DNA from: Flavobacteriales bacterium
GTDB lineage: Bacteria > Bacteroidota > Bacteroidia > Flavobacteriales_D > Sanyastnellaceae
Reading direction: 5' to 3'
DNA length: 64,000 nt
Assembly: GCA_018402085.1 (NCBI GenBank)
Contig: JAGYJM010000002.1
Coordinates: forward strand, 2,929,501 to 2,993,500
In this document: one piece after another, positions 1-64,000 of the stretch
How the letters are laid out: the number at the start of each line of letters is the position of its first letter
How positions within the stretch are numbered: position 1 is the stretch's first letter
The notes under the pieces: model-generated
What the model saw: only the letters and a program-made list of their open reading frames with translations
What the model was told of the DNA's origin: nothing
Databases searched by the model: none
Translations under genes and position numbers: made by a program

Positions 1-1
1 G

Positions 2-622
2 ATTTACGTCGATTCGCCGCTCGTTTGGGGTGTCTTCGCCGGACACGAAGCCGGTGCTGACCTCGATATCGCTAAAGCGCCCTTCATCGTGAGTCGCTAC
101 TACTCAGGATCGCACTTAATGGGCTTCGTGTATGCCGATCAACACGGGCGCCGCGTCACGCGTGACGACTTCACACCGGTGGGAGGCATTGCAGGTGCCG
201 TTGAGGCCTTCAAAGAAGATCCGAACCGACTGTTTTTATGGGAGAAGAACATCACGATGCCCTACGTTGACCGCAAGCAGTTCAAACTGGTAGATGAGTG
301 CACGGCCCCCTGGCCGGCGTTTGCGGTTGTGGTAAGAAATAAAGTCTTGGCTGCAAAGCGCGAAGCCATTGACCGTGCAATGAAGGTCGTCCGTGATTAC
401 GCCTTCGATTTGCAATATAGCGGCGAAGAAGGTGCTGAGCTGGTTGCTCACCTCTACGACATGCAGACTTCTCAGGCCACTGACTGGCAAGAGCATGTCA
501 GGTATAGTCTGAAAGGCGACCTCGAAGTAGACACCTTACGCGAAATTAGTGCGACGATGCATCGGCTGGGCGTACTTGAGAGTATGCCTGATGACGAAAA
601 GCTGGCTGCTTTACTGGCCTGA
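2..622 (+). CDS. periplasmic substrate-binding-like protein, 5' end outside window
   Basis: The reading frame is open from the first bases of the window, so the true start lies upstream; 206 codons are visible. The visible part (IVSRYYSGSHLMGFVYAD near codon 30, then LFLWEK and TAPWPAFAVVVRNKVL) resembles the second half of Bacteroidota type 2 periplasmic-binding-protein-like proteins. In that family a conserved SR(Y/F)GSGSHLM segment is followed by an FLWEKF-type motif and a W-P-x-F strand. Such proteins bind small ligands, but neither ligand nor transporter partner can be told from this fragment. A methionine at 89 could be mistaken for the start, but coding similarity continues upstream of it. 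The next gene begins 40 bases downstream on the same strand. Family assignment is from remembered sequence patterns and is moderately sure. Confidence 0.6.
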   Translation: MYVDSPLVWGVFAGHEAGADLDIAKAPFIVSRYYSGSHLMGFVYADQHGRRVTRDDFTPVGGIAGAVEAFKEDPNRLFLWEKNITMPYVDRKQFKLVDECTAPWPAFAVVVRNKVLAAKREAIDRAMKVVRDYAFDLQYSGEEGAELVAHLYDMQTSQATDWQEHVRYSLKGDLEVDTLREISATMHRLGVLESMPDDEKLAALLA

Positions 623-638
623 GGCACGGTATTTGCGC

Positions 639-646
639 TATCTTTC
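639..646 (+). promoter_or_regulatory. Bacteroidota-type -7 box upstream of the 663 gene
   Basis: TATCTTTC, one base from the TAnnTTTG consensus, lies 16 bases before the ATG at 663. Similar boxes sit just before several other starts in the window. Confidence 0.4.
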
Positions 647-662
647 ACAAATAGCTTCAGCG

Positions 663-1334
663 ATGCGTGCTCTTCTTCTTTCCCTGACCTTGTGCTTTGT
701 CGGTCTCACGGTGGTAGGCCAGTACGACTCTACCCATTACGCCTTTCTTACCAAAGATCAGCACGCGGACTTGCTCGAAATCATGGGTGATTCTGATCCC
801 TATCCCGAACTCAGTGAAGACCCGTATGTTCAGGAAATCAAGCGCTTCATTGAGGAGCACTCGTACGTTGATCAGGTTGATATTGCCGTGATCGAATACC
901 CGGAGCTGAAGAAACTCGTCCCAAAATCCATGCAGGGCTACATCTGGGAGCCGATGTATGTGGTCTTCAGAATGAAAGACGGACAACCCGTGGGGGCCGC
1001 CTCCGGCATTGACACCAAAGAGAAAAAGGGTTCACAAATGCTTCTTCCCGGAGCAACGGAACCTTATACCGCCTCCCCGAAACAGTACAGCTTCTTCTTT
1101 CGCGATGCTGAGCTTGTGTACAGTACCATGAGATATACCAATGCCACACGCATGGGTTCGTGTGGGACGATTCACATTGAACATGTGGCCTACTTCAAAG
1201 ACGAGACTTTTTATAAAGGCAGCATCGGACAACAGTTGGATTGTTACGGCGAAGAACTCGATCCGAACACGCTGCTGGATCAGTCGGAATTTATGGTGTA
1301 TTTGTTTGAGTTGTGGAGTGAGGAGAGGCGGTGA
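663..1334 (+). CDS. secreted protein of unknown function
   Basis: I do not recognise this 223-aa protein. Residues 1-20 (MRALLLSLTLCFVGLTVVGQ) form a typical signal peptide ending in the V-x-x-Q pattern usual in this phylum, so the start at 663 is preferred over an in-frame ATG at 549 that overlaps the preceding gene. The mature part is acidic, with one internal cysteine pair (SCGTIHIEH and QQLDCYGEEL) that could form a disulfide, and it has no membrane segment. No sorting domain is seen at the C-terminus. It follows the binding-protein gene by 40 bases and may have its own promoter at 639. It is probably periplasmic or lipid-free exported; no role can be proposed. Confidence 0.7.
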   Translation: MRALLLSLTLCFVGLTVVGQYDSTHYAFLTKDQHADLLEIMGDSDPYPELSEDPYVQEIKRFIEEHSYVDQVDIAVIEYPELKKLVPKSMQGYIWEPMYVVFRMKDGQPVGAASGIDTKEKKGSQMLLPGATEPYTASPKQYSFFFRDAELVYSTMRYTNATRMGSCGTIHIEHVAYFKDETFYKGSIGQQLDCYGEELDPNTLLDQSEFMVYLFELWSEERR

Positions 1335-1335
1335 C

Positions 1336-1354
1336 CTCCGCCGCAGAAGCGGCG
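1336..1354 (-). repeat. mini-hairpin near-copy (GGAGG tail)
   Basis: CCTCC-GCCGC-AGAA-GCGGC: the same architecture as the dispersed mini-hairpin, but with CCTCC in place of CATCC. Confidence 0.5.
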
Positions 1355-1436
1355 AAACCATCAAGCATTCAAACCATTAAACAGTCGAACATTCAAACAG
1401 CTGATTTTTTTTAAGGTTTTCGTTCAAAATCAACCT

Positions 1437-1518
1437 ACCTCATCTTCACCACCCAAAGCACCGTTTTCTGCAGCTCCCGCCACCAGGGGAGCACCAACAC
1501 ATCCGCCGCTTTCGCGGC
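1437..1518 (-). repeat. copy A of 82-bp radical-SAM-tail repeat with mini-hairpin
   Basis: Nearly identical to 9109-9190, which encodes the last residues of the radical SAM protein, and to 8234-8336. The mini-hairpin at 1500-1518 has stem GCCGC/GCGGC and loop GAAA, whereas the genic copy has stem GCCGT/ACGGC and loop AAAA. Outside the hairpin only one or two bases differ. Confidence 0.85.
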
Positions 1519-1751
1519 GAAGCAATCGAACCATTGAACAGTCAAACATTCTAACGTTTGATTATAAACACTGGCAAAATACAGGCGGCCTATATCGCAA
1601 CCCTATCCCGCTGCCCAGAAACGTATGTGTCAACCAAATGCCTGATCTTCGTGTGCTGTTTCGTATGGCAAACCACCTCCTCTGCAGCCACCAAAGGGTG
1701 AAGTCAGCGCGAACAGAACGCCATTCTTAGCCAAAATCAATGCCATTTCTC

Positions 1752-3299
1752 TTACCGCACAATCATCCAAACCACCAACACCTGCGCTGCAAACAGGGCA
1801 AAGCCAAACAACAACGCCTTTCCGAGGGAGGGAAGTACGCTGTGCCGCTGCAACTCTACACGATCTGAGAACCGCGTATACGACTCCCGGTCGCTCTCGC
1901 TGTTGGTCATCCACACAAAAACGGCCACGACCAGCAAACTGAGTGCTGTATACACCAACAACATCTTTGGATACTCAAGTTTGCTTATCCATTCCAGTTC
2001 TGAAAAAACAAGAGGAAGACCCTTGTGCAGGGCGACCAATAGGATTGGTAGCAGCATGGCCATCAGCTGGACTTGCGCATTGATCCGCCACCAAAACCAC
2101 CGCACGATGTAAACCAAGCCAACGCCCGCTGTTAAACCCAGCAGGAGCTCAAGCAAAACGGTTAGCTCATCCGCGTAAAATGCGATCCACCCGGCCAGGA
2201 GTGCTGTGCCCATCATGATTAGGCGTGAAGGAACAACCGATGCCTTTCGGTTTAATTCGCCGTAGATGCCGCTGAGAAGAAGTCCGCTGCCCCACAACTG
2301 CACAGCTTCGAAAGTCGACAAGAAAATGCCCAACAATCCGATGGCCATCACCGGTTTGAGCACATCGGGAAGCCGTTGCTGCACGACTACGAGGTACGCC
2401 TGCTGACCCGGCTCAATGCCCATTGATGCCGAGTGAACTGCAATAAATACCACAAGTGAACTCACAGCTACGGTGAGTACGCCCATTGTGAGCGATGCCA
2501 TAATGGCTCGTCTGCGTTTGATTCCCATCAACTGCTGCGCCTCAATGCCGGAGCCATCGATGATCTGTGCCGACCACCACTGCACACCGATGAAGGCGAC
2601 AAGCGCAATCGGGTCAGGAAGCAATGATGCGTCGGTTAAATTGGGCGCAAATGCGTATGGTTTCCCAACAAACCCCATTGCTACAAACACGAGCGGAATG
2701 AGGAATGCTGCAAAATGGACGACATCCACCACTGATTTGGCACGGTAGGACGTCCGCCAAGCGTTCAGTGCCATGGCCCCTGCAACAATCGCGATGGCGG
2801 CGGCCTTCTCGAACATGAAAAAGGTCATTAGCACATCAGAAAAGGCGAGCACCGAAAAGGCAAGCAGGATGGGCACAACCAAGCCTCCAACATAGAAGGC
2901 CCTAAAGCGACGTAAACGGCTCGCCCACGGCTGAGCGTAACGCAAGGTCAAGAATTCGTTCTCACTGATGAAATTGAGTTTGGCCCAAAGCGGTGCAAAA
3001 ACCATGGGCAAAAACCCCAGCGGAATGAGCGACGCCCATATGATCAGCAAATCGGCCGGCCCTTTCTCGGTGACAATTGCACTCACCAAGCCCGCCGATG
3101 AGATCGAATAGACCGACAAAAAGAGTACAACCCCACCCACACGCCAGCCGGTGTTTTGCGGCATGCGGAGGAGGTGGGAGAGGTTTCTTGCAGCCCGCCA
3201 TTTGTTCACAACAAACAGTAGCACAAAGTAAAACAGCAGAATGAGGGTTAAGCCTAATTTCATTGACTTGAAATGCTTGAACCGCAATTTAAACGGCAA
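1752..3299 (-). CDS. sodium:solute symporter family protein
   Basis: A 515-aa polytopic membrane protein with about 13 hydrophobic segments, matching the sodium:solute symporter (SSS, SLC5-like) family in length and layout. Family-like features are the loop FISENEFLTLRYAQPWASRL after the third helix and the segment GVQWWSAQIIDGSGIEAQQL, which corresponds to the family's W-x-x-Q region before helix 7. Such proteins couple sodium entry to uptake of sugars, amino acids, organic acids or similar solutes; the substrate cannot be read from the sequence. The start may instead be the internal methionine at 3263 (MKLGLTLILLFYF), which places the first helix right at the N-terminus as is usual. It is a single-gene unit. 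Confidence 0.85.
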   Translation of the reverse strand: MPFKLRFKHFKSMKLGLTLILLFYFVLLFVVNKWRAARNLSHLLRMPQNTGWRVGGVVLFLSVYSISSAGLVSAIVTEKGPADLLIIWASLIPLGFLPMVFAPLWAKLNFISENEFLTLRYAQPWASRLRRFRAFYVGGLVVPILLAFSVLAFSDVLMTFFMFEKAAAIAIVAGAMALNAWRTSYRAKSVVDVVHFAAFLIPLVFVAMGFVGKPYAFAPNLTDASLLPDPIALVAFIGVQWWSAQIIDGSGIEAQQLMGIKRRRAIMASLTMGVLTVAVSSLVVFIAVHSASMGIEPGQQAYLVVVQQRLPDVLKPVMAIGLLGIFLSTFEAVQLWGSGLLLSGIYGELNRKASVVPSRLIMMGTALLAGWIAFYADELTVLLELLLGLTAGVGLVYIVRWFWWRINAQVQLMAMLLPILLVALHKGLPLVFSELEWISKLEYPKMLLVYTALSLLVVAVFVWMTNSESDRESYTRFSDRVELQRHSVLPSLGKALLFGFALFAAQVLVVWMIVR

Positions 3300-3503
3300 G
3301 CATGAATAAATTGAGACTTATTCCGCAAAGCAACAAGAGATTCAATCAATACCCTCAAATCGCGCTCAATGACGGATTTGCGAATCGAACACAGTATTCT
3401 CGGTCAATTCACGCCTTACATTTTCGAGTAGATCATCTTGAATGGTTCTTGAAATATCGTATTCAAAAGTGATGTACAATTCCCATTATTGATGGTGTAC
3501 GCT

Positions 3504-5249
3504 TCATTGTATTTGATCCTGATTGATGCGATTTAACCAGTGATTAAATATGACCACCATTGCCATGGTGTCTAATTCGCAATAACTCTGTAATGCTTTT
3601 GCTGTGGCAGAATAGTCCGTATTTTCCCGATTTAGACGGTGCATTTCCTCGTATGCTATTATTGCCTGGGAGCCAATCGTAACCGCAGCACCTAAGCTCG
3701 CTTCTACAATCTGCCCCAGTTCAGTGTAAGGATCCGTTGTCGAAAGTATGACGGACTCATTGTTCACTTTCACAGGCACACACACTTCAGTGCTTTGTGC
3801 CGACAAAACTGCAGGAAGAACTGCCTTGATACTTAGTTTTCCTTTCATACGCGGATGGAAATAGCCCCGCTCAGCCAGGTCCATCATGTCTACCAACCGA
3901 CCGGCATTCAAATCAAATTGGCGATCAAGAAGTGTCCTTAACCATTCCCGATTGGGAATTGACTGCTTCAAGACTTCACTCACGGATGAAACCACGCTCT
4001 TCTCATAAGACGACCAGACCAATACACTGCCTGTATCACCGAGAAGCAAGGCAAGGGATTTGGCGAACCCAACAGTAGGGTCGACGTGAAGAGGGCCATC
4101 TAGGCCATGCAACCAAGAATAGTGTTGTAGATCAGCCCCGGGTCTTTCTATCTTGTGACAACTCCATTGAAAGGGCAGTACAGCGTTTGGAGATTGCCCC
4201 TTGTAAAGCGGAACCGTAGAGGAATACGTCTCAAAGTCGATGAAGAAGAGAGGATACTCCAGTGAAGAAATGTCATGAACCAAAGTAGGTCCGTGCCACT
4301 CTTGTCCCTGCCGGGTTTTTACTATTTGGAGAATCTGGCGAACGCCTCGAGATGAGAGTTCACCTTTCTTGTTTCTGAGCTCTGATTCTTGAATATCACT
4401 TAACGCGAGCCGACCTTGCCTGATGAGCTCATCAATTAGGGATGTCCCGTCAGAGGTCTTAATGCTCCCGCCATGGCACAGGTCAAAGATGTTGTTTTCC
4501 GGCAGTTCGTTCTTTGCCCAGCATTCGCCGAATCCATTCAATGACTCAGTTGGTGTTCTATATTCGCAATGCGCGCAATGCTTCCCGACGGACGCTTCAA
4601 ACACACCAGTTTGCAACATCTTCACTACATGCTCAATTGACATAATCTCTGACGGCAATAGGGCCTGTACTTGGTCATCGACCGAATCGAGATTGAAGAA
4701 GTCTGAATCTAATATTTTCCTGGCGACCTCCTCTTGTGCAAAGTCTTCTGCCCAAAACAACATGCCATCTTCGTTTGCGCTGAACCCCTTATTCGGCGTC
4801 ATCAAAAAGGGCGTAAGCGCAAAACCTTTGAATACCTGCTGAGCAACATGGTATTGAAACGCAACATCGACCAACTCATCTTTCAGCGAATCCACCGATC
4901 GTTTCGCGCCGGTCGCTTTCGATTTCACCTCAATCAAATCGATTTGATCGCCATTCTTAACAAGAATATCAACACGACAATAGAGACCGTTTGCTTCTAG
5001 GGGCACCTCAAAGAACACACCGAAATCGCATGCATTTATCTCATCAATTGATACCTTACGAACGGAGCAGTCGACGCACGCATGTTCTGCCATCCACCAC
5101 AACCTCGCCAACTTACCTACGAGGTCACCTTTTTCGCTCAAGAACGACATAAAGTCGCTCTCATCACTCACTTGAGGGTATCCTTCCCTCTTGTAGACCA
5201 GCTTTTGCGGACACGATCTTGCGAGTTGGTATTCTGATTTTGTGAGCAT
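3504..5249 (-). CDS. DUF2779 nuclease-like protein (PD-(D/E)XK plus RNase H-like exonuclease)
   Basis: A 581-aa protein with two nuclease-like parts. The N-terminal third holds a PD-(D/E)XK signature (D94, E107, K109 in CRVDILV and LIEVKS) with cysteines at 13, 225, 228 and 243, an arrangement like the iron-sulfur cluster site of Cas4/AddB-type nucleases. The C-terminal half is a DUF2779/DEDD exonuclease-like fold: FFIDFETYS with D338 and E340, the block GRLVDMMDLAERGYF, and a final acidic residue D560 in YCELDTMAM. Catalytic residues look intact. It starts 3 bases after the stop of another predicted nuclease (5253-6494), so the two are probably co-transcribed and act together on nucleic acid. 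Defence is inferred from this pairing and from the nearby MntA/HepT genes, not shown. Confidence 0.75.
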   Translation of the reverse strand: MLTKSEYQLARSCPQKLVYKREGYPQVSDESDFMSFLSEKGDLVGKLARLWWMAEHACVDCSVRKVSIDEINACDFGVFFEVPLEANGLYCRVDILVKNGDQIDLIEVKSKATGAKRSVDSLKDELVDVAFQYHVAQQVFKGFALTPFLMTPNKGFSANEDGMLFWAEDFAQEEVARKILDSDFFNLDSVDDQVQALLPSEIMSIEHVVKMLQTGVFEASVGKHCAHCEYRTPTESLNGFGECWAKNELPENNIFDLCHGGSIKTSDGTSLIDELIRQGRLALSDIQESELRNKKGELSSRGVRQILQIVKTRQGQEWHGPTLVHDISSLEYPLFFIDFETYSSTVPLYKGQSPNAVLPFQWSCHKIERPGADLQHYSWLHGLDGPLHVDPTVGFAKSLALLLGDTGSVLVWSSYEKSVVSSVSEVLKQSIPNREWLRTLLDRQFDLNAGRLVDMMDLAERGYFHPRMKGKLSIKAVLPAVLSAQSTEVCVPVKVNNESVILSTTDPYTELGQIVEASLGAAVTIGSQAIIAYEEMHRLNRENTDYSATAKALQSYCELDTMAMVVIFNHWLNRINQDQIQ

Positions 5250-5252
5250 GTG

Positions 5253-6494
5253 TTACCTCTTTGCTGCCGCTTCGAACGCCCATCTATTTGCAGAAATGTG
5301 CTTAAAGTACGCCACAAATAAGTCAACTACTTGATCAATTGTGGGTACGCTTTGCTCTTTAGCAAAGTCCTTATAGAAGTATAGAAAAACTCCTTTAGAG
5401 TACTCGCAAAAACCCCTTGTATTGCCGCGCTCATCCCTCATACCTAGCCCACCAAAATAGTCCTTCCGACGCCCGGAGCCAGATAACGCTGCTCCATTGT
5501 CTAAATCATAGAACCAGAGTTTTCTATGCCAAAGTTCCAAGGCAAATTTTTCATTCCTCGAAGGATCAGGATGTATCGTATATAACCGGAATTGATTGCC
5601 TTGCAGTTGAATACCGACTTGAAAACCGTCGGCTACATTTACATCGACCGACGTAATGCCAGTGCTATTTGTAAATTCTGCAACGCTTCTATTTGGTGAA
5701 ATGTTAATCAGAGCTAGTCTTAACCGCACCTCTTTCGCAATCCTCTGGTGAATGAGTTTCAGCACTAAATCATGCAATCGAATTGAACGCAATTGATCAA
5801 CCACTCCCTGGGTGATGTAAAAGTCATAAGCCTTATCAAAAAATGAACCACAGGCATTGGAAATCAAGCCGAATTGATCTAGAAGTGCAATCTGGTCATC
5901 TAAGAAAGAAATATACTTATCGATTACGAGCCCCACTTCAGGATTCTCGAAAGAGAAACCTTTGGTTGCTTTTAAGAACTGCAGCACGTGATTGCGATAA
6001 GTGATGTTGACCCAGCCATCAGCTTGTCCAACCTCCCAGTCATCAACGGATGACATGGTGAGTAAATATGTTCCCTTAACAATAACTGGCAATGCATTCA
6101 ACTCATCCCCATGGAGTTGCCTAATAATCTTGGTCCCAGCGATTCTTTTTGCTTTTTCAGAATATTCTTGTAACTGCTTTGCGGTTGGCAGACTCTTGAC
6201 CTTATTTTCGAGGAAAATACACCACCACTCCCTGTCAACACGCCACCGTATTATGAGATCAACATTCTGTTCTTCTCTAGCTATTTCAAAATCGTAAATA
6301 TTCTTATCCTCACCTAAAAAAGAACGGTTTCCAAAGACTACCTCCAAAAACTCCTCGAGCATCTTCGAGCGATGATTGCCCGAAACAGATTGGTCTAATA
6401 TCCAACCAAGTATATTGCTATGAAAAAGCTCTTTTGATCCTAATGAAGCTTGAAAGAGAAAATTACTCTTAAGTGATTCTATTAAATCTTGCAT
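5253..6494 (-). CDS. PD-(D/E)XK nuclease superfamily protein
   Basis: A 413-aa protein opening with ELFHSNILGWILDQ, like the N-terminal (E)xxHSNxLxWLL motif of a bacterial PD-(D/E)XK family. The nuclease core follows: D79 in NVDLIIRW, E96 and K98 in IFLENKVKS, then Q107 and Y111 in KQLQEY. These are the expected catalytic positions, so activity is likely. The C-terminal 250 residues are unrecognised and may bind target or partner. It is the first gene of a two-gene unit with the DUF2779 protein. Both genes are more A+T-rich than polA or dxs in this window, suggesting separate ancestry. Related proteins occur in phage-defence settings; this role is inferred. Confidence 0.7.
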   Translation of the reverse strand: MQDLIESLKSNFLFQASLGSKELFHSNILGWILDQSVSGNHRSKMLEEFLEVVFGNRSFLGEDKNIYDFEIAREEQNVDLIIRWRVDREWWCIFLENKVKSLPTAKQLQEYSEKAKRIAGTKIIRQLHGDELNALPVIVKGTYLLTMSSVDDWEVGQADGWVNITYRNHVLQFLKATKGFSFENPEVGLVIDKYISFLDDQIALLDQFGLISNACGSFFDKAYDFYITQGVVDQLRSIRLHDLVLKLIHQRIAKEVRLRLALINISPNRSVAEFTNSTGITSVDVNVADGFQVGIQLQGNQFRLYTIHPDPSRNEKFALELWHRKLWFYDLDNGAALSGSGRRKDYFGGLGMRDERGNTRGFCEYSKGVFLYFYKDFAKEQSVPTIDQVVDLFVAYFKHISANRWAFEAAAKR

Positions 6495-6870
6495 ATAAAA
6501 TGATCTTTACAATCTCATTACATTTACGGATTCCCATTTTTTATTTTCGCTTATGACCGTGTTAATTACTTTGCACACTTGCCAAGCTCATTCGATCTCC
6601 AACTCTGAAAGAGCGACTCACATTGCTCAAAATAACTCATTGTTTCGTGTTTTTCACAAACTTATAGTCTTCCTTGTTGCCCCACCCCTTTCATCTTATT
6701 TCATCTTTTAAGCAAGGCGGAACCGAAGGCACGAAAAACCGCCGGTGACTCAAGCTTCGTTTAACCTGAGGGTGCCGGCGGATGAATGAGTAGGATGAGT
6801 CCCGTCAAATGGGGGGCTGAGATGGTGTAAATTTGACTTTCGTCTGCAAACCAACCTATTTAATCTTGTT
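6495..6870. other. intergenic region with one large hairpin
   Basis: No gene seen. The only structure is the hairpin at 6739-6781; the stretch 6500-6720 is A+T-rich with no recognisable element and may hold the promoter of the two nuclease genes. Confidence 0.5.
6741..6784 (+). repeat. expanded-loop mini-hairpin variant
   Basis: GCCGG...CCGGC followed by GGATG. The stem extends to CCGCCGG/CCGGCGG at 6739-6745 and 6775-6781. The loop is 29 bases and contains a nested CTCA/TGAG pairing. It lies downstream of the 6871-8280 gene and could also serve as a transcript end. Confidence 0.5.
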
Positions 6871-8280
6871 TCATCTCGAAGCAAACCGGGTGAATCCCGT
6901 CTGCCGAATCCATGCAGAACGCTCTTCGCGCGTGAGACCATTGCGACCAAATAAACCCATGGCACGGTCCATTAACAATAAATGATAGGCCGTCTCCCCC
7001 TCTCCCAAATGGTAGCCCGTGCGCAAAACCCGTTCGACCCGCTCATCTGACGCGCCGGACATCAACTCCCGGTAAAGCCGAGCGCGTATGTAAACAGGTT
7101 GCATAACGGGCTCAAATGTTGGATTCACCGGTAAGCCGCTCACAAGACGTTCCAAACCGGAACGATCCTTTAACATGACCAAAGCGTCTGCTATCAATAC
7201 AGTCGCGAATTCCATCTCCCAGGGTTTGGCAACATCGGAAAATTGACCCAAGTAAGCCAGCCATTCCTCCGCTTCCAAAGCTGTTGTACTGCCCTTCACT
7301 CCTGTGCCTTCAATCAACTTAAAGGCCTCAAATCGAAAACGAATAAAGGTGAAGTTTAGTGAATGAGCCTCTATAAACTCTTCAATTGCCGGACTATTCA
7401 ACAACCTACGGTAAAACCGCTGCCTCTGCTCATCCTCTGATAACCAAGAAAAGAAGTGCAACATCAGGTAGGCAAACAAACACGAAGCAATCCATTGCTG
7501 ATCAGCACAAGATAGCAAACCCGGAAGGGCGCCACTGCTCCTCACGCCAGAGCGGTTCAACATTTGCTCCAATGAATTTCCAAAAACACTTAAGCCTTGA
7601 TTGTAATCAACGTAGGTCTCGAAATAATAGGTGCGGATTTGGGGCATTCCTAATATGGCCTCAAAAGTTGGTCCTTTCTTGCCAGACCCAAGCTCGTTCA
7701 CTACAAAATCGCCCAGAGCTTTCCCGATGATATGGCGCTCCCAACCCAGGGCCAAATGGTCCATTGGTAAATCCTCCATGAATCCCAACAAAAGGTCGGT
7801 TTCAGAATTGTGCAAATTCATGCTTAACAGCTTGTATAAAGCTGTTTGGCTTGGCACTTTACGGGAAATAAATGGGTTTGCTTCGTGATCCAGATTTCCA
7901 ACAGAAGACTTATATTTCGTTGTCTCGATGAACTCTTCTAAAAGGTCGACGGTGTATTGGTAAGGCGAAACGCCATACTTTTCGGGGTAGAGCATCCGAA
8001 ACAAGGTGATGGCAGACACTTTTCGTCCGATGCTCCGTTCCATCTCTCGTGAGAGTACTTTGCAGTTAGCTATCGTTCCAGACAGTAAACCCAGGCGCTC
8101 CAAAGCGCGGCAGGTCAATTCACATCCTAATTGCTGCTTCTCCGTTATCTGATTCAACCCCGTTTCGTTTCTGAGCAAGAAGAAAAGGAAATTTCTAATA
8201 ATTTTGCTCTTGATTAAGACGAATTCGCGACTCACCTCATCTTCACCTCCCAAAGCACCGTTTTCTGCAGCTCCCGCCAC
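6871..8280 (-). CDS. protein of unknown function with HTH-like N-terminus
   Basis: I do not recognise the family of this 469-aa soluble, helical protein. Residues 50-110 (CKVLSREMERSIGRKVSAIT then LFRMLYPEKYGVSPYQYTVDLLEEFI) resemble an N-terminal helix-turn-helix-like segment found in many Bacteroidota proteins, where C-x-x-L-x-x-x-I is followed by S-x-x-T-L-x-R. The rest is leucine- and glutamate-rich, perhaps helical repeats. The only start for the full frame is a GTG at 8280 inside a repeat copied from the end of the radical SAM gene. The first 17 residues would therefore be encoded by repeat DNA, and the authentic start may lie downstream (a TTG near 8175 is possible). It sits between the nuclease pair and MntA/HepT. 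Confidence 0.6.
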   Translation of the reverse strand: MAGAAENGALGGEDEVSREFVLIKSKIIRNFLFFLLRNETGLNQITEKQQLGCELTCRALERLGLLSGTIANCKVLSREMERSIGRKVSAITLFRMLYPEKYGVSPYQYTVDLLEEFIETTKYKSSVGNLDHEANPFISRKVPSQTALYKLLSMNLHNSETDLLLGFMEDLPMDHLALGWERHIIGKALGDFVVNELGSGKKGPTFEAILGMPQIRTYYFETYVDYNQGLSVFGNSLEQMLNRSGVRSSGALPGLLSCADQQWIASCLFAYLMLHFFSWLSEDEQRQRFYRRLLNSPAIEEFIEAHSLNFTFIRFRFEAFKLIEGTGVKGSTTALEAEEWLAYLGQFSDVAKPWEMEFATVLIADALVMLKDRSGLERLVSGLPVNPTFEPVMQPVYIRARLYRELMSGASDERVERVLRTGYHLGEGETAYHLLLMDRAMGLFGRNGLTREERSAWIRQTGFTRFASR

Positions 8281-8336
8281 CAGCGGAGCACCATAACATC
8301 CGCCGCTTCCCGAAGGCTCGGGACAAGTTTCGCGGC
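8234..8336 (-). repeat. copy B of radical-SAM-tail repeat with expanded mini-hairpin
   Basis: Same repeat as 1437-1518 and 9109-9190. At the hairpin position (8297-8336) the loop is 25 bases and carries a nested CCCGAAGGCTCGGG hairpin. A degenerate echo of the right end (CGGGATAAGTTTCGCGGCG) follows at 8341-8359. Reading through this copy gives the unknown gene its GTG start. Confidence 0.8.
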
Positions 8337-8406
8337 GAATCGGGATAAGTTTCGCGGCGCCTGCTTGCTATCTGAAGGATATCAATCGACTTCACTGAAG
8401 GCCTTT

Positions 8407-8751
8407 TTATAAGTTGTCATTTAGCAGATCTTCAATTTCCTTCAGAAGGTCATCCAATTCCAATCTGATGATGTCCCAAACGATGGTATAGTCTACTCCG
8501 AAATACTCGTGAATGAGTCGATTTCGATAACCTCGCAATTGCTGCCAGGGAATAAACGGGGCCGAAAGTTGAAACCCTTCATCTACTCGTGACGCGGCTT
8601 CTCCTATGATCTCGAAATTACGAACTACGGCATCGATGGTTCGGTCATCAGCGATGAAATCATCGAAAGTCATTCCGGAGACATACTTCTGGATTTTACG
8701 TCCGGCAATCAGCATATCTTCTACCAACAGAAGTGAATTCCGCTTAGACAT
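8407..8751 (-). CDS. hepT: HepT-like HEPN ribonuclease toxin
   Basis: A 114-aa all-helical protein of the DUF86/HepT family. The defining R-x4-H-x-Y motif is present as R76, H81 and Y83 in RNRLIHEYF. In characterised HepT/MntA pairs the HEPN protein is an RNase, and the tyrosine of this motif is adenylylated by MntA, which silences the toxin. The preceding helix NFEIIGEAASRV is also typical. The gene overlaps the 3' end of mntA by 8 bases, the usual operon order in which antitoxin precedes toxin. All key residues are present, so it should be functional. Confidence 0.9.
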   Translation of the reverse strand: MSKRNSLLLVEDMLIAGRKIQKYVSGMTFDDFIADDRTIDAVVRNFEIIGEAASRVDEGFQLSAPFIPWQQLRGYRNRLIHEYFGVDYTIVWDIIRLELDDLLKEIEDLLNDNL

Positions 8752-9070
8752 ACTGTAGGTCTTGCGCTATCTCTTGAAAGTACTTATCGCGAATACCCTT
8801 TCTGGAGACCAGATCTACTTTTCTCCCCAGCAGCGACTCAAGCTCCAGTGCGAGGTCGATGAAGCGAGAACCAACAGTTCCGTCGAACTCCACCAAAATG
8901 TCAACGTCACTTTCAGGACCAAAGTCTTCACGGGTCACCGATCCGAACAAGGCCATCGAACGAATGGGGTACCGTGACTGTAAGCGCCCTAATGCCTCGC
9001 GCAATAATTGAACGATTTGTTCTGAAGACTTCACATTCAAAGATAAGAAAGAACTCTTCTCTGAATTCAC
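8744..9070 (-). CDS. mntA: MntA-like nucleotidyltransferase antitoxin
   Basis: A 108-aa minimal nucleotidyltransferase with the G-S-x10-D-x-D signature: G43-S44 in ALFGSVTREDFG and D55, D57 in SDVDILVEF. In this family the enzyme transfers AMP from ATP to the tyrosine of the partner HepT and so neutralises it. The start is a GTG at 9070; no ATG is available. About 35 bases separate it from the stop of the radical SAM gene, so transcription may come from that gene or from within its end. The overlap with hepT supports translational coupling. Confidence 0.9.
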   Translation of the reverse strand: MNSEKSSFLSLNVKSSEQIVQLLREALGRLQSRYPIRSMALFGSVTREDFGPESDVDILVEFDGTVGSRFIDLALELESLLGRKVDLVSRKGIRDKYFQEIAQDLQYV

Positions 9071-9106
9071 GCAGGTAATCCCGTCTCGAAGACCGTTTGA
9101 GGCGAC

Positions 9107-11296
9107 TCACCTCATCTTCACCACCCAAACCACCGTTTTCTGCAGCTCCCGCCACCAGGGGAGCACCAACACATCCGCCGTTTTTACGGCGCCTGAAGCT
9201 ACACGCAATGACTCAGCGAACGTGCGCATTTCCACACCGTTAGACTGGAGGAGATCCATCTCTGACCAGTACTTTTGCAGGCAATCAGCGACCGCCGGCG
9301 GAACCGTGATCTGACTGACGCCGCCATCGCCGCGCAGCTCAAGCTGGATCTTGCCCTTGTGCTTACCTACCTCGCGCAACATGCCGCGGTAGTGAAAAAC
9401 GCGGTAGCCCGGGTGCTTCAGCGGATCTTCATCGAGCTGCTTCAGGGCCTTGCGCACCAGCTTGCGCGAAACCGTCGGCTGCGGCACCGGAAAGTCAAAG
9501 AACTCCTCCAAACTGAAATCGAGCCCGTTGCCGTGCATGTAGTTGTACAGGGCCTTGTTCAACCCTTCGCTGTAGCGCTCGTGATCACAACCGGCAGGAT
9601 CTTCGTGAAAGAGGTCGTTATTGGCAAAGCCGGCAAACTCAGGACCTGTGCGGACGACCTTGTACTTGGCCGGATCCTTGCCCACCGGACTGTGTGCCGT
9701 CATCGCAAACTGGTGCCAGAAGGCAGAATGCACGAATCCTTCTGCAAACAGCTGACGAACGATTTCGAGCGAATCAATGGTCTCCTGCTCGGTCTCGGTC
9801 GGGAAGCCATACATCAGGTAGGCATGCACCATGATACCGGCATCCCTGAAACCTCTGCACACACGGGCGACCTGCTCAACGGTAACGCCCTTCTCCATCA
9901 ATTCAAGCAAGCGGTTGGTCGCCACTTCAAGTCCGCCCGTAACGGCGATGCACCCGCTGGCAGCGAGCAATCGGCACAGGTCGTGCGTAAACGTCTTCTC
10001 AAACCGGATGTTCGTCCACCAGGTCACTTGCAATCCCCTGCGCAAAATCTCCAGCGCAAGGTCACGCATGGCCAGCGGCGGTGCGGCTTCATCTACGAAA
10101 TGAAAGCCCGTTTCACCGGTCTGCGCTATGAGCGCCTCCATTTTATCGACCAGTTCTTTCGCCGGCGACTGCTCAAATCGCCCGATGTAATCAAGCGTCA
10201 CATCGCAAAAACTACACTTCTTCCAATAGCATCCGTGCGCAATCGTCAGCTTATTCCAGCGGCCGTCATTCCACAAGCGGTGCATCGGGTTGGGCATATC
10301 AAACATTGACAAATACGCATCCAGTCGCAGCCCGCGGTAATCCGGTGCCGGCAACTTCGCGTGTCCGAAATCACCGCCCGCAAGGTTATTCACGTACTCA
10401 ACCTCTTCACCATTTCGTCTGAAAGTTCGCTTCAGAAAAGGGTGTATGGTCGGTTCTTTTACATGGCGCAAAAGCGCCAGGATGGGGCCTTCGCCGTCGT
10501 CAAGTGTGATGTAGTCAACGTAATCAAACACCCTCGGATCCGTGAGATCGCGCAGCTCGGTGTTCGGATAGCCGCCCCCCATCGTCACGATAGTCTCGGG
10601 ATAGTGCAGCTTGATCCACTGTCCGACCTTCAGTGCGCCGTAGAGGTTACCACCAAAGGGCACCGTAAAGCCAACGACTTCGGGCACTCCTTCTTCAAAG
10701 TAGCGCGCTGCCACCCGAATCAGGATGTCATCGACGTAGTTGTTGGGCGCAGTGAGGGCCGCTTCAATGGGATCAAACGAGCTGGCGGTGCGTGAGATGC
10801 GCTCGGCGTATTTTGAAATCCCGAGATACGGACCGACCGTCGCTGAAATCAGATCTACCAGGTCTTCGAGGTAGAGCGAACAGAGGTAGCGCGCCTGGTC
10901 TTGCACGCTGTTGGTGCCGAAATGCCACTCGAGGTCAATGGCCGCCTCGAAGCGCGGACCTTCAGGAAGAAAAGTGCGCCTGGCAATGCGGTAGCCGAGG
11001 GTGAGACGTTTGTTCTGCAGAAATGCTACAACCTCATCAATGGTCGCGAGGTAGGCCTCCCGCTGATCCATGACCTCAAGCACGTCGGGATTGATCTCCG
11101 TTGTGGTTTCAATATGCGCATCAATGGCCGCGAACAGATCGGTTAGTCCCTGCCGGTTAAACAGCTCGAGGATGAGATCGAGTCCGAGATCGCCCTGACG
11201 CGTGGCCACACCTTGCTGCTCAAGAAAACCCTTGAGGTAGGCCGTGGCCGGATAGGGCGTATTGAGTTGCGTCAGTGGCGGAATCAGCAAAAGCAT
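9107..11296 (-). CDS. B12-binding domain radical SAM protein
   Basis: A 729-aa protein. The N-terminal part (about 1-290) has a cobalamin-binding-like fold with the GGGYPNTE and DYITLDDGEGPILALL segments typical of B12-binding radical SAM enzymes. The radical SAM core follows with the cluster motif C356-x4-C361-x2-C364 (GCYWKKCSFC), then GGLEVATNRLLELMEKGV and YLMYGFPTETEQE. The substrate cannot be predicted; these enzymes often perform methylations or ring rearrangements. A -7 box TACCTTTG lies 5 bases before the ATG. The last 25 codons are duplicated as loose repeats at 1437 and 8234. Two mini-hairpins lie in the gene, at 9172 (sense, near the C-terminus) and 10464 (antisense). Confidence 0.85.
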   Translation of the reverse strand: MLLLIPPLTQLNTPYPATAYLKGFLEQQGVATRQGDLGLDLILELFNRQGLTDLFAAIDAHIETTTEINPDVLEVMDQREAYLATIDEVVAFLQNKRLTLGYRIARRTFLPEGPRFEAAIDLEWHFGTNSVQDQARYLCSLYLEDLVDLISATVGPYLGISKYAERISRTASSFDPIEAALTAPNNYVDDILIRVAARYFEEGVPEVVGFTVPFGGNLYGALKVGQWIKLHYPETIVTMGGGYPNTELRDLTDPRVFDYVDYITLDDGEGPILALLRHVKEPTIHPFLKRTFRRNGEEVEYVNNLAGGDFGHAKLPAPDYRGLRLDAYLSMFDMPNPMHRLWNDGRWNKLTIAHGCYWKKCSFCDVTLDYIGRFEQSPAKELVDKMEALIAQTGETGFHFVDEAAPPLAMRDLALEILRRGLQVTWWTNIRFEKTFTHDLCRLLAASGCIAVTGGLEVATNRLLELMEKGVTVEQVARVCRGFRDAGIMVHAYLMYGFPTETEQETIDSLEIVRQLFAEGFVHSAFWHQFAMTAHSPVGKDPAKYKVVRTGPEFAGFANNDLFHEDPAGCDHERYSEGLNKALYNYMHGNGLDFSLEEFFDFPVPQPTVSRKLVRKALKQLDEDPLKHPGYRVFHYRGMLREVGKHKGKIQLELRGDGGVSQITVPPAVADCLQKYWSEMDLLQSNGVEMRTFAESLRVASGAVKTADVLVLPWWRELQKTVVWVVKMR
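9109..9190 (-). repeat. copy C of the 82-bp repeat (3' end of radical SAM gene)
   Basis: Genic copy of the repeat also found at 1437-1518 and 8234-8336. The mini-hairpin at 9172-9190 has stem GCCGT/ACGGC and loop AAAA and encodes A-V-K-T-A-D in the gene's frame. Confidence 0.85.
10464..10484 (+). repeat. mini-hairpin, antisense inside radical SAM gene
   Basis: TGGCGC-AAAA-GCGCCA-GGATG, a 6-bp stem version. The encoded segment GPILALLRHV is a normal part of the family, so coincidence is possible here. Confidence 0.5.
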
Positions 11297-11300
11297 GGTG

Positions 11301-11308
11301 CAAAGGTA
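11301..11308 (-). promoter_or_regulatory. -7 box of the radical SAM gene
   Basis: Minus-strand TACCTTTG matches TAnnTTTG exactly and lies 5 bases before the start codon, giving a very short leader. Confidence 0.55.
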
Positions 11309-11319
11309 ACTTCGAATTC

Positions 11320-11405
11320 ACAATGAAGAATGCATGATTCACAATGCATAATTCATGATGCAGGGTGCAGGATTCATAATTCGCGATGCATGATGCACAT
11401 TCAAG
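11320..11405. repeat. degenerate ATTCATAATGCATGATTC-type repeats
   Basis: A run of near-repeats of a 10-14 base theme (attcacaatg, gcatgattcacaatgc, ataattcatgatgc, attcataattcgcgatgc). One more copy lies at 11880-11900. Low complexity and non-coding; the minus-strand frame through it gives only repetitive peptide. Confidence 0.6.
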
Positions 11406-11557
11406 ATGGAAGTGTGCCTGAAGAAGCGGTGAGCGGTTTGGTCGTACTTCATTGAATACTCGTGAATTACAAATTAGCCCATTCACAACGGATGCTTTTG
11501 TTCATTTATAATGGACACTTTTGTTCATTCGCAATGAATGCTGGACTATGTGTCCTT

Positions 11558-11719
11558 AATCAAGAAATCGATGGATTGCTCAAAGCCATGCGCTTTTTTG
11601 GTCTCACCAATGGCACAATTATCACATTGAATCAAGATGATCGTATGGCTGTCGAAGAGTTCCGTATCCATGTCGAGCCGGCATTTACCTTCTTCGGTGG
11701 TGATCGAAATGCTCGTTGA
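11558..11719 (+). pseudogene. remnant of the C-terminus of a DUF4143-type AAA ATPase
   Basis: The translated frame EIDGLLKAMRFFGLTNGTII followed by TLNQDDRMAVEEFRIHVEPAFTFF closely follows the last residues of archaeal/bacterial AAA ATPases with a DUF4143 domain, which end in a pattern like 'E..GL..A...F.L..G.I.T.NQED......I.I.P...F'. Nothing upstream in any frame supplies the ATPase domain; the sequence before it is repeat-like. It therefore looks like a leftover fragment of a deleted gene in the 650-base gap between the radical SAM gene and the SbcC-like gene. The rest of the gap holds only the ATTCATAATG-type repeats. Confidence 0.55.
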
Positions 11720-11954
11720 TCTAGAATTACTATTGCGAAATGGGTTGAATGTCAAGAGAACCTCTTTATCCTGCAGAAGGATGCTGACAACCCTGTTTCA
11801 ATTGTAGGGTCAATCACGCGAAATAGGAAAGAAGAACCTCGTGTAATGAGTTTTTCAAAAAGCTGATTTATGTTCTGATCATTCATGATGCAGGATGCAC
11901 CGTGAGCAATGATGAGCTGCCTCACTACCTCCTGAAATGAGCAGCGGCTGGCGG

Positions 11955-14900
11955 TCAGGCTTCGCCAAACACGATTCCAAACAGTTGTTCCGCTTCATCT
12001 TTTGGGACCTCATGGCGAAGTGCTTCAAGCTGTGCTGATTCTTGCAGCTCTTGCAAAGTCACAATCCGCCTGGGATCACCCAACTTGTTTTGATCAGTGA
12101 GATACTGCTCCAATTCTTCTGTGCTTGAAGATCTAAAGCGAGGGACTTCTCCACCCTTCAAGGCTTCAATCAATGCCTGCGGGTTGTGCTTGAGCTCGAC
12201 GAGCTTTTCGCTAACGGCGTCAATGAAGCTTCCGCTGACCGCTTCTGAAGCCTCCAGGTCATCACGTGTTATGGGTTGAGGTCTTCCTTGCCGGTAGACC
12301 TCAAGCATAGCGCGTAGCCATTCTGCGCGCTTGCGTGTGTCAGACGCGAGCGTTTGCCAGGTTTCAGCATCAAATCCGGCGACAGGCGTAGCTGAAAGCT
12401 GCGCGAGTTGCCCCCAGGTATCCAGTCCGGCTTCAAGTAAGCGATGTAAAACGGCAAGGTCCGGGATCAGGTACCAGAGGTGAACAGCCATTACCTCATC
12501 GGTGAGGGGATTGACCTGAGGTACCTTGATCATTTTACCGTAGGTAAGCCGGTCGTACCCCTCCGGCGAAGGTACCGGCTCCCGTTGCGCAACCTCAGGC
12601 AGCTCTTCTATAGAAATGGTTTCACCGCCGTGCTCATCCAGCCGCACGACGGTATGGTTGACCTGCTGTTGCATCAGCTTTCGGCGCCATTTCACTACTT
12701 CGTCTTCCTGGGCAGTGAAATAGAAGACCTGGCGACCGGTTTCCACAATTTCGAGCAATGCATCAATAATGGCCTCTGCGCGTTCGTCATCGCTGTTGGC
12801 GAGCAACTCATCCACCATAAGCGGCATGCGGTGCTCGCGTTCAATGCTCTCGATATAGGCCAGTCGCACAGAAAGCAAGAGTTGAATGCGGGTACCGGTC
12901 GAGAGCTGATCCAGTGTCAGGTCAGCCCGCGTCTCCGTGTTCCTTGCCATAAAAGCACCACTATCGGCCGGAATGAGCAGCTCCCATTTACCTTTGGTGA
13001 TCTTCGTGAACAAGTCTTTTGCTGCAGCATAAACCTTTGAGTTTCCTTCTGCCTGTGCCTCTGCCATGATCGCTTCTTTGATGCGGTAACCCGCTGCGCT
13101 GCTCAAATGCGACTCAAACCTGATTTGCACCTCGTCAAGAGCAGCCTCTTTTGCCTGCAGTGCTTGTTGAAGCGCTACACCATCTTTAGCCTGTCCCACC
13201 TCGGCATTGATATCCGCAATGTCCTTGATAAGCTGCTCTTTGCGTTCGGTCTGCTCACTTTCACGCTCAACACCTTCACGAAGCTCATCAGCTTCCATCG
13301 CTCGAATGCGATCAACGGTTGCAGCATCTGCCTGACCCAACTGATCATTGGCATTTTGCACCTTCCATTCATAGCCCTTGATATCTCGCAGCAGCTCGTT
13401 ATAGTCCGATAGTTGATCATGCATCTTCGGCAGCTCCTCGGCTCGTTCTGTTGTGAGTCCGACGCGAACTAGAATCTGCTCAATATCGTTGCTGTGCCCT
13501 TCTTTTTCGGAGGTGAGGCGTTGAAGCTCTTTCTCTTTATCTGCATACTTTTTCGTGGATTCCTCATACTTCTTCAGTCTGCTCACAAGCGCTTCATGCG
13601 CCGGGATGTACTGTTCTACAGACTCAACCGCTTCAGCATTCAGGACCTCAACACGCTCATTAAACTGCTGAAGTGCCTGTTTCAGCGTTTTTTCTTTTGA
13701 GCTCAGCTGAGCTCTCAGGCCTGCGTGATTGCTAACAGCCTCCCTCCACTTTTCGGCTCTTTGAAGGAGATCAAAGAGCGCTGCCATTTCAGGCTCGTCG
13801 CCGCCCGTTTCGAAACCAATCGACTGAATGGCTTCCGCAAAGGTGGTATACGCGGTAGCGAGTTCTTTGTCGGCAGCCTCCAGTTCCTTTTGAAGTCGCT
13901 CGCATCGCTTTTCGTCGTCAGATCGCAGCTCCCACGAAGCAAGGTCTTTTGCCAAATCACTCATTCTTGCCGCAACCGCTTCGGCATCCCACTTATCCGG
14001 CGCTTTCGCGCCGGTATCCCGATACTTACGCTCCCAGTTCGAACGATTTTGCATGTCCGGACTCGCTGCTTTATTACCGGAGAATGCAGCCGCTAGGATC
14101 AACACAACAGCTACGGCTGAGGCGATAGCGGCCCATACCGGACCAAGTGTAAAACCGAGCACAGCCGAAACGGCAGCCACCGCCACGGCCAGCCAGAGCA
14201 GCGTTTTACCGGAAGCGTTGCTACCTGACGAAGGGGTGCCTTCCCCTACTGCTTCAACCCAATTTGCGAGGTGTGAATGCGCAGCCCTTAGCTTCTCAGC
14301 TTCGAGCCCTAAACTTTCTTCCGAATCCAGTTTCTCCCGGAGCGCTTTAAGGTCTTCCTCGGTTCTAACTCGCTTCTGTTTCGTGGTGAGAAAATCTGAC
14401 AGCAATTGCTGGTACCTGCCCGGCCAGCCTTCGGGCATTTGCTTAAAAGGATCGCGATCTTCTTGCAATCCGAGTTGATTGGCGGCCTCTTGCACTGCAC
14501 CTTCGGCAGCATCCAGATCGGTTTTGCTTTGCAGTCGCTCTTTCTCAGCGTCTTTGATGCGGCGGTCAAACTCCCGCAGAACCTCGAGTTCTTCTGTTGC
14601 ATTGAGGCTGTCAGGAAGGTTGAGCTCTGCGATCTCAGCCTTAAGCTTGTCAAGTTCAGTAGTGAGGTTTTCCCTCACTCGCTCCGTCGCTTTAAGCTTT
14701 TGTTCCAGTTCTCTGTAGCGCTCGTAATCGTCTTCCCGGAGCTTCGACATGTTCTCCGGGAACTGCTCAAGCCGCGCCTGACACTCCGAAATCTTTTCGC
14801 GGTTTTCGAGAAGGTCGAGCTGCGTTCGGTAGAGCTTCAGGTTTTTCAGTTCCTGATCGATGCGATTCTTTTCATTCTCTTTCGCCTCCAGATCCTTGAG

Positions 14901-15446
14901 CCTGTCGAACAAGGCCGCCTGTTTATCTCGGATTGCTCTGAGTTCATCAACGCGCGCTGTATATGCTCGATAATCCTTGTTGACGTTCACCTTGGGGGCA
15001 GAATATCCGAGACCTGCAGCCGCTGCCTCCACGTCGTACCCGCCGTTGAGTTCCGTTCGGATGGTCTTACCGAGGTTCTTGTCTTCCCCTTTAATCAGCT
15101 GATCGAGGGCAAGAGCGTAGCGTTCCCAGCCTTTTTCCATGGGCTCGGGTGGACGCTGCTCGGCTTCGTTTCCTTTAGTCGCGCGTGCGGCTGAGCCGTC
15201 GATGGTGAACACCCAGTCATTGGTGCCGTCATGCGCTCCAAAATGCGCGCGGCATCCCCGCTCTCCCTTTATCCATAGCGCATGCCCCATCGCGCGGGCG
15301 AGCGAACTCTTGCCCGAGCCATTGGGTCCGGTGATGATGTTCAGACGATCACTCAGGTTAATTTCTTTCAGGTGGAGGCCACCCGGAATACCGGGAAGTG
15401 CCTTCACATCCATTTCTTTTACAGCAAGCTTTTGTTTTGCGGTCAT
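11955..15446 (-). CDS. SbcC/YhaN-like AAA ATPase of a DNA-repair nuclease complex
   Basis: An 1163-aa SMC-like ATPase. Walker A is at residues 40-48 (GPNGSGKSS). Long coiled-coil arms rich in Glu, Lys and Leu follow, and the C-terminal ATPase half carries LTLDQLSTGTRIQLLLSVRL (signature) and MPLMVDELLANSDDERAE (Walker B). Two hydrophobic segments near residues 413-460 interrupt the arms, as in the YhaN branch, so the complex may be membrane-attached. About 230 residues after the ATPase domain form a helical extension (LLEAGLDTWGQLAQLS) resembling helix-hairpin-helix elements. It overlaps the YhaO-like nuclease by 4 bases (ATGA), so the two surely work together in processing DNA ends. A mini-hairpin at 13994 encodes G-A-K-A-P-D just after the membrane segments. 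Confidence 0.8.
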   Translation of the reverse strand: MTAKQKLAVKEMDVKALPGIPGGLHLKEINLSDRLNIITGPNGSGKSSLARAMGHALWIKGERGCRAHFGAHDGTNDWVFTIDGSAARATKGNEAEQRPPEPMEKGWERYALALDQLIKGEDKNLGKTIRTELNGGYDVEAAAAGLGYSAPKVNVNKDYRAYTARVDELRAIRDKQAALFDRLKDLEAKENEKNRIDQELKNLKLYRTQLDLLENREKISECQARLEQFPENMSKLREDDYERYRELEQKLKATERVRENLTTELDKLKAEIAELNLPDSLNATEELEVLREFDRRIKDAEKERLQSKTDLDAAEGAVQEAANQLGLQEDRDPFKQMPEGWPGRYQQLLSDFLTTKQKRVRTEEDLKALREKLDSEESLGLEAEKLRAAHSHLANWVEAVGEGTPSSGSNASGKTLLWLAVAVAAVSAVLGFTLGPVWAAIASAVAVVLILAAAFSGNKAASPDMQNRSNWERKYRDTGAKAPDKWDAEAVAARMSDLAKDLASWELRSDDEKRCERLQKELEAADKELATAYTTFAEAIQSIGFETGGDEPEMAALFDLLQRAEKWREAVSNHAGLRAQLSSKEKTLKQALQQFNERVEVLNAEAVESVEQYIPAHEALVSRLKKYEESTKKYADKEKELQRLTSEKEGHSNDIEQILVRVGLTTERAEELPKMHDQLSDYNELLRDIKGYEWKVQNANDQLGQADAATVDRIRAMEADELREGVERESEQTERKEQLIKDIADINAEVGQAKDGVALQQALQAKEAALDEVQIRFESHLSSAAGYRIKEAIMAEAQAEGNSKVYAAAKDLFTKITKGKWELLIPADSGAFMARNTETRADLTLDQLSTGTRIQLLLSVRLAYIESIEREHRMPLMVDELLANSDDERAEAIIDALLEIVETGRQVFYFTAQEDEVVKWRRKLMQQQVNHTVVRLDEHGGETISIEELPEVAQREPVPSPEGYDRLTYGKMIKVPQVNPLTDEVMAVHLWYLIPDLAVLHRLLEAGLDTWGQLAQLSATPVAGFDAETWQTLASDTRKRAEWLRAMLEVYRQGRPQPITRDDLEASEAVSGSFIDAVSEKLVELKHNPQALIEALKGGEVPRFRSSSTEELEQYLTDQNKLGDPRRIVTLQELQESAQLEALRHEVPKDEAEQLFGIVFGEA
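13994..14012 (-). repeat. mini-hairpin in the SbcC-like gene
   Basis: On the gene strand GGCGC-GAAA-GCGCC-GGATA (tail differs by one base), encoding G-A-K-A-P-D in sense. Confidence 0.7.
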
Positions 15447-16747
15447 CCTTCTTGTTTTTGAGCAATGAGTGAACTGAGGAGGTTTTTACATTCATTGAGC
15501 AGCACTTCATCCAGCGCTTTGCGCTGCACATCTTCATACTTCTCTTCTCGCCCGCGCCGCATCAAGTCATGATGGTACTGGTGCCTGGCGAGGTAGTCGA
15601 AATCTTTCAGCAGGGTCTCGCGCAACTTCGCGGTTGCAGCGGTATGCTGGCCGCTTTCAAGGGCTATAATGAGCCTGGCCAGCGATCCGGCCGGACTTTT
15701 TTCTTCGGCCAGGGTGTGCAGGTCTTCAACTTCCGGCTGAAGTGCATAGGTCAGTTTACGAACGCTGTAGTTCAGGTCTCCGGCTTGTGCGCTTGATTCA
15801 TTCGGATAGCCATCCAGTTGATCTATCACATACCCGAAGTCACTCTGCCTGCCTGTAACATGCACATCCATGACGAGATGCTCAAGATGCGGGTGCTCTT
15901 CATTGAACTCTTCGGCTTTCTCGCGCACTGCGTTGATGACCTTTGAGCGGATGTTGTCCGATTCTTCACCGGTGAGGTCCACCTCAAGATTGAGGTAACG
16001 CACCGGAGAGAGCGGCACAAAACGGGTGGTAATGCGCCCTTTACCGGCTACCTCAATCAGTGTGACCCCGTGGTGTTCCTGCTCAGAAGGGTCAAGCGCC
16101 TGCGGCGAACCGGGGTAAGCGAATGGCACCCCATTCTCCTGCATATCGTCACGCTTGTGGATGTGTCCGAGCAACCAGTAATCCGCCGCTCCCGATAGCA
16201 ACCGGGATGCGGCGAAATCAGATTTCTCAACAGGGGCATACGGACTCGCTCTATCGAAATCACAATGCAGCAATCCGATCACCGGATGGTCAGTTTCGAG
16301 CAGTGAATTGTCAAAACCCGTAAAGGGTGAGCGCTGGTAATGCTGCTGCGGAAATGACCATCCTACAAGCCGGACAGTACCCTCGTCAAACTGCAGATCC
16401 ATAGATTCCCATTCGCCTTTCGCCCCAAGCAGATGCACCGTGCCTGCTCCCGTTGAATGTATGGCTTGCGGAAGCGAATCATAATCGTGGTTGCCCGCCA
16501 CCATATACACGGGAATGTTCTGCTCAGCGAGCTTACTGAAGCCTTGTGCCATTTGCGATACAGCCTCAAAGAACTTGTTATCACGGTCAATGCAATCGCC
16601 GCCCATGAGCACAGCGTCTACTTTTTGCTCAATGGCGTAATTCACAATGCGCTGCCACACCACACTGGTTGATACACCCTGTTCATCCGGAAGTCCTGAT
16701 GAAGATCGTCCGAGGTGCAGGTCACTGAAAGCGAGAAAACGGATCAT
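15443..16747 (-). CDS. SbcD/YhaO-like metallophosphoesterase nuclease
   Basis: A 434-aa calcineurin-like phosphoesterase. Metal-binding motifs are in order: D9 and H11 in FSDLHLG, GGDCID, GNHDYDS and GHIHKRD, all intact. This is the Mre11/SbcD-type nuclease subunit that pairs with the SMC-like ATPase encoded immediately downstream, with a 4-base overlap. A C-terminal region beyond residue 250 likely contacts the ATPase coiled coil. A mini-hairpin with a 3-base loop (15508-15525) and an expanded-loop one (16180-16213) lie within the gene. The second encodes S-G-A-A-D immediately before the GHIH metal motif. Confidence 0.85.
   Translation of the reverse strand: MIRFLAFSDLHLGRSSSGLPDEQGVSTSVVWQRIVNYAIEQKVDAVLMGGDCIDRDNKFFEAVSQMAQGFSKLAEQNIPVYMVAGNHDYDSLPQAIHSTGAGTVHLLGAKGEWESMDLQFDEGTVRLVGWSFPQQHYQRSPFTGFDNSLLETDHPVIGLLHCDFDRASPYAPVEKSDFAASRLLSGAADYWLLGHIHKRDDMQENGVPFAYPGSPQALDPSEQEHHGVTLIEVAGKGRITTRFVPLSPVRYLNLEVDLTGEESDNIRSKVINAVREKAEEFNEEHPHLEHLVMDVHVTGRQSDFGYVIDQLDGYPNESSAQAGDLNYSVRKLTYALQPEVEDLHTLAEEKSPAGSLARLIIALESGQHTAATAKLRETLLKDFDYLARHQYHHDLMRRGREEKYEDVQRKALDEVLLNECKNLLSSLIAQKQEG
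15508..15525 (-). repeat. mini-hairpin with 3-base loop in SbcD-like gene
   Basis: Gene strand AGCGC-AAA-GCGCT-GGATG, encoding R-K-A-L-D in sense. Confidence 0.5.
16180..16213 (-). repeat. expanded-loop mini-hairpin in SbcD-like gene
   Basis: Gene strand GCCGC...GCGGC followed by GGATT, with a loop holding a nested CCCGG..TCGGG pairing. Confidence 0.4.
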
Positions 16748-16987
16748 AGGTATTCTGTTGTGAGTACGAAGTTCGTTAAGTAGAACGTAATGTATTTACG
16801 AAGTGAGACAAACCGATGAGATAAATGTATGGCGTGAGCTGACTTCGCCAAAAAACTCTAACACCTTCTCAATTAACAATGCATTAAGATAAAATCAGGC
16901 AATACCAACAAATCTTTGGCGTTATAAAGAACGAAAACCCACCGCTTTGCTGTGTGTTTTTTTGAATTAACCCATCAACCCTTTGCT

Positions 16988-18661
16988 ATGTTAAAGTCTT
17001 TTCTCTCCCTCTTTTTGCTTGCTTTTATTATCGGCGCAAAAGCGCCGGATGCGAACGCGCAGGTTACGAATGAATTCACCCTGAATTTCGCAGTAGACGA
17101 TCACCGCCCCACCACGGAGTCACTTGTCCAACTTCAGAAATTTTTGAATGAATACAGTGTCGATGACGACCTGAGCATCCGGATTTACGGCCATACAGAC
17201 ACCAACGGTGACGCAGCTTACAATGATGAACTGTCATGGCGAAGATGCACGACCGTCAAAGACGAAATTCTGGCAATCGGATTCCCTGAAAACGCCATTT
17301 CCACCGTCGCCTATGGCGAACATAAACCGGCACAGAACGATCATTCACCTGCTGCACACCGAACGAACCGACGGGTTGAAGTGCACGTTGAAAAACACAC
17401 ATTCAACACTACCGAAGAACTAACCGCAGCGCTTTCGCCTGATGAAGTACAGCAGTTCTCCATTGATGCTGATGAACCAGCTAAAATAACCTCAGGCAAC
17501 GGCATCATCTTTGACATCCCTGAGAATGCTTTTGTGGATGCTGCGGGGCGCCCCTACAAAGGAGAGGTCATTATGGAAGTTGAAGACGCCCTGGATCCGA
17601 TCAAGTTTATTTCAAGTAATCTGTCAACCCTCAACCACCAGGGAGAAATGCTCGAATCAGGCGGTATGTTCCGCATCGAAGCGACCGACCCTGATGGCAA
17701 TCCGCTGCAACTGAGCGCCTCATCAAGTATTGGTGTGGATGTACCTGTGCGCAATGCACTTGACGGCATGAGCGTTTTCACCTCAGGCGATGGCAGCAAC
17801 TGGACCAACACCAGTCGTCCGGTGGACTTGAACCAACCTCCGGTATACCCGCCAAAGCCAACATACCCCGGTGAAGCCGTATTTGTGCACCCTCCTGTAC
17901 CGAAAATCCCTGAAGCACCCCGAAAGCCGGCTATACCTTATCGCCCTGTGAACCCGGAAAAGCAAGAGATTACCCAGGTGAACGACCTCAACATTGAGCG
18001 CTATCTAAGGGCCATGGAGGTATTCAAACGCGATTCTGCCAGCTACCCTGATCGCATCGACCAATACCGCCAAGACTCCCTGAAATGGGCTGCTGAAAAA
18101 CATGAAATGCTCGAAACTTACCACAAGGTCACCGTTCCGGCAGCTCATGAAGAATGGAAAAAGACCTTTATTGACCCGGATCGCGCCTACCAACTCGAAA
18201 TGACGCGCTGGCGCGCGAAATGTGAGTTGATTTCGATCGAACATTACGGCAGTTTGCTCGACAATGACTACATGGATGCGCGCATGCTCGGTACCTATGC
18301 GTTGAGGGTGAGTTCTCTCGGCTGGTGCAATATTGACCGACTGATGCGCTACGGCAACAACGAACGAATAGACGTACTTGTTCAGGCTGACGACCCGAAC
18401 GCACAGCTCTGGCTCGTGCTGAACGACTACCCTTCCATGTTCAATATGGGTGCGCATAAAGGAGTTGCCGAACAGTCAAACTTCCCTTACGTCCCGGCCG
18501 AGGCAATCGCCTTAACCGTCAAAGATGGTGAGGTGATGTTCGGACATGCTCCGTTGACGCGCGATGGAAAAGTAACCATTGAAACAAGGCCTTCGAGCCT
18601 CGAAGAGATCCGCGACTACCTCAGTCAATTCAGAACCGGCGCGCTGCAGGCCAGCAGGTAG
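16988..18661 (+). CDS. exported OmpA-domain protein
   Basis: A 557-aa protein. Start 16988 is chosen because residues 1-16 (MLKSFLSLFLLAFIIG) form the signal peptide core; an upstream in-frame ATG at 16952 would bury it. Cleavage likely follows NAQ. Residues about 25-135 form an OmpA-C-like peptidoglycan-binding domain (IRIYGHTDTNGDAAYNDELS, then RTNRRVEVHV). A beta-rich domain follows (ITSGNGIIFDIPENAFVDA then LESGGMFRIEAT), a type common in Bacteroidota surface proteins. A proline-rich stretch comes next (about 285-330) and then an unrecognised C-terminal region. Having the OmpA domain N-terminal is unusual, since it is most often C-terminal. The signal peptide's end (G-A-K-A-P-D) is encoded by a mini-hairpin at 17033. 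Likely periplasmic or outer-membrane associated. Confidence 0.75.
   Translation: MLKSFLSLFLLAFIIGAKAPDANAQVTNEFTLNFAVDDHRPTTESLVQLQKFLNEYSVDDDLSIRIYGHTDTNGDAAYNDELSWRRCTTVKDEILAIGFPENAISTVAYGEHKPAQNDHSPAAHRTNRRVEVHVEKHTFNTTEELTAALSPDEVQQFSIDADEPAKITSGNGIIFDIPENAFVDAAGRPYKGEVIMEVEDALDPIKFISSNLSTLNHQGEMLESGGMFRIEATDPDGNPLQLSASSSIGVDVPVRNALDGMSVFTSGDGSNWTNTSRPVDLNQPPVYPPKPTYPGEAVFVHPPVPKIPEAPRKPAIPYRPVNPEKQEITQVNDLNIERYLRAMEVFKRDSASYPDRIDQYRQDSLKWAAEKHEMLETYHKVTVPAAHEEWKKTFIDPDRAYQLEMTRWRAKCELISIEHYGSLLDNDYMDARMLGTYALRVSSLGWCNIDRLMRYGNNERIDVLVQADDPNAQLWLVLNDYPSMFNMGAHKGVAEQSNFPYVPAEAIALTVKDGEVMFGHAPLTRDGKVTIETRPSSLEEIRDYLSQFRTGALQASR
17033..17051 (+). repeat. mini-hairpin in the signal peptide region of the OmpA-domain gene
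   Basis: GGCGC-AAAA-GCGCC-GGATG, encoding G-A-K-A-P-D between the hydrophobic core and the probable NAQ cleavage site. Confidence 0.85.
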
Positions 18662-18721
18662 CTGGTAGCTCACTTTCAGACTGACGCAAGCGTCCGCTGA
18701 AGGAATATCTCGATTGAAATT

Positions 18722-18781
18722 ACTGCTCATATTTTATCGATTGTAGGCTATTTTGCGTATTTTTGATAAAATATGAGCAGT
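18722..18781 (+). promoter_or_regulatory. hipBA operator-promoter: 17-bp inverted repeat over the start codon
   Basis: Arms ACTGCTCATATTTTATC (18722-18738) and its exact reverse complement (18765-18781) flank a 26-base spacer. The spacer contains TATTTTTG (18758-18765), a perfect TAnnTTTG -7 box. The ATG of the hipB gene (18773) lies inside the right arm, so the predicted transcript is nearly leaderless and HipB bound to both arms would cover the promoter. Autoregulation by HipB-type repressors is well known; this specific site is inferred. Confidence 0.75.
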
Positions 18782-19063
18782 TATAGTGTTTCCCCGACCC
18801 CGTATTCAACAGCGAAGGAGCTGGCTGCGCGCTGTAAGCAGTTGAGAAAAAGCTTCGGCTACACACAACAAGAGCTCGCAGAACGGTCCGGCGTATCATA
18901 CGGAACCCTGAAACGGTTTGAGCAGTCTGGCGAAGTTGCCCTTCTCAACTTGCTGCGCATTGCTCACACAATGCACCGTCTTGATGAATTCAGCTCTCTT
19001 TTCTTGCCCGATGAAAGAGCAGAAGCTGAAGCAAAACTCCGCAACAGACCGTCATCAAGATGA
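18773..19063 (+). CDS. hipB: HipB-like antitoxin, XRE-family DNA-binding protein
   Basis: A 96-aa protein. Residues 13-72 form a helix-turn-helix of the XRE family (LAARCKQLRKSFGYTQQELA, then ERSGVSYGTLKRFEQSGEVA). The short basic tail could contact the toxin. It overlaps the hipA start by 4 bases (ATGA), so the two are translationally coupled. It should neutralise HipA and repress its own promoter through the inverted repeat at 18722-18781, where its start codon lies. The family assignment is firm; the name HipB rests on the partner gene. Confidence 0.85.
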   Translation: MSSYSVSPTPYSTAKELAARCKQLRKSFGYTQQELAERSGVSYGTLKRFEQSGEVALLNLLRIAHTMHRLDEFSSLFLPDERAEAEAKLRNRPSSR

Positions 19064-20265
19064 AACCTGTCGAACGCATAGATGTAGTGCATGACACCGG
19101 ACTTCACCAAATGCCGCTTGGTTCGGTGACTGAGGTGAATAAAACCTACTACTTCGCCTGGAGTGAGGCTGCATTGGATGCAAACCTTGCATTCTCTCCT
19201 ATTCGGATGCCCCTCACAAGGGAAGTCATTGCTTGTCCTAAAGAACCTTTCAACGGTTTACCCGGACTGCTTGCCGACAGCCTACCCGACGGCTGGGGAC
19301 GCCTACTCGTTGACAGGTCGCTGAGTGCTCGCGGTATAGACCCGGCTACTGCCGGTCCGCTTGAGCGCCTTGCTTTAGTTGGCAGCAAAGGACCGGGCGC
19401 GTTGACCTTTTATCCGGCACACACACTTGACACCGAAAAGCAGCCGTTAGATCTTGACCACGTCGCAGAGTCCATCTCCCAAATTCATGCAGAAGCCGGT
19501 CCTGAACTTCTCGACTTACTTCTTGAGAACGGAGGTTCCTCTGGAGGTGCAAGACCAAAGATCAACGTATGGCTTCACCCTGAGACCCTGGAGCTCAAGC
19601 CTTTTTCACATAATGCACCCAAGGATTTCGAAGCCTGGTTGATAAAATTTCCGGCATCAACGGACCCGCCTGATGTCGGACTTATGGAATTTGGATACTC
19701 CCTTCTTGCTCAGAGAGCCGGCATCGAAATGGCAGCATGTCGGATTATTGAAACCCCTCGAGGACGAAGGCTCTTTGCAACTCAACGATTTGATCGAAAA
19801 CATGAAGAACGTATACACATGCTTTCGCTGGCAGGCCTTCTCCACGATAATTTCAGGTTTAGCGCGCTTGACTATGGTCACGTGATGGACGCTGCGTTCA
19901 AGCTGGAGCATCATGTCAGGGCCTATGAAAAAATCTTGCGCATTGCTGCCTTTAACGTGTTTACTCACAATCGTGACGATCACAGCAAGAACCTCTCGTT
20001 TCTCATGAGTAGCGACGGGCAATGGCGTCTGGCACCGGCATATGACCTCACCTGGTCGTCAACCGCCCACGGGCAACATTCACTCACGGTAGCCGGAGAA
20101 GGACGAAAGCCCGGACGCAAGCATCTCCTTGAGCTGGCGGAGCACTTTGGTGTAAAACGCGGTGCCGAAATCATCGAGGAGGTCGCCTCGGCGGCTAATT
20201 ACTGGCCTGAATTGAAGCAAGAACTCGGTATCTCAGGTTACAAGCTACCTGTGATTGATTGGTAA
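19060..20265 (+). CDS. hipA: HipA-family serine/threonine kinase toxin
   Basis: A 401-aa HipA-family kinase. Motifs: the glycine-rich segment GGSSGGARPK (158-167), the ATP-binding lysine K196 in WLIKFP, the catalytic loop FTHNRDDHSKN (301-311) and the metal-binding segment PAYDLTW (326-332). HipA proteins phosphorylate aminoacyl-tRNA synthetases, classically glutamyl-tRNA synthetase, and trigger a dormancy response. All catalytic residues are present, so it is probably active. It follows the hipB-like gene with a 4-base overlap. The next gene, aspS, is convergent and encodes a synthetase, but nothing here links the two functionally. Confidence 0.9.
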   Translation: MKPVERIDVVHDTGLHQMPLGSVTEVNKTYYFAWSEAALDANLAFSPIRMPLTREVIACPKEPFNGLPGLLADSLPDGWGRLLVDRSLSARGIDPATAGPLERLALVGSKGPGALTFYPAHTLDTEKQPLDLDHVAESISQIHAEAGPELLDLLLENGGSSGGARPKINVWLHPETLELKPFSHNAPKDFEAWLIKFPASTDPPDVGLMEFGYSLLAQRAGIEMAACRIIETPRGRRLFATQRFDRKHEERIHMLSLAGLLHDNFRFSALDYGHVMDAAFKLEHHVRAYEKILRIAAFNVFTHNRDDHSKNLSFLMSSDGQWRLAPAYDLTWSSTAHGQHSLTVAGEGRKPGRKHLLELAEHFGVKRGAEIIEEVASAANYWPELKQELGISGYKLPVIDW

Positions 20266-20309
20266 TTCCAATAAAGAATCGGCAGGAGACCGGTTACCCG
20301 TTAAACGAA

Positions 20310-22067
20310 CTACTCCTTTTCCTTCGCGGTTGACTCGAGGTACAACTCTTCCATCTGTGCACCGTCGATTGGTGCCGGGGCATCGATCATCACGTCGCGA
20401 GCGGCGTTGTTTTTAGGGAAAGCGATAAAGTCACGAATGGTATCGCTGCCGCCGAAGAGCGAACACAAACGGTCAAATCCGAGTGCGATACCGCCGTGCG
20501 GCGGTGCGCCGTATTCAAAGGCGCTCATGAGGAAACCAAACTGCGCCTGCGCCTCTTCTTTGGTGAAGCCCAGCAGGTCAAACATACGTGACTGGATGTC
20601 GCGGTCATGAATCCGAATAGAACCACCACCAATTTCAACACCATTGATCACCATATCGTATGCGTTGGCATTCACAGCACCCGGATCCGTCTCAAGAATG
20701 GCCATGTGCTCGGGCTTTGGAGAAGTGAACGGGTGGTGCATCGCATGGTAACGCTCCGTTTCTTCGTCCCACTCGAGCAGCGGGAAATCAACCACCCACA
20801 GCGGACGGAAGACCTCCGGATCGCGGAAACCGAGCTCTTTGCCCATGTGCAAACGAAGCTCGTTCATCTGCTTGCGGGTTGTGTTCAGGTCACCGCTCAG
20901 CATCAGAATCAGATCTCCTTCTTTCGCACCGGCATGTGCGGCCCATGCTTGCTGGTCTTCCTGGCTGAAGAATTTATCTACGCTCGACTTGAAGGTGCCG
21001 TCAGTGTTGACTTTGCAGTGCACAAGTCCTTTCGCTCCAATTTGCGGACGCTTTACGAAATCAGTCAACGCATCAAGCTGCTTGCGGCTGTAATCAGCGC
21101 AGCCCTCTGCAACGATTCCGATCACGGCTTCTGCGTCATCGAACACTTTGAAACCCTTGTTCTGAGTAACGGGTGCCATGTCCACAAACTTCATGTCAAA
21201 GCGGATATCCGGCTTATCCGAACCATAGGTCGCCATGGCCTCAGCGTAGGTCATGCGAGGGAATGCCGGCACATCAATGCCTTTCACCACCTTGAAGAGG
21301 TGGCGCACCATTCCTTCGAAGGTATTGAGGATGTCTTCCTGCTCTACAAAGGCCATTTCGCAGTCGATCTGCGTGAACTCCGGCTGGCGGTCAGCGCGCA
21401 GGTCTTCATCGCGGAAGCATTTCACGATTTGGTAGTACTTATCGTAACCCGACACCATCAGCAACTGCTTGAAGGTCTGCGGCGATTGCGGCAGCGCGTA
21501 GAACTGTCCGGGATGCACACGGCTCGGCACTACGAAGTCGCGCGCACCCTCCGGAGTAGATTTGATCAGGAAAGGCGTTTCCACCTCCATGAAGTCGATT
21601 GAGTCAAGATAGTTGCGGGTCTCAATTGACAGACGGTGGCGCAATTGCAATTTGCTCATCACCGGACGACGACGCAGGTCGAGGTAGCGGTATTTCATAC
21701 GGAGGTCGTCGCCGCCGTCGGTGTCGTCTTCAATGGTAAAGGGCGGCACTTTTGAGGCATTGAGCACTTCCATTGCCGTGACGTCAATTTCAATCTCTCC
21801 GGTCGGAATGTTCGTGTTCTTGCTGCTTCGCTCGATCACATTCCCGGTCACTTTGATGACGAACTCACGTCCAAGTTCACGAGCTTTCGCACACAACTCT
21901 GCGCGGGTTTCCATATTGAAAGCGAGCTGCGTCAGTCCGTAGCGATCACGAAGGTCGATAAAGGTCATCCCTCCCAGTTCGCGGGAGCGCTGTACCCATC
22001 CACTCAATGTAACTTCTTGTCCGACATGCTCAATCCGCAGTTCTCCGCAGGTGTGTGTGCGATGCAT
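20310..22067 (-). CDS. aspS: aspartyl-tRNA synthetase
   Basis: A 585-aa class II synthetase of bacterial type, full length. The N-terminal OB-fold anticodon-binding domain (about 1-110) contains [20 protein letters not shown]. Motif 2 is recognisable as [19 protein letters not shown]. The GAD insertion covers about 280-420, and motif 3 is [15 protein letters not shown] near the C-terminus. It charges tRNA-Asp with aspartate in the cytoplasm. The start codon at 22067 begins the standard [12 protein letters not shown]-terminus. Stands alone on the minus strand. Confidence 0.97.
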
Positions 22068-22089
22068 AGTTGCTTTGGTTTTAAAGCCG

Positions 22090-22097
22090 CGAATTTA
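22090..22097 (-). promoter_or_regulatory. putative -7 box of aspS
   Basis: Minus-strand TAAATTCG, one base off TAnnTTTG, 22 bases before the aspS start. Confidence 0.35.
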
Positions 22098-22203
22098 CGA
22101 AAGTCAGGTTGAACCATGAGGGGGGGCGGCCATTAGATCATAGCGACGCAGGTACATGATATCTTATGAACAAGAGGCTACAAGTTCTTTTAAGGCTTCA
22201 CCA

Positions 22204-23433
22204 TTATTCGCTGCAGTTAGAACCGAACAAGCCTAAGAAAAGGAGAAGGTCACCGCTGTTGACCTGTTCATCGTTGTTCAAGTCGCCGGCGCAGAAGCTA
22301 TTATCATCGCAATCTCCTGCGAGGTCTTGAAGGTCTCCACAACCATCACTGTTGCTATCGGCCAGCAGCGGATCATAGCCGTAATCAACTTCTGCCGCGT
22401 CAGTCATACCGTCGCCATCCGAATCCTGAAGGTTAGGGTCTGTACCATAGACCTCAACTTCTTCCTGATCTGTGAGCCCATCACCATCTGTATCGGCCGG
22501 CACCCCGACGCAAACGCAATTATCGTCAACAACATCATTCATGCTCCAAATATTGCCATCATCGCAAGTGTCGCCCGGATAATTGACACAGGTGTCATTC
22601 TCATTCGTTGCCAACGGGTTGTATTCACAGCTATTCGGGTCAGTACAGCCTGCAATTTCTAGCTCGTCACACACTCCATCACCATCAGTGTCGTTCAGGC
22701 ACGCGCCGTCACAATCATAGAATAGGTCAGGGTAGGTGCAGGATCCATCGTCTTCAGTCGCATCTACGTTGTAGTTACACGCTGTGTTGTCGGTGCATCC
22801 TGGTATTACGCAATCTTCGAGGATGAGGTAGATACCAAACGATCCAGGTAATGTGCCTAAAGCGCCAGAATTAATGGTGTTCGGGAAATTGGCTGCATAT
22901 GCATTTGCTATACCGCCGACCACCCCCTCAGCATCCGGTTGATAGATGAGGTTGTGACTTGCGTTGCCTTCAAATTTTACCCCTGACCAGAGTGTGTCTC
23001 CAGCTGACACGGCGATAGGTGTGTCTAGTGACACCTCGTATGATGCTATCTGTCCACCAAACCCCCCGATAGGTGGGTCAAATTGATTTGGGTTAGGGTG
23101 TGACAGTAGGCTACCAGGTTCGGTTTGACCGTCAACATTGTCATAGAGACAAACTTTAAGGTCGGCTGCACCACTTCCTACAAAGATACCAATCTTAGTA
23201 ACAATAGCATTAGTTTCAACTACGCGGTAGGTGGTGAGAATGGCGTTTCCATCATTTTCCCATTCATTGCAACCGGTAGGGTTTTCTATACACCCAATTG
23301 CATTGGCGTCAATTCCAGCCTGGGTTTCGGCGAGCCCCGGTGTTGCACAGGTTTGTCCTACAGCCCTCGAAAACGGAAAGCCAAGGATCAAAAGAAAGAA
23401 AAGAGTTTTCAAGGAGCTGGTTAGGTTATTCAT
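22204..23433 (-). CDS. secreted Cys-rich protein with calcium-binding-like repeats and dockerin-like tail
   Basis: A 409-aa exported protein. The signal peptide covers residues 1-26 (ending in AVGQ). Residues 27-205 form an unrecognised domain. GCTDNTACNYNVDATEDDGS-type Cys repeats follow, then a run of aspartate-rich thrombospondin type 3-like repeats (DTDGDGLTD, DSDGDGMTD). The C-terminus GDLNNDEQVNSGDLLLFLG plus LFGSNC resembles half a dockerin or EF-hand. The same tail ends the unrelated 37506 protein, which suggests a shared sorting or anchoring signal. The D-rich repeats should bind calcium. A perfect -7 box TATCTTTG lies at 23456-23463. Confidence 0.75.
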   Translation of the reverse strand: MNNLTSSLKTLFFLLILGFPFSRAVGQTCATPGLAETQAGIDANAIGCIENPTGCNEWENDGNAILTTYRVVETNAIVTKIGIFVGSGAADLKVCLYDNVDGQTEPGSLLSHPNPNQFDPPIGGFGGQIASYEVSLDTPIAVSAGDTLWSGVKFEGNASHNLIYQPDAEGVVGGIANAYAANFPNTINSGALGTLPGSFGIYLILEDCVIPGCTDNTACNYNVDATEDDGSCTYPDLFYDCDGACLNDTDGDGVCDELEIAGCTDPNSCEYNPLATNENDTCVNYPGDTCDDGNIWSMNDVVDDNCVCVGVPADTDGDGLTDQEEVEVYGTDPNLQDSDGDGMTDAAEVDYGYDPLLADSNSDGCGDLQDLAGDCDDNSFCAGDLNNDEQVNSGDLLLFLGLFGSNCSE

Positions 23434-23455
23434 AAGTTCGATTCAAACATCTTTT

Positions 23456-23463
23456 CAAAGATA
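23456..23463 (-). promoter_or_regulatory. -7 box of the secreted Cys-rich gene
   Basis: Minus-strand TATCTTTG, an exact TAnnTTTG match, 22 bases before the ATG. Confidence 0.5.
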
Positions 23464-23569
23464 ATGAACAATTTTCGCAGTTGGGCCCTCTGGTTGATTC
23501 CAGGTTTATATAGCATCTGTTAGATGGTGGGTGGATTGTGCTTCTCGATTTACCTTAGAAACCAAAAAC

Positions 23570-23590
23570 GCGCCGCATCGAATGCGGCGC
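23570..23590. repeat. GCGCCGCAT hairpin
   Basis: Stem GCGCCGCAT/ATGCGGCGC with a 3-base loop. Members of this larger-hairpin family recur at 30212, 45237, 46155, 46330 and 49777. Confidence 0.7.
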
Positions 23591-23634
23591 CACGAACAGC
23601 ATTTCCTTTCATTCTCATTCTCATTCTTATTTCC

Positions 23635-23665
23635 ACCCCCGATCCCCGATCCCCGATCCCCGATC
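23635..23665. repeat. 7-bp GATCCCC tandem repeat
   Basis: About four and a half copies of GATCCCC, preceded at 23611-23629 by CATTCT repeats, just before the plsC gene. Confidence 0.85.
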
Positions 23666-23708
23666 CAAAATCGTCCTCACCAGCGGTTTTTCCCCTACAT
23701 TTATCCGC

Positions 23709-24443
23709 ATGTTGCTGGCCTTTATCCGTCTGATATTCTTTCCGCTCACCACCTTTCTGGCAGCGGTATTTGGACTGCTTTTCCGCGTTCTTGGATTGCC
23801 ACACAAGGTGGTTTACGCCATCTTCAACCTGTGGAGTAAAACCCAGCATCTCATTCTCAATGTGAAGGTTGAAACTTATGGCCACATTCCTGAAAACGGA
23901 GCCATCATCATGGCCAATCATCGTTCTTACCTTGATGTGGTAATGATCCCTTCCAAAACCCCTGTCGTATTTGTAGCGAAGGCTTCTGTGCGTAAATGGC
24001 CTATCGTCGGCTGGGGTGGCGATGCTATGCGCACCCTTTGGGTGGAAAGAAGCAGTCAGGAAAGTCGCAAAAAAACCCGCAATGCCATCATCGATCGTCT
24101 CAATGACAACCTGAGTGTAATCATCTTTCCGGAAGGCACCACTTCTGTCGGCCCCAAAGTACTCGAGTTCAAACCGGGAATGTTTCACGCAGTGGCCGGT
24201 AGCGGACTCGAAATCATTCCGGTAGCGATTGAATATGAGAACCCCAACATTGCCTGGGTGGGCAAAGACACCTTCATCCCCCACTTTCTGCGGGAGTTCG
24301 GCGCCTGGCGCACAAAGGTTAAGGTTGCATTCGGAGACCCCGTCCGTGGCGACGACGGCGAAGCACTCCGGAATCAGGTGCAAGGCTGGATCGAATCGCA
24401 ATGCCTGAAGTTCAGAGAGGAGTTTGATCAGGAAAGGGGGTAA
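23709..24443 (+). CDS. 1-acyl-sn-glycerol-3-phosphate acyltransferase (PlsC family)
   Basis: A 244-aa membrane-associated acyltransferase. A hydrophobic N-terminus (1-30) anchors it to the inner membrane. The catalytic H-x4-D motif is H71 to D76 (NHRSYLD), and the glycerol-phosphate-binding motif is FPEGTTS at 140-146. It transfers a fatty acyl group to position 2 of lysophosphatidic acid in phospholipid synthesis, although some homologues act on other lipids. Length is normal for the family. It is flanked on both sides by short tandem repeats (GATCCCC upstream, CGTCTGC-like downstream), which leaves no evidence of an operon. Confidence 0.9.
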   Translation: MLLAFIRLIFFPLTTFLAAVFGLLFRVLGLPHKVVYAIFNLWSKTQHLILNVKVETYGHIPENGAIIMANHRSYLDVVMIPSKTPVVFVAKASVRKWPIVGWGGDAMRTLWVERSSQESRKKTRNAIIDRLNDNLSVIIFPEGTTSVGPKVLEFKPGMFHAVAGSGLEIIPVAIEYENPNIAWVGKDTFIPHFLREFGAWRTKVKVAFGDPVRGDDGEALRNQVQGWIESQCLKFREEFDQERG

Positions 24444-24447
24444 AATA

Positions 24448-24489
24448 CCGTCTGCCGTCTGCCGTCTGCAGTCTGCGGTCTGCGGTCTA
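24448..24489. repeat. 7-bp CTGCCGT-type tandem repeat
   Basis: Six units of a 7-base motif (CGTCTGC/CAGTCTG/CGGTCTG). Two further units of the same motif occur right after the C25 gene stop, at 29848-29866. Confidence 0.85.
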
Positions 24490-24592
24490 CCGAGAAGCGT
24501 CTCGTAGCTCAACAAACGGCTGCTGGTAGCAGCATTTCAATCCTGATGCGCTGCGCTTCAACTGACCGGCGGCAGTAGTTGTTTACCAGAGC

Positions 24593-24616
24593 GCGCACAC
24601 CGCAGTGTGCGCCTAC
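24593..24616 (-). repeat. REP-like hairpin with GTAG head
   Basis: On the minus strand GTAG followed by stem GCGCACAC/GTGTGCGC with a 4-base loop. The GTAG-plus-hairpin layout matches REP elements mobilised by RAYT transposases. Confidence 0.7.
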
Positions 24617-24624
24617 AACAGACC

Positions 24625-24640
24625 GGCGGCAATAGCCGCC
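24625..24640. repeat. GGCGGC-AATA-GCCGCC hairpin
   Basis: Perfect 6-bp stem with loop AATA; the same 25 bases, including the trailing GCCACAC, recur at 45192-45207. Confidence 0.7.
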
Positions 24641-24775
24641 GCCACACAAGGACCGCCTATGACATCAAAGCAGCGCAAATATGCGCTGCCCTCCTAACTC
24701 CTCCCGCCTATCACCTAACCCGCAGGAGTCCCATAGGCGTCCTGAAAGCGTCCCGCAGGAGTCTCTCCGTTTCCA

Positions 24776-24783
24776 TATCTTTG
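24776..24783 (+). promoter_or_regulatory. -7 box that decides the C25 peptidase start
   Basis: TATCTTTG, an exact TAnnTTTG match, lies 8 bases before a TTG at 24792. It falls inside the longest open frame, so the upstream ATG at 24681 is unlikely to be used. Confidence 0.55.
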
Positions 24784-24791
24784 AGAGAACA

Positions 24792-27700
24792 TTGACGCCC
24801 TTGCATCCAACCGGTTTTTCATATCACCAACCCCTTGTTTTTCTGCTACTTATCATCCTGCCATTTCTGGCAGCCGGGCAAGATGGAAATGAGTGGATTG
24901 ACTACGACCAGCAGTATTGGAAATTCGATGTGGTAGAAGACGGATTGTATCGGCTGACCTATGACGAACTGGTTGCTGCCGGGTTGCCACTGAGCATGAT
25001 GCAGGCCGATGATCTCAAGGTGATGGGACGCGGCGAGCAGCAGTTTGTGATCGTCAACGATGGTGGTGACAACAGCATCGGTCCGGGCGACTATATCGAG
25101 ATGCTGTGCCTTGGCAATGACGGCTGGCTTGATCGCGAGATTTACGACTCCCCCGAGCATCAGGCCAATCCGAATTACAGCCTTTTCAATGATACGGCTA
25201 CTTATTTCCTCACCTGGTCTGCGCAGTTGTCGTTAAGAACCCAGGCTTATGACCCTCAGAATTCAGCCGAAGAACTCACCCCTGCGCCTTATGTGAACTA
25301 CTCTTCGCGTCTTGACCTGACGAGCAATTACATGCTGGGTAAGCAAGACATCAATGGCATCTCCTTGCCTTACTACGAAGAGGCTGAAGGCTGGTTTGAC
25401 GCCCGGTTCCCAATGGGGTCTTCGCGCACGCATCAGGTGGTGCATCCTTTTCCTTTTAACGGCGCAGAAGCGCCGGATGCTACGGTGCGCGCAGTCTCCG
25501 CAAGTGCATCGATCGCTCCGGGGGCTGCAAATCACCACCTGCAGGTCGGATACGGAACGCCTTTCAACGTAGTGGTTGACACCACCTATTTTGGATACCA
25601 GCTTAACACTTTTGACTTCTCACTCTCTCCGGATGAACTGAACGGAAATGCCCTATCTGTGACCCACCAGTCAGTTGACGACCTCGGAGTGGCCAGCGAC
25701 TGGCATGCCGTAGGATGGATACAGCTTGACTATGCGCGGATCCCGAACTTCAGCGAAGGCGGTATGCAGCGCTTCCGCCTCAGAAACTTCGACGATGCGG
25801 CAGAAGGTCGACTTGACATAACGAACTACCCCGGAGCCTCTCCCCGCCTGTTTATTGAACTAAGCACTGGTCTGCGCCGCGAAATTCCGGTAGAGCTCGA
25901 CGGCGGAACGCTCACTGCCGTCGTCCCATTCATTGACAATCCGGCAGCGGTCAGTCTCCTGCTCACCGATGACAGCCTTACTGAATCTGTACTGAACCTG
26001 GCTCCGGTTACCCAGAACGGATTTTTCACCGATTACGCCTCTACACCGCTCGACAGCGCGTTCGTCATTATCAGCCATCCGAAGCTCTGGCCCGCCGCGG
26101 TAAATTACGCCGCCTACCGTGAAAGCCAGGGTATGGATGTCTTGCTCGCCGATGTGGAAGAGCTCTACATGCAATACGCAGCAGGCATCCGAAAGCACCC
26201 CCTCGCCATCCGGCGCTTTTGCGCCGATCTGCTGCAAAGCTGGCCTTCAGACCCCTCGCACCTGTTCATTCTCGGAAAATCGATTTATGAGATGAAGATC
26301 AGCGTCACCCCGATGGCGCGCGATAACCCCGAGTTTTACGCCCGAAACCTCATACCGAGCTGGGGCTACCCGACGAGTGATCTGGCTTTTACATCCGGAC
26401 TCAACGGCACCATTGCTGACCCCGCGATACCCACCGGCCGACTTGCTGCGCAAAGTATTGAAGAAGCCCTTGATTACCTGAACAAAGTGATCGAATTTGA
26501 AAACCAGGAGCCTGCACCCTGGATGAAACGGGTGATGCATTTTGGCGGCGGTGGCAATGCGTTCGAACAGAACCTCTTTGTGACCTACCTGGGCAACTAC
26601 CGTCAAATTGTGCAAGACACCTGTTTCGGGGGGGATGTATTCAGCTTTTTCAAGACCACGACCGACCCTATTCAGCTCAATGTAAGCGACTCGATTCAAT
26701 TTTTGATCGATGACGGTGTCAGCCTGATGACCTTCTTCGGTCACGCCAGCAGCACGGGCTTTGACGTCAACATCGATTCACCCTCGAGTTACAACAACCA
26801 GGGCAAGTACCCGCTGCTGATCGGCAACAGCTGCTACACCGGAAACATCCACCTGCCAAACGGTGAGAGCACCAGCGAGAACTTCGTACTGGTGCCGAAT
26901 GCCGGAGTGATCGGTTTCATTGCGAAAGGCGACCTCGGTGCGCCGAGCTACCTGAACATCTGGACCGAAAACTTCTACCGTCAGAATTTTCAGCAAAACT
27001 ACGGCGGCTCGATCGGACAAAACATGAAGCGCGCCGTGCAGAGCTTTCAGAGTCCGAACATGAACCTCCTGCTCGAAAACACTGCGCTCACCTTTGCCCT
27101 GCATGGTGACCCGGCAATTGTCTTGAACGCATGGGATCGTCCGGACCTCGAAGTGCGCATTGACGACATCGTATTCGACCCTCCTGAGGTGAGCGCAGAG
27201 CTCGAGACGTTTGAGGTCAAAGTGGCGGTGACCAACATCGGTAAAGCTACGAATGAGGGCTTCGGGGTAGAACTGATCCGCCATCTGCCGAACGGACAAG
27301 ACACTTCGCTTGTGGTTGAGATGCCTCCGGTGTACTACCGTGACACTGCTGTCTTTGAGCTTCCCGTTGATGTACTGAACGGTATTGGTCTGAACAGTTT
27401 TGACGTACTCGTTGATTTCCCGGCCGACGCCGTTGATGAACTTGAAGACCTGAGCAACAATACCGTCACCGGTAAAGAACTCTTCATCACCAGTGGCAAC
27501 CTCGTTCCGGTCTATCCGTTCAACTACGCGATTGAACCGGGACAAATCACCCTGAAAGCGAATACGGCGAACCCCTTCGCAGAGCCACGCAACTACCGCA
27601 TCCAGATCGATACCACCGACGGCTTTGACAGTCCGCTCATGACCGAAACCCTCATCAATGCCCCCGGTGGTGTGATTGAGTGGGACGCCCCAATGACGCT

Positions 27701-29846
27701 GCAGAACAATCGTGTCTATTACTGGCGCACTGCGGCAGAGCCTGACCCCGGTGAAGAACCTGACTGGCGCATGCACAGTTTCGAGCTGCGCAATGGCGAA
27801 CGCGGATTCGGGCAGGCGCATTTCGAGCAGTTCAGGAACAATCGCTTTCACAAAATCGAGTTTGATGAGCCCGAGCGAGATTTTGACTTCACAACGGGCG
27901 ATGTCAATCTGAAGTGCACGGTCTATGGTTCACCTTCTTCTCCTTTTGAGATAAACGCCACACGTTACCAGATAGACCTCGACGTGCAAGACTACGCCGG
28001 TTGTGGAAATGGCTCCGCTCTGCACGTAGCCGTAATTGACCCGAACACCCTTGCTCCCTGGCTTTCAAACTACGACAATCAATACCCCGAGAACGATTTC
28101 GGAAACCTGATGAATTGTGCCAATGGTCGCGGACGCCCTGAGGCCTACTTCATCTTCCGACAAAACAATCCGGAGGAGATGGCCGGACTCGCCAACATGC
28201 TTGAAAATGATATTCCCGACGGTCATTTTGTGCTCGTTTATACCTGGCGGCATGTGAGTTATGACGGCTGGGACGCTCACGCTCCTGAACTTTATGACTT
28301 GATGAGTAACCTTGGGGCCACTGAAATTGGCAACTCTGCTGACAGCATACCTTTCATCTTTTTTACCCGTAAAGGAGACCCGTCAAGTGCCCAGGAAGTG
28401 CTGGGCCTCACCGGCGACGCCCTGATCGAGCTGGAGACTACCATAAGCGGCACCTTTGGAGACGGCAGCATTACAAGTCCGCCGTTTGGTCCCGTCGCCA
28501 ACTGGGACGCCCTTTTCTGGGATTTCGAGGCAGAAGCCTCGGATAGCTCAAGGGTCAAAGTGCTAGGGAGCAACATAGGTCAGCCGGATGTGGAGCTTGC
28601 TGACTGGGCAGAAGCCCAGGATGCCTGGCCGTTCCTCGGGGATGAAGTTTCGGCTTTGCAATATCCGACGCTTCGCTTGCGAACAGACCTTTTTGATGGC
28701 GAAAACCAGACTCCGGCGCAGATCCGCTACTGGCGACTGCTTGGTGACCATGTGCCCGAGTGTGCATTGAATCCTGCTGCCGGGTTCTACTTCCCCGCTG
28801 ACACCGTACAACAAGGTGAACCCTTGCCGGTAGCCCTTGCCATTGAAAACATCGGAGCCTTTGACATGGACAGCCTGCTGGTGCGGTATAGCGTGCGTGG
28901 CGGCGGACAGAGTGCGCTGCCGGTAGACTACCCGCGGCAAGACAGCCTCCTGGTGGGCGAGGTGCTTCTTGACACCCTCTTCATTGACACGAGGGGCATG
29001 CAAGGCGACCTCACCCTCAGAATAGAAGCCAATCCGTCGATCGTAGCGGGCATCTACGACCAACCCGAGCAATACCACTTCAACAACATCGCCGAGATCC
29101 GCTTTCATGTACTCGAAGACCGCATCAACCCTATTCTGGATGTGACTTTTGATGGGCGACATATCCTGGACGGCGACCTGGTTTCAGCACGTCCGGAAAT
29201 CAGGGTATCACTCGATGATGAAAATGAATTCTTGTTACTCAATGAACCGGAAGACACTGCTTCATTCAAGCTCTTCGTAACCCCGCCTGATGGCAACCAG
29301 CAAGCGGTTTACTTCAGTGACGCAAGCGTGTTGAATTTCTTCCCGGCGACAGATGACAAGAACCGCGCCTACCTCGAGTACAGGCCGGTGTTTGAGCAAG
29401 ACGGCGAGTATGAGCTGCTGGTTCAGGCAAGCGATAAAAGCGGCAACGCCTCGGGGTCGATCGATTACCGCATCCATTTCGAAGTACAATCTAAGCCCAC
29501 CATTACAGAAGTACTGAATTACCCGAACCCGTTCAGCACACGTACCCAATTCGTCTTCACGCTTACCGGGGTCGAGCCCCCTGACGAAGTGTTGATCCGA
29601 ATCATGACCATTTCGGGGCGCGTAGTGCGGGAAGTACGCAGCGACGAATTAGGCCCACTCCGCATTGGGCGCAACCAGACAGACTTCTGGTGGAATGGCA
29701 CTGACGAATTCGGCGACCCCCTCGCAAATGGCATCTACCTCTACACCGTCCGCGCCCGCTTACGAGGTGAAGACCTCGAGATCAGTGAAAGCGGCGCAAG
29801 TCCGTACTTCCACAACGGCATCGGGAAGATGTATTTGTTGAGGTAG
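24792..29846 (+). CDS. gingipain-like C25 cysteine peptidase, PorU-like surface protein
   Basis: A large exported protein of about 1684 aa. The start is probably TTG at 24792 or 24801, because the signal peptide core FLLLIILPFLAAGQ follows closely and a -7 box lies at 24776; the frame is open back to an ATG at 24681. The middle holds a C25 (gingipain) domain with catalytic histidine in TFFGHASSTGFD (codon 26742) and cysteine in GNSCYTGN (codon 26832). CARDB-like beta domains follow. The C-terminus YPNPFSTRTQFVF with WWNGTDEFGDPLANGIYLY is a FlgD-Ig-like sorting domain. PorU-type members remove sorting domains from type IX cargo at the cell surface; this one may be PorU-like or a cargo protease. 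Three mini-hairpins lie inside (25461, 26207, 28605). Confidence 0.8.
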   Translation: MTPLHPTGFSYHQPLVFLLLIILPFLAAGQDGNEWIDYDQQYWKFDVVEDGLYRLTYDELVAAGLPLSMMQADDLKVMGRGEQQFVIVNDGGDNSIGPGDYIEMLCLGNDGWLDREIYDSPEHQANPNYSLFNDTATYFLTWSAQLSLRTQAYDPQNSAEELTPAPYVNYSSRLDLTSNYMLGKQDINGISLPYYEEAEGWFDARFPMGSSRTHQVVHPFPFNGAEAPDATVRAVSASASIAPGAANHHLQVGYGTPFNVVVDTTYFGYQLNTFDFSLSPDELNGNALSVTHQSVDDLGVASDWHAVGWIQLDYARIPNFSEGGMQRFRLRNFDDAAEGRLDITNYPGASPRLFIELSTGLRREIPVELDGGTLTAVVPFIDNPAAVSLLLTDDSLTESVLNLAPVTQNGFFTDYASTPLDSAFVIISHPKLWPAAVNYAAYRESQGMDVLLADVEELYMQYAAGIRKHPLAIRRFCADLLQSWPSDPSHLFILGKSIYEMKISVTPMARDNPEFYARNLIPSWGYPTSDLAFTSGLNGTIADPAIPTGRLAAQSIEEALDYLNKVIEFENQEPAPWMKRVMHFGGGGNAFEQNLFVTYLGNYRQIVQDTCFGGDVFSFFKTTTDPIQLNVSDSIQFLIDDGVSLMTFFGHASSTGFDVNIDSPSSYNNQGKYPLLIGNSCYTGNIHLPNGESTSENFVLVPNAGVIGFIAKGDLGAPSYLNIWTENFYRQNFQQNYGGSIGQNMKRAVQSFQSPNMNLLLENTALTFALHGDPAIVLNAWDRPDLEVRIDDIVFDPPEVSAELETFEVKVAVTNIGKATNEGFGVELIRHLPNGQDTSLVVEMPPVYYRDTAVFELPVDVLNGIGLNSFDVLVDFPADAVDELEDLSNNTVTGKELFITSGNLVPVYPFNYAIEPGQITLKANTANPFAEPRNYRIQIDTTDGFDSPLMTETLINAPGGVIEWDAPMTLQNNRVYYWRTAAEPDPGEEPDWRMHSFELRNGERGFGQAHFEQFRNNRFHKIEFDEPERDFDFTTGDVNLKCTVYGSPSSPFEINATRYQIDLDVQDYAGCGNGSALHVAVIDPNTLAPWLSNYDNQYPENDFGNLMNCANGRGRPEAYFIFRQNNPEEMAGLANMLENDIPDGHFVLVYTWRHVSYDGWDAHAPELYDLMSNLGATEIGNSADSIPFIFFTRKGDPSSAQEVLGLTGDALIELETTISGTFGDGSITSPPFGPVANWDALFWDFEAEASDSSRVKVLGSNIGQPDVELADWAEAQDAWPFLGDEVSALQYPTLRLRTDLFDGENQTPAQIRYWRLLGDHVPECALNPAAGFYFPADTVQQGEPLPVALAIENIGAFDMDSLLVRYSVRGGGQSALPVDYPRQDSLLVGEVLLDTLFIDTRGMQGDLTLRIEANPSIVAGIYDQPEQYHFNNIAEIRFHVLEDRINPILDVTFDGRHILDGDLVSARPEIRVSLDDENEFLLLNEPEDTASFKLFVTPPDGNQQAVYFSDASVLNFFPATDDKNRAYLEYRPVFEQDGEYELLVQASDKSGNASGSIDYRIHFEVQSKPTITEVLNYPNPFSTRTQFVFTLTGVEPPDEVLIRIMTISGRVVREVRSDELGPLRIGRNQTDFWWNGTDEFGDPLANGIYLYTVRARLRGEDLEISESGASPYFHNGIGKMYLLR
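25461..25479 (+). repeat. mini-hairpin in C25 gene
   Basis: GGCGC-AGAA-GCGCC-GGATG, encoding G-A-E-A-P-D in sense. Confidence 0.8.
26207..26225 (-). repeat. mini-hairpin in C25 gene, antisense
   Basis: CATCC-GGCGC-TTTT-GCGCC on the plus strand, within codons for I-R-R-F-C-A-D. Confidence 0.75.
28605..28623 (+). repeat. mini-hairpin in C25 gene
   Basis: TGGGC-AGAA-GCCCA-GGATG, encoding W-A-E-A-Q-D in sense. Confidence 0.75.
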
Positions 29847-30001
29847 TCTGCGGTCTGCGGTCTGGGAAACAATCGAATAGCAACGACTACTATTTTATCG
29901 CGTTCAGTGCTCCCCTCAATTGAGGGGAGCTTGCATTCAAGCTCCGCTTGAATGACTGAGGGGTTTGAATTCAGGCTGACGGACCTGCCTGGCGGCAGAC
30001 A

Positions 30002-30075
30002 GACGCGATAAATCTACAGACGCGATAAATCTACGGACGCGATAAATCTACGGACGCGATAAATCGCGTCCCTAC
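30002..30075 (-). repeat. REP array: GACGCGATAAATCTACG units ending in a full hairpin
   Basis: Three 18-base units with the left half of the hairpin (GACGCGATAAATC plus TAC) are followed by one complete hairpin, GGACGCGATAAATCGCGTCC, and CTAC. Read on the minus strand this is GTAG followed by the palindrome, matching the elements beside the RAYT gene at 35757. Confidence 0.85.
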
Positions 30076-30102
30076 AGGTTCGAATTCCATTTCGATTTCA
30101 CG

Positions 30103-30126
30103 GCGCACACTGCAGTGTGCGCTTAC
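30103..30126 (-). repeat. GTAA-headed hairpin
   Basis: Minus strand GTAA then stem GCGCACAC/GTGTGCGC with loop TGCA; an identical copy lies at 30267-30290. Confidence 0.7.
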
Positions 30127-30166
30127 ATCGATTAAGTCGTCAATGTTTCGTGGTTCATCAATTCAC

Positions 30167-30185
30167 GGACGCCTGGGAGGCGTCC
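30167..30185. repeat. GGACGCCT hairpin
   Basis: Stem GGACGCCT/AGGCGTCC with loop GGG, followed by CTC. Similar copy at 46285-46303. Confidence 0.65.
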
Positions 30186-30211
30186 CTCTCGATTTTCCCC
30201 TACAAGACATA

Positions 30212-30231
30212 GCGCCGCAATAATGCGGCGC
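30212..30231. repeat. GCGCCGCA hairpin
   Basis: Stem GCGCCGCA/TGCGGCGC with loop ATAA. Confidence 0.7.
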
Positions 30232-30266
30232 ATTTCCATTCTCATTCTCCCCATTTCGACTTCACT

Positions 30267-30290
30267 GCGCACACTGCAGTGTGCGCTTAC
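30267..30290 (-). repeat. GTAA-headed hairpin, second copy
   Basis: Same hairpin as 30103-30126. Confidence 0.7.
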
Positions 30291-30299
30291 ATTTTCCAT

Positions 30300-30323
30300 G
30301 CGCGCAATGCATTGCGCGCCTAC
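30300..30323 (-). repeat. GTAG-headed palindrome
   Basis: Perfect 20-base palindrome GCGCGCAATGCATTGCGCGC followed by CTAC, that is GTAG plus palindrome on the minus strand. Confidence 0.7.
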
Positions 30324-30374
30324 ATTCCCATTTTCATTCTCCCTCTCATTTTCATTCTCCCTCTCATTCTCCCC

Positions 30375-30382
30375 TATCTTCG
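30375..30382 (+). promoter_or_regulatory. -7-like box of the endonuclease gene
   Basis: TATCTTCG, one base off TAnnTTTG, 15 bases before the ATG at 30398. The same TATCTTCG octamer precedes the genes at 34087 and 45365. Confidence 0.45.
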
Positions 30383-30397
30383 CCAAAACCACTTCTT

Positions 30398-31489
30398 ATG
30401 CGCTCTCTATACCTCTCGGTTGCACTGACCGTGATCGCATCCTGCGCTTTTGCGCAGAGCAATTATTACGACGCACTCATTGAAAAAGCCACAACGTCAA
30501 CGCTAAGCGGCGATGCCTTGAAAGCGGCATTGCACGACCTCATCGATGACCACCAAACCTACCCGTATACGAGCAGCAGTGCGGATACCTGGGACATCCT
30601 CAAAGAGTCGGATCGCGACCCGGCGAACCCCGCGAATGTCATTTTAGTGTACTCAGGAGCCAGCGTCAACGCAGCGCAAGAGTACAACAGCGGCAAGGGC
30701 TGGACACGCGAACATGTCTGGGCGAAAAGTAGAGGCGATTTTGGCACTTCGCAAGGCGCAGGCACTGATTTGCACCACCTCAAGCCCTGCGCTACTCGCG
30801 TGAATTCGACGCGAAACAACCGCAATTTTGACAACTGCCTTAATTGCGAAAACGTCTTCTACAACGGAGAAGCCACAGGATCATACACCGATGGCGATCA
30901 CTACACCTTCACGCCACGGCGACAGGTGCGTGGCGACATCGCGCGCATGATTTTTTACATGTCCGTGCGCTACGAAGGCGGAAGTGAAGTTGACCTTGAG
31001 CTGCAAAATGAACACCTCTCGCAATCAGACAAAAGCCCCTTTCACAGCAACCTTCAGACGCTGCTGCTGTGGCATGAAACTGACCCGGTCGATGACTTCG
31101 AGCGCAACCGAAACGAGGTGATTTTCAACTACCAGGGCAACCGCAATCCGTTCATTGACTTCCCGAATCTTGCTGAGTTGATTTGGGTAGACACCACCCT
31201 CGCATGGACTCCGGATGCATCGGTTGTGGTGACTGAAGAGGTTGTTGATGGTGGAGACTTTTCATCTGAAAGCACCACTGCTTCTGAAGAAACAGATGCA
31301 CTCAGTAGCTTTTCAGCCACCTTCACCTATGAAACCATGCGCGTATTTGACAGTACCAACAATAAGCTCATCCTGGAGGTCAGCGGCCAGACGACCTTCT
31401 CGCTTGACATGCTCGACGCCGGCGCCTACCGCATTGAATTCATAGGCGGCCCGTTCGATGGCACCTCCATTCACTTGACGCGGCAATGA
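30398..31489 (+). CDS. secreted endonuclease I family nuclease with type IX sorting domain
   Basis: A 363-aa exported nuclease. The signal peptide is residues 1-20 (ending AFAQ), which fixes the start at 30398 rather than the open-frame ATG at 30281. The catalytic region GWTREHVWAKSRGDFG, DLHHLKPCATRVNS and RNNRNFDNC matches the endonuclease I/Bsn ββα-metal nuclease family, which cuts DNA and sometimes RNA non-specifically outside the cell. The last 60 residues (LILEVSGQTTFSLDMLDAGA) resemble a type A type IX sorting domain, so it is probably released or surface-bound to scavenge extracellular DNA. A mini-hairpin (30438) forms part of the signal peptide code. Confidence 0.88.
   Translation: MRSLYLSVALTVIASCAFAQSNYYDALIEKATTSTLSGDALKAALHDLIDDHQTYPYTSSSADTWDILKESDRDPANPANVILVYSGASVNAAQEYNSGKGWTREHVWAKSRGDFGTSQGAGTDLHHLKPCATRVNSTRNNRNFDNCLNCENVFYNGEATGSYTDGDHYTFTPRRQVRGDIARMIFYMSVRYEGGSEVDLELQNEHLSQSDKSPFHSNLQTLLLWHETDPVDDFERNRNEVIFNYQGNRNPFIDFPNLAELIWVDTTLAWTPDASVVVTEEVVDGGDFSSESTTASEETDALSSFSATFTYETMRVFDSTNNKLILEVSGQTTFSLDMLDAGAYRIEFIGGPFDGTSIHLTRQ
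30438..30456 (-). repeat. mini-hairpin in the nuclease signal peptide
   Basis: CATCC-TGCGC-TTTT-GCGCA on the plus strand, coding for S-C-A-F-A-Q at the signal peptidase site; antisense orientation. Confidence 0.75.
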
Positions 31490-31533
31490 CAACTGATGAA
31501 CCTTTTGCACAGCAGCGTGTACAGCAGTCTAAA

Positions 31534-34047
31534 ATGTCGATGACACGCCTGCTGCTGCTCCCGTTGCTCTTGTTTTCGTTCGCACTGAATGCCCAGTATT
31601 GCGGGTATCCCGGACATCATTTCTGGGCGTTTGATCTTTCAGCGTTTGATTTCGGCGTAAAAACGCCGGATGTTTCGTTGGTCAACCGTTACGGCGAGCC
31701 CCTTTTTCACATGCAGGCATACCTTGAGGAGCAAAAGGGTGAGCAGCCGCTACGGGTGCAGGTGGTTTTCAATGACCGCGAGGGACGCTCCCACCTGAAA
31801 GAGAACGTTGTGAATATGGAGCGTCAAAACCTCAGGTCGCTCGACGATTGCTGGATGCTTACTGCCCACCTCGGCTATAGCGAACGACAGTTCTTATCAG
31901 GTTCGGGAAGCAAAGCGCGGCAAAGAGATAAATACCTGCATCCCTCCTTCAATGAAGACCTTTTTCTGAAAATTGTAACGCCCGACAAAACCCACTACGC
32001 CCCGATTGACATCGGCCGTTCGGTTTGGTTATGTGACAACGACATCTACCAGGATGGATTCAAACAACTCCGCAATCGGAATGGAGAGCCGGCTGAGATC
32101 TTGAAGGTGACTCCCGATGGTTTCGACACGCGACAGCCCTGGCAAGCAAGATCAGACAATGAGTCGCCCTTCAGCTACCGGGTGGCGCTCGACTCGGCCG
32201 TCATAGAGCAAACGTTTCCGGAGTTCGTTCGCAAGCGCTACCGAATTCACCGCATTGAGGTGTATTCAAAAACGAACGGCAAGCACGTTGATTCTGTCTA
32301 TCCGCAGACGTATGAGTGGTTTGATACGCGTGCTGAATGCGTTGACTATGTTGACATTGCGCGTTTCGACGAGCCCGATGGACGTCCGCCCCTCATTCGC
32401 GTGCGCCAGCGCACTGATCGCAGTGACGGTCAACTCAAAGTGTACCACACCTATTACCGCTACCACGCGCCCTCAGAGCGCTATGTTGAAGACGAAGTGC
32501 TCAATGAAGCGAATGTAGACTGGTCGTTTGCTCGCAATGCTTTCGTGAGGGCGACTACAGACGGGCATTCAGGAGCTGACACGATCACCAGCTATGTGTA
32601 TGAGCAAGCGAAGTGGGTTGTGTACAATAAGCGGCCCGTGCATGTTCCGCCGCCGCCGCCTCCACCCCGTCTTGAGGCCTGCATTGAGCTCACGACCAAT
32701 GAGCGTCACCTTACTCCTGTTCAGGTGGTGAGTAGTGACGCATCAACAAACGTGGCAGTAGCTGATAGCTTTGCGTTCATCAATCGATGTGACCGTGCTT
32801 TGGAGGCAGGTGATTTCACCGAAATCACCGATCCTGCTTTCAGTGTCTCCGTTTCTGTTCCGCCTAAAAAGGCGGGATGGGTGGCCTATCATGACTCGGT
32901 CTGGCACCGCGTCGGTGAAATCACCGAGCGTCGCAGGGTGCTATTTCTGCCTAACACCGGATCGGGAAACCTACGGCTTGAGACACGTCACTTTATCGTT
33001 GACGACGCGATGCAGGTACCTTCAGACGACCCGGAAGTCATCCGCTATGCGCAGCAAAACAGTTCGAACTTCACAAGCATGGTGCTGGAGGTTGATCTGT
33101 CAGGAAAACCCTTAGCAACCGGACCCATCATTTCGGCAACGGGCGAACGCGTAGGCCAGTGGAAAGAGTTTTCAGAAACCTATCCGTGGGAGCAGGCAAG
33201 GATTTACAGCAAGCAGATTGTACTGCAACTCAACAACCTTGAACAAGATCAATCGGAGGTGGAGATCAGCTACCGCGCGCCTGAAGCGGATGCCCCATCG
33301 AACATGCTTTGGACCGATGCTGGAGCGCACCGAAGCGGCAACACCTTTCAGTTCTTTGTTCCCGAGGGAACAGACTCCATCCGTGCCCTTTTGGGCACAG
33401 AAGAAGCGCTCACCGCTGTAGAATATGAGTTGATTCAACCGCTGACCACTATGCAGCTTCCGATGCTCGGTCAAGGTGAACCCTATGTGCAAATGGGTGC
33501 TGTACGTCATCCTATTGCATACACCAATGATTATGTGATTCACTGGACTGAACTGCCTGCTGACCGCACCAATCTCTCTGCTGTTCTTGAAGATTTGCGC
33601 AAGACCTACCCTGACGGGCAATTTCATGCGTTTTCAGGCGAGGCCACAAACTATACCTGCGTTTACGATGCTGATGAAAAGCTTGTTGAAGCCCTTGTTG
33701 CACGTCGTGAAATCAAAGCACTGGCGCAGGTAGTTGACATAGACGGAGGACGCACTTTTCTGCAGTATACCTTCTCCGCAAGCATTCCTCGTGGATTGAA
33801 CAGCCGTCCGGACCTGAGAGAAAAGCTGAAAGCCATCGGACTTGGGACTTCCACAAGTGTTCATGGGGCGATTGAACAGCTACAATCAAACGCGGCAATT
33901 CTCGGTCAGCAGCTCATTGAAGACCTGAACCAACTCATGCAGCAAGAGCCCCATTTGCTGATCGGTTACAATTGGTACTACCCGGTCACCTATGATGAAG
34001 GGTACGATGAGCTGCACATTCGCGACATGTGGAACCCTCAGGATTGA
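31534..34047 (+). CDS. large secreted protein of unknown function
   Basis: An unrecognised 837-aa exported protein. The start at 31534 puts the signal peptide MSMTRLLLLPLLLFSFALNA at the N-terminus. A further in-frame ATG at 31486 overlaps the nuclease stop (ATGA) and would add 16 unlikely residues. The mature protein is rich in aromatic and charged residues. It contains a polyproline stretch (VPPPPPPPR near residue 382) that probably separates two parts; the second half looks beta-rich. No sorting domain is obvious. Its start lies 45 bases after the nuclease stop, so the two may be co-transcribed. Two mini-hairpins lie inside, at 31654 (sense, G-V-K-T-P-D) and 32861. Confidence 0.7.
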   Translation: MSMTRLLLLPLLLFSFALNAQYCGYPGHHFWAFDLSAFDFGVKTPDVSLVNRYGEPLFHMQAYLEEQKGEQPLRVQVVFNDREGRSHLKENVVNMERQNLRSLDDCWMLTAHLGYSERQFLSGSGSKARQRDKYLHPSFNEDLFLKIVTPDKTHYAPIDIGRSVWLCDNDIYQDGFKQLRNRNGEPAEILKVTPDGFDTRQPWQARSDNESPFSYRVALDSAVIEQTFPEFVRKRYRIHRIEVYSKTNGKHVDSVYPQTYEWFDTRAECVDYVDIARFDEPDGRPPLIRVRQRTDRSDGQLKVYHTYYRYHAPSERYVEDEVLNEANVDWSFARNAFVRATTDGHSGADTITSYVYEQAKWVVYNKRPVHVPPPPPPPRLEACIELTTNERHLTPVQVVSSDASTNVAVADSFAFINRCDRALEAGDFTEITDPAFSVSVSVPPKKAGWVAYHDSVWHRVGEITERRRVLFLPNTGSGNLRLETRHFIVDDAMQVPSDDPEVIRYAQQNSSNFTSMVLEVDLSGKPLATGPIISATGERVGQWKEFSETYPWEQARIYSKQIVLQLNNLEQDQSEVEISYRAPEADAPSNMLWTDAGAHRSGNTFQFFVPEGTDSIRALLGTEEALTAVEYELIQPLTTMQLPMLGQGEPYVQMGAVRHPIAYTNDYVIHWTELPADRTNLSAVLEDLRKTYPDGQFHAFSGEATNYTCVYDADEKLVEALVARREIKALAQVVDIDGGRTFLQYTFSASIPRGLNSRPDLREKLKAIGLGTSTSVHGAIEQLQSNAAILGQQLIEDLNQLMQQEPHLLIGYNWYYPVTYDEGYDELHIRDMWNPQD
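31654..31672 (+). repeat. mini-hairpin
   Basis: GGCGT-AAAA-ACGCC-GGATG, coding G-V-K-T-P-D in sense. Confidence 0.85.
32861..32879 (+). repeat. mini-hairpin
   Basis: CGCCT-AAAA-AGGCG-GGATG, coding P-K-K-A-G-W; the only sense copy in a different reading phase. Confidence 0.75.
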
Positions 34048-34073
34048 AGTGCGAGCCGACGGCGAATTCCTGC

Positions 34074-34081
34074 TATCTTCG
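34074..34081 (+). promoter_or_regulatory. -7-like box of the carboxylase gene
   Basis: TATCTTCG, 5 bases before the ATG at 34087, suggesting a separate transcript from the preceding gene. Confidence 0.45.
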
Positions 34082-34086
34082 CCGGT

Positions 34087-35622
34087 ATGAAATTCGAAGA
34101 CCTCGACAAGAAGCTCGCCGAAGCGAAACTCGGCGGGGGCGAAAAGCGGATTGAAGCCCAGCACAAGAAGGGAAAACTCACAGCGCGTGAGCGCATCCAG
34201 TACCTGCTGGATGAGGGCTCATTTGAAGAAATAGGCGCGTTGGTGACACACCGCAGTACCCATTTCGGACTCGACAAGCAGAAATTCTACGGTGACGGTG
34301 TGGTCACCGGTTATGGAACCGTCAATGGTCGGCTTGTTTACGTCTTCTCACAAGATTTCACCGTTCTCGGAGGTTCACTCGCAGAGGCGCACGCTGAAAA
34401 GATCTGCAAGGTTATGGACCTTGCGATGCAGAACGGCGCACCGGTTATCGGACTGAATGACTCGGGCGGTGCCCGTATTCAGGAGGGTGTGGTTTCGCTC
34501 GGTGGTTACGCTGACATTTTTTACCGCAATGTGCGGGCAAGCGGGGTCATTCCGCAACTCAGCGCGATTATGGGTCCGTGTGCAGGTGGTGCGGTCTACT
34601 CTCCTGCTTTGACCGACTTTATCTTCATGGTGGAGGGCACATCATACATGTTCGTAACGGGGCCGAACGTCGTGAAAACCGTGACCCACGAAGAAGTTAC
34701 CTCAGAAGAACTCGGAGGCGCTTCTACACACAGCTCAAAAAGCGGCGTCACCCATTTCGCCTCTGAGAACGAAGTGGCGTCGCTGAACAAACTGCGTGAG
34801 GTGTTGTCGTTTGTCCCGCAAAACTGTGAAGAGCAACCGCCTGCGCTGGATTACACGCCGTCTGAAGAGACCCGCATGCACCTTGACGACATCGTACCGG
34901 AGAGCTCGAACCAGCCGTACGATATCAAAGACGTCATCAACGGAGTGCTTGACGATGACACCTTCTGCGAGGTACACGAGAATTTTGCCGAGAACATTGT
35001 GGTGGGCTTCGGCCGACTCGCAGGCAAGAGCATCGGAATTGTCGCTAACCAGCCGGCCTACCTGGCGGGTGTGCTCGACATTGACGCCTCCAACAAAGCC
35101 GCACGCTTTGTCCGCTTCTGCGACAGCTTTAACATTCCGTTGCTCGTTTTCGAAGACGTACCGGGCTTCTTGCCGGGCACGGATCAAGAGTGGAACGGCA
35201 TTATCTCGAACGGTGCGAAATTGCTGTACGCCTTCAGTGAAGCTACCGTTCCGCGCATTACCGTGATTACGCGAAAGGCATACGGTGGCGCCTACGACGT
35301 GATGAACTCCAAGCACATTGGTGCCGACATGAACTTCGCCTGGCCCGGGTCTGAGATCGCCGTGATGGGCGCCAAAGGAGCCGCTGAGATCATCTTCCGC
35401 AAAGAGATTGCAGCGGCTGACGACCCGGCAGCGAAACTCGCCGAGAAAGAAGCCGAATACGCAGAATTGTTCGCCCACCCCTACCGCGCTGCTGCCCGAG
35501 GCTACGTAGACGAGGTCATCAAACCCCACCAGACCCGTCAGAAACTCATCCGCGCGTTTGACATGCTGAAGAACAAGGTGGCGACCCTCCCGAAGAAGAA
35601 GCACGGGAATATTCCGTTGTAG
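34087..35622 (+). CDS. acyl-CoA carboxylase beta subunit (propionyl-CoA carboxylase type)
   Basis: A 511-aa carboxyltransferase. Two crotonase-like halves are recognisable: the N-terminal one with [32 protein letters not shown] and [18 protein letters not shown], the C-terminal one with [17 protein letters not shown] and [17 protein letters not shown]. It transfers carboxyl from biotin to propionyl-CoA or a similar acyl-CoA (or the reverse in methylmalonyl-CoA decarboxylase). The GGA(A/Y) oxyanion-hole glycines are present. No biotin carboxylase or biotin carrier gene is adjacent, so the substrate is not settled; pccB or mmdA are the likely names. Confidence 0.92.
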
Positions 35623-35647
35623 TCGAGTTGGTGAACGGTAGGCAGGC

Positions 35648-35717
35648 GGAACGCGATTAACCCGGACGCGATAAATCCGGACGCGATTAACCCGGACGCG
35701 ATAAATCGCGTCCCTAC
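35648..35717 (-). repeat. REP array on the left side of the RAYT gene
   Basis: Four 15-base units alternating GGACGCGATTAACCC and GGACGCGATAAATCC, the last completed to the full palindrome and CTAC (GTAG head on the minus strand). Confidence 0.85.
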
Positions 35718-35756
35718 GGTGGTTCCGACGAGTTTAAGTAAAGCGCATAAATGCGC

Positions 35757-36293
35757 TCACTGAGACCATCGGATTGGGTTTTGCCTGATGTATTCGCGTG
35801 CTGCTGTCAATCCTTTTTGATTTCGGATTCGTCTTTCAAAGAAGCGGCTCTGCCATGTGAATGCGCTATCGACTTTACGGACTTCAAATGTGCCGCGACC
35901 TTTGAACCACCTGATGACACGAGATAAACCATTCTCAAGCATTGGGTTACTTCCACCACAAACTCCTCCATTTGTGGCATGACTAGGCGAATCATACCTC
36001 TTCAGGGTGAGAATCCCGTGAAGATGATCTGGCATGATGACAGAACTGTCGATTTCAACATGTGCAAATTGCTCGGGGAGTAACTTCCAAATTGAATGGA
36101 TAACCTCGCCCGTATCAGACAGCTCGACTTCCTTATCGACAATACTGGAAAGCGGTATTCCAAAATGCCTTACTCTGATGGTTATGAAATAGACTCCTCC
36201 ACCTGAATAGTCCCAGGACTTATCTCGGATTGATTTGCGATTGGGTTTCATTGTCACGAAAGTCTGGGGTAATTCAACACCCCCAACATCCAT
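35757..36293 (-). CDS. REP-associated tyrosine transposase (RAYT), IS200-like
   Basis: A 178-aa Y1-type HUH transposase. The N-terminus (RKSIRDKSWDYSGGGVYFIT) is the usual RAYT beta-strand start. The HUH motif is DHLHGIL in VIMPDHLHGIL, and the catalytic tyrosine is in AAREYIRQNPIRW near the C-terminus. RAYTs nick and join single-stranded REP hairpins that carry a GTAG-like tetranucleotide. This gene has such repeats on both sides, in inverted orientation (35648-35717 and 36362-36490), so it is a RAYT with its cognate REPs. The frame is intact and both motifs are present, so it may still be active. Confidence 0.88.
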   Translation of the reverse strand: MDVGGVELPQTFVTMKPNRKSIRDKSWDYSGGGVYFITIRVRHFGIPLSSIVDKEVELSDTGEVIHSIWKLLPEQFAHVEIDSSVIMPDHLHGILTLKRYDSPSHATNGGVCGGSNPMLENGLSRVIRWFKGRGTFEVRKVDSAFTWQSRFFERRIRNQKGLTAAREYIRQNPIRWSQ

Positions 36294-36361
36294 TTTACCA
36301 ATGCGGTGGTTAATTTCACAAATGCGCGATTTATCGCGCCATTGACTATCCCGATGTCCCA

Positions 36362-36490
36362 GTAGGGACGCGATTTATCGCGTCCGCTGGCGATTTATCG
36401 CGTCCGCTGGCGATTTATCGCGTCCGCTGGCGATTTATCGCGTCCGCTGGCGATTTATCGCGTCCGTTGACGAGTTACCGCGCTTGACTG
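36362..36490 (+). repeat. REP array on the right side of the RAYT gene
   Basis: GTAG at 36362 is followed by GGACGCGATTTATCGCGTCC, then four more exact or near-exact 20-base units CGATTTATCGCGTCCGCTGG and one degenerate unit. Orientation is opposite to the array at 35648. Confidence 0.9.
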
Positions 36491-36546
36491 CCAACCAGGC
36501 AGGCCTCTCTTCCACCAGGCAGGTCCGTTGTCGATTGATCGCGCCC

Positions 36547-36641
36547 ATCAGACCATCAAACCGTCAAACCGTCAGGCCGTCAGACCATCAGACCGTCAGA
36601 CCGTCAGACCATCAGACCGTCAGACCGTCAGACCGTCAGAC
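36547..36641. repeat. 8-bp tandem repeat, 12 units
   Basis: Twelve consecutive octamers of the form (A/G)TCAGACC, with slight drift at the left end (ATCAAACC, GTCAAACC, GTCAGGCC). Confidence 0.95.
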
Positions 36642-36666
36642 AAAAAAAGCGCCCCTCACGGGGCGC
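36642..36666 (-). terminator. Rho-independent terminator of the redoxin gene
   Basis: On the minus strand GCGCCCC-GTGA-GGGGCGC followed by seven T residues, 44 bases beyond the redoxin stop codon. Confidence 0.85.
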
Positions 36667-36685
36667 CATCCTGCGCTTTCGCGCA
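36667..36685 (-). repeat. mini-hairpin abutting the terminator
   Basis: CATCC-TGCGC-TTTC-GCGCA. The CATCC directly joins the terminator hairpin, the same arrangement as the composites at 45237, 46155 and 46330. Confidence 0.8.
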
Positions 36686-36709
36686 GATAAAAAGATCTTG
36701 AAACAGGGC

Positions 36710-37381
36710 CTATTTGCTGACACGCTTGATGCTGCAGCCAATCGCCTTGCTTTCAGCCGTTGCCACTTCTTCACCGCTAGCTACAGCCCGCATCGCATTG
36801 ATGAGCCAGGGCTCTTTCACCTCTTCGGCACTATCAACATTATCATCGATAGCACCCGTGTAAACGAGCTCCATATCGCTATTGAAGAGGAAAACGTGCG
36901 GGGTTGTGCGCGCCCCGAAGGCGTCAGCTAAACGGTGGTTTTCATCAACCACATATGGCATCTGGTAACCGTTCATTTTAGCGTGCTTGCGCATCTCCTC
37001 CATCGAATCAACATCGCCTCGCTTAGCTTCATTTGAGTTGACGAGAACCGCTCCAACACCTTGCTTCTGAGCAATACGAGCCACCTCGTTGTAGCGTCCT
37101 TCCCAACCTTCAGATTTGCCTTCGCGGCCTACTACGAACGGACAAGTATTGCATGAAAAGATAACGAGGAGTCCGTTGTCACCGGCGAGGCTTTCGAGGC
37201 TGTGACCGTTACCGTCTACGCCTTTCATTTTGTAATCGGTCATAGGGGCTTTCGTGCCAATCGAGATAGTCTCGATCTCCTTATTCAGGGTAAAAGCTGT
37301 GGCAATCGCGCCGACAATCAGGGCTCCGGTCAGGAAAAGTGCTTTTTTCATGTTGATGGTTATTGGTTTGAGTTTGAACAA
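36710..37381 (-). CDS. exported thioredoxin-fold redoxin protein
   Basis: A thioredoxin-fold protein of 223 aa from the longest frame; the likely start is the methionine at 37351 (MKKALFLTGALIVGAIATAF), giving 213 aa with a signal peptide or N-terminal anchor. The AhpC/TSA-like fold contains the active-site C-x-x-C (FSCNTCPFV), the cis-proline region TTPHVFLF, and a third conserved cysteine in the terminal GCSIK typical of this redoxin subgroup. It likely acts in the periplasm in thiol-disulfide exchange. A strong terminator follows at 36642. It stands alone. Confidence 0.82.
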   Translation of the reverse strand: MFKLKPITINMKKALFLTGALIVGAIATAFTLNKEIETISIGTKAPMTDYKMKGVDGNGHSLESLAGDNGLLVIFSCNTCPFVVGREGKSEGWEGRYNEVARIAQKQGVGAVLVNSNEAKRGDVDSMEEMRKHAKMNGYQMPYVVDENHRLADAFGARTTPHVFLFNSDMELVYTGAIDDNVDSAEEVKEPWLINAMRAVASGEEVATAESKAIGCSIKRVSK

Positions 37382-37473
37382 GTGAACTTACTAAAAGTTG
37401 ACTGCGGTCCCTTCATAAATAGTTCTAGAGCGCGATGCCTGACTGATTGTGAGACGAATACGGTAATTATCCT

Positions 37474-37481
37474 TATCTTTG
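37474..37481 (+). promoter_or_regulatory. -7 box of the glycine-rich repeat gene
   Basis: TATCTTTG, exact TAnnTTTG match, 24 bases before the ATG at 37506. Confidence 0.5.
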
Positions 37482-37505
37482 TGCTAAACCTTAACTTAAC
37501 TTACT

Positions 37506-40500
37506 ATGACGGCTCTTCGCACCGTATCTTCCTTGATATTCCTTGTGTTTTTTCTTGGTTCAGGTGTTGTTCAACTAAGTGCCCAATCCGGCTGTACCGA
37601 CCAGCTTGCTTGCAATTACGACCCAAATGCCCAAACAGACGACGGCAGTTGTGCGTTTGAAGTAGACTGTGCCGGTATCTGCGGTGGCGTTTTCATTGCT
37701 GATGGGTGTGGAAACTGTTACGACCCCAACGGTATTCAGGGGGATATACAGTTCAGCTTTACCGGTTCAGCACAATTCTTCACCGTTCCTGACGGCGTCA
37801 CGGCCATCACCATGGAAGCATGGGGTGCTGAAGGCGGCAACAATGGACCCGGAGGCGGTGCCGGCGGATTAGGCGCATACGCCAAAGGAGACTTCACGGT
37901 AAATCCAGGAGATGAATTGCGCATCATTGTCGGCGAAGCCGGAGGTGACGGCGTAGGCGGCGTCGCCGGTGGTGGCGGTGGCGGCGGAAGCTTCATTTCG
38001 CTCGATGCTACCAACACTCCACTTCTCATCGCCGGTGGCGGTGGGGGTGCAAGCTACAACACTTCAGCACCGGGTGAAGGCGGTCGCACGACCGAAAGCG
38101 GTGGTGCAGGCGGTTACTCACAGGCCGGCGTCGGTCAAGGCGGGATCACCGCTAACGATGGCGGTGGCGGAACAGGCTCCGGTGGTGGCGGATGGTTTGG
38201 CGCTGGTCAATCCAACAACTGGTGCCAGGGCGGCGGTGCTGCCGGCGGCAACGGCGGCGCAGGCGTGTACAGCAACCAGGGCGGCTTCGGCGGCGGCGGC
38301 GGCTCTATGCACGGCGGCGGTGGCGGCGGTGGCTACACCGGTGGCTCAGGCGGACAGTATTCAGTACCTGCAGGTGGTGGTGGTTCGTATAATGCCGGAA
38401 CCAACCAGGAGATGACTGCCAGTGCGAATTCAGGGAATGGACAGGTTGTACTGACCTTCAACGCTATTCCGGAGTGCAACATTGGCTGTACTGACCCAAA
38501 CGCTTGCAACTACGATCCAGATGTTGATACAGATGACGGCAGCTGCACCTACCCTGACGGGTGCACCGACGATACAGCGTGTAACTATGACCCTGCGGCA
38601 ACGTGTGACGACGGTACCTGCATCCTCCCCGACGGTTGCACCGATCAGGCGGCTTGTAACTATGATCCTAATGCTACCTGCGACGACGGCAGTTGCGCAT
38701 TTGACGTTGACTGCGCAGGTGTATGCGGTGGGGTCTTTGTTCAGGATGCTTGTGGCAATTGCTACGACCCCAACGGCATTCAGGGGGATATACAGTTCAA
38801 CTTTACCGGTTCAGCACAATTCTTCACCGTTCCTGACGGCGTCACGGCCATCACCATGGAAGCATGGGGTGCTGAAGGCGGCAACAATGGACCCGGAGGC
38901 GGTGCCGGCGGATTAGGCGCATACGCCAAAGGAGACTTCACGGTAAATCCAGGAGATGAATTGCGCATCATTGTCGGCGAAGCCGGAGGTGACGGCGTAG
39001 GCGGCGTCGCCGGTGGTGGCGGTGGCGGCGGAAGCTTCATTTCGCTCGATGCTACCAACACTCCACTTCTCATCGCCGGTGGCGGTGGGGGTGCAAGCTA
39101 CAACACTTCAGCACCGGGTGAAGGCGGTCGCACGACCGAAAGCGGTGGTGCAGGCGGTTACTCACAGGCCGGCGTCGGTCAAGGCGGGATCACCGCTAAC
39201 GATGGCGGTGGCGGAACAGGCTCCGGTGGTGGCGGATGGTTTGGCGCTGGTCAATCCAACAACTGGTGCCAGGGCGGCGGAGCTGCCGGCGGCAACGGCG
39301 GCGCAGGCGTGTACAGCAACCAGGGCGGCTTCGGCGGCGGCGGCGGCTCTATGCACGGCGGCGGTGGCGGCGGTGGCTACACCGGTGGCTCAGGCGGACA
39401 GTATTCAGTACCTGCAGGTGGTGGTGGTTCGTATAATGCCGGAACCAACCAGGAGATGACTGCCAGTGCGAATTCAGGGAATGGACAGGTTGTACTGACC
39501 TTCAACGCTATTCCGGAGTGCAACATTGGCTGTACTGACCCAAACGCTTGCAACTACGATCCAGATGTTGATACAGATGACGGCAGCTGCACCTACCCTG
39601 ACGGGTGCACCGACGATACAGCGTGTAACTATGACCCTGCGGCAACGTGTGACGACGGTACCTGCATCCTCCCCGACGGTTGCACCGATCAGGCGGCTTG
39701 TAACTATGACCCGAACGCTCAGTGCGATAATGGCTCATGCCTTTTCGTAGTAGACTGCGCTGGAACGTGCGGCGGCAACTTTATTGAAGACGCCTGCGGC
39801 AACTGCTATGACCCAAATACCATTCAAGACAACATCACCTTTACCTATACAGGTTCTCCCGAGTTCTTCACTGTTCCGGCAGGAGTCACGGAAATCACCC
39901 TGGAAGCATGGGGTGCTGAAGGTGGTAACAATGGACCCGGAGGCGGTGCCGGCGGATTAGGCGCATACGCCAAAGGAGACTTCACGGTAAATCCAGGAGA
40001 TGTACTACGCGTCATTGTCGGCGAAGCCGGAGGTGACGGCGTAGGCGGCATCGCCGGTGGTGGCGGCGGCGGCGGAAGCTTCATTTCGCTCGATGCTACC
40101 AACACTCCACTTCTCATCGCCGGTGGCGGTGGGGGTGCAAGCTACAACACTTCAGCACCGGGTGAAGGCGGACGCACGACCGAAAGCGGTGGTGCAGGCG
40201 GTTACTCACAGGCCGGCGTCGGTCAAGGCGGGATCACCGCTAACGATGGCGGTGGCGGAACAGGCTCCGGTGGTGGCGGATGGTTTGGCGCTGGTCAATC
40301 CAACAACTGGTGCCAGGGCGGCGGTGCTGCCGGCGGCAACGGCGGCGCGGGCGTGTACAGCAACCAGGGCGGCTTCGGCGGCGGCGGCGGCTCTATGCAC
40401 GGCGGCGGTGGCGGCGGTGGCTACACCGGTGGCTCCGGCGGACAGTATTCAGTACCTGCAGGTGGTGGTGGTTCGTATAATGCCGGAACCAACCAGGAGC

Positions 40501-41489
40501 TGACTGCCAGTGCGAATTCAGGGAACGGACAGGTCATCATATCGTTTGACGGTGCACCCGATTGCCTCCCCGGTTGCGATGATCCGGATGCAGACAACTA
40601 CGATCCTCAAGCCAACTTTAACGATGGCAGTTGTATCTACTCGGGCTGCACAAATCCTGAAGCCGATAATTACGACCCACAAGCCAATAGTGATGATGGC
40701 TCATGCGTCATTTCAGGTTGTACAGACCCTGCGGCATCCAATTACAACGACCAGGCCAATAACGACGACGGCTCATGCCTGTACCCGGGATGTACGAATC
40801 CGGATGCCGACAACTTCGATCCTGCAGCAAATACAGATGACGGATCGTGTATCTTATCAGGCTGTACAGATTCCGCCGCCGTGAATTACGATGAGTCTGC
40901 CAATAATGATGACGGCTCATGTATCTACGCCGGTTGTACCTACGAGGCTGCAGTGAACTTCGATCCCGAAGCAAGCGTTGATGACGGAAGTTGTGTCTTT
41001 GACACTGACTTCGCCGGATGTATGGATGCCAACGCCGTGAACTACAATCCTGAAGTGACTTCCGATGACGGCTCTTGCCTCTACGCAGGATGTACCGACG
41101 AGTCAGCTGTGAATTACGATGCTACTGCCACCTATAACGACGGCAGTTGTGAGTTTCACGGTTGTACAGATCAGGCTGCCTGCAACTACAACCCCGATGT
41201 TTCCGGTGATGACGGATCCTGTGAATACCTTAGTTGCGCAGGATGCATGGATGCCACCGCTTGCAACTACACTCCGATGGCCACCATTGATGACGCTAAC
41301 TGCGAATACAGCTGTTATGGCTGCACCTACATTGATGCTTTGAACTACAACGAAACAGCCACTGAAGATGATGGCACATGCGTATTCGACCTTGCCAATC
41401 CATGCCCGGCTGACCTGAATGAAGATGGAATGATCAACTCGTCTGACTTGCTGCAGTTCCTCGGAACGTTTGGGTCGACATGTGAATAA
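37506..41489 (+). CDS. large secreted glycine-rich repeat protein with dockerin-like tail
   Basis: A 1327-aa exported protein; signal peptide residues 1-27 end in LSAQ. The body consists of three copies of a 348-residue unit. Each unit has Cys repeats (GCTDQAACNYDPNA), a CGNCYDPNGIQ linker and a glycine-rich domain (GGAGGLGAYAKGDFTVNPGD) like that of ALK-type glycine-rich proteins. About a dozen short Cys repeats of 22-26 residues follow (GCT(N/D)PxAxNYDPxAxxDDGSC). The C-terminus is CPADLNEDGMINSSDLLQFL plus GTFGSTC, the same dockerin-like tail as in the 22204 protein. It is probably a surface adhesin or matrix protein, with the tail used for sorting or anchoring. Units one and two are nearly identical in DNA. 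Confidence 0.85.
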   Translation: MTALRTVSSLIFLVFFLGSGVVQLSAQSGCTDQLACNYDPNAQTDDGSCAFEVDCAGICGGVFIADGCGNCYDPNGIQGDIQFSFTGSAQFFTVPDGVTAITMEAWGAEGGNNGPGGGAGGLGAYAKGDFTVNPGDELRIIVGEAGGDGVGGVAGGGGGGGSFISLDATNTPLLIAGGGGGASYNTSAPGEGGRTTESGGAGGYSQAGVGQGGITANDGGGGTGSGGGGWFGAGQSNNWCQGGGAAGGNGGAGVYSNQGGFGGGGGSMHGGGGGGGYTGGSGGQYSVPAGGGGSYNAGTNQEMTASANSGNGQVVLTFNAIPECNIGCTDPNACNYDPDVDTDDGSCTYPDGCTDDTACNYDPAATCDDGTCILPDGCTDQAACNYDPNATCDDGSCAFDVDCAGVCGGVFVQDACGNCYDPNGIQGDIQFNFTGSAQFFTVPDGVTAITMEAWGAEGGNNGPGGGAGGLGAYAKGDFTVNPGDELRIIVGEAGGDGVGGVAGGGGGGGSFISLDATNTPLLIAGGGGGASYNTSAPGEGGRTTESGGAGGYSQAGVGQGGITANDGGGGTGSGGGGWFGAGQSNNWCQGGGAAGGNGGAGVYSNQGGFGGGGGSMHGGGGGGGYTGGSGGQYSVPAGGGGSYNAGTNQEMTASANSGNGQVVLTFNAIPECNIGCTDPNACNYDPDVDTDDGSCTYPDGCTDDTACNYDPAATCDDGTCILPDGCTDQAACNYDPNAQCDNGSCLFVVDCAGTCGGNFIEDACGNCYDPNTIQDNITFTYTGSPEFFTVPAGVTEITLEAWGAEGGNNGPGGGAGGLGAYAKGDFTVNPGDVLRVIVGEAGGDGVGGIAGGGGGGGSFISLDATNTPLLIAGGGGGASYNTSAPGEGGRTTESGGAGGYSQAGVGQGGITANDGGGGTGSGGGGWFGAGQSNNWCQGGGAAGGNGGAGVYSNQGGFGGGGGSMHGGGGGGGYTGGSGGQYSVPAGGGGSYNAGTNQELTASANSGNGQVIISFDGAPDCLPGCDDPDADNYDPQANFNDGSCIYSGCTNPEADNYDPQANSDDGSCVISGCTDPAASNYNDQANNDDGSCLYPGCTNPDADNFDPAANTDDGSCILSGCTDSAAVNYDESANNDDGSCIYAGCTYEAAVNFDPEASVDDGSCVFDTDFAGCMDANAVNYNPEVTSDDGSCLYAGCTDESAVNYDATATYNDGSCEFHGCTDQAACNYNPDVSGDDGSCEYLSCAGCMDATACNYTPMATIDDANCEYSCYGCTYIDALNYNETATEDDGTCVFDLANPCPADLNEDGMINSSDLLQFLGTFGSTCE
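37590..40570 (+). repeat. three 1044-bp tandem repeat units inside the glycine-rich gene
   Basis: Units begin at 37590, 38634 and 39678, exactly 1044 bases (348 codons) apart. The glycine-rich cores of units one and two differ at very few bases. Unit three is diverged in its first 250 bases, nearly identical in its core, and lacks the last 65 codons. Confidence 0.95.
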
Positions 41490-41506
41490 CGACACCTTTT
41501 TTGATC

Positions 41507-41538
41507 AAAGAAGCCTCCGGAGATCGGGGGCTTTCTTT
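41507..41538 (+). terminator. terminator after the glycine-rich gene
   Basis: AAAGAAGCC pairs with GGCTTTCTTT (one bulged base) around an inner CCG/CGG pairing; T-rich sequence follows. It lies 18 bases after the stop codon. Confidence 0.75.
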
Positions 41539-41555
41539 GTTTACAGAAAGGTTTC

Positions 41556-41574
41556 GGCGTAAAAACGCCGGATG
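41556..41574 (+). repeat. mini-hairpin
   Basis: GGCGT-AAAA-ACGCC-GGATG, intergenic, identical in its 19 bases to the copy at 31654. Confidence 0.85.
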
Positions 41575-41599
41575 CTTCGGCTGGATCGGAGACCGGGGG

Positions 41600-42186
41600 C
41601 AAGGATGCGTCGCCCAGAAAACCAAAAAGGCTGAACCTTCCTCGATAGTCATTTTCGGACGGCTGGAAGACCGTCCCTCCAATGAAATATCAGTCAATCA
41701 AAAAGCGACGCAAGGATGCGTCGCCCAGAAAACCAAAAAGGCCGAACCTTCCCCGATAGTCACATTCGGACGGCTGGTAGACCGTCCCTCCAATGAAATA
41801 TCAGTCGATCAAAAAGCGACGCAAGGATGCGTCGCCCAGAAAACCAAAAAGGCTGAACCTTCCCCGATAGTCATTTTCGGACGGCTGGAAGACCGTCCCT
41901 CCAATGAAATATCAGTCAATCAAAAAGCGACGCAAGGATGCGTCGCCCAGAAAACCAAAAAGGCTGAACCTTCCCCGATAGTCATTTTCGGACGGCTGGA
42001 AGACCGTCCCTCCAATGAAATATCAGTCAATCAAAAAGCGACGCAAGGATGCGTCGCCCAGAAAACCAAAAAGGCTGAACCTTCCCCGATAGTCATTTTC
42101 GGACGGCTGGTAGACCGTCCCTCCAATGAAATATCAGTCGATCAAAAAGCGACGCAAGGATGCGTCGCCCAGAAAACCAAAAAGGC
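41600..42186 (+). repeat. 111-bp tandem array with two hairpins per unit
   Basis: Five complete 111-base units start at 41600, 41711, 41822, 41933 and 42044, with a partial sixth at 42155. Each unit carries a GCGACGCA/TGCGTCGC hairpin and a GGACGG(CT)/GACCGTCC hairpin. Because 111 is divisible by three, one frame stays open through the array (41501-42214), but that is not taken as a gene. Confidence 0.95.
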
Positions 42187-42496
42187 CGTCCCGTTGGACG
42201 ACCTTCGTTGGTAATAAATGAAAACAATTAAACTATCTAAATATCTCTACATGAGAACTTACATACATTTCTAACGCAGGCAATGCGGATTGGTTACGGT
42301 GCACGGAGAAAAACGAATCACCCGTGTCGTAAGTGGCTCATTTTGAAAGAAAAAATTTTTGCCCCTGCACGACCTTAGCACAAGGCCGGTCTTGACTTTC
42401 ATTCGGTAGTGACTCCAGAAGAAAATCAAGCCCGAACATAAAATCGCTACTTTTGTTTGTACCGTACATCAGACGCTTAGTATCGTCTGAAATCTG
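42187..42496. other. leader region before dxs
   Basis: No gene or recognised repeat. A+T-rich around 42215-42280; the dxs -7 box is at 42448. Confidence 0.5.
42448..42455 (+). promoter_or_regulatory. -7 box of dxs
   Basis: TACTTTTG, exact TAnnTTTG match, about 40 bases before the start codon. Confidence 0.5.
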
Positions 42497-42502
42497 ATGC
42501 TT

Positions 42503-44440
42503 ATGAGCGAATACAAAGCCGGTCCGCTGCTCGAACAGATTGATGTTCCTGCTGACCTACGTGAGAAGATCAAAGAAGACGAATTGCCGCAACTCTGCGA
42601 TGAGTTGCGCCAGTTCATCGTGGATGTCGTTTCTGAGAAAGGCGGACACTTCGGTGCCAGTCTCGGCGTAGTTGAGATGACTGTGGCTCTGCATTACGTG
42701 TTCAACACCCCTTACGACCAGCTCGTTTGGGATGTCGGCCACCAGGCCTACGGACATAAAGTACTCACGGGACGCCGTGGAATCTTTCACACCAACCGAA
42801 AGTATAAGGGTATTTCGGGCTTCCCGAAACGATCAGAAAGCGAGTACGACACTTTTGGTGTAGGTCACTCTTCAACCAGTATTTCTGCAGCACTCGGTAT
42901 GGCTGTGGCCAACCGCTACCAGAAAAACGACCGCCAGCACATCGCGGTGATTGGTGACGGGGCAATGACTGCCGGCTTGGCCTTTGAAGGGCTCAACCAC
43001 GGAGGCGCTGAAGACACCAACATGCTGGTGATCCTCAACGACAACTGCATGTCGATTGACCCGAATGTGGGCGCACTGAAAGAATATTTGACTGACATCA
43101 CCACCTCGCACACCTACAACAAGGTGAAAGATGAAGTGTGGAACCTCCTCGGTAAGGTCAGTAAGTTCGGACCCAACGCGCAGGCTATCGCCCAGAAGGT
43201 CGAAAACGCCGTGAAAAGCGCCCTCCTCAAGCAGAGTAACCTCTTCGAATCACTCAACTTCCGCTACTTCGGTCCGATTGACGGACACGATGTAGAATAC
43301 ATGGTAAAGGTGCTCGAAGATTTGAAAGATATTCCGGGACCAAAGCTCCTGCACTGTGTGACCAAGAAAGGTAAAGGGTATGAGCCGGCAGAGACCGGTT
43401 CACCAACCCAGTGGCACGCACCGGGGCTGTTCAATAAAGAGACCGGTGAGATCATTAAAGTGATCCCAAAGAGTCCGCAGCCACCAAAATACCAGGATGT
43501 CTTCGGACACACCATCATCGAGCTCGCTGAGAAGAACGAAAAAATCGTAGGTGTAACGCCCGCGATGCCAACCGGCAGCTCGTTGAAATACATGATGGAG
43601 GCCATGCCTGATCGCGCATTTGACGTGGGCATTGCCGAGCAGCATGCAGTTACCTTCTCGGCCGGCATGGCGACACAAGGGCTCAAGCCGTTCTGCAACA
43701 TTTACAGCTCATTCATGCAGCGCGCCTATGACCAGGTCGTACATGACGTGGCACTGCAGAAGCTAAATGTAATTTTCTGCCTCGATCGCGCCGGTGTAGC
43801 CGGTGCCGATGGTCCGACCCACCACGGCGCCTACGACCTCGCTTACATGCGCTGCATCCCGAACATGATTGTGGCCGCTCCAATGAATGAAGAAGAGCTG
43901 CGCAACATGATGTTCACTGCTCAGGCCGATGACCTCGGTCCGTTCAGCATCCGCTACCCACGCGGACAAGGCGTTATGACCGATTGGAAGAAGCCCTTCC
44001 GTAAGCTAAAGGTGGGTGAAGGACGTCGTCTCCGTACGGGCGAGGATGTCGCTATTCTTACCATTGGTCACATCGGTAATATCGCCGCAAAAGCGGCGGA
44101 TGCGCTGGAGAGCGACGGACATTCAGTGGCACACTACGACATGCGCTTCGTGAAACCGATTGACGAAGTGATGCTGCACGAAGTATTTGGTAAGTTCAAC
44201 AAAGTGATCACCGTTGAAGACGGCACCGTCGAAGGTGGATTTGGAAGTGCTGTGATTGAATTCATGGCCGACCACGGATACGCTGCCAAAGTGAAGCGTC
44301 TTGGTATTCCGGATAAAATCATTGAACACGGCAGTCAGTCAGAGCTCTACAGAGAATGTGGTTACGACGAAGAGGCCATTGCAGCGACTGCTCGTGAACT
44401 CATCGGCGCACAGAAAAGTACCAGTAAACTCGTAGGATAA
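42503..44440 (+). CDS. dxs: 1-deoxy-D-xylulose-5-phosphate synthase
   Basis: A 645-aa transketolase-like enzyme, full length. Thiamine diphosphate site: WDVGHQAYGHKVLTGRR and GDGAMTAGLAFEGLN with the later NDNCMSID. Catalytic glutamate region: GIAEQHAVTFSAGMATQG. Phosphate and sugar binding: DRAGVAGADGPTHHGAYDL. It condenses pyruvate and glyceraldehyde-3-phosphate, the first step of the MEP isoprenoid pathway. A second ATG at 42497 is in frame two codons upstream and equally possible. It is followed by DUF2480 after one base, so they probably share a transcript. A mini-hairpin at 44084 encodes A-A-K-A-A-D in the start of the C-terminal domain. Confidence 0.96.
   Translation: MSEYKAGPLLEQIDVPADLREKIKEDELPQLCDELRQFIVDVVSEKGGHFGASLGVVEMTVALHYVFNTPYDQLVWDVGHQAYGHKVLTGRRGIFHTNRKYKGISGFPKRSESEYDTFGVGHSSTSISAALGMAVANRYQKNDRQHIAVIGDGAMTAGLAFEGLNHGGAEDTNMLVILNDNCMSIDPNVGALKEYLTDITTSHTYNKVKDEVWNLLGKVSKFGPNAQAIAQKVENAVKSALLKQSNLFESLNFRYFGPIDGHDVEYMVKVLEDLKDIPGPKLLHCVTKKGKGYEPAETGSPTQWHAPGLFNKETGEIIKVIPKSPQPPKYQDVFGHTIIELAEKNEKIVGVTPAMPTGSSLKYMMEAMPDRAFDVGIAEQHAVTFSAGMATQGLKPFCNIYSSFMQRAYDQVVHDVALQKLNVIFCLDRAGVAGADGPTHHGAYDLAYMRCIPNMIVAAPMNEEELRNMMFTAQADDLGPFSIRYPRGQGVMTDWKKPFRKLKVGEGRRLRTGEDVAILTIGHIGNIAAKAADALESDGHSVAHYDMRFVKPIDEVMLHEVFGKFNKVITVEDGTVEGGFGSAVIEFMADHGYAAKVKRLGIPDKIIEHGSQSELYRECGYDEEAIAATARELIGAQKSTSKLVG
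44084..44102 (+). repeat. mini-hairpin in dxs
   Basis: GCCGC-AAAA-GCGGC-GGATG, coding A-A-K-A-A-D in sense near residue 528. Confidence 0.7.
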
Positions 44441-44441
44441 T

Positions 44442-44957
44442 ATGGCTGAGGAGATCGTAAACCGCGTCGCAAAGAGCGGCATCGTTTCGCTCAACCTCGA
44501 AGAACTGTTGCCCGACACTCCGGTGACGGCGATTGACCTGAAAGAGCAGCTCTGGCAAGAGATGATTCTGCGCGAGCAAGATTTTCGCGACTGGGTCAAG
44601 GCACACGACTGGGAGCAGTATAAGGATCAATACGTAGGCATCTACTGCAGTACCGATGCCATCATTCCCACCTGGGCCTACATGCTTGTTGCCTCAAAGC
44701 TGACAGGCATCGCCCGGCGCGTCATCCAGGGTGACGCCGCGGCTGCCGCTGAAGCGGTGGTGATGGATTTCATCCACCAAATCAACCCCGAAGACTACAC
44801 CGATGCCCGCGTCGTGGTCAAGGGCTGTTCTGAAAAAGCCATTCCCATCGCGGCCTATACTGCACTCACCGAAAAGCTGCAGCCGGTTGTCAAAACCCTT
44901 TTGTTTGGTGAACCGTGCAGCACGGTGCCGGTGTACAAACAGCCGAGGAAACGGTAG
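44442..44957 (+). CDS. DUF2480 family protein
   Basis: A 171-aa soluble protein matching the Bacteroidota-specific DUF2480 family along its length. Conserved blocks are EIVNRVAKSGIVSLNLEEL, IDLKEQLWQEMILREQDFRD, WVKAHDWEQYKDQYVGIYCS, IIPTWAYML, VVKGCSEKAIP and EKLQPVVKTLLFGEPCSTVP. Function is unknown. The conserved cysteines (in IYCS, KGC and EPCS) might bind a metal, but this is only a guess. It starts one base after the dxs stop, a likely operon. Confidence 0.85.
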   Translation: MAEEIVNRVAKSGIVSLNLEELLPDTPVTAIDLKEQLWQEMILREQDFRDWVKAHDWEQYKDQYVGIYCSTDAIIPTWAYMLVASKLTGIARRVIQGDAAAAAEAVVMDFIHQINPEDYTDARVVVKGCSEKAIPIAAYTALTEKLQPVVKTLLFGEPCSTVPVYKQPRKR

Positions 44958-44964
44958 GGACTCT

Positions 44965-45045
44965 TATTTGCTTGGCCTTGGTGAATAAGTCTCCCCTGAA
45001 ATTAGGGGAGATGTCCGCCCCAACGGGGTGGTCAGAGGGGTTTTT
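44965..45045. repeat. dispersed CTCCCCT...AGGGGAG block, copy 1
   Basis: TTGCTTGGCCTTGGTGAATA then an inverted repeat (TCTCCCCTGAAAT / TTAGGGGAGA), GTCCGCCCCAACGGGGTGG and CAGAGGGG. Almost identical to 49896-49967. This class of dispersed repeat is common in Bacteroidota genomes. Confidence 0.8.
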
Positions 45046-45081
45046 TCGAGCATTTTCGATGGCGCTCCTCATCAACCTCTC

Positions 45082-45121
45082 AGTCCGCCGCTTCCCGATA
45101 AATCGGGACAAGTCTCGCGGC
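45082..45121 (-). repeat. expanded-loop mini-hairpin variant
   Basis: AGTCC-GCCGC...GCGGC, with a 25-base loop containing TCCCGATAAATCGGGA, nearly the same nested hairpin as in copy B at 8297. Confidence 0.65.
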
Positions 45122-45191
45122 GAACAGTTCACCTGACCTCAAGAGAGCCTTGATCAGACTCTCGGATCCATGCGCTTCGCCCCGACGATCC

Positions 45192-45207
45192 GGCGGCAAT
45201 AGCCGCC
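45192..45207. repeat. GGCGGC-AATA-GCCGCC hairpin, second copy
   Basis: Same as 24625-24640, including the following GCCACAC. Confidence 0.7.
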
Positions 45208-45236
45208 GCCACACTACTCGCCTTAATTGAAGAAGC

Positions 45237-45275
45237 GCGCCGCAAACATGCGGCGCCATCCAGCGTTTTTACGCT
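45237..45275 (-). repeat. composite double hairpin
   Basis: GCGCCGCA-AACA-TGCGGCGC joined directly by CATCC to the mini-hairpin AGCGT-TTTT-ACGCT. Confidence 0.85.
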
Positions 45276-45333
45276 GAAAAAACCTAGCTACCTCCCTACC
45301 TCCCTAACTCCCTGTTTCCCTGTTTCCCATGCT

Positions 45334-45341
45334 TATCTTCG
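45334..45341 (+). promoter_or_regulatory. -7-like box of the small membrane protein gene
   Basis: TATCTTCG, 23 bases before the ATG at 45365. Confidence 0.4.
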
Positions 45342-45364
45342 TAAACCATAATTGATGGACTACT

Positions 45365-45742
45365 ATGGAAACCAATGCAGCGATTGTATTTACCGTTTTT
45401 ACGGGCATTGTCGTTCTCTTTCAAGGCAGCTTAGCCGCAGGAATACCCTGGGGTAAGGCGTCAATGGGCGGAAAATACCCGGGTAAATACCCTCCGAAAA
45501 TGAGGGTCTTTGCAGGAATAAACATGTTGCTACTCAGCTTTATCGCGGCCATCGTATTGGCTGAAGCCAACGTGATGTTTCCTCAATTAAAAACGATTTC
45601 AGGGATCGGCATTTGGGTGATTGTAGTCTTTTTTGTTGCCGGCACCGTCATGAATGCGATTACACCCAGCAAGATAGAGCGCATCTGGGCTCCGGTAGCT
45701 TTCATTCAACTGGTCACAAGCCTGATTGTAGCCATCAACTAA
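45365..45742 (+). CDS. small integral membrane protein of unknown function
   Basis: A 125-aa protein with four predicted membrane helices: residues about 6-27, 47-66, 78-98 and 107-124. The first loop contains GIPWGKASMGGKYPGKYPPK, a glycine- and proline-rich segment seen in small four-helix Bacteroidota membrane proteins. The ATG at 45365 puts the first helix at the N-terminus, as expected. No enzymatic motif and no partner gene are visible, since it is surrounded by repeat-rich DNA. It is probably real, given its consistent hydrophobic periodicity and a -7-like box upstream. Confidence 0.7.
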   Translation: METNAAIVFTVFTGIVVLFQGSLAAGIPWGKASMGGKYPGKYPPKMRVFAGINMLLLSFIAAIVLAEANVMFPQLKTISGIGIWVIVVFFVAGTVMNAITPSKIERIWAPVAFIQLVTSLIVAIN

Positions 45743-45873
45743 GCCAAGGAGAAACTATTGCTGACCGAGAAGAAGAAACTTTGACAATACATCCGTTGCT
45801 ACCATTAGAACCGGGACTCACGCCGCCCTTGAACAAATCGATTGAACGTAAGAACTGCATCAGCGAGTAAACT

Positions 45874-46056
45874 GTTGACTACGGGCTCAAGCCCGTAGTC
45901 AACACCTTTAAGAATCGCTTTCATGTCAACACGTTGAGTAGATCGGTTTGTCAACACTAGTATCAGCCACGGATTCTGTCAACACCTCACCAACCCATTT
46001 GTCAACGCTTTCAGAAGATCAGTTTGTCAACACCTTTCGAAGATGGGTTTGTCAAC
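45874..46056. repeat. palindrome followed by seven GTCAAC(A/G)C units spaced about 25 bases
   Basis: A 30-base palindrome (14-bp arms beginning GTTGACTACGGGCT, 2-base centre) occupies 45874-45903. GTCAAC occurs at 45898, 45925, 45950, 45978, 46001, 46026 and 46051, mostly in the context TTTGTCAACACC. Spacings are 23-28 bases. Confidence 0.85.
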
Positions 46057-46108
46057 GGTTCATTCCCATTCATCATTTTCAACGATTCGTTTTCATCCAA
46101 CAATTCTC

Positions 46109-46135
46109 GGACAGCTAAGAGCTGTCCCTATCTAC
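46109..46135 (-). repeat. GTAGATAG-headed hairpin
   Basis: Stem GGACAGCT/AGCTGTCC with loop AAG, followed by CTATCTAC. An identical copy lies at 49731-49757. Confidence 0.75.
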
Positions 46136-46154
46136 TGGCCCGGATAAAACGACA

Positions 46155-46193
46155 GCGCCGCAAAGGTGCGGCGCCATCCAGCGTTTTTACGCT
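46155..46193 (-). repeat. composite double hairpin
   Basis: GCGCCGCA-AAGG-TGCGGCGC then CATCC then AGCGT-TTTT-ACGCT. Confidence 0.85.
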
Positions 46194-46284
46194 GACCAAA
46201 AAATCTACCTACCTCACTTCCTCCCGACCTCCCGGTTTCCCGAAAGGTCCATACGTCCATAAGTCGATAGGTCGATGAGTCAAT

Positions 46285-46303
46285 GGACGCCTGGAAGGCG
46301 TCC
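46285..46303. repeat. GGACGCCT hairpin
   Basis: Stem GGACGCCT/AGGCGTCC with loop GGA. Confidence 0.65.
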
Positions 46304-46329
46304 CTCTCAAAGGCCACCATAAAACGACA

Positions 46330-46368
46330 GCGCCGCAAGGATGCGGCGCCATCCAGCGTTTTCACGCT
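46330..46368 (-). repeat. composite double hairpin
   Basis: GCGCCGCA-AGGA-TGCGGCGC then CATCC then AGCGT-TTTC-ACGCT. Confidence 0.85.
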
Positions 46369-46468
46369 GAAAAAGAATTTACGGAAATGAACCCATCCTA
46401 ATTGAAATATAACCCGCTTTGTACGTAATTTTCATGAAAACAGTGACTACCAAAAGCAAGCACACACC

Positions 46469-47890
46469 ATGGCACTCAGAACGTTCATTCTATTCTTTGC
46501 ACTCTCGCTTTTTCACCTTCATTCATTCAGTCAAGATACCTGGCTCAAAGTAGAGGGCGGTACAGAATACTCCGTAGCGCTAAAATCTGACGGCACACTC
46601 TGGGCCTGGGGGAACAACGGCAATGGACAACTCGGCACAGGCAACACCACCACACAATTAGCACCTGTTCAAATCGGAACGGATACTGATTGGGAAGATT
46701 TTTCGACCGGGGCTTTTCATTGCGTAGCCATAAAAACCGATGGCACCCTGTGGGCCTGGGGACTCAATGGCAACGGACAACTGGGCACCGGAGATCTCGA
46801 CCAATCCACTCAACCCATTCAGGTAGGTGCTGATGCAAACTGGGAGTTTATTGATGCCGGCCAGGCACATTCACTCGCCATTAAAGATGACAACACCTTG
46901 TGGTCGTGGGGATTCAATTTCAATGGCCAGCTGGGGACCGGCGATACCGATGATCAGAACTCCCCTACACAAATAGACACTGCAAATGATTGGCTCTCGG
47001 TTTCAGCCGGCGGCGGACATTCGCTTGCGATTAAAACAGACGGCACCTTGTGGGCCTGGGGAGCCAATGCAACCGGCCAGCTTGGAAACGGCACAACTAC
47101 CCCGGAAACGACTCCGGTTCAGATCGGCTCGGAGACCGTCTGGGTGGAAGTGTCTGCCGGTTTTGAATTCTCTACCGGAAGGAGGAGCGATAATTCAATC
47201 TGGACCTGGGGCTTTAATGGCAACGGACAGCTTGGTGATGGCTCATTGACGCAGCAAGATGCTCCGATTCAAATTGGCGACGAGATTGAATGGATCCAAA
47301 TCGCAGCCGGCGCATCGTTTGCCTTTGCCATCGCCAATGGCGGCACACTATATGGCTGGGGCTTCAACGGAGCCGGTCAGCTGGGCACAGGAGGAACGAC
47401 TCAACAGAACGCTATCATCCAGATTGGAACTGATAATGATTGGTACCACGTCTCTGCATCAGAAGGTGCGATTGTTGGCGCCTCCGTGATTGGCACCCAC
47501 AGCTTAGGGCTGAAAGAGTCTCAAGATGTCATTTGCTCAGCCGGCTCGAATTACATTGGTCAGTTAGGCGATGGCACCACCGAAAGTACAGCACCATTCT
47601 CGTGCATGACCGGCGATTTAAGTGTAGGAATCTCTAACCTTTCCGAGACCTATGACCCACTGCGCCTTTATCCTAATCCCTCTGCGGGATTCTTCTACAT
47701 TCGTTTGAACGACTTGAACTCTTATCCTGCTGATCTGAACGTATTCAACTCCTTCGGTCAACTTGTGCTTACGCAGACCCTAACCGGGCCGGACAACAGC
47801 ATTGACCTGAGCCGCTTCGAAAAAGGTTTGTACACCGTGTCAATTAACAACGAGCACAGGGCGTTTACGCGGAAAGTCATGATTCAATAG
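46469..47890 (+). CDS. secreted RCC1-repeat protein with type IX sorting domain
   Basis: A 473-aa exported protein; signal peptide residues 1-22 end in HSFSQ. About seven RCC1-type repeats follow, each with DGTLWAWGxNxNGQLGxG and a downstream SAGxxHSLAIK strand, enough for one seven-bladed beta-propeller (residues about 25-380). The last 75 residues (LRLYPNPSAGFFYIRLNDL to ALYTVSI-like KGLYTVSINN) form a type A type IX sorting domain, so the protein is exported and attached to or released from the outer surface. RCC1 propellers in bacteria are presumed protein-binding; no specific role can be given. Confidence 0.88.
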   Translation: MALRTFILFFALSLFHLHSFSQDTWLKVEGGTEYSVALKSDGTLWAWGNNGNGQLGTGNTTTQLAPVQIGTDTDWEDFSTGAFHCVAIKTDGTLWAWGLNGNGQLGTGDLDQSTQPIQVGADANWEFIDAGQAHSLAIKDDNTLWSWGFNFNGQLGTGDTDDQNSPTQIDTANDWLSVSAGGGHSLAIKTDGTLWAWGANATGQLGNGTTTPETTPVQIGSETVWVEVSAGFEFSTGRRSDNSIWTWGFNGNGQLGDGSLTQQDAPIQIGDEIEWIQIAAGASFAFAIANGGTLYGWGFNGAGQLGTGGTTQQNAIIQIGTDNDWYHVSASEGAIVGASVIGTHSLGLKESQDVICSAGSNYIGQLGDGTTESTAPFSCMTGDLSVGISNLSETYDPLRLYPNPSAGFFYIRLNDLNSYPADLNVFNSFGQLVLTQTLTGPDNSIDLSRFEKGLYTVSINNEHRAFTRKVMIQ

Positions 47891-48088
47891 GCAGTCAGCT
47901 TGAGTTGAGCGGGTTCGGACTCATTCCCACCGTACGTTGCCAAGTTCATAAACTCAAGCGATTGGGTTGTTGAAGAGCTGGAGTGACGGAGCGAAGCTTA
48001 ACTTCTTCTTGGCAACCTACATTCAATTATCAGAGTTTCGACTCAACCTGTTCTGGCCGTGTTTCAATCTGAGTTCCTTGTGCTATTC

Positions 48089-48107
48089 GGCCTGAAAAGG
48101 CCGGATG
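48089..48107 (+). repeat. mini-hairpin
   Basis: GGCCT-GAAA-AGGCC-GGATG, intergenic. Confidence 0.8.
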
Positions 48108-48236
48108 CGATCGTTGCGCGCCCTCAAGCCAGATGCCCTGTCTGCCCGTCGCTGTGTGATCTCACTTACCGCAATTTGCCACTATCGCGTTCTTGTGCCA
48201 TGGCACAATACATGGTATATTGGGTGTTCTTGAGTA

Positions 48237-48285
48237 ACCGAGTGACACAATAACGAACGTAGCGGTGGTATATGTGTCACTCGGT
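48237..48285. repeat. 13-bp inverted repeat upstream of the A+T-rich gene
   Basis: ACCGAGTGACACA (48237-48249) and its exact reverse complement (48273-48285), 23-base spacer. AACGA...AGCGG-like segments occur in the spacer and again at 48309-48323 (AACGAGTTAGCGG), resembling a recombination site. Confidence 0.55.
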
Positions 48286-48341
48286 AAACGGGGGAGTGGC
48301 ACATATAAACGAGTTAGCGGTCAGCTAAATAGACGACACCA

Positions 48342-49322
48342 ATGAACATTGACAGATACAAAATATTGATTTCGAACCTGCCTGTAAGACAACAATGTTT
48401 TACCACAAAACGAACGACCTGGACAAAAGCAGAGAATGAAATTCATTGGCTAAATAATCTCAATGACAAGTTGTTTGGCGACAACAAAACTTTGACTACA
48501 AGCCGTCAAGACATTTTTGAAACAAACGAGTCCAGAGAAAAAATCATAAAGACAATTTATTGGGGCTACACAGCAGGAATGCGTGGAAATCATTTTATAA
48601 ATATTCTCAAACACATTGACACCATTGAAAACGTGTTGCAGACTTTAAGCGAAAAACCAAATTCAACAACCAAAGACTTTAACGACCTAACATTAACTTT
48701 CAAGAATGTTGTAGGGCTTGGACTATCAACTTACAGTAAATTACTTTACTTTTTCAAAATAGCATTCAACGATAACCCTTGCCTAATTCTTGACCAGCGA
48801 CTTATTGATGTTTTTGCGAGTAAGACATATTCAAACTTTCGACAGATTGACAAAATACGATATTACAATGCTGATAAACAGTATCTTGACTTTTTGCAGC
48901 TTACAAGGCAGCTTGCTCAAGACCTTGACACACAAGGAGAAAATATTGAACTATTTCTTTTCACTTTCGGCAATAATTTAAAACCAACAAAAATGACTGA
49001 AACAAAAATTTCAAATATGTGGAACGGATACTGCCCTGAAAGTTTATTGAAAGGCAAGATTGTTCGTATGCGACTTAACCAAAACGACTTTTTTGAAAGT
49101 GAAGAAACAGGACTTCAAATTTGTATCATTCCAGGAGTTCAAGCGGTCATTTTGAATTTTAGGGGACAAGGAAAATTTAGATCAACTGAAAATTATGGGG
49201 ACGAAGTTGACAATGGTGAGATTTTAAGTCCTCAAAATTCTGACAGACCACCTTTCAACAACCCAACAACTGCTTTTAGAGAAAGTGAAGAAATTGAAAA
49301 TTACATTGCGACAATCCAATAA
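48342..49322 (+). CDS. A+T-rich orphan gene, possible OGG/HhH-GPD-like fold protein
   Basis: A 326-aa protein in strikingly A+T-rich DNA, unlike its neighbours, which suggests recent acquisition. The segment IYWGYTAGMRGNHFINILKH, with VVGLGLSTYSKLLYFFKIAF and LILDQRLIDVF, resembles helix-hairpin-helix glycosylase-like proteins of the 8-oxoguanine glycosylase fold, where a glycine-rich GLGLS turn precedes a helix and an invariant D-x-R-(V/I). The C-terminal 120 residues are unrecognised. Palindromes lie immediately upstream, and the gene ends near repeat-rich DNA. It could be a single-gene cassette moved as a unit. No catalytic lysine/aspartate pair can be assigned with confidence. Confidence 0.65.
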   Translation: MNIDRYKILISNLPVRQQCFTTKRTTWTKAENEIHWLNNLNDKLFGDNKTLTTSRQDIFETNESREKIIKTIYWGYTAGMRGNHFINILKHIDTIENVLQTLSEKPNSTTKDFNDLTLTFKNVVGLGLSTYSKLLYFFKIAFNDNPCLILDQRLIDVFASKTYSNFRQIDKIRYYNADKQYLDFLQLTRQLAQDLDTQGENIELFLFTFGNNLKPTKMTETKISNMWNGYCPESLLKGKIVRMRLNQNDFFESEETGLQICIIPGVQAVILNFRGQGKFRSTENYGDEVDNGEILSPQNSDRPPFNNPTTAFRESEEIENYIATIQ

Positions 49323-49730
49323 AGACAATGAATATTCAGCTAAACAAAGACGACAGAAAAGAAAGCCGAACCGCTAATGGAGTAGACGGCCTCACCGACT
49401 AAGTTCGGTGAGGTGCGCCTCTCAACTGAGCGAAGCGATCTCATGCATACCCCTAACAATCAACACGCATGCATACACCACCGTATCCCGATGAATCGGG
49501 ACAGGCTGTACGCGAGCTACGCTCCGAGCCTTCGTCAAAAGGTTTCCCAAACCTTTCGCCTCGCCTCCGTATACAGCGGTTCCCCGCACTTGCGGGACAG
49601 GCGTTAACTTGACCTTAGTGGTAAATAGTACTCCATCATGGAGAGGCAACCTCCCTGCCTCCCTTTCTAGCTCCCTCCCCTAAACACCATAGGTCCACAA
49701 GTCGACAGGTCGATGCGTCTAGACGTCTTC

Positions 49731-49757
49731 GGACAGCTAAGAGCTGTCCCTATCTAC
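49731..49757 (-). repeat. GTAGATAG-headed hairpin, second copy
   Basis: Stem GGACAGCT/AGCTGTCC, then CTATCTAC; identical to 46109-46135. Confidence 0.75.
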
Positions 49758-49776
49758 CGCCCGTTATCGGTTGGCA

Positions 49777-49796
49777 GCGCCGCAAAGATGCGGCGC
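49777..49796. repeat. GCGCCGCA hairpin
   Basis: Stem GCGCCGCA/TGCGGCGC, loop AAGA; not followed by CATCC. Confidence 0.7.
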
Positions 49797-49831
49797 AACA
49801 CAATCAATTCTTCCCGTTTCGCAAGTTAAAT

Positions 49832-49967
49832 CAACCTCTCAGCCACCCCCGAAGTCTCGGGGGCGACAGCTCTCCTGATCTCAGGAGAGCCTTGTTTGCT
49901 TGGCCTTAATGAATAAGTCTCCCCTGAAATCAGGGGAGATGTCCGCCCCAACGGGGTGGACAGAGGG
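49832..49967. repeat. dispersed repeat block, copy 2
   Basis: CAACCTCTCAG, a CCCCCGA/TCGGGGG hairpin, an AGCTCTCCTGATCTCAGGAG inverted repeat, then the TTGCTTGGCC...CTCCCCT...AGGGG block seen at 44965-45045. The same two modules occur in the opposite order at 44965-45150. Confidence 0.75.
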
Positions 49968-50014
49968 GTGCGTGGAGCATTTCTCCCGGTTTCCCGGTTT
50001 CCCGGTTTCCCAAA

Positions 50015-50125
50015 TAGTCCATACGTCCACAAGTCGATCGGTCCATAAGTCCGGTTCCCCAGTCTCCCGAAAGGTCCATCCGTCCATAAGTCGATCCGTC
50101 CATGAGTCTATGAGTCCATAGGTCT
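50015..50125. repeat. degenerate GTCCATAAGTCGAT simple repeat
   Basis: About ten degenerate units of GTCCATAAGTC / GATCGGTCCATAAGTC, with CCCGGTTT repeats before them. Confidence 0.75.
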
Positions 50126-50132
50126 GATTCGC

Positions 50133-50140
50133 TATCTTGC
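50133..50140 (+). promoter_or_regulatory. -7-like box of polA
   Basis: TATCTTGC, weak match to TAnnTTTG, 19 bases before the ATG. Confidence 0.35.
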
Positions 50141-50159
50141 CACCTCAACCTGAACACCC

Positions 50160-52946
50160 ATGCTGACCAAGGATACCGACAAGAAACTCTTTCTGCTTGA
50201 CGCCTATGCGCTGATCTTTCGTGCTTACTATGCCTTCATTCGCAGCCCGCGGGTGAATTCGAAAGGATTGAACACCAGTGCTATGTTCGGCTTCACGAAC
50301 GCCGTGCTCGATGTGCTCAACAAAGAAGAGCCGAGCCACATCGCCGTGGTGTTTGATCCGCCCGATGAGACCTTCCGCTCGCAAGATTTTGCCGAGTACA
50401 AAGCCAACCGCGAAGAAACGCCTGAAGACATCAAGCTGTCAGTGCCTTACATCAAAGAAATCATGAAGGGCTTCGGCATTCCGGTGATTGAGGTCGCCGG
50501 ATTTGAGGCCGACGACGTGATTGGCGCCGTGGCCAAACGCGCTGAAAAAGAGGGCTACACCACCTACATGATGACCTCTGACAAAGACATGGGCCAGCTC
50601 GTGAGCGAGAATATCTTCATGTTCAAACCGGGCCGTCAGGGCAAGCCCGCAGAGGTGTGGGGCATCAATGAGGTCTGCGAACGTTACGGACTCGAGCGTC
50701 CGGAGCAAGTCATTGAAATCCTCGGGATGATGGGCGACAGCGTTGACAACATTCCGGGTATTCCGGGTATTGGCGAGAAAACCGCCATCAAGCTGGTGGG
50801 CAAGTACGGCAGCATAGAGGGCCTCTACGAGCACCTCGACGAGCTCAAAGGCAAGCAGAAAGAGAACGTTGAGAACCACAAAGAGCAGGCCTTTCTGTCG
50901 AAGAAGCTCGCGACCATCATCACCGATATCGAGTACGATTTCGACTTCGAAGACATGGAGCGCAGTGAGATGGACCGCGACCTGCTGCGCAAGGTGTTCG
51001 ATGACCTCGAGTTCCGCACCATGGCGCAGCGCGTGCTGGGCGAAGAAGCCAAGGCCGAAGGTGAGCAAATCAGTCTGTTCGGTGATACTGAAGCAGGTCA
51101 TGACGCCGCAAAAGCGGCGGATGTGCACGACCTCAAGACCTTGTTGGATTTAGACCACAACTATTCACTGGTCAACACCACCGATGAGATCAACGACCTC
51201 ATCGAGAAGCTCAAAAAAGCGGATGAATTCTGCTTCGACACCGAGACCTCTGAAATCGACCCCATCAACGCCGATATTGTCGGAATGAGCTTTGCCATTC
51301 AACCAGGCGAAGCGTGGTACGTCCCCGTGCTCGGATCAGAAGCCGAACGCACCAAGCGCCTGGAGCTCTTTTTACCGGTGTTCGAAGACAATGAAAAGAC
51401 GCTGATCGGACAAAACATCAAGTACGATTACAAGATCCTGATGCGCTACGGCATTGAACTGAAGAACAAGCTGTGGGATACGATGATCGCCCACTACCTC
51501 ATCAATCCGGAGCTCAAGCACGGCATGGACTACCTCGCCGAGAACTACCTGAACTACAAACCGGTGCCGATTGAAACATTGATTGGTAAAAAAGGCAAGA
51601 ACCAGGGCTCGATGGCCGACCTCCAACCCGAAGCCATCACCGAATACGCCTGCGAAGATGCCGACATCACGCTGCAGCTCAAGCAGAAGTTCGCCAAAGA
51701 GATGGACGCCGACCACCTCAAATCGCTCTTCTTCGACCTCGAGTTGCCGCTTTTGAAGGTGCTCGCCGATATGGAGCTCGAAGGGGTCAACATCGACTGC
51801 GACAACCTGCGTGCGTTCAGCAAAGAACTCAGCAAAGACATCGACCGCCTCGAAGCGGAGATCCATGAACTGGCAGGTGAAACCTTCAATGTGGATTCAC
51901 CCAAGCAGCTGGGTCCGATTCTCTTTGAAAAGATGGGCATTGGCAAGAATGTGCGCAAAACGAAGAGCGGCAACTACTCCACCGGTGAGGATGTACTTTC
52001 ACGTCACACAGATGAGCATCCAATCGTTTCAAAGATCCTGGAGTACCGTCAGGTGAAAAAACTGCGCTCGACCTATGTGGATCCGCTGCCTGAACTCGTG
52101 AGCGATCGCACCGGACGCCTCCACACGCAGTACATGCAAACGGTGGCCGCCACCGGACGACTAAGCTCGACGCATCCCAACCTGCAGAACATCCCCATCC
52201 GCACCGAACGCGGACGACTTATTCGCAAAGCGTTTATTCCGCGCGATGAGCACCATATTCTACTCGCGGCGGATTACAGCCAGGTAGAACTTCGTGTGAT
52301 TGCTGCGCTCAGTGGCGAAGAAAACATGATCAAGGCCTTTAACAAAGGACAAGACATTCACGCGGCGACGGCAGCGCGTGTCTTTGGTGTCGCTCCGGAT
52401 AAAGTAGACCGCGAAATGCGAAGCAAAGCGAAAGCAGTCAACTTCGGCATCATCTACGGTCAAGGGGCATTCGGACTCGCACAAAACCTCAACATCAAGC
52501 GGGGCGAGGCGAAAGAGATCATCGACAACTACTACGAGAAATTCCCGGGCCTCAAGCAGTACCAGGATGACAACATCAAGTTCGCCCGCGACAAGGGCTA
52601 CGTAGAGACCATTCTCGGGCGTCGCCGCTACCTGCCGGACATCACCTCAGGCAACGCGGTAGTACGCGGTTTCGCAGAACGCAACGCCATCAACGCGCCG
52701 ATTCAGGGCTCAGCCGCTGACATCATCAAGATTGCGATGAACAAGATTCACGAGCTCTTCAAAGAGAAACAGTTCCGCTCAAAAATGATCATGCAGGTAC
52801 ACGATGAACTGGTCTTTGACGCCCACGTTGAAGAACTCGAGACCGTTCGTCCGCTCATCGTCGAGGCCATGCAGAACGCTTATGAGCTCGCCGTACCATT
52901 GGCTGTCGATGTTGACACCGGAGAAAACTGGCTGGAGGCGCATTAA
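50160..52946 (+). CDS. polA: DNA polymerase I
   Basis: A 928-aa three-domain polymerase. The 5' nuclease domain covers about 1-300 (LLDAYALIFRAYYAF; GFEADDVIGAVA; GIPGIGEKTAIKLV). The 3'-5' proofreading exonuclease starts near 345 with an intact FDTETSEID motif. The polymerase domain has TGRLSSTHPNLQNIPIR, DYSQVELRVIAALS, KAVNFGIIYGQ and MQVHDELVFD, all intact. It fills gaps and removes RNA primers. A mini-hairpin (51105) encodes A-A-K-A-A-D at about residue 316, in the linker between nuclease and exonuclease. The stop codon overlaps that of the convergent modC gene. Confidence 0.97.
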   Translation: MLTKDTDKKLFLLDAYALIFRAYYAFIRSPRVNSKGLNTSAMFGFTNAVLDVLNKEEPSHIAVVFDPPDETFRSQDFAEYKANREETPEDIKLSVPYIKEIMKGFGIPVIEVAGFEADDVIGAVAKRAEKEGYTTYMMTSDKDMGQLVSENIFMFKPGRQGKPAEVWGINEVCERYGLERPEQVIEILGMMGDSVDNIPGIPGIGEKTAIKLVGKYGSIEGLYEHLDELKGKQKENVENHKEQAFLSKKLATIITDIEYDFDFEDMERSEMDRDLLRKVFDDLEFRTMAQRVLGEEAKAEGEQISLFGDTEAGHDAAKAADVHDLKTLLDLDHNYSLVNTTDEINDLIEKLKKADEFCFDTETSEIDPINADIVGMSFAIQPGEAWYVPVLGSEAERTKRLELFLPVFEDNEKTLIGQNIKYDYKILMRYGIELKNKLWDTMIAHYLINPELKHGMDYLAENYLNYKPVPIETLIGKKGKNQGSMADLQPEAITEYACEDADITLQLKQKFAKEMDADHLKSLFFDLELPLLKVLADMELEGVNIDCDNLRAFSKELSKDIDRLEAEIHELAGETFNVDSPKQLGPILFEKMGIGKNVRKTKSGNYSTGEDVLSRHTDEHPIVSKILEYRQVKKLRSTYVDPLPELVSDRTGRLHTQYMQTVAATGRLSSTHPNLQNIPIRTERGRLIRKAFIPRDEHHILLAADYSQVELRVIAALSGEENMIKAFNKGQDIHAATAARVFGVAPDKVDREMRSKAKAVNFGIIYGQGAFGLAQNLNIKRGEAKEIIDNYYEKFPGLKQYQDDNIKFARDKGYVETILGRRRYLPDITSGNAVVRGFAERNAINAPIQGSAADIIKIAMNKIHELFKEKQFRSKMIMQVHDELVFDAHVEELETVRPLIVEAMQNAYELAVPLAVDVDTGENWLEAH
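51105..51123 (+). repeat. mini-hairpin in polA linker
   Basis: GCCGC-AAAA-GCGGC-GGATG, identical to the dxs copy, coding A-A-K-A-A-D in sense. Confidence 0.8.
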
Positions 52947-53671
52947 TGGAGAAGCTGTCTTACATGGTTGGTGTAAGAATCTAGCGCTTCGGCACCCATT
53001 ACAGCGTGAACCGCTTCTTTTGCTTCAGTTGTCACAAATTCTCCATTTTCACTAAATACCAATATTTTATCCGCTAAATAGCTCAATTCAAAAATATCGT
53101 GACTGACCATGATGACTGTTTTATTCAAGTCATCTCTTATATTTCGGATAATTTCGTACATGGACATTTTCAAATGGATATCCAAGCTGCTAAATGGCTC
53201 ATCTAGCAGAATCACCTCCGAACCCATTGCTAATGCGCGACCAATGGCTACCCTCTTTTTTTGTCCGCCCGAGAGAGTATCCACCCTTCGCTTCGCCAAG
53301 TTTTCAATTCCTAACCTCGTCAGCACTTCCACACCCTCTTCCTGGCGACATTTTGGACAGCCGTACAAGACGTTCTTCAATACATTCAAGTTAGGAAACA
53401 GCGCATTATCTTGAAAAACATAAGCAATGCCTCTCTGCTGCGGTTTCAAGTTTTTCGTCAGCGCAGAGTCATAGAGGATTTTCTTAGCAACGCACAATCT
53501 CCCACTATCCGGCGTTGTTAATCCGGCAATCATTCGTAGTACAGTTGTTTTTCCTGCTCCTGACTTACCATATAACATAAGAATCTCACCTGCTCCAACT
53601 TTCGCTTCCACCTTCAGTGTGTGCACGCCATTTGAGCGTTCAATCTCTTTTATGAACTCAAACTCTATCAT
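52943..53671 (-). CDS. modC: molybdate ABC transporter ATPase
   Basis: A 242-aa ABC ATPase: Walker A GKSGAGKTT (36-44), signature LSGGQKKRVAIGRALA, Walker B VILLDEPFSSLD and the switch histidine in VSHD. It is shorter than classical ModC because the C-terminal TOBE/Mop molybdate-sensing domain is absent, so feedback inhibition of that kind is not expected. It is the last gene of the operon and overlaps modB by 4 bases. Its stop codon overlaps the convergent polA stop, leaving no room for a separate terminator between them. It should power molybdate or tungstate uptake with ModA and ModB. Confidence 0.85.
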   Translation of the reverse strand: MIEFEFIKEIERSNGVHTLKVEAKVGAGEILMLYGKSGAGKTTVLRMIAGLTTPDSGRLCVAKKILYDSALTKNLKPQQRGIAYVFQDNALFPNLNVLKNVLYGCPKCRQEEGVEVLTRLGIENLAKRRVDTLSGGQKKRVAIGRALAMGSEVILLDEPFSSLDIHLKMSMYEIIRNIRDDLNKTVIMVSHDIFELSYLADKILVFSENGEFVTTEAKEAVHAVMGAEALDSYTNHVRQLLH

Positions 53672-54369
53672 ATCTTTGACTTCAATAAGGCCCTTCTATT
53701 CAGGAAACTAACGAGGAATATGATTGAGAAAGACACTATAAAGAGAATGATACTGTAGAGATGTGCCCCTTTATAGTTCAATGCCTCCACTTGTTCCCAG
53801 ACAGCCAATGATGCAACTCTCGTCTTACCTGGAATGCTACCTCCAATCATTAAGACAACACCGAACTCTCCCAAGGTATGTGCCATGGTAAGCACCACAC
53901 CGCTAATGATGCTCGGCTTAACATTCGGTAAAAGCACCGTAAGAAAGGCATTAACTGAACCCCTTCCGTAAGTAGCGGCTGCTTCGGAATACGATTTGGG
54001 TAAGTTTGAGAGGCCAGCCAACACTGGTTGTAGCATAAACGGAAAACTGTATATTATTGAAGCAACTACCAAACCTCGGAAAGAGAAAATCAGGTCAAGA
54101 TTCACCGACCCCATTAGCCCTCCTAGAAAACTCGTAGGTGAGAAAATCAATAAAAGATAAAAACCCAACACTGTAGGCGGCAACACTATAGGGAGACTCA
54201 ATAGAGACTCCAATACCAACCTAAGCACCGGACGAGCATTCAGTATGAAATAGCTCACCGGCACAGCAATGACCAGCAATATTGCGGTGGTATACATAGC
54301 CAATTTCAAAGACAACCATAATGGAAGCCAATTAAGTTCCAAGAAACTGTCAATCACGGCACCATGCAT
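53668..54369 (-). CDS. modB: molybdate ABC transporter permease
   Basis: A 233-aa inner-membrane permease with about five to six helices. The segment LLSLPIVLPPTVLGFYLLLI is characteristic of ModB-type permeases, and EAAATYGRGSVNAFLTVLLP is the cytoplasmic EAA loop that contacts the ATPase. It overlaps modA by one base (TAATG) and modC by 4 bases. Substrate may be molybdate or tungstate; the permease alone cannot tell. Confidence 0.88.
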   Translation of the reverse strand: MHGAVIDSFLELNWLPLWLSLKLAMYTTAILLVIAVPVSYFILNARPVLRLVLESLLSLPIVLPPTVLGFYLLLIFSPTSFLGGLMGSVNLDLIFSFRGLVVASIIYSFPFMLQPVLAGLSNLPKSYSEAAATYGRGSVNAFLTVLLPNVKPSIISGVVLTMAHTLGEFGVVLMIGGSIPGKTRVASLAVWEQVEALNYKGAHLYSIILFIVSFSIIFLVSFLNRRALLKSKI

Positions 54370-55160
54370 TACTTGTAACCATGACTATTCAGAATTTCTC
54401 GAGCTCGCGGATCCTCGAGAAGAAAGGTGAAAAACTTCTCTGCTTCTATTTTGTCATTAAGGACAGCACCTCCCTGCTTCACCGTGTATTCTGACAACTC
54501 AAACCACTTACCTACCCCTTTAAGTTGCTCAGCAAGCACCACAGACTTGGCAGTAAACCCTATATCGACTGATCCTGACTCAATGTACTGAGTGGTCTGT
54601 GCGATACTAGAACCTATACGGAGTTTGTTTTCTATCTTGTTATAAAGATTAAGATTCGTAAGATAAGATTTGGCAGCTGATCCGTAAGGGGCCGTGACCG
54701 GGTCTGCGATTGCGATTGACTTCACCATTTTTGAGGTCCAGAGACTATCAAGCCTATCCTCATTCAGTTCAATATTATCTTTTGCAGTCCAGACCACTAG
54801 CGCTCCCTCGGCATACTGGCTCTCCTTTATAATTGGAACACCTTTTTGTCTCAGATATTCGCATTTCGCCATGTCTGCGGAAAGGAATACATCATAAGAT
54901 GCACCAAACTCAATTTGTGCAGTGAGCTTCCCAGATGCGTTGTAAACCGGCTCAATTCGCAAACCGACATTCTCCTTCTCAAATTCGGCTATAATTTCAT
55001 CCAACGCAAAACGTGTGCTCGCGGCAGCGGCAACACTGACAACGGCCGTCGACCCATCATTCTCAGCGCGCTTATTCTGTTGCAATTCCGGCGTGTCGAC
55101 GCAGCCACCGAACATGAACAGAACAACCCAAAACAAATGAACAGTATATTTATTAATCAT
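54369..55160 (-). CDS. modA: molybdate-binding lipoprotein
   Basis: A 263-aa binding protein. The N-terminus carries a lipoprotein signal with lipobox FGGC (Cys 20), so it is anchored to a membrane facing the periplasm. The binding fold is ModA-like: VAAAASTRFALDEIIAEFEK, then YNASGKLTAQIEFGASYDVF and LSADM, where the serine pair and backbone groups normally hold the oxyanion. The hinge segment VTAPYGSAAKSYL is also typical. It delivers molybdate or tungstate to ModB. It overlaps the ABC-2 permease gene by 4 bases upstream. Confidence 0.9.
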   Translation of the reverse strand: MINKYTVHLFWVVLFMFGGCVDTPELQQNKRAENDGSTAVVSVAAAASTRFALDEIIAEFEKENVGLRIEPVYNASGKLTAQIEFGASYDVFLSADMAKCEYLRQKGVPIIKESQYAEGALVVWTAKDNIELNEDRLDSLWTSKMVKSIAIADPVTAPYGSAAKSYLTNLNLYNKIENKLRIGSSIAQTTQYIESGSVDIGFTAKSVVLAEQLKGVGKWFELSEYTVKQGGAVLNDKIEAEKFFTFLLEDPRAREILNSHGYK

Positions 55161-55930
55161 AAATTCTCCAGTTTATTTCTGATAAATAAATTCAACACAA
55201 TAGTTACTAAAAACAAAAAAACGATGACCAACCAATTTATCACAAGCTCATTTGAACTCACCAATGAACGACCAGCGCTCACGAACACGGACAATAGATT
55301 AATTTCTGCCAAATACCCTAGCCACCCATTCAAGCCCCGATCAGGCATAACAATTGTACTTGTAAAAATCAATGGTAAGTTGAATAAATTTACAAATACA
55401 GACACATACTCCTGTCTTTTTGCCCATATTGCTATTAGACCGGAAAGACTTACATAAAATATACCAAACGGAATATATATTCCGGTAATCACGACAATAT
55501 CCCAGAAGTTAATATACTCAATTGGCATCAAGCCATACGCAATGAGCATTACTACTAAAGATTGCACCCCAGACCTTACTACATCAAAAGCCATCTTCCC
55601 TAAAAATACAGCCTGTGGCGCCAAAGAATTAGTTCTAACCCTATCTAAAACTCCGAACTGTAGATCCCGGATGACACTTATGGCTGTTTGGGAGCTCACA
55701 AATACAAATGACATCAACCCTATACCAGGAATTAGATAATCTCCTACTGCCCCGTCACTTTCTCCTCCAAATCGACTTAGAACTGCTACGTACAAAAAAA
55801 ACGTCCAGAGTAGAGGTTGAAAAAAACTCAATATTAAGTGTAGTGGCCTCTCCAATACACCTCGCAGACCTCTTGAAAAACCTGCAATAAAAATTATGAG
55901 AATCCATCTATTCGGCATTACGTTCAACAT
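55157..55930 (-). CDS. ABC-2 type transporter permease
   Basis: A 257-aa membrane protein with six predicted helices and an ABC-2 layout. The segment MSFVFVSSQTAISVIRDLQF, with GVLDRVRTNSLAP, is the conserved ABC-2 region after helix 2, typical of small exporter permeases of drug or polysaccharide type. It overlaps its ATPase gene by 23 bases and modA by 4. In this operon it might export something connected with metal handling or move a lipid or peptide; no substrate can be read. It clearly belongs with the ATPase encoded just upstream. Confidence 0.8.
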   Translation of the reverse strand: MLNVMPNRWILIIFIAGFSRGLRGVLERPLHLILSFFQPLLWTFFLYVAVLSRFGGESDGAVGDYLIPGIGLMSFVFVSSQTAISVIRDLQFGVLDRVRTNSLAPQAVFLGKMAFDVVRSGVQSLVVMLIAYGLMPIEYINFWDIVVITGIYIPFGIFYVSLSGLIAIWAKRQEYVSVFVNLFNLPLIFTSTIVMPDRGLNGWLGYLAEINLLSVFVSAGRSLVSSNELVINWLVIVFLFLVTIVLNLFIRNKLENL

Positions 55931-56861
55931 ACTCGTTCAACAAACTCTTGAGATTCATTTCAAGGCCTGGCGGGTACTCTGACAGTGATTTAACGAACCC
56001 AGCCTCCAGCCAGGGTCGGATTGTCTTTCTCACCGATTCAGGCACCTCAGTGACATATCGTATTCTTTGCCTTCTGGAATGAAACGAAGGAAATGACGGA
56101 TCTGCGGCATTCAAATCGTTCACAAAAAGGTTCCATTGCTCGTTTGAGAGGACACCAAGTTCAATGCCAAGGTACGTACCAGCCTCAACTGCAGGGATCT
56201 CCTTCATATCTCCACAATAGAGTAAATTTCCTCCATGCATTAAACACACGTCATCTACAATGCTCTCCAGTAGATCTATGCGATGCGAACACAACACTAC
56301 ACTTCGTCGTTCTGTTGACACTAACTCCGCCATCACATCGAGCAAATTCCTGAGATACTTTGAATCAAGACCTTGAAACGGCTCATCCAGCAAAAGGAAG
56401 TTAGGTTGAGCTAAACACGATGCAATCAAATGAACTCTCCTCTTTTGCCCGCCTGATAATTTTCGGATGCATCTCGCTTCCAATTCGGACCAACCAAATG
56501 CATCGCCTATTCTGAGAAGTTCCTTTTTGATCTCTTTCCTGCTTACCCCTGCCATACCTGCGCAGAAAAGCACGAATGAGCTTACCCGCATATCTCTGTC
56601 AAGCTGAAACTCCTGAGACACCAGTTGAGCGTGAATATTCCTGAACGACTTTAAACTTGATCGTTCAACTCCATTATGTTCAACGAAGCCTTTTTTGAGA
56701 GGCACATCACCCATTAGGGCTTTCAGCAAAGTTGATTTCCCCGCACCATTCTCTCCTGTCAGCCCCACTATTCTATTGAAACCAAATTGCCCTGAGACTC
56801 CACCCAGGGCAATTCGGTTTTTATAATGAACAGTTAAATCTTTAAATGCAATACCACTCAT
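55908..56861 (-). CDS. ABC transporter ATPase paired with the ABC-2 permease
   Basis: A 317-aa ATPase: Walker A GENGAGKSTLLKAL (36-49), signature KLSGGQKRRVHLIASCLAQP, Walker B FLLLDEPFQGLDS, switch histidine in LCSHRIDLLES. The C-terminal 90 residues form an extension common in ABC-2 type exporters' ATPases. It overlaps the mosA gene by 4 bases and the permease by 23 bases, and works with the latter. The operon thus encodes two different ABC systems, one for uptake (Mod) and one of unknown direction. Confidence 0.82.
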   Translation of the reverse strand: MSGIAFKDLTVHYKNRIALGGVSGQFGFNRIVGLTGENGAGKSTLLKALMGDVPLKKGFVEHNGVERSSLKSFRNIHAQLVSQEFQLDRDMRVSSFVLFCAGMAGVSRKEIKKELLRIGDAFGWSELEARCIRKLSGGQKRRVHLIASCLAQPNFLLLDEPFQGLDSKYLRNLLDVMAELVSTERRSVVLCSHRIDLLESIVDDVCLMHGGNLLYCGDMKEIPAVEAGTYLGIELGVLSNEQWNLFVNDLNAADPSFPSFHSRRQRIRYVTEVPESVRKTIRPWLEAGFVKSLSEYPPGLEMNLKSLLNEYVERNAE

Positions 56862-57682
56862 TCAAGGCGTATGATAGTACCCACATGCTCACCTTCGAGC
56901 GCTCTTTCAAGCAACTCTGGTTTAGCCCCATTAATGATCTGGAATTCTTTAAGAAGACGGTTGTTCTTCATGATATCCAAGATCACCCTGTCAAATGGCA
57001 AGGTTGGGAGGTTCATTTCTACCAGCTCCTTGTAGGTTATCTCCGGAATAAACTTAGCGTCATCATGGGTTTTGGGGTCTTTATCATAGAGCCCATCCAC
57101 ATCTTTAACCAAGGTTAATGAATCTACCCCAAATGCTTCAGCTAAGAGAAAACATCCTGCGTCTGTGCGGTGTGGCGGGATACGTCCTTCTTTTGGCGGA
57201 TGTTCCCAAAGCGAATAAGGAGGAACACCGTTGTAGACAACCCCAGGAACACTGTTAATGAACAGCGGTAGGAGGTGCCCAAAAATTTCAGGCGGAATCG
57301 CAACTACTCCGTATGGCGCGAGTAACGAGCCAATTATATGAGCATTTCCTAAAGCGTCAGTCATTGAAATCTGCGAAAGCACACCCGCCGGCAACCCTAG
57401 ATCCACACCTACGGAAAAAACATGTTTGCTTCGCGCGCCACCACCTGCGCTGAAAATAATGCGATGTTTCTCTAAGGCTCTTCCTGCAACCTCCATTAAA
57501 GGGTAAGTTAATTCCCTGCCTTTGTCGAGAATTGAGCTTGCGCCTATTTTCACTACTTTAACATCAGGGAGCATACGCACGGTTGGCGCCTCTTTCCCCC
57601 CTGTTTTATTCATTGTATCCCTGTTCAACAAGCTCTCCCGCATCAGCATGGAGCTTAAGTGAAATCTTTTATCTGAACTCAT
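56858..57682 (-). CDS. mosA: molybdenum storage protein subunit, MosA-like
   Basis: A 274-aa amino-acid-kinase-fold protein. VVKIGASSILDKGRE, the glycine-rich GGGARSKHVFSVGVDLGLPA and EGRIPPHRTDAGCFLLAEAF closely follow the alpha subunit of the Azotobacter molybdenum storage protein as I remember it, including DVDGLYDKDPK for nucleotide binding and a C-terminal GEHVGTIIR. The storage protein is a hetero-hexamer that uses ATP to pack polyoxomolybdate clusters. In the loop before RIPPHR the proteobacterial subunit has a His-rich stretch; here it is YSLWEHPPKEG, with one histidine, so cluster ligands may differ. It is 12 bases downstream of the MosB-like gene. Confidence 0.82.
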   Translation of the reverse strand: MSSDKRFHLSSMLMRESLLNRDTMNKTGGKEAPTVRMLPDVKVVKIGASSILDKGRELTYPLMEVAGRALEKHRIIFSAGGGARSKHVFSVGVDLGLPAGVLSQISMTDALGNAHIIGSLLAPYGVVAIPPEIFGHLLPLFINSVPGVVYNGVPPYSLWEHPPKEGRIPPHRTDAGCFLLAEAFGVDSLTLVKDVDGLYDKDPKTHDDAKFIPEITYKELVEMNLPTLPFDRVILDIMKNNRLLKEFQIINGAKPELLERALEGEHVGTIIRLE

Positions 57683-57694
57683 CTGTTTCCTGTA

Positions 57695-58507
57695 TTAGTC
57701 TGCTGTTATTATTGTACCCACATGCTCACCATTCAGAGCCTTGGTAATATTTCCAGGCACCAAGCCATTGATTATCTGTATAGACCGTCTGCTTTCGGCT
57801 GACTTCATCATTTCAAGAACCTCCCGCTCTACAACAACGTCGTTCAAGTCCATTTCTTCTAGTTCTGAAACAGTGGCTTTCGGGATAAATTTAGCATTCT
57901 TATTCTTCTTTGGATCATCCGTGTAGAGGCCATTCTCATCTTTGATGTAAATCATACTTTTCGTTCCAAACACCTCTGAAATAAGATATGAGCCAGTATC
58001 TGTTCTGTGCGGAGGGATTCTGCCATGGTCAGGATTTCGCTGCCAGAAAATGTATGGCGGCATACCAAAGAACACGACCGCATTTCTCTCTGCAAGATAA
58101 AGAGGTAACTGCGGAAACTGGATCGGTTCAATGAAAGGGATACCGTGTTTTGCCATCAAAAAATGGATCATTCGGGCATTTTGCATACTGACAAAGGTTC
58201 CTAATACGCTTAAGACTCCTGTTGGCATGCCGAGGTCAGCCCCAACGCTGTATGCGTGGCGGGCGCGTGTACCAGCACCTGTACCAATAATGATTTTGTG
58301 GCTGTCAAGGTTCTCGGTAATCTCTTCCAAGATGGGATACACCGCATTTCTGCCTCTGTCAATAATGCTTTGCCCACCAATTTTGACCACTTGGGCGTGA
58401 GGAAGGATTTTCAGAACAGGCTGCTCTGAAGTTTGCTTGATCAACTCAGAGTCATTCAAGTTACCTTGAATCAGATCTTGACCAAGTTTGGTTAGTAGTT
58501 CGTTCAT
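57695..58507 (-). CDS. mosB: molybdenum storage protein subunit, MosB-like
   Basis: A 270-aa amino-acid-kinase-fold protein very like the beta subunit of the molybdenum storage protein: ILPHAQVVKIGGQSIIDRGR, IIIGTGAGTRARHAYSVGAD, LGMPTGVL, LMAKHGIPFIEP, VVFFGMPPYIFWQR, GRIPPHRTDTGSYL, KDENGLYTDDPKK and a final NGLVPGNITKALNGEHVGTI. The glycine-rich loops and the nucleotide-binding lysine are intact, so it should bind ATP. Residue spacing matches the beta subunit throughout, and the AKHGIP and PPHRTD motifs that line the cluster cavity are kept. It overlaps the methyltransferase gene by 4 bases. UMP kinase is a related family but lacks the PPHR motif. Confidence 0.85.
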   Translation of the reverse strand: MNELLTKLGQDLIQGNLNDSELIKQTSEQPVLKILPHAQVVKIGGQSIIDRGRNAVYPILEEITENLDSHKIIIGTGAGTRARHAYSVGADLGMPTGVLSVLGTFVSMQNARMIHFLMAKHGIPFIEPIQFPQLPLYLAERNAVVFFGMPPYIFWQRNPDHGRIPPHRTDTGSYLISEVFGTKSMIYIKDENGLYTDDPKKNKNAKFIPKATVSELEEMDLNDVVVEREVLEMMKSAESRRSIQIINGLVPGNITKALNGEHVGTIITAD

Positions 58508-59262
58508 ATTAATAATTGTTGTTTAGTATATACTTTACAGTGCAGGTGAACCGTTTCTACCTGCTCTTCATCCAGACTCCATTCTTCGTTCAACACCGTT
58601 TGCTCAGTCAGTCGGATTACTTTTTCTTTCAGCTCTTCGGATACCACCGCACCCATTATCCCGTCTTTAAGGAGCCATGACTCTAACATTTGGCGCAAGG
58701 TAAAAGACTCGACCCAGCTACCTACCGTAAATTCGATGAACCCCCACCCTTGTGTCTTAAGATGCGCATCTAGGGCCTTTTTCTTACCTGCTGTCGTCGC
58801 CACACCGTGATCACGAAGCCTATCCCTCAACTCCCGTTTAATGAAGTTTCTTTGACTTTCCTTCGGTCGCTTTACGTCTACCATGACAAGCATGCCAGAC
58901 TCATCGAGCAATCTATCCGCTTCAGCTACCAGCGTGCTTGCGTCCATTAAGTGAAAAACTCGAACTCCAAGAATGACATCCACCGCTTTTTCTATCGGCC
59001 ACCTGGCACCTGAATAATAAGAAACTAAGTTCTGACCAAGAAGCTTATTGGTAGCTTCACACATCGCCAATGACGTTTCAAGGCCTCTGTAATCCACCCC
59101 CTTTCGGATCAATGCCTTAGCAACGTGCCCTGCACCCGGTCCTGCTTCGAGTACTTTCGGATTGGGATGTACTGACGTGATCCATTCTACCAACCCTTCG
59201 ATTGCATGAGTCGGCAACGCCTTTTCTCCCTTGAACTTGTATACCTCTTTATCGAAATTCAC
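58504..59262 (-). CDS. SAM-dependent methyltransferase of the molybdenum operon
   Basis: A 252-aa class I methyltransferase. Motif I is VLEAGPGAGHVAKALI (residues about 35-50), the acidic end of strand 2 is YRGLETS, and VILGVRVFHLMDA is the post-motif. The C-terminal half (LRDHGVATTAGKKKALDAHL and the FTLRQMLESWLLKD region) is unusual and may bind the substrate. It overlaps both neighbours by 4 bases, so it is part of the unit. It might modify a metallophore, a protein or a small ligand; there is no evidence for any one of these. Confidence 0.75.
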   Translation of the reverse strand: MNFDKEVYKFKGEKALPTHAIEGLVEWITSVHPNPKVLEAGPGAGHVAKALIRKGVDYRGLETSLAMCEATNKLLGQNLVSYYSGARWPIEKAVDVILGVRVFHLMDASTLVAEADRLLDESGMLVMVDVKRPKESQRNFIKRELRDRLRDHGVATTAGKKKALDAHLKTQGWGFIEFTVGSWVESFTLRQMLESWLLKDGIMGAVVSEELKEKVIRLTEQTVLNEEWSLDEEQVETVHLHCKVYTKQQLLI

Positions 59263-60590
59263 GTTTTATCAAATATTTTTAAGGCATCGGGTTTCCATGT
59301 CAGCTGGAGGAAACTAAAGTGCGATAGCAACCTGTGGTTACCCTCTGACCCGGATGGTAAGTATTGTATCCCTTCAAATGCATTTAACACCATATAAGCG
59401 ACATGCACCACAATATCTTTGGAAACGACCCACCGCATCGTCAAATCATTCTCAAAAGCATAAAACCTATTCGCGAACCATCCATGAAGACTCCCTCCAA
59501 ATCGCTGCGCCGGGTTAATCGTTACACCTAACAAATGGGTCTCTAAGAGCATTGAAACCCGATCATTAATGCGAAGATGTTGCCTGATATTTGGGTTTAA
59601 GATCCCTGGATGCTCTTCTAACCACACCTGTCTTGATGTATAGTCCATCTTACCGTTAAACCTATGGAAAGCACCATACTGCGCGAGAAATGCACTCGAC
59701 TTATCATCATCAGGATCGTGATCACCTGAAAACAATTGTACTCCGAGACCTATTGAATAATTGCCAGCGAGCTCCCAACGCAAATTCGCATCACCGAGCC
59801 ACGCTCTGTGTTGCTTCCCCGAAACAACCCTGCCACCCTGGGCATAGAGCGCCCCGGTGAAAAGAGCATGTCTTGTCTCCAGTTGGATTCGACCTCCAGC
59901 TGTAAGCTTTCCATATTCAATACGACTTTGAAGATTCTGATAACTATCAAGAAAACCGAGGGCTTCTACAAAGCCTTCCCCCTTGATGTTTCGTTGTACA
60001 TAAGCTCCCAATATCGTCTTGTAAAAAGGGAAGTCCGGCAGATAATCATTGTTCAAGTTTGACATCTGCGTACGATTGAAACCGCCAAATAACGTGTAGT
60101 GCCCATTTGTGTACTCTCCGCTTAGCCGTATCAGATCATGCTTCCCTCCTTGATGTCGCCAATTGTTTGCGGCGAATATTCTCTGATCGCCAAGCACCAG
60201 TTGTTGCCTTCCTACTTTCAATTTGAGTCTTGAATTCAGACGAAATTCACCGTAAGCTTCAAAGGCTTGCAACCAACCGCGTGTCGCCCTTGTATCTTCT
60301 TCTCCCCAAATTCGAATGTCTTGAATAGAAAACACAAATCGTTGGGCTGACCGAATGTATCGCAAGGTGAAACGCGATCTTTGGGCAGTTCCGATTGACG
60401 GTTGCGATGTATCCGCTCGCAACACCCTGTAACCATAGCGAAACTCTGAGCGAGGACGATACTCAAGCCCTAATTCAATGCGCTCTTCAGAATCCGCCTG
60501 GGCTCGAACATCAGGTATACTCATGTAGGAGGCAAATAAACCCAACAGCACAAATGCCCTCCACGTAGTAATGCACTCTTTTCGTTGCAA
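59259..60590 (-). CDS. alginate-export-like outer-membrane porin
   Basis: A 443-aa exported beta-barrel protein; signal peptide residues 1-30 end in VRAQ. Alternating hydrophobic strands run throughout, and the block LKVGRQQLVLGDQRIFAANN followed by WRHQGG matches the alginate-export (AlgE-like) porin family, whose members form anion-selective barrels. An N-terminal arginine-rich strand (RPRSEFRYGYR) supports an anion path. It is the first gene of the operon, preceded by a -7 box. It probably lets molybdate or tungstate, or a complex, across the outer membrane. That role is inferred from operon position. Confidence 0.72.
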   Translation of the reverse strand: MQRKECITTWRAFVLLGLFASYMSIPDVRAQADSEERIELGLEYRPRSEFRYGYRVLRADTSQPSIGTAQRSRFTLRYIRSAQRFVFSIQDIRIWGEEDTRATRGWLQAFEAYGEFRLNSRLKLKVGRQQLVLGDQRIFAANNWRHQGGKHDLIRLSGEYTNGHYTLFGGFNRTQMSNLNNDYLPDFPFYKTILGAYVQRNIKGEGFVEALGFLDSYQNLQSRIEYGKLTAGGRIQLETRHALFTGALYAQGGRVVSGKQHRAWLGDANLRWELAGNYSIGLGVQLFSGDHDPDDDKSSAFLAQYGAFHRFNGKMDYTSRQVWLEEHPGILNPNIRQHLRINDRVSMLLETHLLGVTINPAQRFGGSLHGWFANRFYAFENDLTMRWVVSKDIVVHVAYMVLNAFEGIQYLPSGSEGNHRLLSHFSFLQLTWKPDALKIFDKT

Positions 60591-60618
60591 AATTCAAGGT
60601 TAGGTCAGTCAGTTGCTG

Positions 60619-60626
60619 CAAAGGTA
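60619..60626 (-). promoter_or_regulatory. -7 box of the molybdenum operon
   Basis: Minus-strand TACCTTTG, exact TAnnTTTG match, about 28 bases before the porin start. Confidence 0.5.
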
Positions 60627-60702
60627 TCTTCAAAGTCACTGTAACTTGCACCCCTCGAAAGAAGTAACACATCCTTAACATTCTTTAACCAAAAGACAGG
60701 GC

Positions 60703-60710
60703 TATCTTTG
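60703..60710 (+). promoter_or_regulatory. -7 box of the divergent permease gene
   Basis: TATCTTTG, exact match, 6 bases before the ATG at 60717. With the box at 60619 it makes a 126-base divergent promoter region. Confidence 0.55.
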
Positions 60711-60716
60711 TCGGTC

Positions 60717-61964
60717 ATGTTGACTTTACACCCTATTCTACCACTTGCTGGAGTTCTAGCCCTGGTAGGGACAGCCTTGGCAAGCCCAGTAGTAGCGCCC
60801 AGTCGTGCCAAGAACGTCTTAGGATTTGCTTCGTTCGTAATAGGTGGTGGGCTACTTCTGTTTGGCGATAAGAGTAGAGTTTCAGTAGACTATTTAGAAA
60901 TCCTTGTTCCTGTATTTGCGATTTCGCTTGTGTCAGTCATCGCTGTCAGCCTTTCGGAGCCTATTCGCGGCTTAGTTTCGGGTGTTTTAGACAAGTTTTT
61001 TAGCCGCAAAACCCTAAAGCTGAAATCCTTATTCAACGTCCTTTACTGGTCTGGCGTATTCATTAGTTCAGCCTTGAACAATGACGCCATGATCATGCTC
61101 ATGATGCCTATTGCGATCAGCACCATCAGCAATCTGAATCTTACCGGCCGTTCTCGATCTCTGCTCTTGCTCACCCCCTTCTGGTCAATAGGAATTGCCC
61201 CATTTCTGTTGGCAAATCCTATTAACGTTTTGCTGGCTTCAGCAACCGGAATTGACTACGGTTCATACACCTTTAAGGTGTCACCTATATTCATTGCCGG
61301 AGTAATTATGACTTGGGCTATCCTCTCTTTACTTTACAGGAAAGAGCTAAATGCTACCGTGAACATTAACAGTGCAAGCAGGTCTGAAGGAAAGACCATT
61401 GGGCGCGCTGTTTTCACACGAATCCTCATTTCAATGCTTCCTTTGCTCGTAATCCCATTTGTGAGCGCTATTTTACCAAACGCATTTTTGTGGTGTGCGC
61501 TTTTATCAGCGATCATTGCCCTTTCATACACATCTTCTATCTCGGGAGTTATCAAACGTGTAGACTGGTCTATTCCTGTTTTTCTCCTAGCCCTTCAGAT
61601 TTGCACTCCTTTCTTAGTGTATTCCGGTTCCATCTCAGAATTAACCAGAATCTACAACGAAACAGGTGCTTCAGGAATCACCTTGATATCAGCACTCGGT
61701 TCCGCCATTCTCAATAATCACACTATGACAGCAGTCAACTCTATTCTGCTCTCAGAAGTAGATCTCAATATGATGGATGCCTTTTTGTCTGCAGTCATAG
61801 GGGGTGATTTAGGCCCTCGTTTGATACCTACCGGATCACTAGCCGGACTTCTTTGGATGTCAACCCTCATGCAATCGAGAGAACGTATCCCATTTAAGGA
61901 ATTCTTCATAATGGGATTGATCTTATCCGCTATGATCTTGCCTGTCTTGCTGATATTGCTTTAG
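60717..61964 (+). CDS. ArsB/NhaD-superfamily ion permease
   Basis: A 415-aa membrane protein with about 11-12 helices. The superfamily signature appears in both halves: ALNNDAMIMLMMPIAI in the first and ILNNHTMTAVN with GGDLGPRLIPTGSLAGLLWM in the second, as in ArsB-type permeases and related anion or sodium/proton transporters. ATG at 60717 is preferred over a TTG at 60708 because it follows the -7 box. It is divergent from the molybdenum operon and shares its regulatory gap, so an oxyanion such as molybdate, tungstate or a competing anion is a fair guess. It may import or export; the family does both. Confidence 0.78.
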   Translation: MLTLHPILPLAGVLALVGTALASPVVAPSRAKNVLGFASFVIGGGLLLFGDKSRVSVDYLEILVPVFAISLVSVIAVSLSEPIRGLVSGVLDKFFSRKTLKLKSLFNVLYWSGVFISSALNNDAMIMLMMPIAISTISNLNLTGRSRSLLLLTPFWSIGIAPFLLANPINVLLASATGIDYGSYTFKVSPIFIAGVIMTWAILSLLYRKELNATVNINSASRSEGKTIGRAVFTRILISMLPLLVIPFVSAILPNAFLWCALLSAIIALSYTSSISGVIKRVDWSIPVFLLALQICTPFLVYSGSISELTRIYNETGASGITLISALGSAILNNHTMTAVNSILLSEVDLNMMDAFLSAVIGGDLGPRLIPTGSLAGLLWMSTLMQSRERIPFKEFFIMGLILSAMILPVLLILL

Positions 61965-62006
61965 AATACTCACCGGTTTCTTGAGCGTTTTACAATTCGA
62001 TCTTCG

Positions 62007-64000
62007 TCAACGAGTAATCAAAACACTTTGCCGAACAACCCGGCTTTCGCCGTCTGCGTCAGTAAAAGTCACATTGACCACATAAGTACCTTCAGATAGA
62101 TCATCGCCATTGGCGGTTTTTCCGTTCCACCTGCCGGCTGCCGCACCTTCAGCCTCATATACGAGGGTACCCCAGCGATTGAAGACCTGCAAATTCAGGT
62201 TGGTCAGGCAGTCTGTGATGAACGTAAACTCATCATTGACATTATCGTCATTCGGAGAAAAGATGTTCGGTAGAGCGGTTTCCACATCCGGGCAGTCGTT
62301 CACAATGATGAGTACGGAGGTCACATCCTGACAACCGTCTTCGTTCGTAGTTTCGAGGATGAGTTCGAAGGTTCCCGGCGTTTCGAAGAGGTAATTGAGC
62401 GCGTCGCCCTGGCCGACAAATTCGCCGTCAACGAACCAGTTCGCATCCACCGCTTCTGCGGTGTTATTCAAGACAGACACGTCAAGCGGCGCACTACCGG
62501 TCAAAGGGCCTCCTTCAATCACTGCATCAACGCTGCTTTCAGTCACCTCAACGGAAGCCTCCGTCGTTCCACATTCATTCGTCGCGATAGCCGTGTAAGT
62601 GCCGGCTGCATTGACCTCGAGTGAATTGTCAACCGTTCCGTCTGACCAGGTGACCTGGGTATTTGAGCTGGCGTTCAGTAGCGCGGTCTCACCATTGCAG
62701 AGGCTGGCATTTGTCGGTGAAACCGTCAGCTCGGGGAAGTCTGTTACTTCGATATCCACGAAAAGTTCAAGAAAACCACATGCCGTTGTGACCACGGCCA
62801 GGTATGCACCTTCTTCGCTAACAGTGATAGAGGGACTAATGTCTCCGGTATTCCAGGTCACTGTACCATTGCCTTCAACTTCAAGGTTGATAGATTCACC
62901 GTCGCAAATTGGAGAGAGCTCGCCTCCTGTCAACACCCCTTCGGGCGCCACGTCTGCTGTGATGTCTTGCGAAGCAGACACACTTCCGCATTCATTGCTG
63001 AACGTAACGGTGTAGGTGCCTGCTTCGCTCACGGTGAGGGTTGTTCCCTCGTCACCGGTATTCCATACCGCGTTACCCACACCTGTGGCGACGAGTGTAG
63101 TCTCTTCTCCATCGCAAAGCGCTTGCGGACCATCAAAACTGATCATCGGCTGCGGAAGCTGTCCGATGCTGAGTTCGATTTCATCTGTAATGATGCCGTT
63201 GCAGTTGGTGGCCGAGAAAACTAACGTCACCGTATCGCCATCATCCGGTGAGGGTGTATAGGTTGTTGTTGCAGCGTTCGCATCTGCGAAGCTACCGTTG
63301 CCGCCCGACCACTCCACTTCGCTGAAGCTGCCTTGCACCATAGCGTTCAACGTTATGGGTTCTTGTCCGCAGAGCAATTGATCTTCACCGGCATCTACCA
63401 CTTGTGGAGCAAACGGTGCGGTACATCCGTTGTTGCTGTATGTCGCGGTACCATCAGCGGCAAATGTGACCAGTGCGCCATCTTCACCTCCGATATTGCC
63501 ATTTTGATCAACGAGCAGACTGCGGTCGTAGGTAGCAGAAGTTTGACACTCGCCGTCTACTGATACGGTTGTTGTGCGGAGTCCGCTGCCGAAATTGGCG
63601 AAGTGTCCCTGAAAATTACCGGCACACTGAAACAGCACCGTGAGCGTATCAGAGAGTCCGGCAAACGAATTCGAAGCCGTGCACATATCAGAGGACGTAA
63701 TGATCAAAACCGATGAATTCGCCGGCAGGATGCCGTTCTCAGGCTCTTGCAGCCAGCCGCAATTCTCGATGGTAGCGTTGAGTTCTTCAACATGTTCAGC
63801 CGTCTGAGGATCCTGGCAAAAGCCCTGAAAGCTGTTATTTGACCAGTCAATATCGAGATCGGCTACCGTGATGGGTGCCGCTCCGATCGATAAACGCATC
63901 ATTTCGTTCTTGCCTTCGCAGCTGCACGTGGGAGAGTTGCTGCTCGGGCAGCCGCCACCGAGGGTGCAGGCATCCACGAGGATGCTTTCAATGGTGAGGC
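62007..64000 (-). CDS. large surface protein with type IX type B sorting domain, 5' end outside window
   Basis: The frame is open to the window edge; the visible part is about 664 codons. A GTG at 63977 could act as start, but the upstream residues LTIESILVDACT continue the family pattern of DACG...EGKNEM seen in Bacteroidota gliding-type proteins, so the real start is further upstream. The middle holds repeated Ig-like or PKD-like strands with C-x(n)-G repeats (SISLGG-like TWNTGD, VSEAGTYTVTF). The last 90 residues (LPNIFSPNDDNVNDEFTF to SEGTYVVNVTF) form a type B sorting domain, a gliding-motility-associated C-terminal domain. It is therefore a surface-displayed type IX cargo, perhaps an adhesin. 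A mini-hairpin lies at 62444. Confidence 0.85.
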   Translation of the reverse strand, partial: LTIESILVDACTLGGGCPSSNSPTCSCEGKNEMMRLSIGAAPITVADLDIDWSNNSFQGFCQDPQTAEHVEELNATIENCGWLQEPENGILPANSSVLIITSSDMCTASNSFAGLSDTLTVLFQCAGNFQGHFANFGSGLRTTTVSVDGECQTSATYDRSLLVDQNGNIGGEDGALVTFAADGTATYSNNGCTAPFAPQVVDAGEDQLLCGQEPITLNAMVQGSFSEVEWSGGNGSFADANAATTTYTPSPDDGDTVTLVFSATNCNGIITDEIELSIGQLPQPMISFDGPQALCDGEETTLVATGVGNAVWNTGDEGTTLTVSEAGTYTVTFSNECGSVSASQDITADVAPEGVLTGGELSPICDGESINLEVEGNGTVTWNTGDISPSITVSEEGAYLAVVTTACGFLELFVDIEVTDFPELTVSPTNASLCNGETALLNASSNTQVTWSDGTVDNSLEVNAAGTYTAIATNECGTTEASVEVTESSVDAVIEGGPLTGSAPLDVSVLNNTAEAVDANWFVDGEFVGQGDALNYLFETPGTFELILETTNEDGCQDVTSVLIIVNDCPDVETALPNIFSPNDDNVNDEFTFITDCLTNLNLQVFNRWGTLVYEAEGAAAGRWNGKTANGDDLSEGTYVVNVTFTDADGESRVVRQSVLITR
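62444..62462 (-). repeat. mini-hairpin in type IX cargo gene
   Basis: Gene strand ACCGC-AGAA-GCGGT-GGATG, coding T-A-E-A-V-D in sense. Confidence 0.75.

Follow-up and report, generated by a model that had tools for sequence, protein, structure and literature searches.

Islands that settle at the 3' ends of genes (icd, tRNA genes and similar) and leave a duplicated gene end beside them are known. The locus described here would share with them an original end that was displaced, a new end brought by the arriving DNA in its place and tandem units lying in one orientation; it differs in that neither unit has a recognizable integrase and in that the edge of the repeat is a dispersed hairpin. Homology-facilitated illegitimate recombination is similarly close, in that one homologous and one short-homology end would yield the structure found here, with the difference that a single hairpin family would provide the two short-homology ends.

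The high-copy motifs known from bacteria are either fixed in sequence (DUS, HIP1) or movable units capable of insertion (REPs). REPs are palindromic repeats tagged with GTAG or CGTC, and the intragenic ones are described as insertions that encode extra residues (PMC3733652). The hairpins considered below share with REPs a length of 20–40 bp, a high copy number, a tetranucleotide tag at one end, stems that are mostly 6–9 bp long with alternative complementary residues in different subfamilies, and the location of some members within genes and the restriction of some to one species; they differ in that the tag is CATC, the stem is fixed at 6 bp and nearly free in sequence, and more than half of the members lie in predicted genes, where they appear to overwrite codons. 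HIP1 is a fixed palindromic 8-mer tied to methyltransferases (PMC4390886). Like the hairpins, HIP1 and the alternate HIPs are very frequent palindromes found genome-wide and swapped for other motifs in sister lineages, and a model of creation in place exists for HIP1; in the hairpins, however, nothing but structure, tag and loop stays constant, and the bases that pair are variable. DUS and USS (PMC2397512) likewise occur in many copies, in core genes, arise within existing sequence and are too diverged from their homologues to be explained by single point mutations, but they are fixed in sequence.

The stretch of DNA analysed, referred to as the window, is 64,000 nucleotides long, and the locus of interest within it is made up of a radical SAM gene, a native neighbour and three copies of a repeat, each with a hairpin:

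711-1334, plus strand: native neighbour gene; in G001 and G002, about 7 bp separate the end of its orthologue from the radical SAM gene
1437-1519, plus strand: repeat copy C, a spare gene end with stop codon TAG that adjoins the native neighbour; probable displaced original end
1500-1519, plus strand: hairpin of copy C, CATC, stem CGCCGC, loop TTTC
8234-8337, plus strand: repeat copy B, a spare gene end with stop codon TGA plus GTCGC, with a long nested hairpin
8297-8337, plus strand: hairpin of copy B, CATC, stem CGCCGC, 25-nt loop holding an inner hairpin
9109-9191, plus strand: repeat copy A, the 3' end of the intact radical SAM gene, stop codon TGA
9172-9191, plus strand: hairpin of copy A, CATC, stem CGCCGT, loop TTTT, within coding sequence (antisense)
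9107-11296, minus strand: radical SAM gene (B12-binding/radical SAM type), 729 aa, Pfam Radical_SAM 53.5 bits, cut-off 29.5

A preliminary description of this DNA had reported three copies of an 82-bp repeat, nearly identical outside a hairpin, one of them being the 3' end of the radical SAM gene. All three were found where it had placed them, the copy at 1437 matching the other two with 132 and 118 bits against a chance maximum of 27.4 bits in 20 Markov-shuffled windows. The near-identity outside the hairpin also holds, with differences at 1/68 positions between the copies at 1437 and 9109, 4/68 between those at 1437 and 8234, and 5/68 between those at 8234 and 9109; the latter two share approximately 7 more bases past the stop codon (8227-8233 and 9102-9108). 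Each copy reads through to its own stop codon. A genome-wide search with a 73-nt query (E <= 0.001, 7 candidates scored) returned three matches only, all within the window, which rules out a simple dispersed repeat. The last 27 codons and the stop codon of the radical SAM gene constitute the repeat, in agreement with the proposal that one copy is the end of this gene and that the flanking DNA was copied. Homologues of the gene finish in a similar WW..R..vlWvlK tail, and the alignment with the two congeners, G001 and G002, reaches residue 727 of 729; judged from these alignments, the repeat is the native end of the radical SAM gene, that is, the source rather than one copy among equals.

In both congeners the site is empty: the alignments of the gene and of its neighbour end 7 bp apart (69329/69336 in G001 and 3977853/3977860 in G002), so that some 7.7 kb is inserted in the present genome exactly at that point. 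Since the congeners put the native neighbour beside the copy at 1437, the best interpretation of this copy is that it is the original end, now displaced. The order across the locus is gene end, MNT/HepT genes, spare end, four genes, spare end and native neighbour, with the following inserted genes:

8744-9070, minus strand: nucleotidyltransferase gene (MntA-like), Pfam NTP_transf_2 55.8 bits, cut-off 21
8407-8751, minus strand: HepT-like RNase toxin gene, Pfam HepT-like 95.5 bits, cut-off 23.5
6871-8280, minus strand: ORF with no family match (Pfam, PADLOC, NCBIfam)
5253-6494, minus strand: PDDEXK_4 nuclease-like gene, Pfam 51.9 bits, cut-off 22.3
3504-5249, minus strand: DUF2779 protein gene, PDDEXK_1 score slightly under cut-off
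1752-3299, minus strand: many-helix transporter-like ORF (by eye), no family match

With NCBIfam models, the nucleotidyltransferase (MntA_antitoxin, 44.5) and the putative toxin (HepT_toxin, 42.8) both score under the cut-off of 60; PADLOC lists the former as candidate PDC-S09 and the PDDEXK_4 nuclease-like gene as candidate defence gene PDC-S26. The DUF2779 gene was not found in G001 or G002. The GC content of 3504-6494 (0.446) and of 8407-9070 (0.455) is below the sample mean of 0.50 and near the 5% points of the sample (0.458 for 3 kb and 0.441 for 660 nt), although the transporter-like ORF has 0.527.

Upstream of the hairpin, the spare copies have no excess of homology, 89 of 300 and 279 of 300 shuffles scoring equally well. 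On this comparison, the hairpin is the junction at which both spare copies lose homology, and every copy accordingly meets a different hairpin there. About 9 bases (CAGGCGCCG) directly upstream of the copy B hairpin recur, by eye, before the hairpin of the radical SAM gene, so that the edge of copy B is possibly less sharp. The preliminary description had taken the hairpin to be changed or exchanged faster than its surroundings. The hairpin is indeed the more variable part, with 3/15 bases differing between the copies at 1437 and 9109 (two of these being both sides of one base pair) compared to 1/68 outside it; the copied flank, the identity of the gene end and the difference between hairpin and flank thus stand, but a fast-changing hairpin inside a copied unit does not, because homology stops at that point. 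Collecting all genomic copies of the repeat, the check suggested at the time, gave these three only, and the divergence of the hairpin is therefore inseparable from that of the flank by comparison of copies. The 25-base nested loop of the copy at 8234 was also confirmed, the nested hairpin with its tag occupying 8297-8337, and a loop of 25 nt is present in 9/92 matches of the GCCGC-stem pattern. A DNA fold gives the two short hairpins -8.5 kcal/mol (z -2.9) and -7.3 kcal/mol (z -3.7); for the long hairpin, z is -1.9 over 50 nt and only -0.8 over 72 nt.

To account for this arrangement, we propose that incoming DNA carrying its own copy of the gene end together with cargo would have joined at the hairpin in the last codons of the radical SAM gene, displacing the original gene end, and that this would have occurred twice, the intact gene now terminating in an incoming copy. 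The join would combine a homologous exchange within the gene with a second exchange, of short homology, between two hairpins that share the arm CATCCGCCG, which would be homology-facilitated illegitimate recombination of the type expected from linear donor DNA. Against this stands that neither a donor genome nor a circular form nor a recombinase was observed for the inserted units. Copy B, presumed to have been displaced second, diverges more from the intact end (5/68) than does copy C (1/68), which is the reverse of what simple ageing predicts and counts against the proposed order of events. A classical integrative element, with the gene 3' end as its attachment site, a replacement end brought along and an integrase acting in trans, would be compatible with direct repeats of the gene 3' end that flank two tandem units and with the restored gene, and the genome contains four tyrosine-recombinase matches; however, no recombinase or integrase was detected among the six cargo ORFs (Pfam, PADLOC, NCBIfam), and none of 105 other radical SAM loci, with 0.2–10 kb visible downstream, has a second gene end, so that we regard such an element as an unlikely source. 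Had the region been duplicated in tandem and then trimmed by deletion to leave the gene ends, all repeat copies would lie in the same orientation within 8 kb, as found, yet neither spare copy retains any of the gene upstream of the hairpin above shuffle level; as the cargo also differs from the neighbouring native genes, this origin seems highly improbable. The displacement of gene ends at hairpins, taken together with a family of hairpins formed in place, is the account that we consider reasonably probable.

The family in question is defined by CATC, a stem of 6 bp whose sequence is nearly free, a C-G closing pair and a loop of TTTT, TTTC or TTCT. With the stem left free, this motif has 895 matches in the genome, compared to 31 for a reversed-pattern control and to 47 and 52 in the two congeners. 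In a 464-kb sample, the stem pairs perfectly in 117/128 distinct matches (100/110 in a flank-independent set thinned from these 128) and has a single mismatch in 1/128, a case that the thinning dropped, or in 5 of a wider but biased set of 189. With the inner pair left free in the pattern, that pair is complementary in 87/87 matches. Perfect stems of 4, 5, 6, 7 and 8 bp between CATC and a TTYY loop number 0, 1, 112, 1 and 0, and 37–38 types of stem are present in the 464 kb. Conversely, CATC precedes 119/154 perfect 6-bp stems with a TTYY loop. The family is thus held together by tag, closing pair and loop, with the sequence of the stem nearly free, and it is likely to be a hitherto undescribed variant among high-copy genomic motifs. 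Rfam has no match within the window, hence no described RNA family is involved. Members occur on both strands and are spaced in a Poisson-like manner, with a mean of 4.65 and a variance of 5.7 per 20 kb; of the 113 strict ones in the 464 kb, 62 lie in coding sequence as predicted by a home-made gene finder. Apart from the repeat edges, the window contains the following members:

17032-17051, minus strand: family hairpin, motif match
24854-24873, plus strand: family hairpin, motif match
25460-25479, minus strand: family hairpin, no gap relative to G002
26207-26226, plus strand: family hairpin, no gap relative to G002
28604-28623, minus strand: family hairpin, no gap relative to G002
30438-30457, plus strand: family hairpin, motif match
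31653-31672, minus strand: family hairpin, motif match
32860-32879, minus strand: family hairpin, motif match
36667-36686, plus strand: family hairpin, motif match
41555-41574, minus strand: family hairpin, motif match
44083-44102, minus strand: family hairpin, no gap relative to G002
45257-45276, plus strand: family hairpin, motif match
46175-46194, plus strand: family hairpin, motif match
46350-46369, plus strand: family hairpin, motif match
48088-48107, minus strand: family hairpin, motif match
51104-51123, minus strand: family hairpin, with a gap close by when aligned to G002
62444-62463, plus strand: family hairpin, motif match

After 7 of the 62 coding hairpins were dropped for repeated protein domains, 31 of the remaining 55 had usable alignments to G002; as the G002 pieces were taken from a sample and, in addition, from a search for which 23 genes had been chosen, these 31 are not a random draw, and a few of them (L190, L191 and L205, at approximately 34–37% identity) may be paralogues. 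There is no gap within 2 aa of the hairpin in 26/31 alignments, indicating that the hairpin overwrote existing codons, and a gap is present in 5/31, the hairpin of the radical SAM gene among them. For the pieces of PGK, TGT and NAD ligase, the Pfam alignment shows no net change in length. MutS, named by eye for another hairpin gene, was dropped, its 120-aa piece having no Pfam match. Identity to G002 is 90/157 in the 5' arm and 73/157 in the 3' arm (sign-flip p 0.075); the arms are not clearly unequal, which counts against a repair step that copies one arm onto the other.

We propose that the hairpins were written over existing sequence as members of a genome-wide family defined by structure, and that some factor would read tag and loop on single-stranded DNA instead of a fixed sequence. 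That a factor of this kind makes or preserves the perfect arms, for example through repair copying one arm from the other, is possible but doubtful. Tentatively, and as a somewhat speculative extension, the 800–900 or so hairpins might represent a categorically new class of genomic mark, set by shape (CATC tag, stem of exactly 6 bp, pyrimidine tetraloop) rather than by sequence, written in place over both coding and non-coding DNA in one species by a structure-reading process and used as preferred joints for incoming DNA. If so, some process in the cell would recognize the shape of DNA throughout the genome and be able to write or protect that shape, and if the hairpins also act as joints, a genome-wide mark would be linked to the acquisition of islands.

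Several known processes could be invoked instead. A structure-read signal for DNA uptake or exchange, spread by preferential uptake and recombination as a hairpin version of Neisseria DUS or Haemophilus USS, would fit the copy number, the Poisson-like spacing on both strands and the overwritten codons in conserved genes, as well as the lack of members with a short loop within the inserted 7.5 kb proper, which is weak because only about 2 are expected there; known uptake sequences are fixed, however, whereas tag, closing pair and loop alone are constant here, and we think such a signal unlikely. The tetranucleotide tag beside a short hairpin and the subfamilies with complementary stem changes, similar to those of published GTAG/CGTC REPs, could point to a RAYT-type Y1 (HUH) transposase as the agent that spreads REP-like elements, and the genome encodes one Y1_Tnp protein. 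Nevertheless, the 3.3-kb locus of that gene has a single family hairpin, approximately 1.4 kb off, and none adjacent; the REPs described from within genes are insertions and lengthen the encoded protein, as opposed to the 62/113 members in coding sequence and the 26/31 alignments without an indel; and among the 19 tags that precede the 154 perfect 6-bp TTYY hairpins, CGTC occurs once and GTAG not at all, which leaves an origin of this kind rather improbable. The hairpins could also be side products of methylation-directed or quasi-palindrome repair, an origin that has been proposed for cyanobacterial HIP1. This would be consistent with overwriting without indels, with the near absence of one-mismatch stems (1/128) and with a burst specific to one species, but it leaves the CATC tag, the loop and the stem length of exactly 6 bp unexplained, and the 37–38 stems differ from the one fixed palindrome of HIPs; this, too, appears unlikely.

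Function as an intrinsic terminator was rejected: the sequence after the hairpin is A-rich in the CATC orientation, and the opposite strand is T-rich before the hairpin, not after it. In viral contigs, the GCCGC form has 1 exact match and the TGCGC form 0, and the former, with no second member in its 8.5 kb, is at chance level. The GCCGC-stem subset seemed polar on contig 2 (85 of 92 matches, the 7 on contig 1 being excluded; 5/2000 permutations); the GGCG-stem subset leans the opposite way over the same interval (17 plus/9 minus versus 25 plus/31 minus, p 0.10) and the 20-kb samples are trendless by eye, and a replication-linked polarity was dropped. Other classes of tagged hairpin were set aside, those with ATAG, TCCC, AGAG and TCAC being judged, on at most 16 examples each, to consist largely of tandem arrays and those with AGCA and ACCC to belong in part to a tRNA-like array.

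The preliminary description had reported three copies of an 82-bp repeat in the window, with one of them forming the 3' end of a radical SAM gene, and both statements hold: the copies are present as described, and the gene at 9107-11296 ends in the repeat. A search of the whole genome (3.78 Mb) returned three copies in total, those in the window only. Minus-strand translation gives (A/V)K(A/T)ADVLVLPWWRELQKTV(L/V)WVVKMR-stop; the copy at 8234 departs from this at a few positions. Because radical SAM homologues from the same genus and the same family align as far as residues 727-728 of 729 and possess a tail of the same kind, the gene end is the source of the repeat, which makes spare ends of the remaining two copies.

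Two other genomes of the genus, G001 and G002, provided an empty-site comparison. In both, the radical SAM orthologue lies ~7 bp from its convergent neighbour, the orthologue of window 711-1334; in the genome carrying the window, ~7.7 kb separate the two genes, arranged as follows.

Order of elements at the radical SAM locus, in gene direction
Radical SAM gene (9107-11296) with its end (copy A, 9109), stop TGA GTCGC
Nucleotidyltransferase and HepT-like genes (8407-9070)
Spare end (copy B, 8234), TGA GTCGC
Four ORFs
Spare end (copy C, 1437), stop TAG, adjoining the neighbour gene

Since copy C comes last in this order and adjoins the neighbour gene, it sits, on this arrangement, in the ancestral place. 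No recombinase was recognised in the six cargo ORFs, two of which match candidate defence families (PDC-S09, PDC-S26), and the DUF2779 cargo gene has no match in G001 or G002. By GC content, the nuclease-like pair (0.446) and the nucleotidyltransferase-HepT pair (0.455) are near the bottom of the range for this genome, and the transporter-like ORF (0.527) is not. A radical SAM survey comprised 110 loci, at least two of them counted twice, with a readable ORF in 106 including the focal locus, which was positive; among the 105 others, with 0.2-10 kb visible downstream, none repeats the design of a second gene end downstream. DNA matches of no more than 11-30 nt occur at 8 of these 105 loci and weak peptide matches (E 0.004-0.03) at 7, with the one at locus L108 on the same strand; many of the homologues surveyed have an unrelated tail.

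A second insertion, at 11297-20309, lies on the other side of the radical SAM gene: the gap from the gene start to the orthologue of 20313-22094 is ~8 bp in G001, ~3 kb in G002 and ~9 kb here, where it contains a large ATPase, SbcC/YhaN-like by eye (11955-15446). Copy C is flanked on both sides by a GCCGC-type hairpin (1338-1397 and 1505-1552), each followed by degenerate 8-mer repeats (ACCATT.AACAGTC.AACATTC), and the window has further octamer arrays of this kind at other places.

Both spare copies cease to resemble the radical SAM gene at the hairpin. The 200 bases upstream have no excess similarity (89/300 and 279/300 shuffles scored as well), with the exception of about nine similar bases, noted by eye, before copy B. 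At 113 x 20 nt in 464 kb, strict members of the hairpin family occupy ~0.5% of the sequence, so that two independent repeat ends both falling on family hairpins would be unusual. The hairpin had been thought to change faster than its surroundings. The difference itself is seen, and the impression of faster change is explained by the junction: the spare copies have the tag and left-arm start (CATCCGCCG) in common with the gene, and beyond this point each runs into the loop and right arm of a different hairpin. We infer the joining mechanism at this locus; the proposed order of events is not matched by how far the spare ends have diverged.

The family has an exact stem length: stems of 4, 5, 6, 7 and 8 bp number 0, 1, 112, 1 and 0, C directly follows CATC in 118 of 119, and the loop is TTTT (63), TTTC (35), TTCT (21) or another sequence (4). 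Of 128 distinct matches in the 464-kb sample, 117 have perfect stems, one a single mismatch and ten two to five mismatches, the last being about the number expected for chance matches. After removal of matches with flanks >60% identical, 110 were left, 100 with perfect stems and none with a single mismatch, representing 37 stem sequences; the outermost free pair takes all four types (46 G:C, 21 T:A, 20 A:T, 15 C:G). When one stem class was searched without constraint on its inner pair, that pair was complementary in 87/87 hits (C:G, T:A, A:T and one G:C).

The whole argument rests on one assembly of one species. The GCCGC-stem form has 92 matches in the genome versus 1 for a reversed-pattern control; in a 60-genome search, G001 and G002 had none and the remaining genomes at most 16, the 16-match genome having 9 control matches. 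The window has 24 instances of CATCC with a perfect stem, whatever its sequence, immediately after it (20 shuffles: mean 3.0, maximum 7). With all ten stem positions free, CATCCN5TTYYN5G has 895 matches genome-wide (237 per Mb) versus 31 for the reversed pattern; the same 100-genome search gave 47 and 52 in the congeners and 1-93 in the remaining genomes, and across 395 genomes of the class the maximum outside this genome was 220 matches (in 9.5 Mb) or ~44 per Mb. In 260 kb of G002, none of four motif matches has a paired stem, and 1.96 Mb of sampled loci from other genomes contained one strict member.

Genes were called with a simple home-made codon-usage finder, which called 74% of the sample coding. 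Predicted genes contain 62 of 113 strict members (19 sense, 43 antisense), evenly positioned within them, and 38 of the 43 antisense members use one reading frame, giving peptides like A(K/E)AxD; counts per 20 kb, with mean 4.65 and variance 5.7, indicate approximately Poisson spacing. Gene-borne hairpins are, on sequence comparison, written over existing sequence rather than inserted. For 31 of 55, partly in genes chosen by the analyst, a G002 alignment was obtained; 26 are gap-free within two residues and five have a gap, including the hairpin of the radical SAM gene (one codon) and a case in a signal peptide. Complementary pairs at aligned columns number 64/157 in G002 versus 157/157 here. 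Hairpin-bearing pieces of phosphoglycerate kinase (112/112), queuine tRNA-ribosyltransferase (89/89) and NAD-dependent ligase (114/114) equal their Pfam profiles in length, and in one protein, substitutions alone distinguish repeat units with and without the hairpin. The hairpins do cost residues, since amino-acid identity to G002 is 0.41 within them versus 0.61 in the flanks. At 30438 and in several genes of loci L194, L196 and L203, a sense hairpin with a CTGCGC stem repeatedly encodes the peptide ASCAFAQ, in several cases near the gene start, where it resembles a signal-peptide end.

A literature search of open-licence PMC full text found no description of such hairpins. The family may be a REP-like system: the tag-plus-hairpin plan and stem subfamilies are common to both, although PMC3733652 gives GTAG or CGTC as REP tags, unlike CATC, and describes intragenic REPs as insertions, unlike the mostly gap-free hairpins here. 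The genome encodes one Y1 transposase gene, and no family hairpins adjoin it. REP candidates under relaxed rules have been counted in three Bacteroidota (RepRanger, PMC12306157). The hairpins may instead reflect uptake-like drive; DUS, according to PMC2397512, have a fixed sequence, reach higher density in core genes and often differ too much from their homologues to be point mutations. They may also be a by-product of repair, and for HIP1, a fixed 8-mer, PMC4390886 has creation in place via methylation-directed repair as a proposal.

Other repeats were noticed. Nine of the 92 GCCGC hairpins have a 25-nt nested loop (CCCGA..TCGGG inside; for example 8297-8337 and 45084-45124), as though the loop of one hairpin had received another small one. 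Contig 1 of the same genome has a tandem array of seven CAGCGT-stem family hairpins on one strand (127984-128981, spacing ~157-167 bp). A long gene at 37589-42297 has three 1044-bp repeats, with a 111-bp tandem array right behind it and a family hairpin ~25 bp past the repeat at one array edge. Among the sampled loci, L188 and L201 contain dense tandem arrays of another hairpin (GGACGCC...GGCGTCC, 60-bp spacing), and a tandem series of roughly twelve tRNA-like units, spaced ~110 bp apart, lies at about 14979-16100 of L205.
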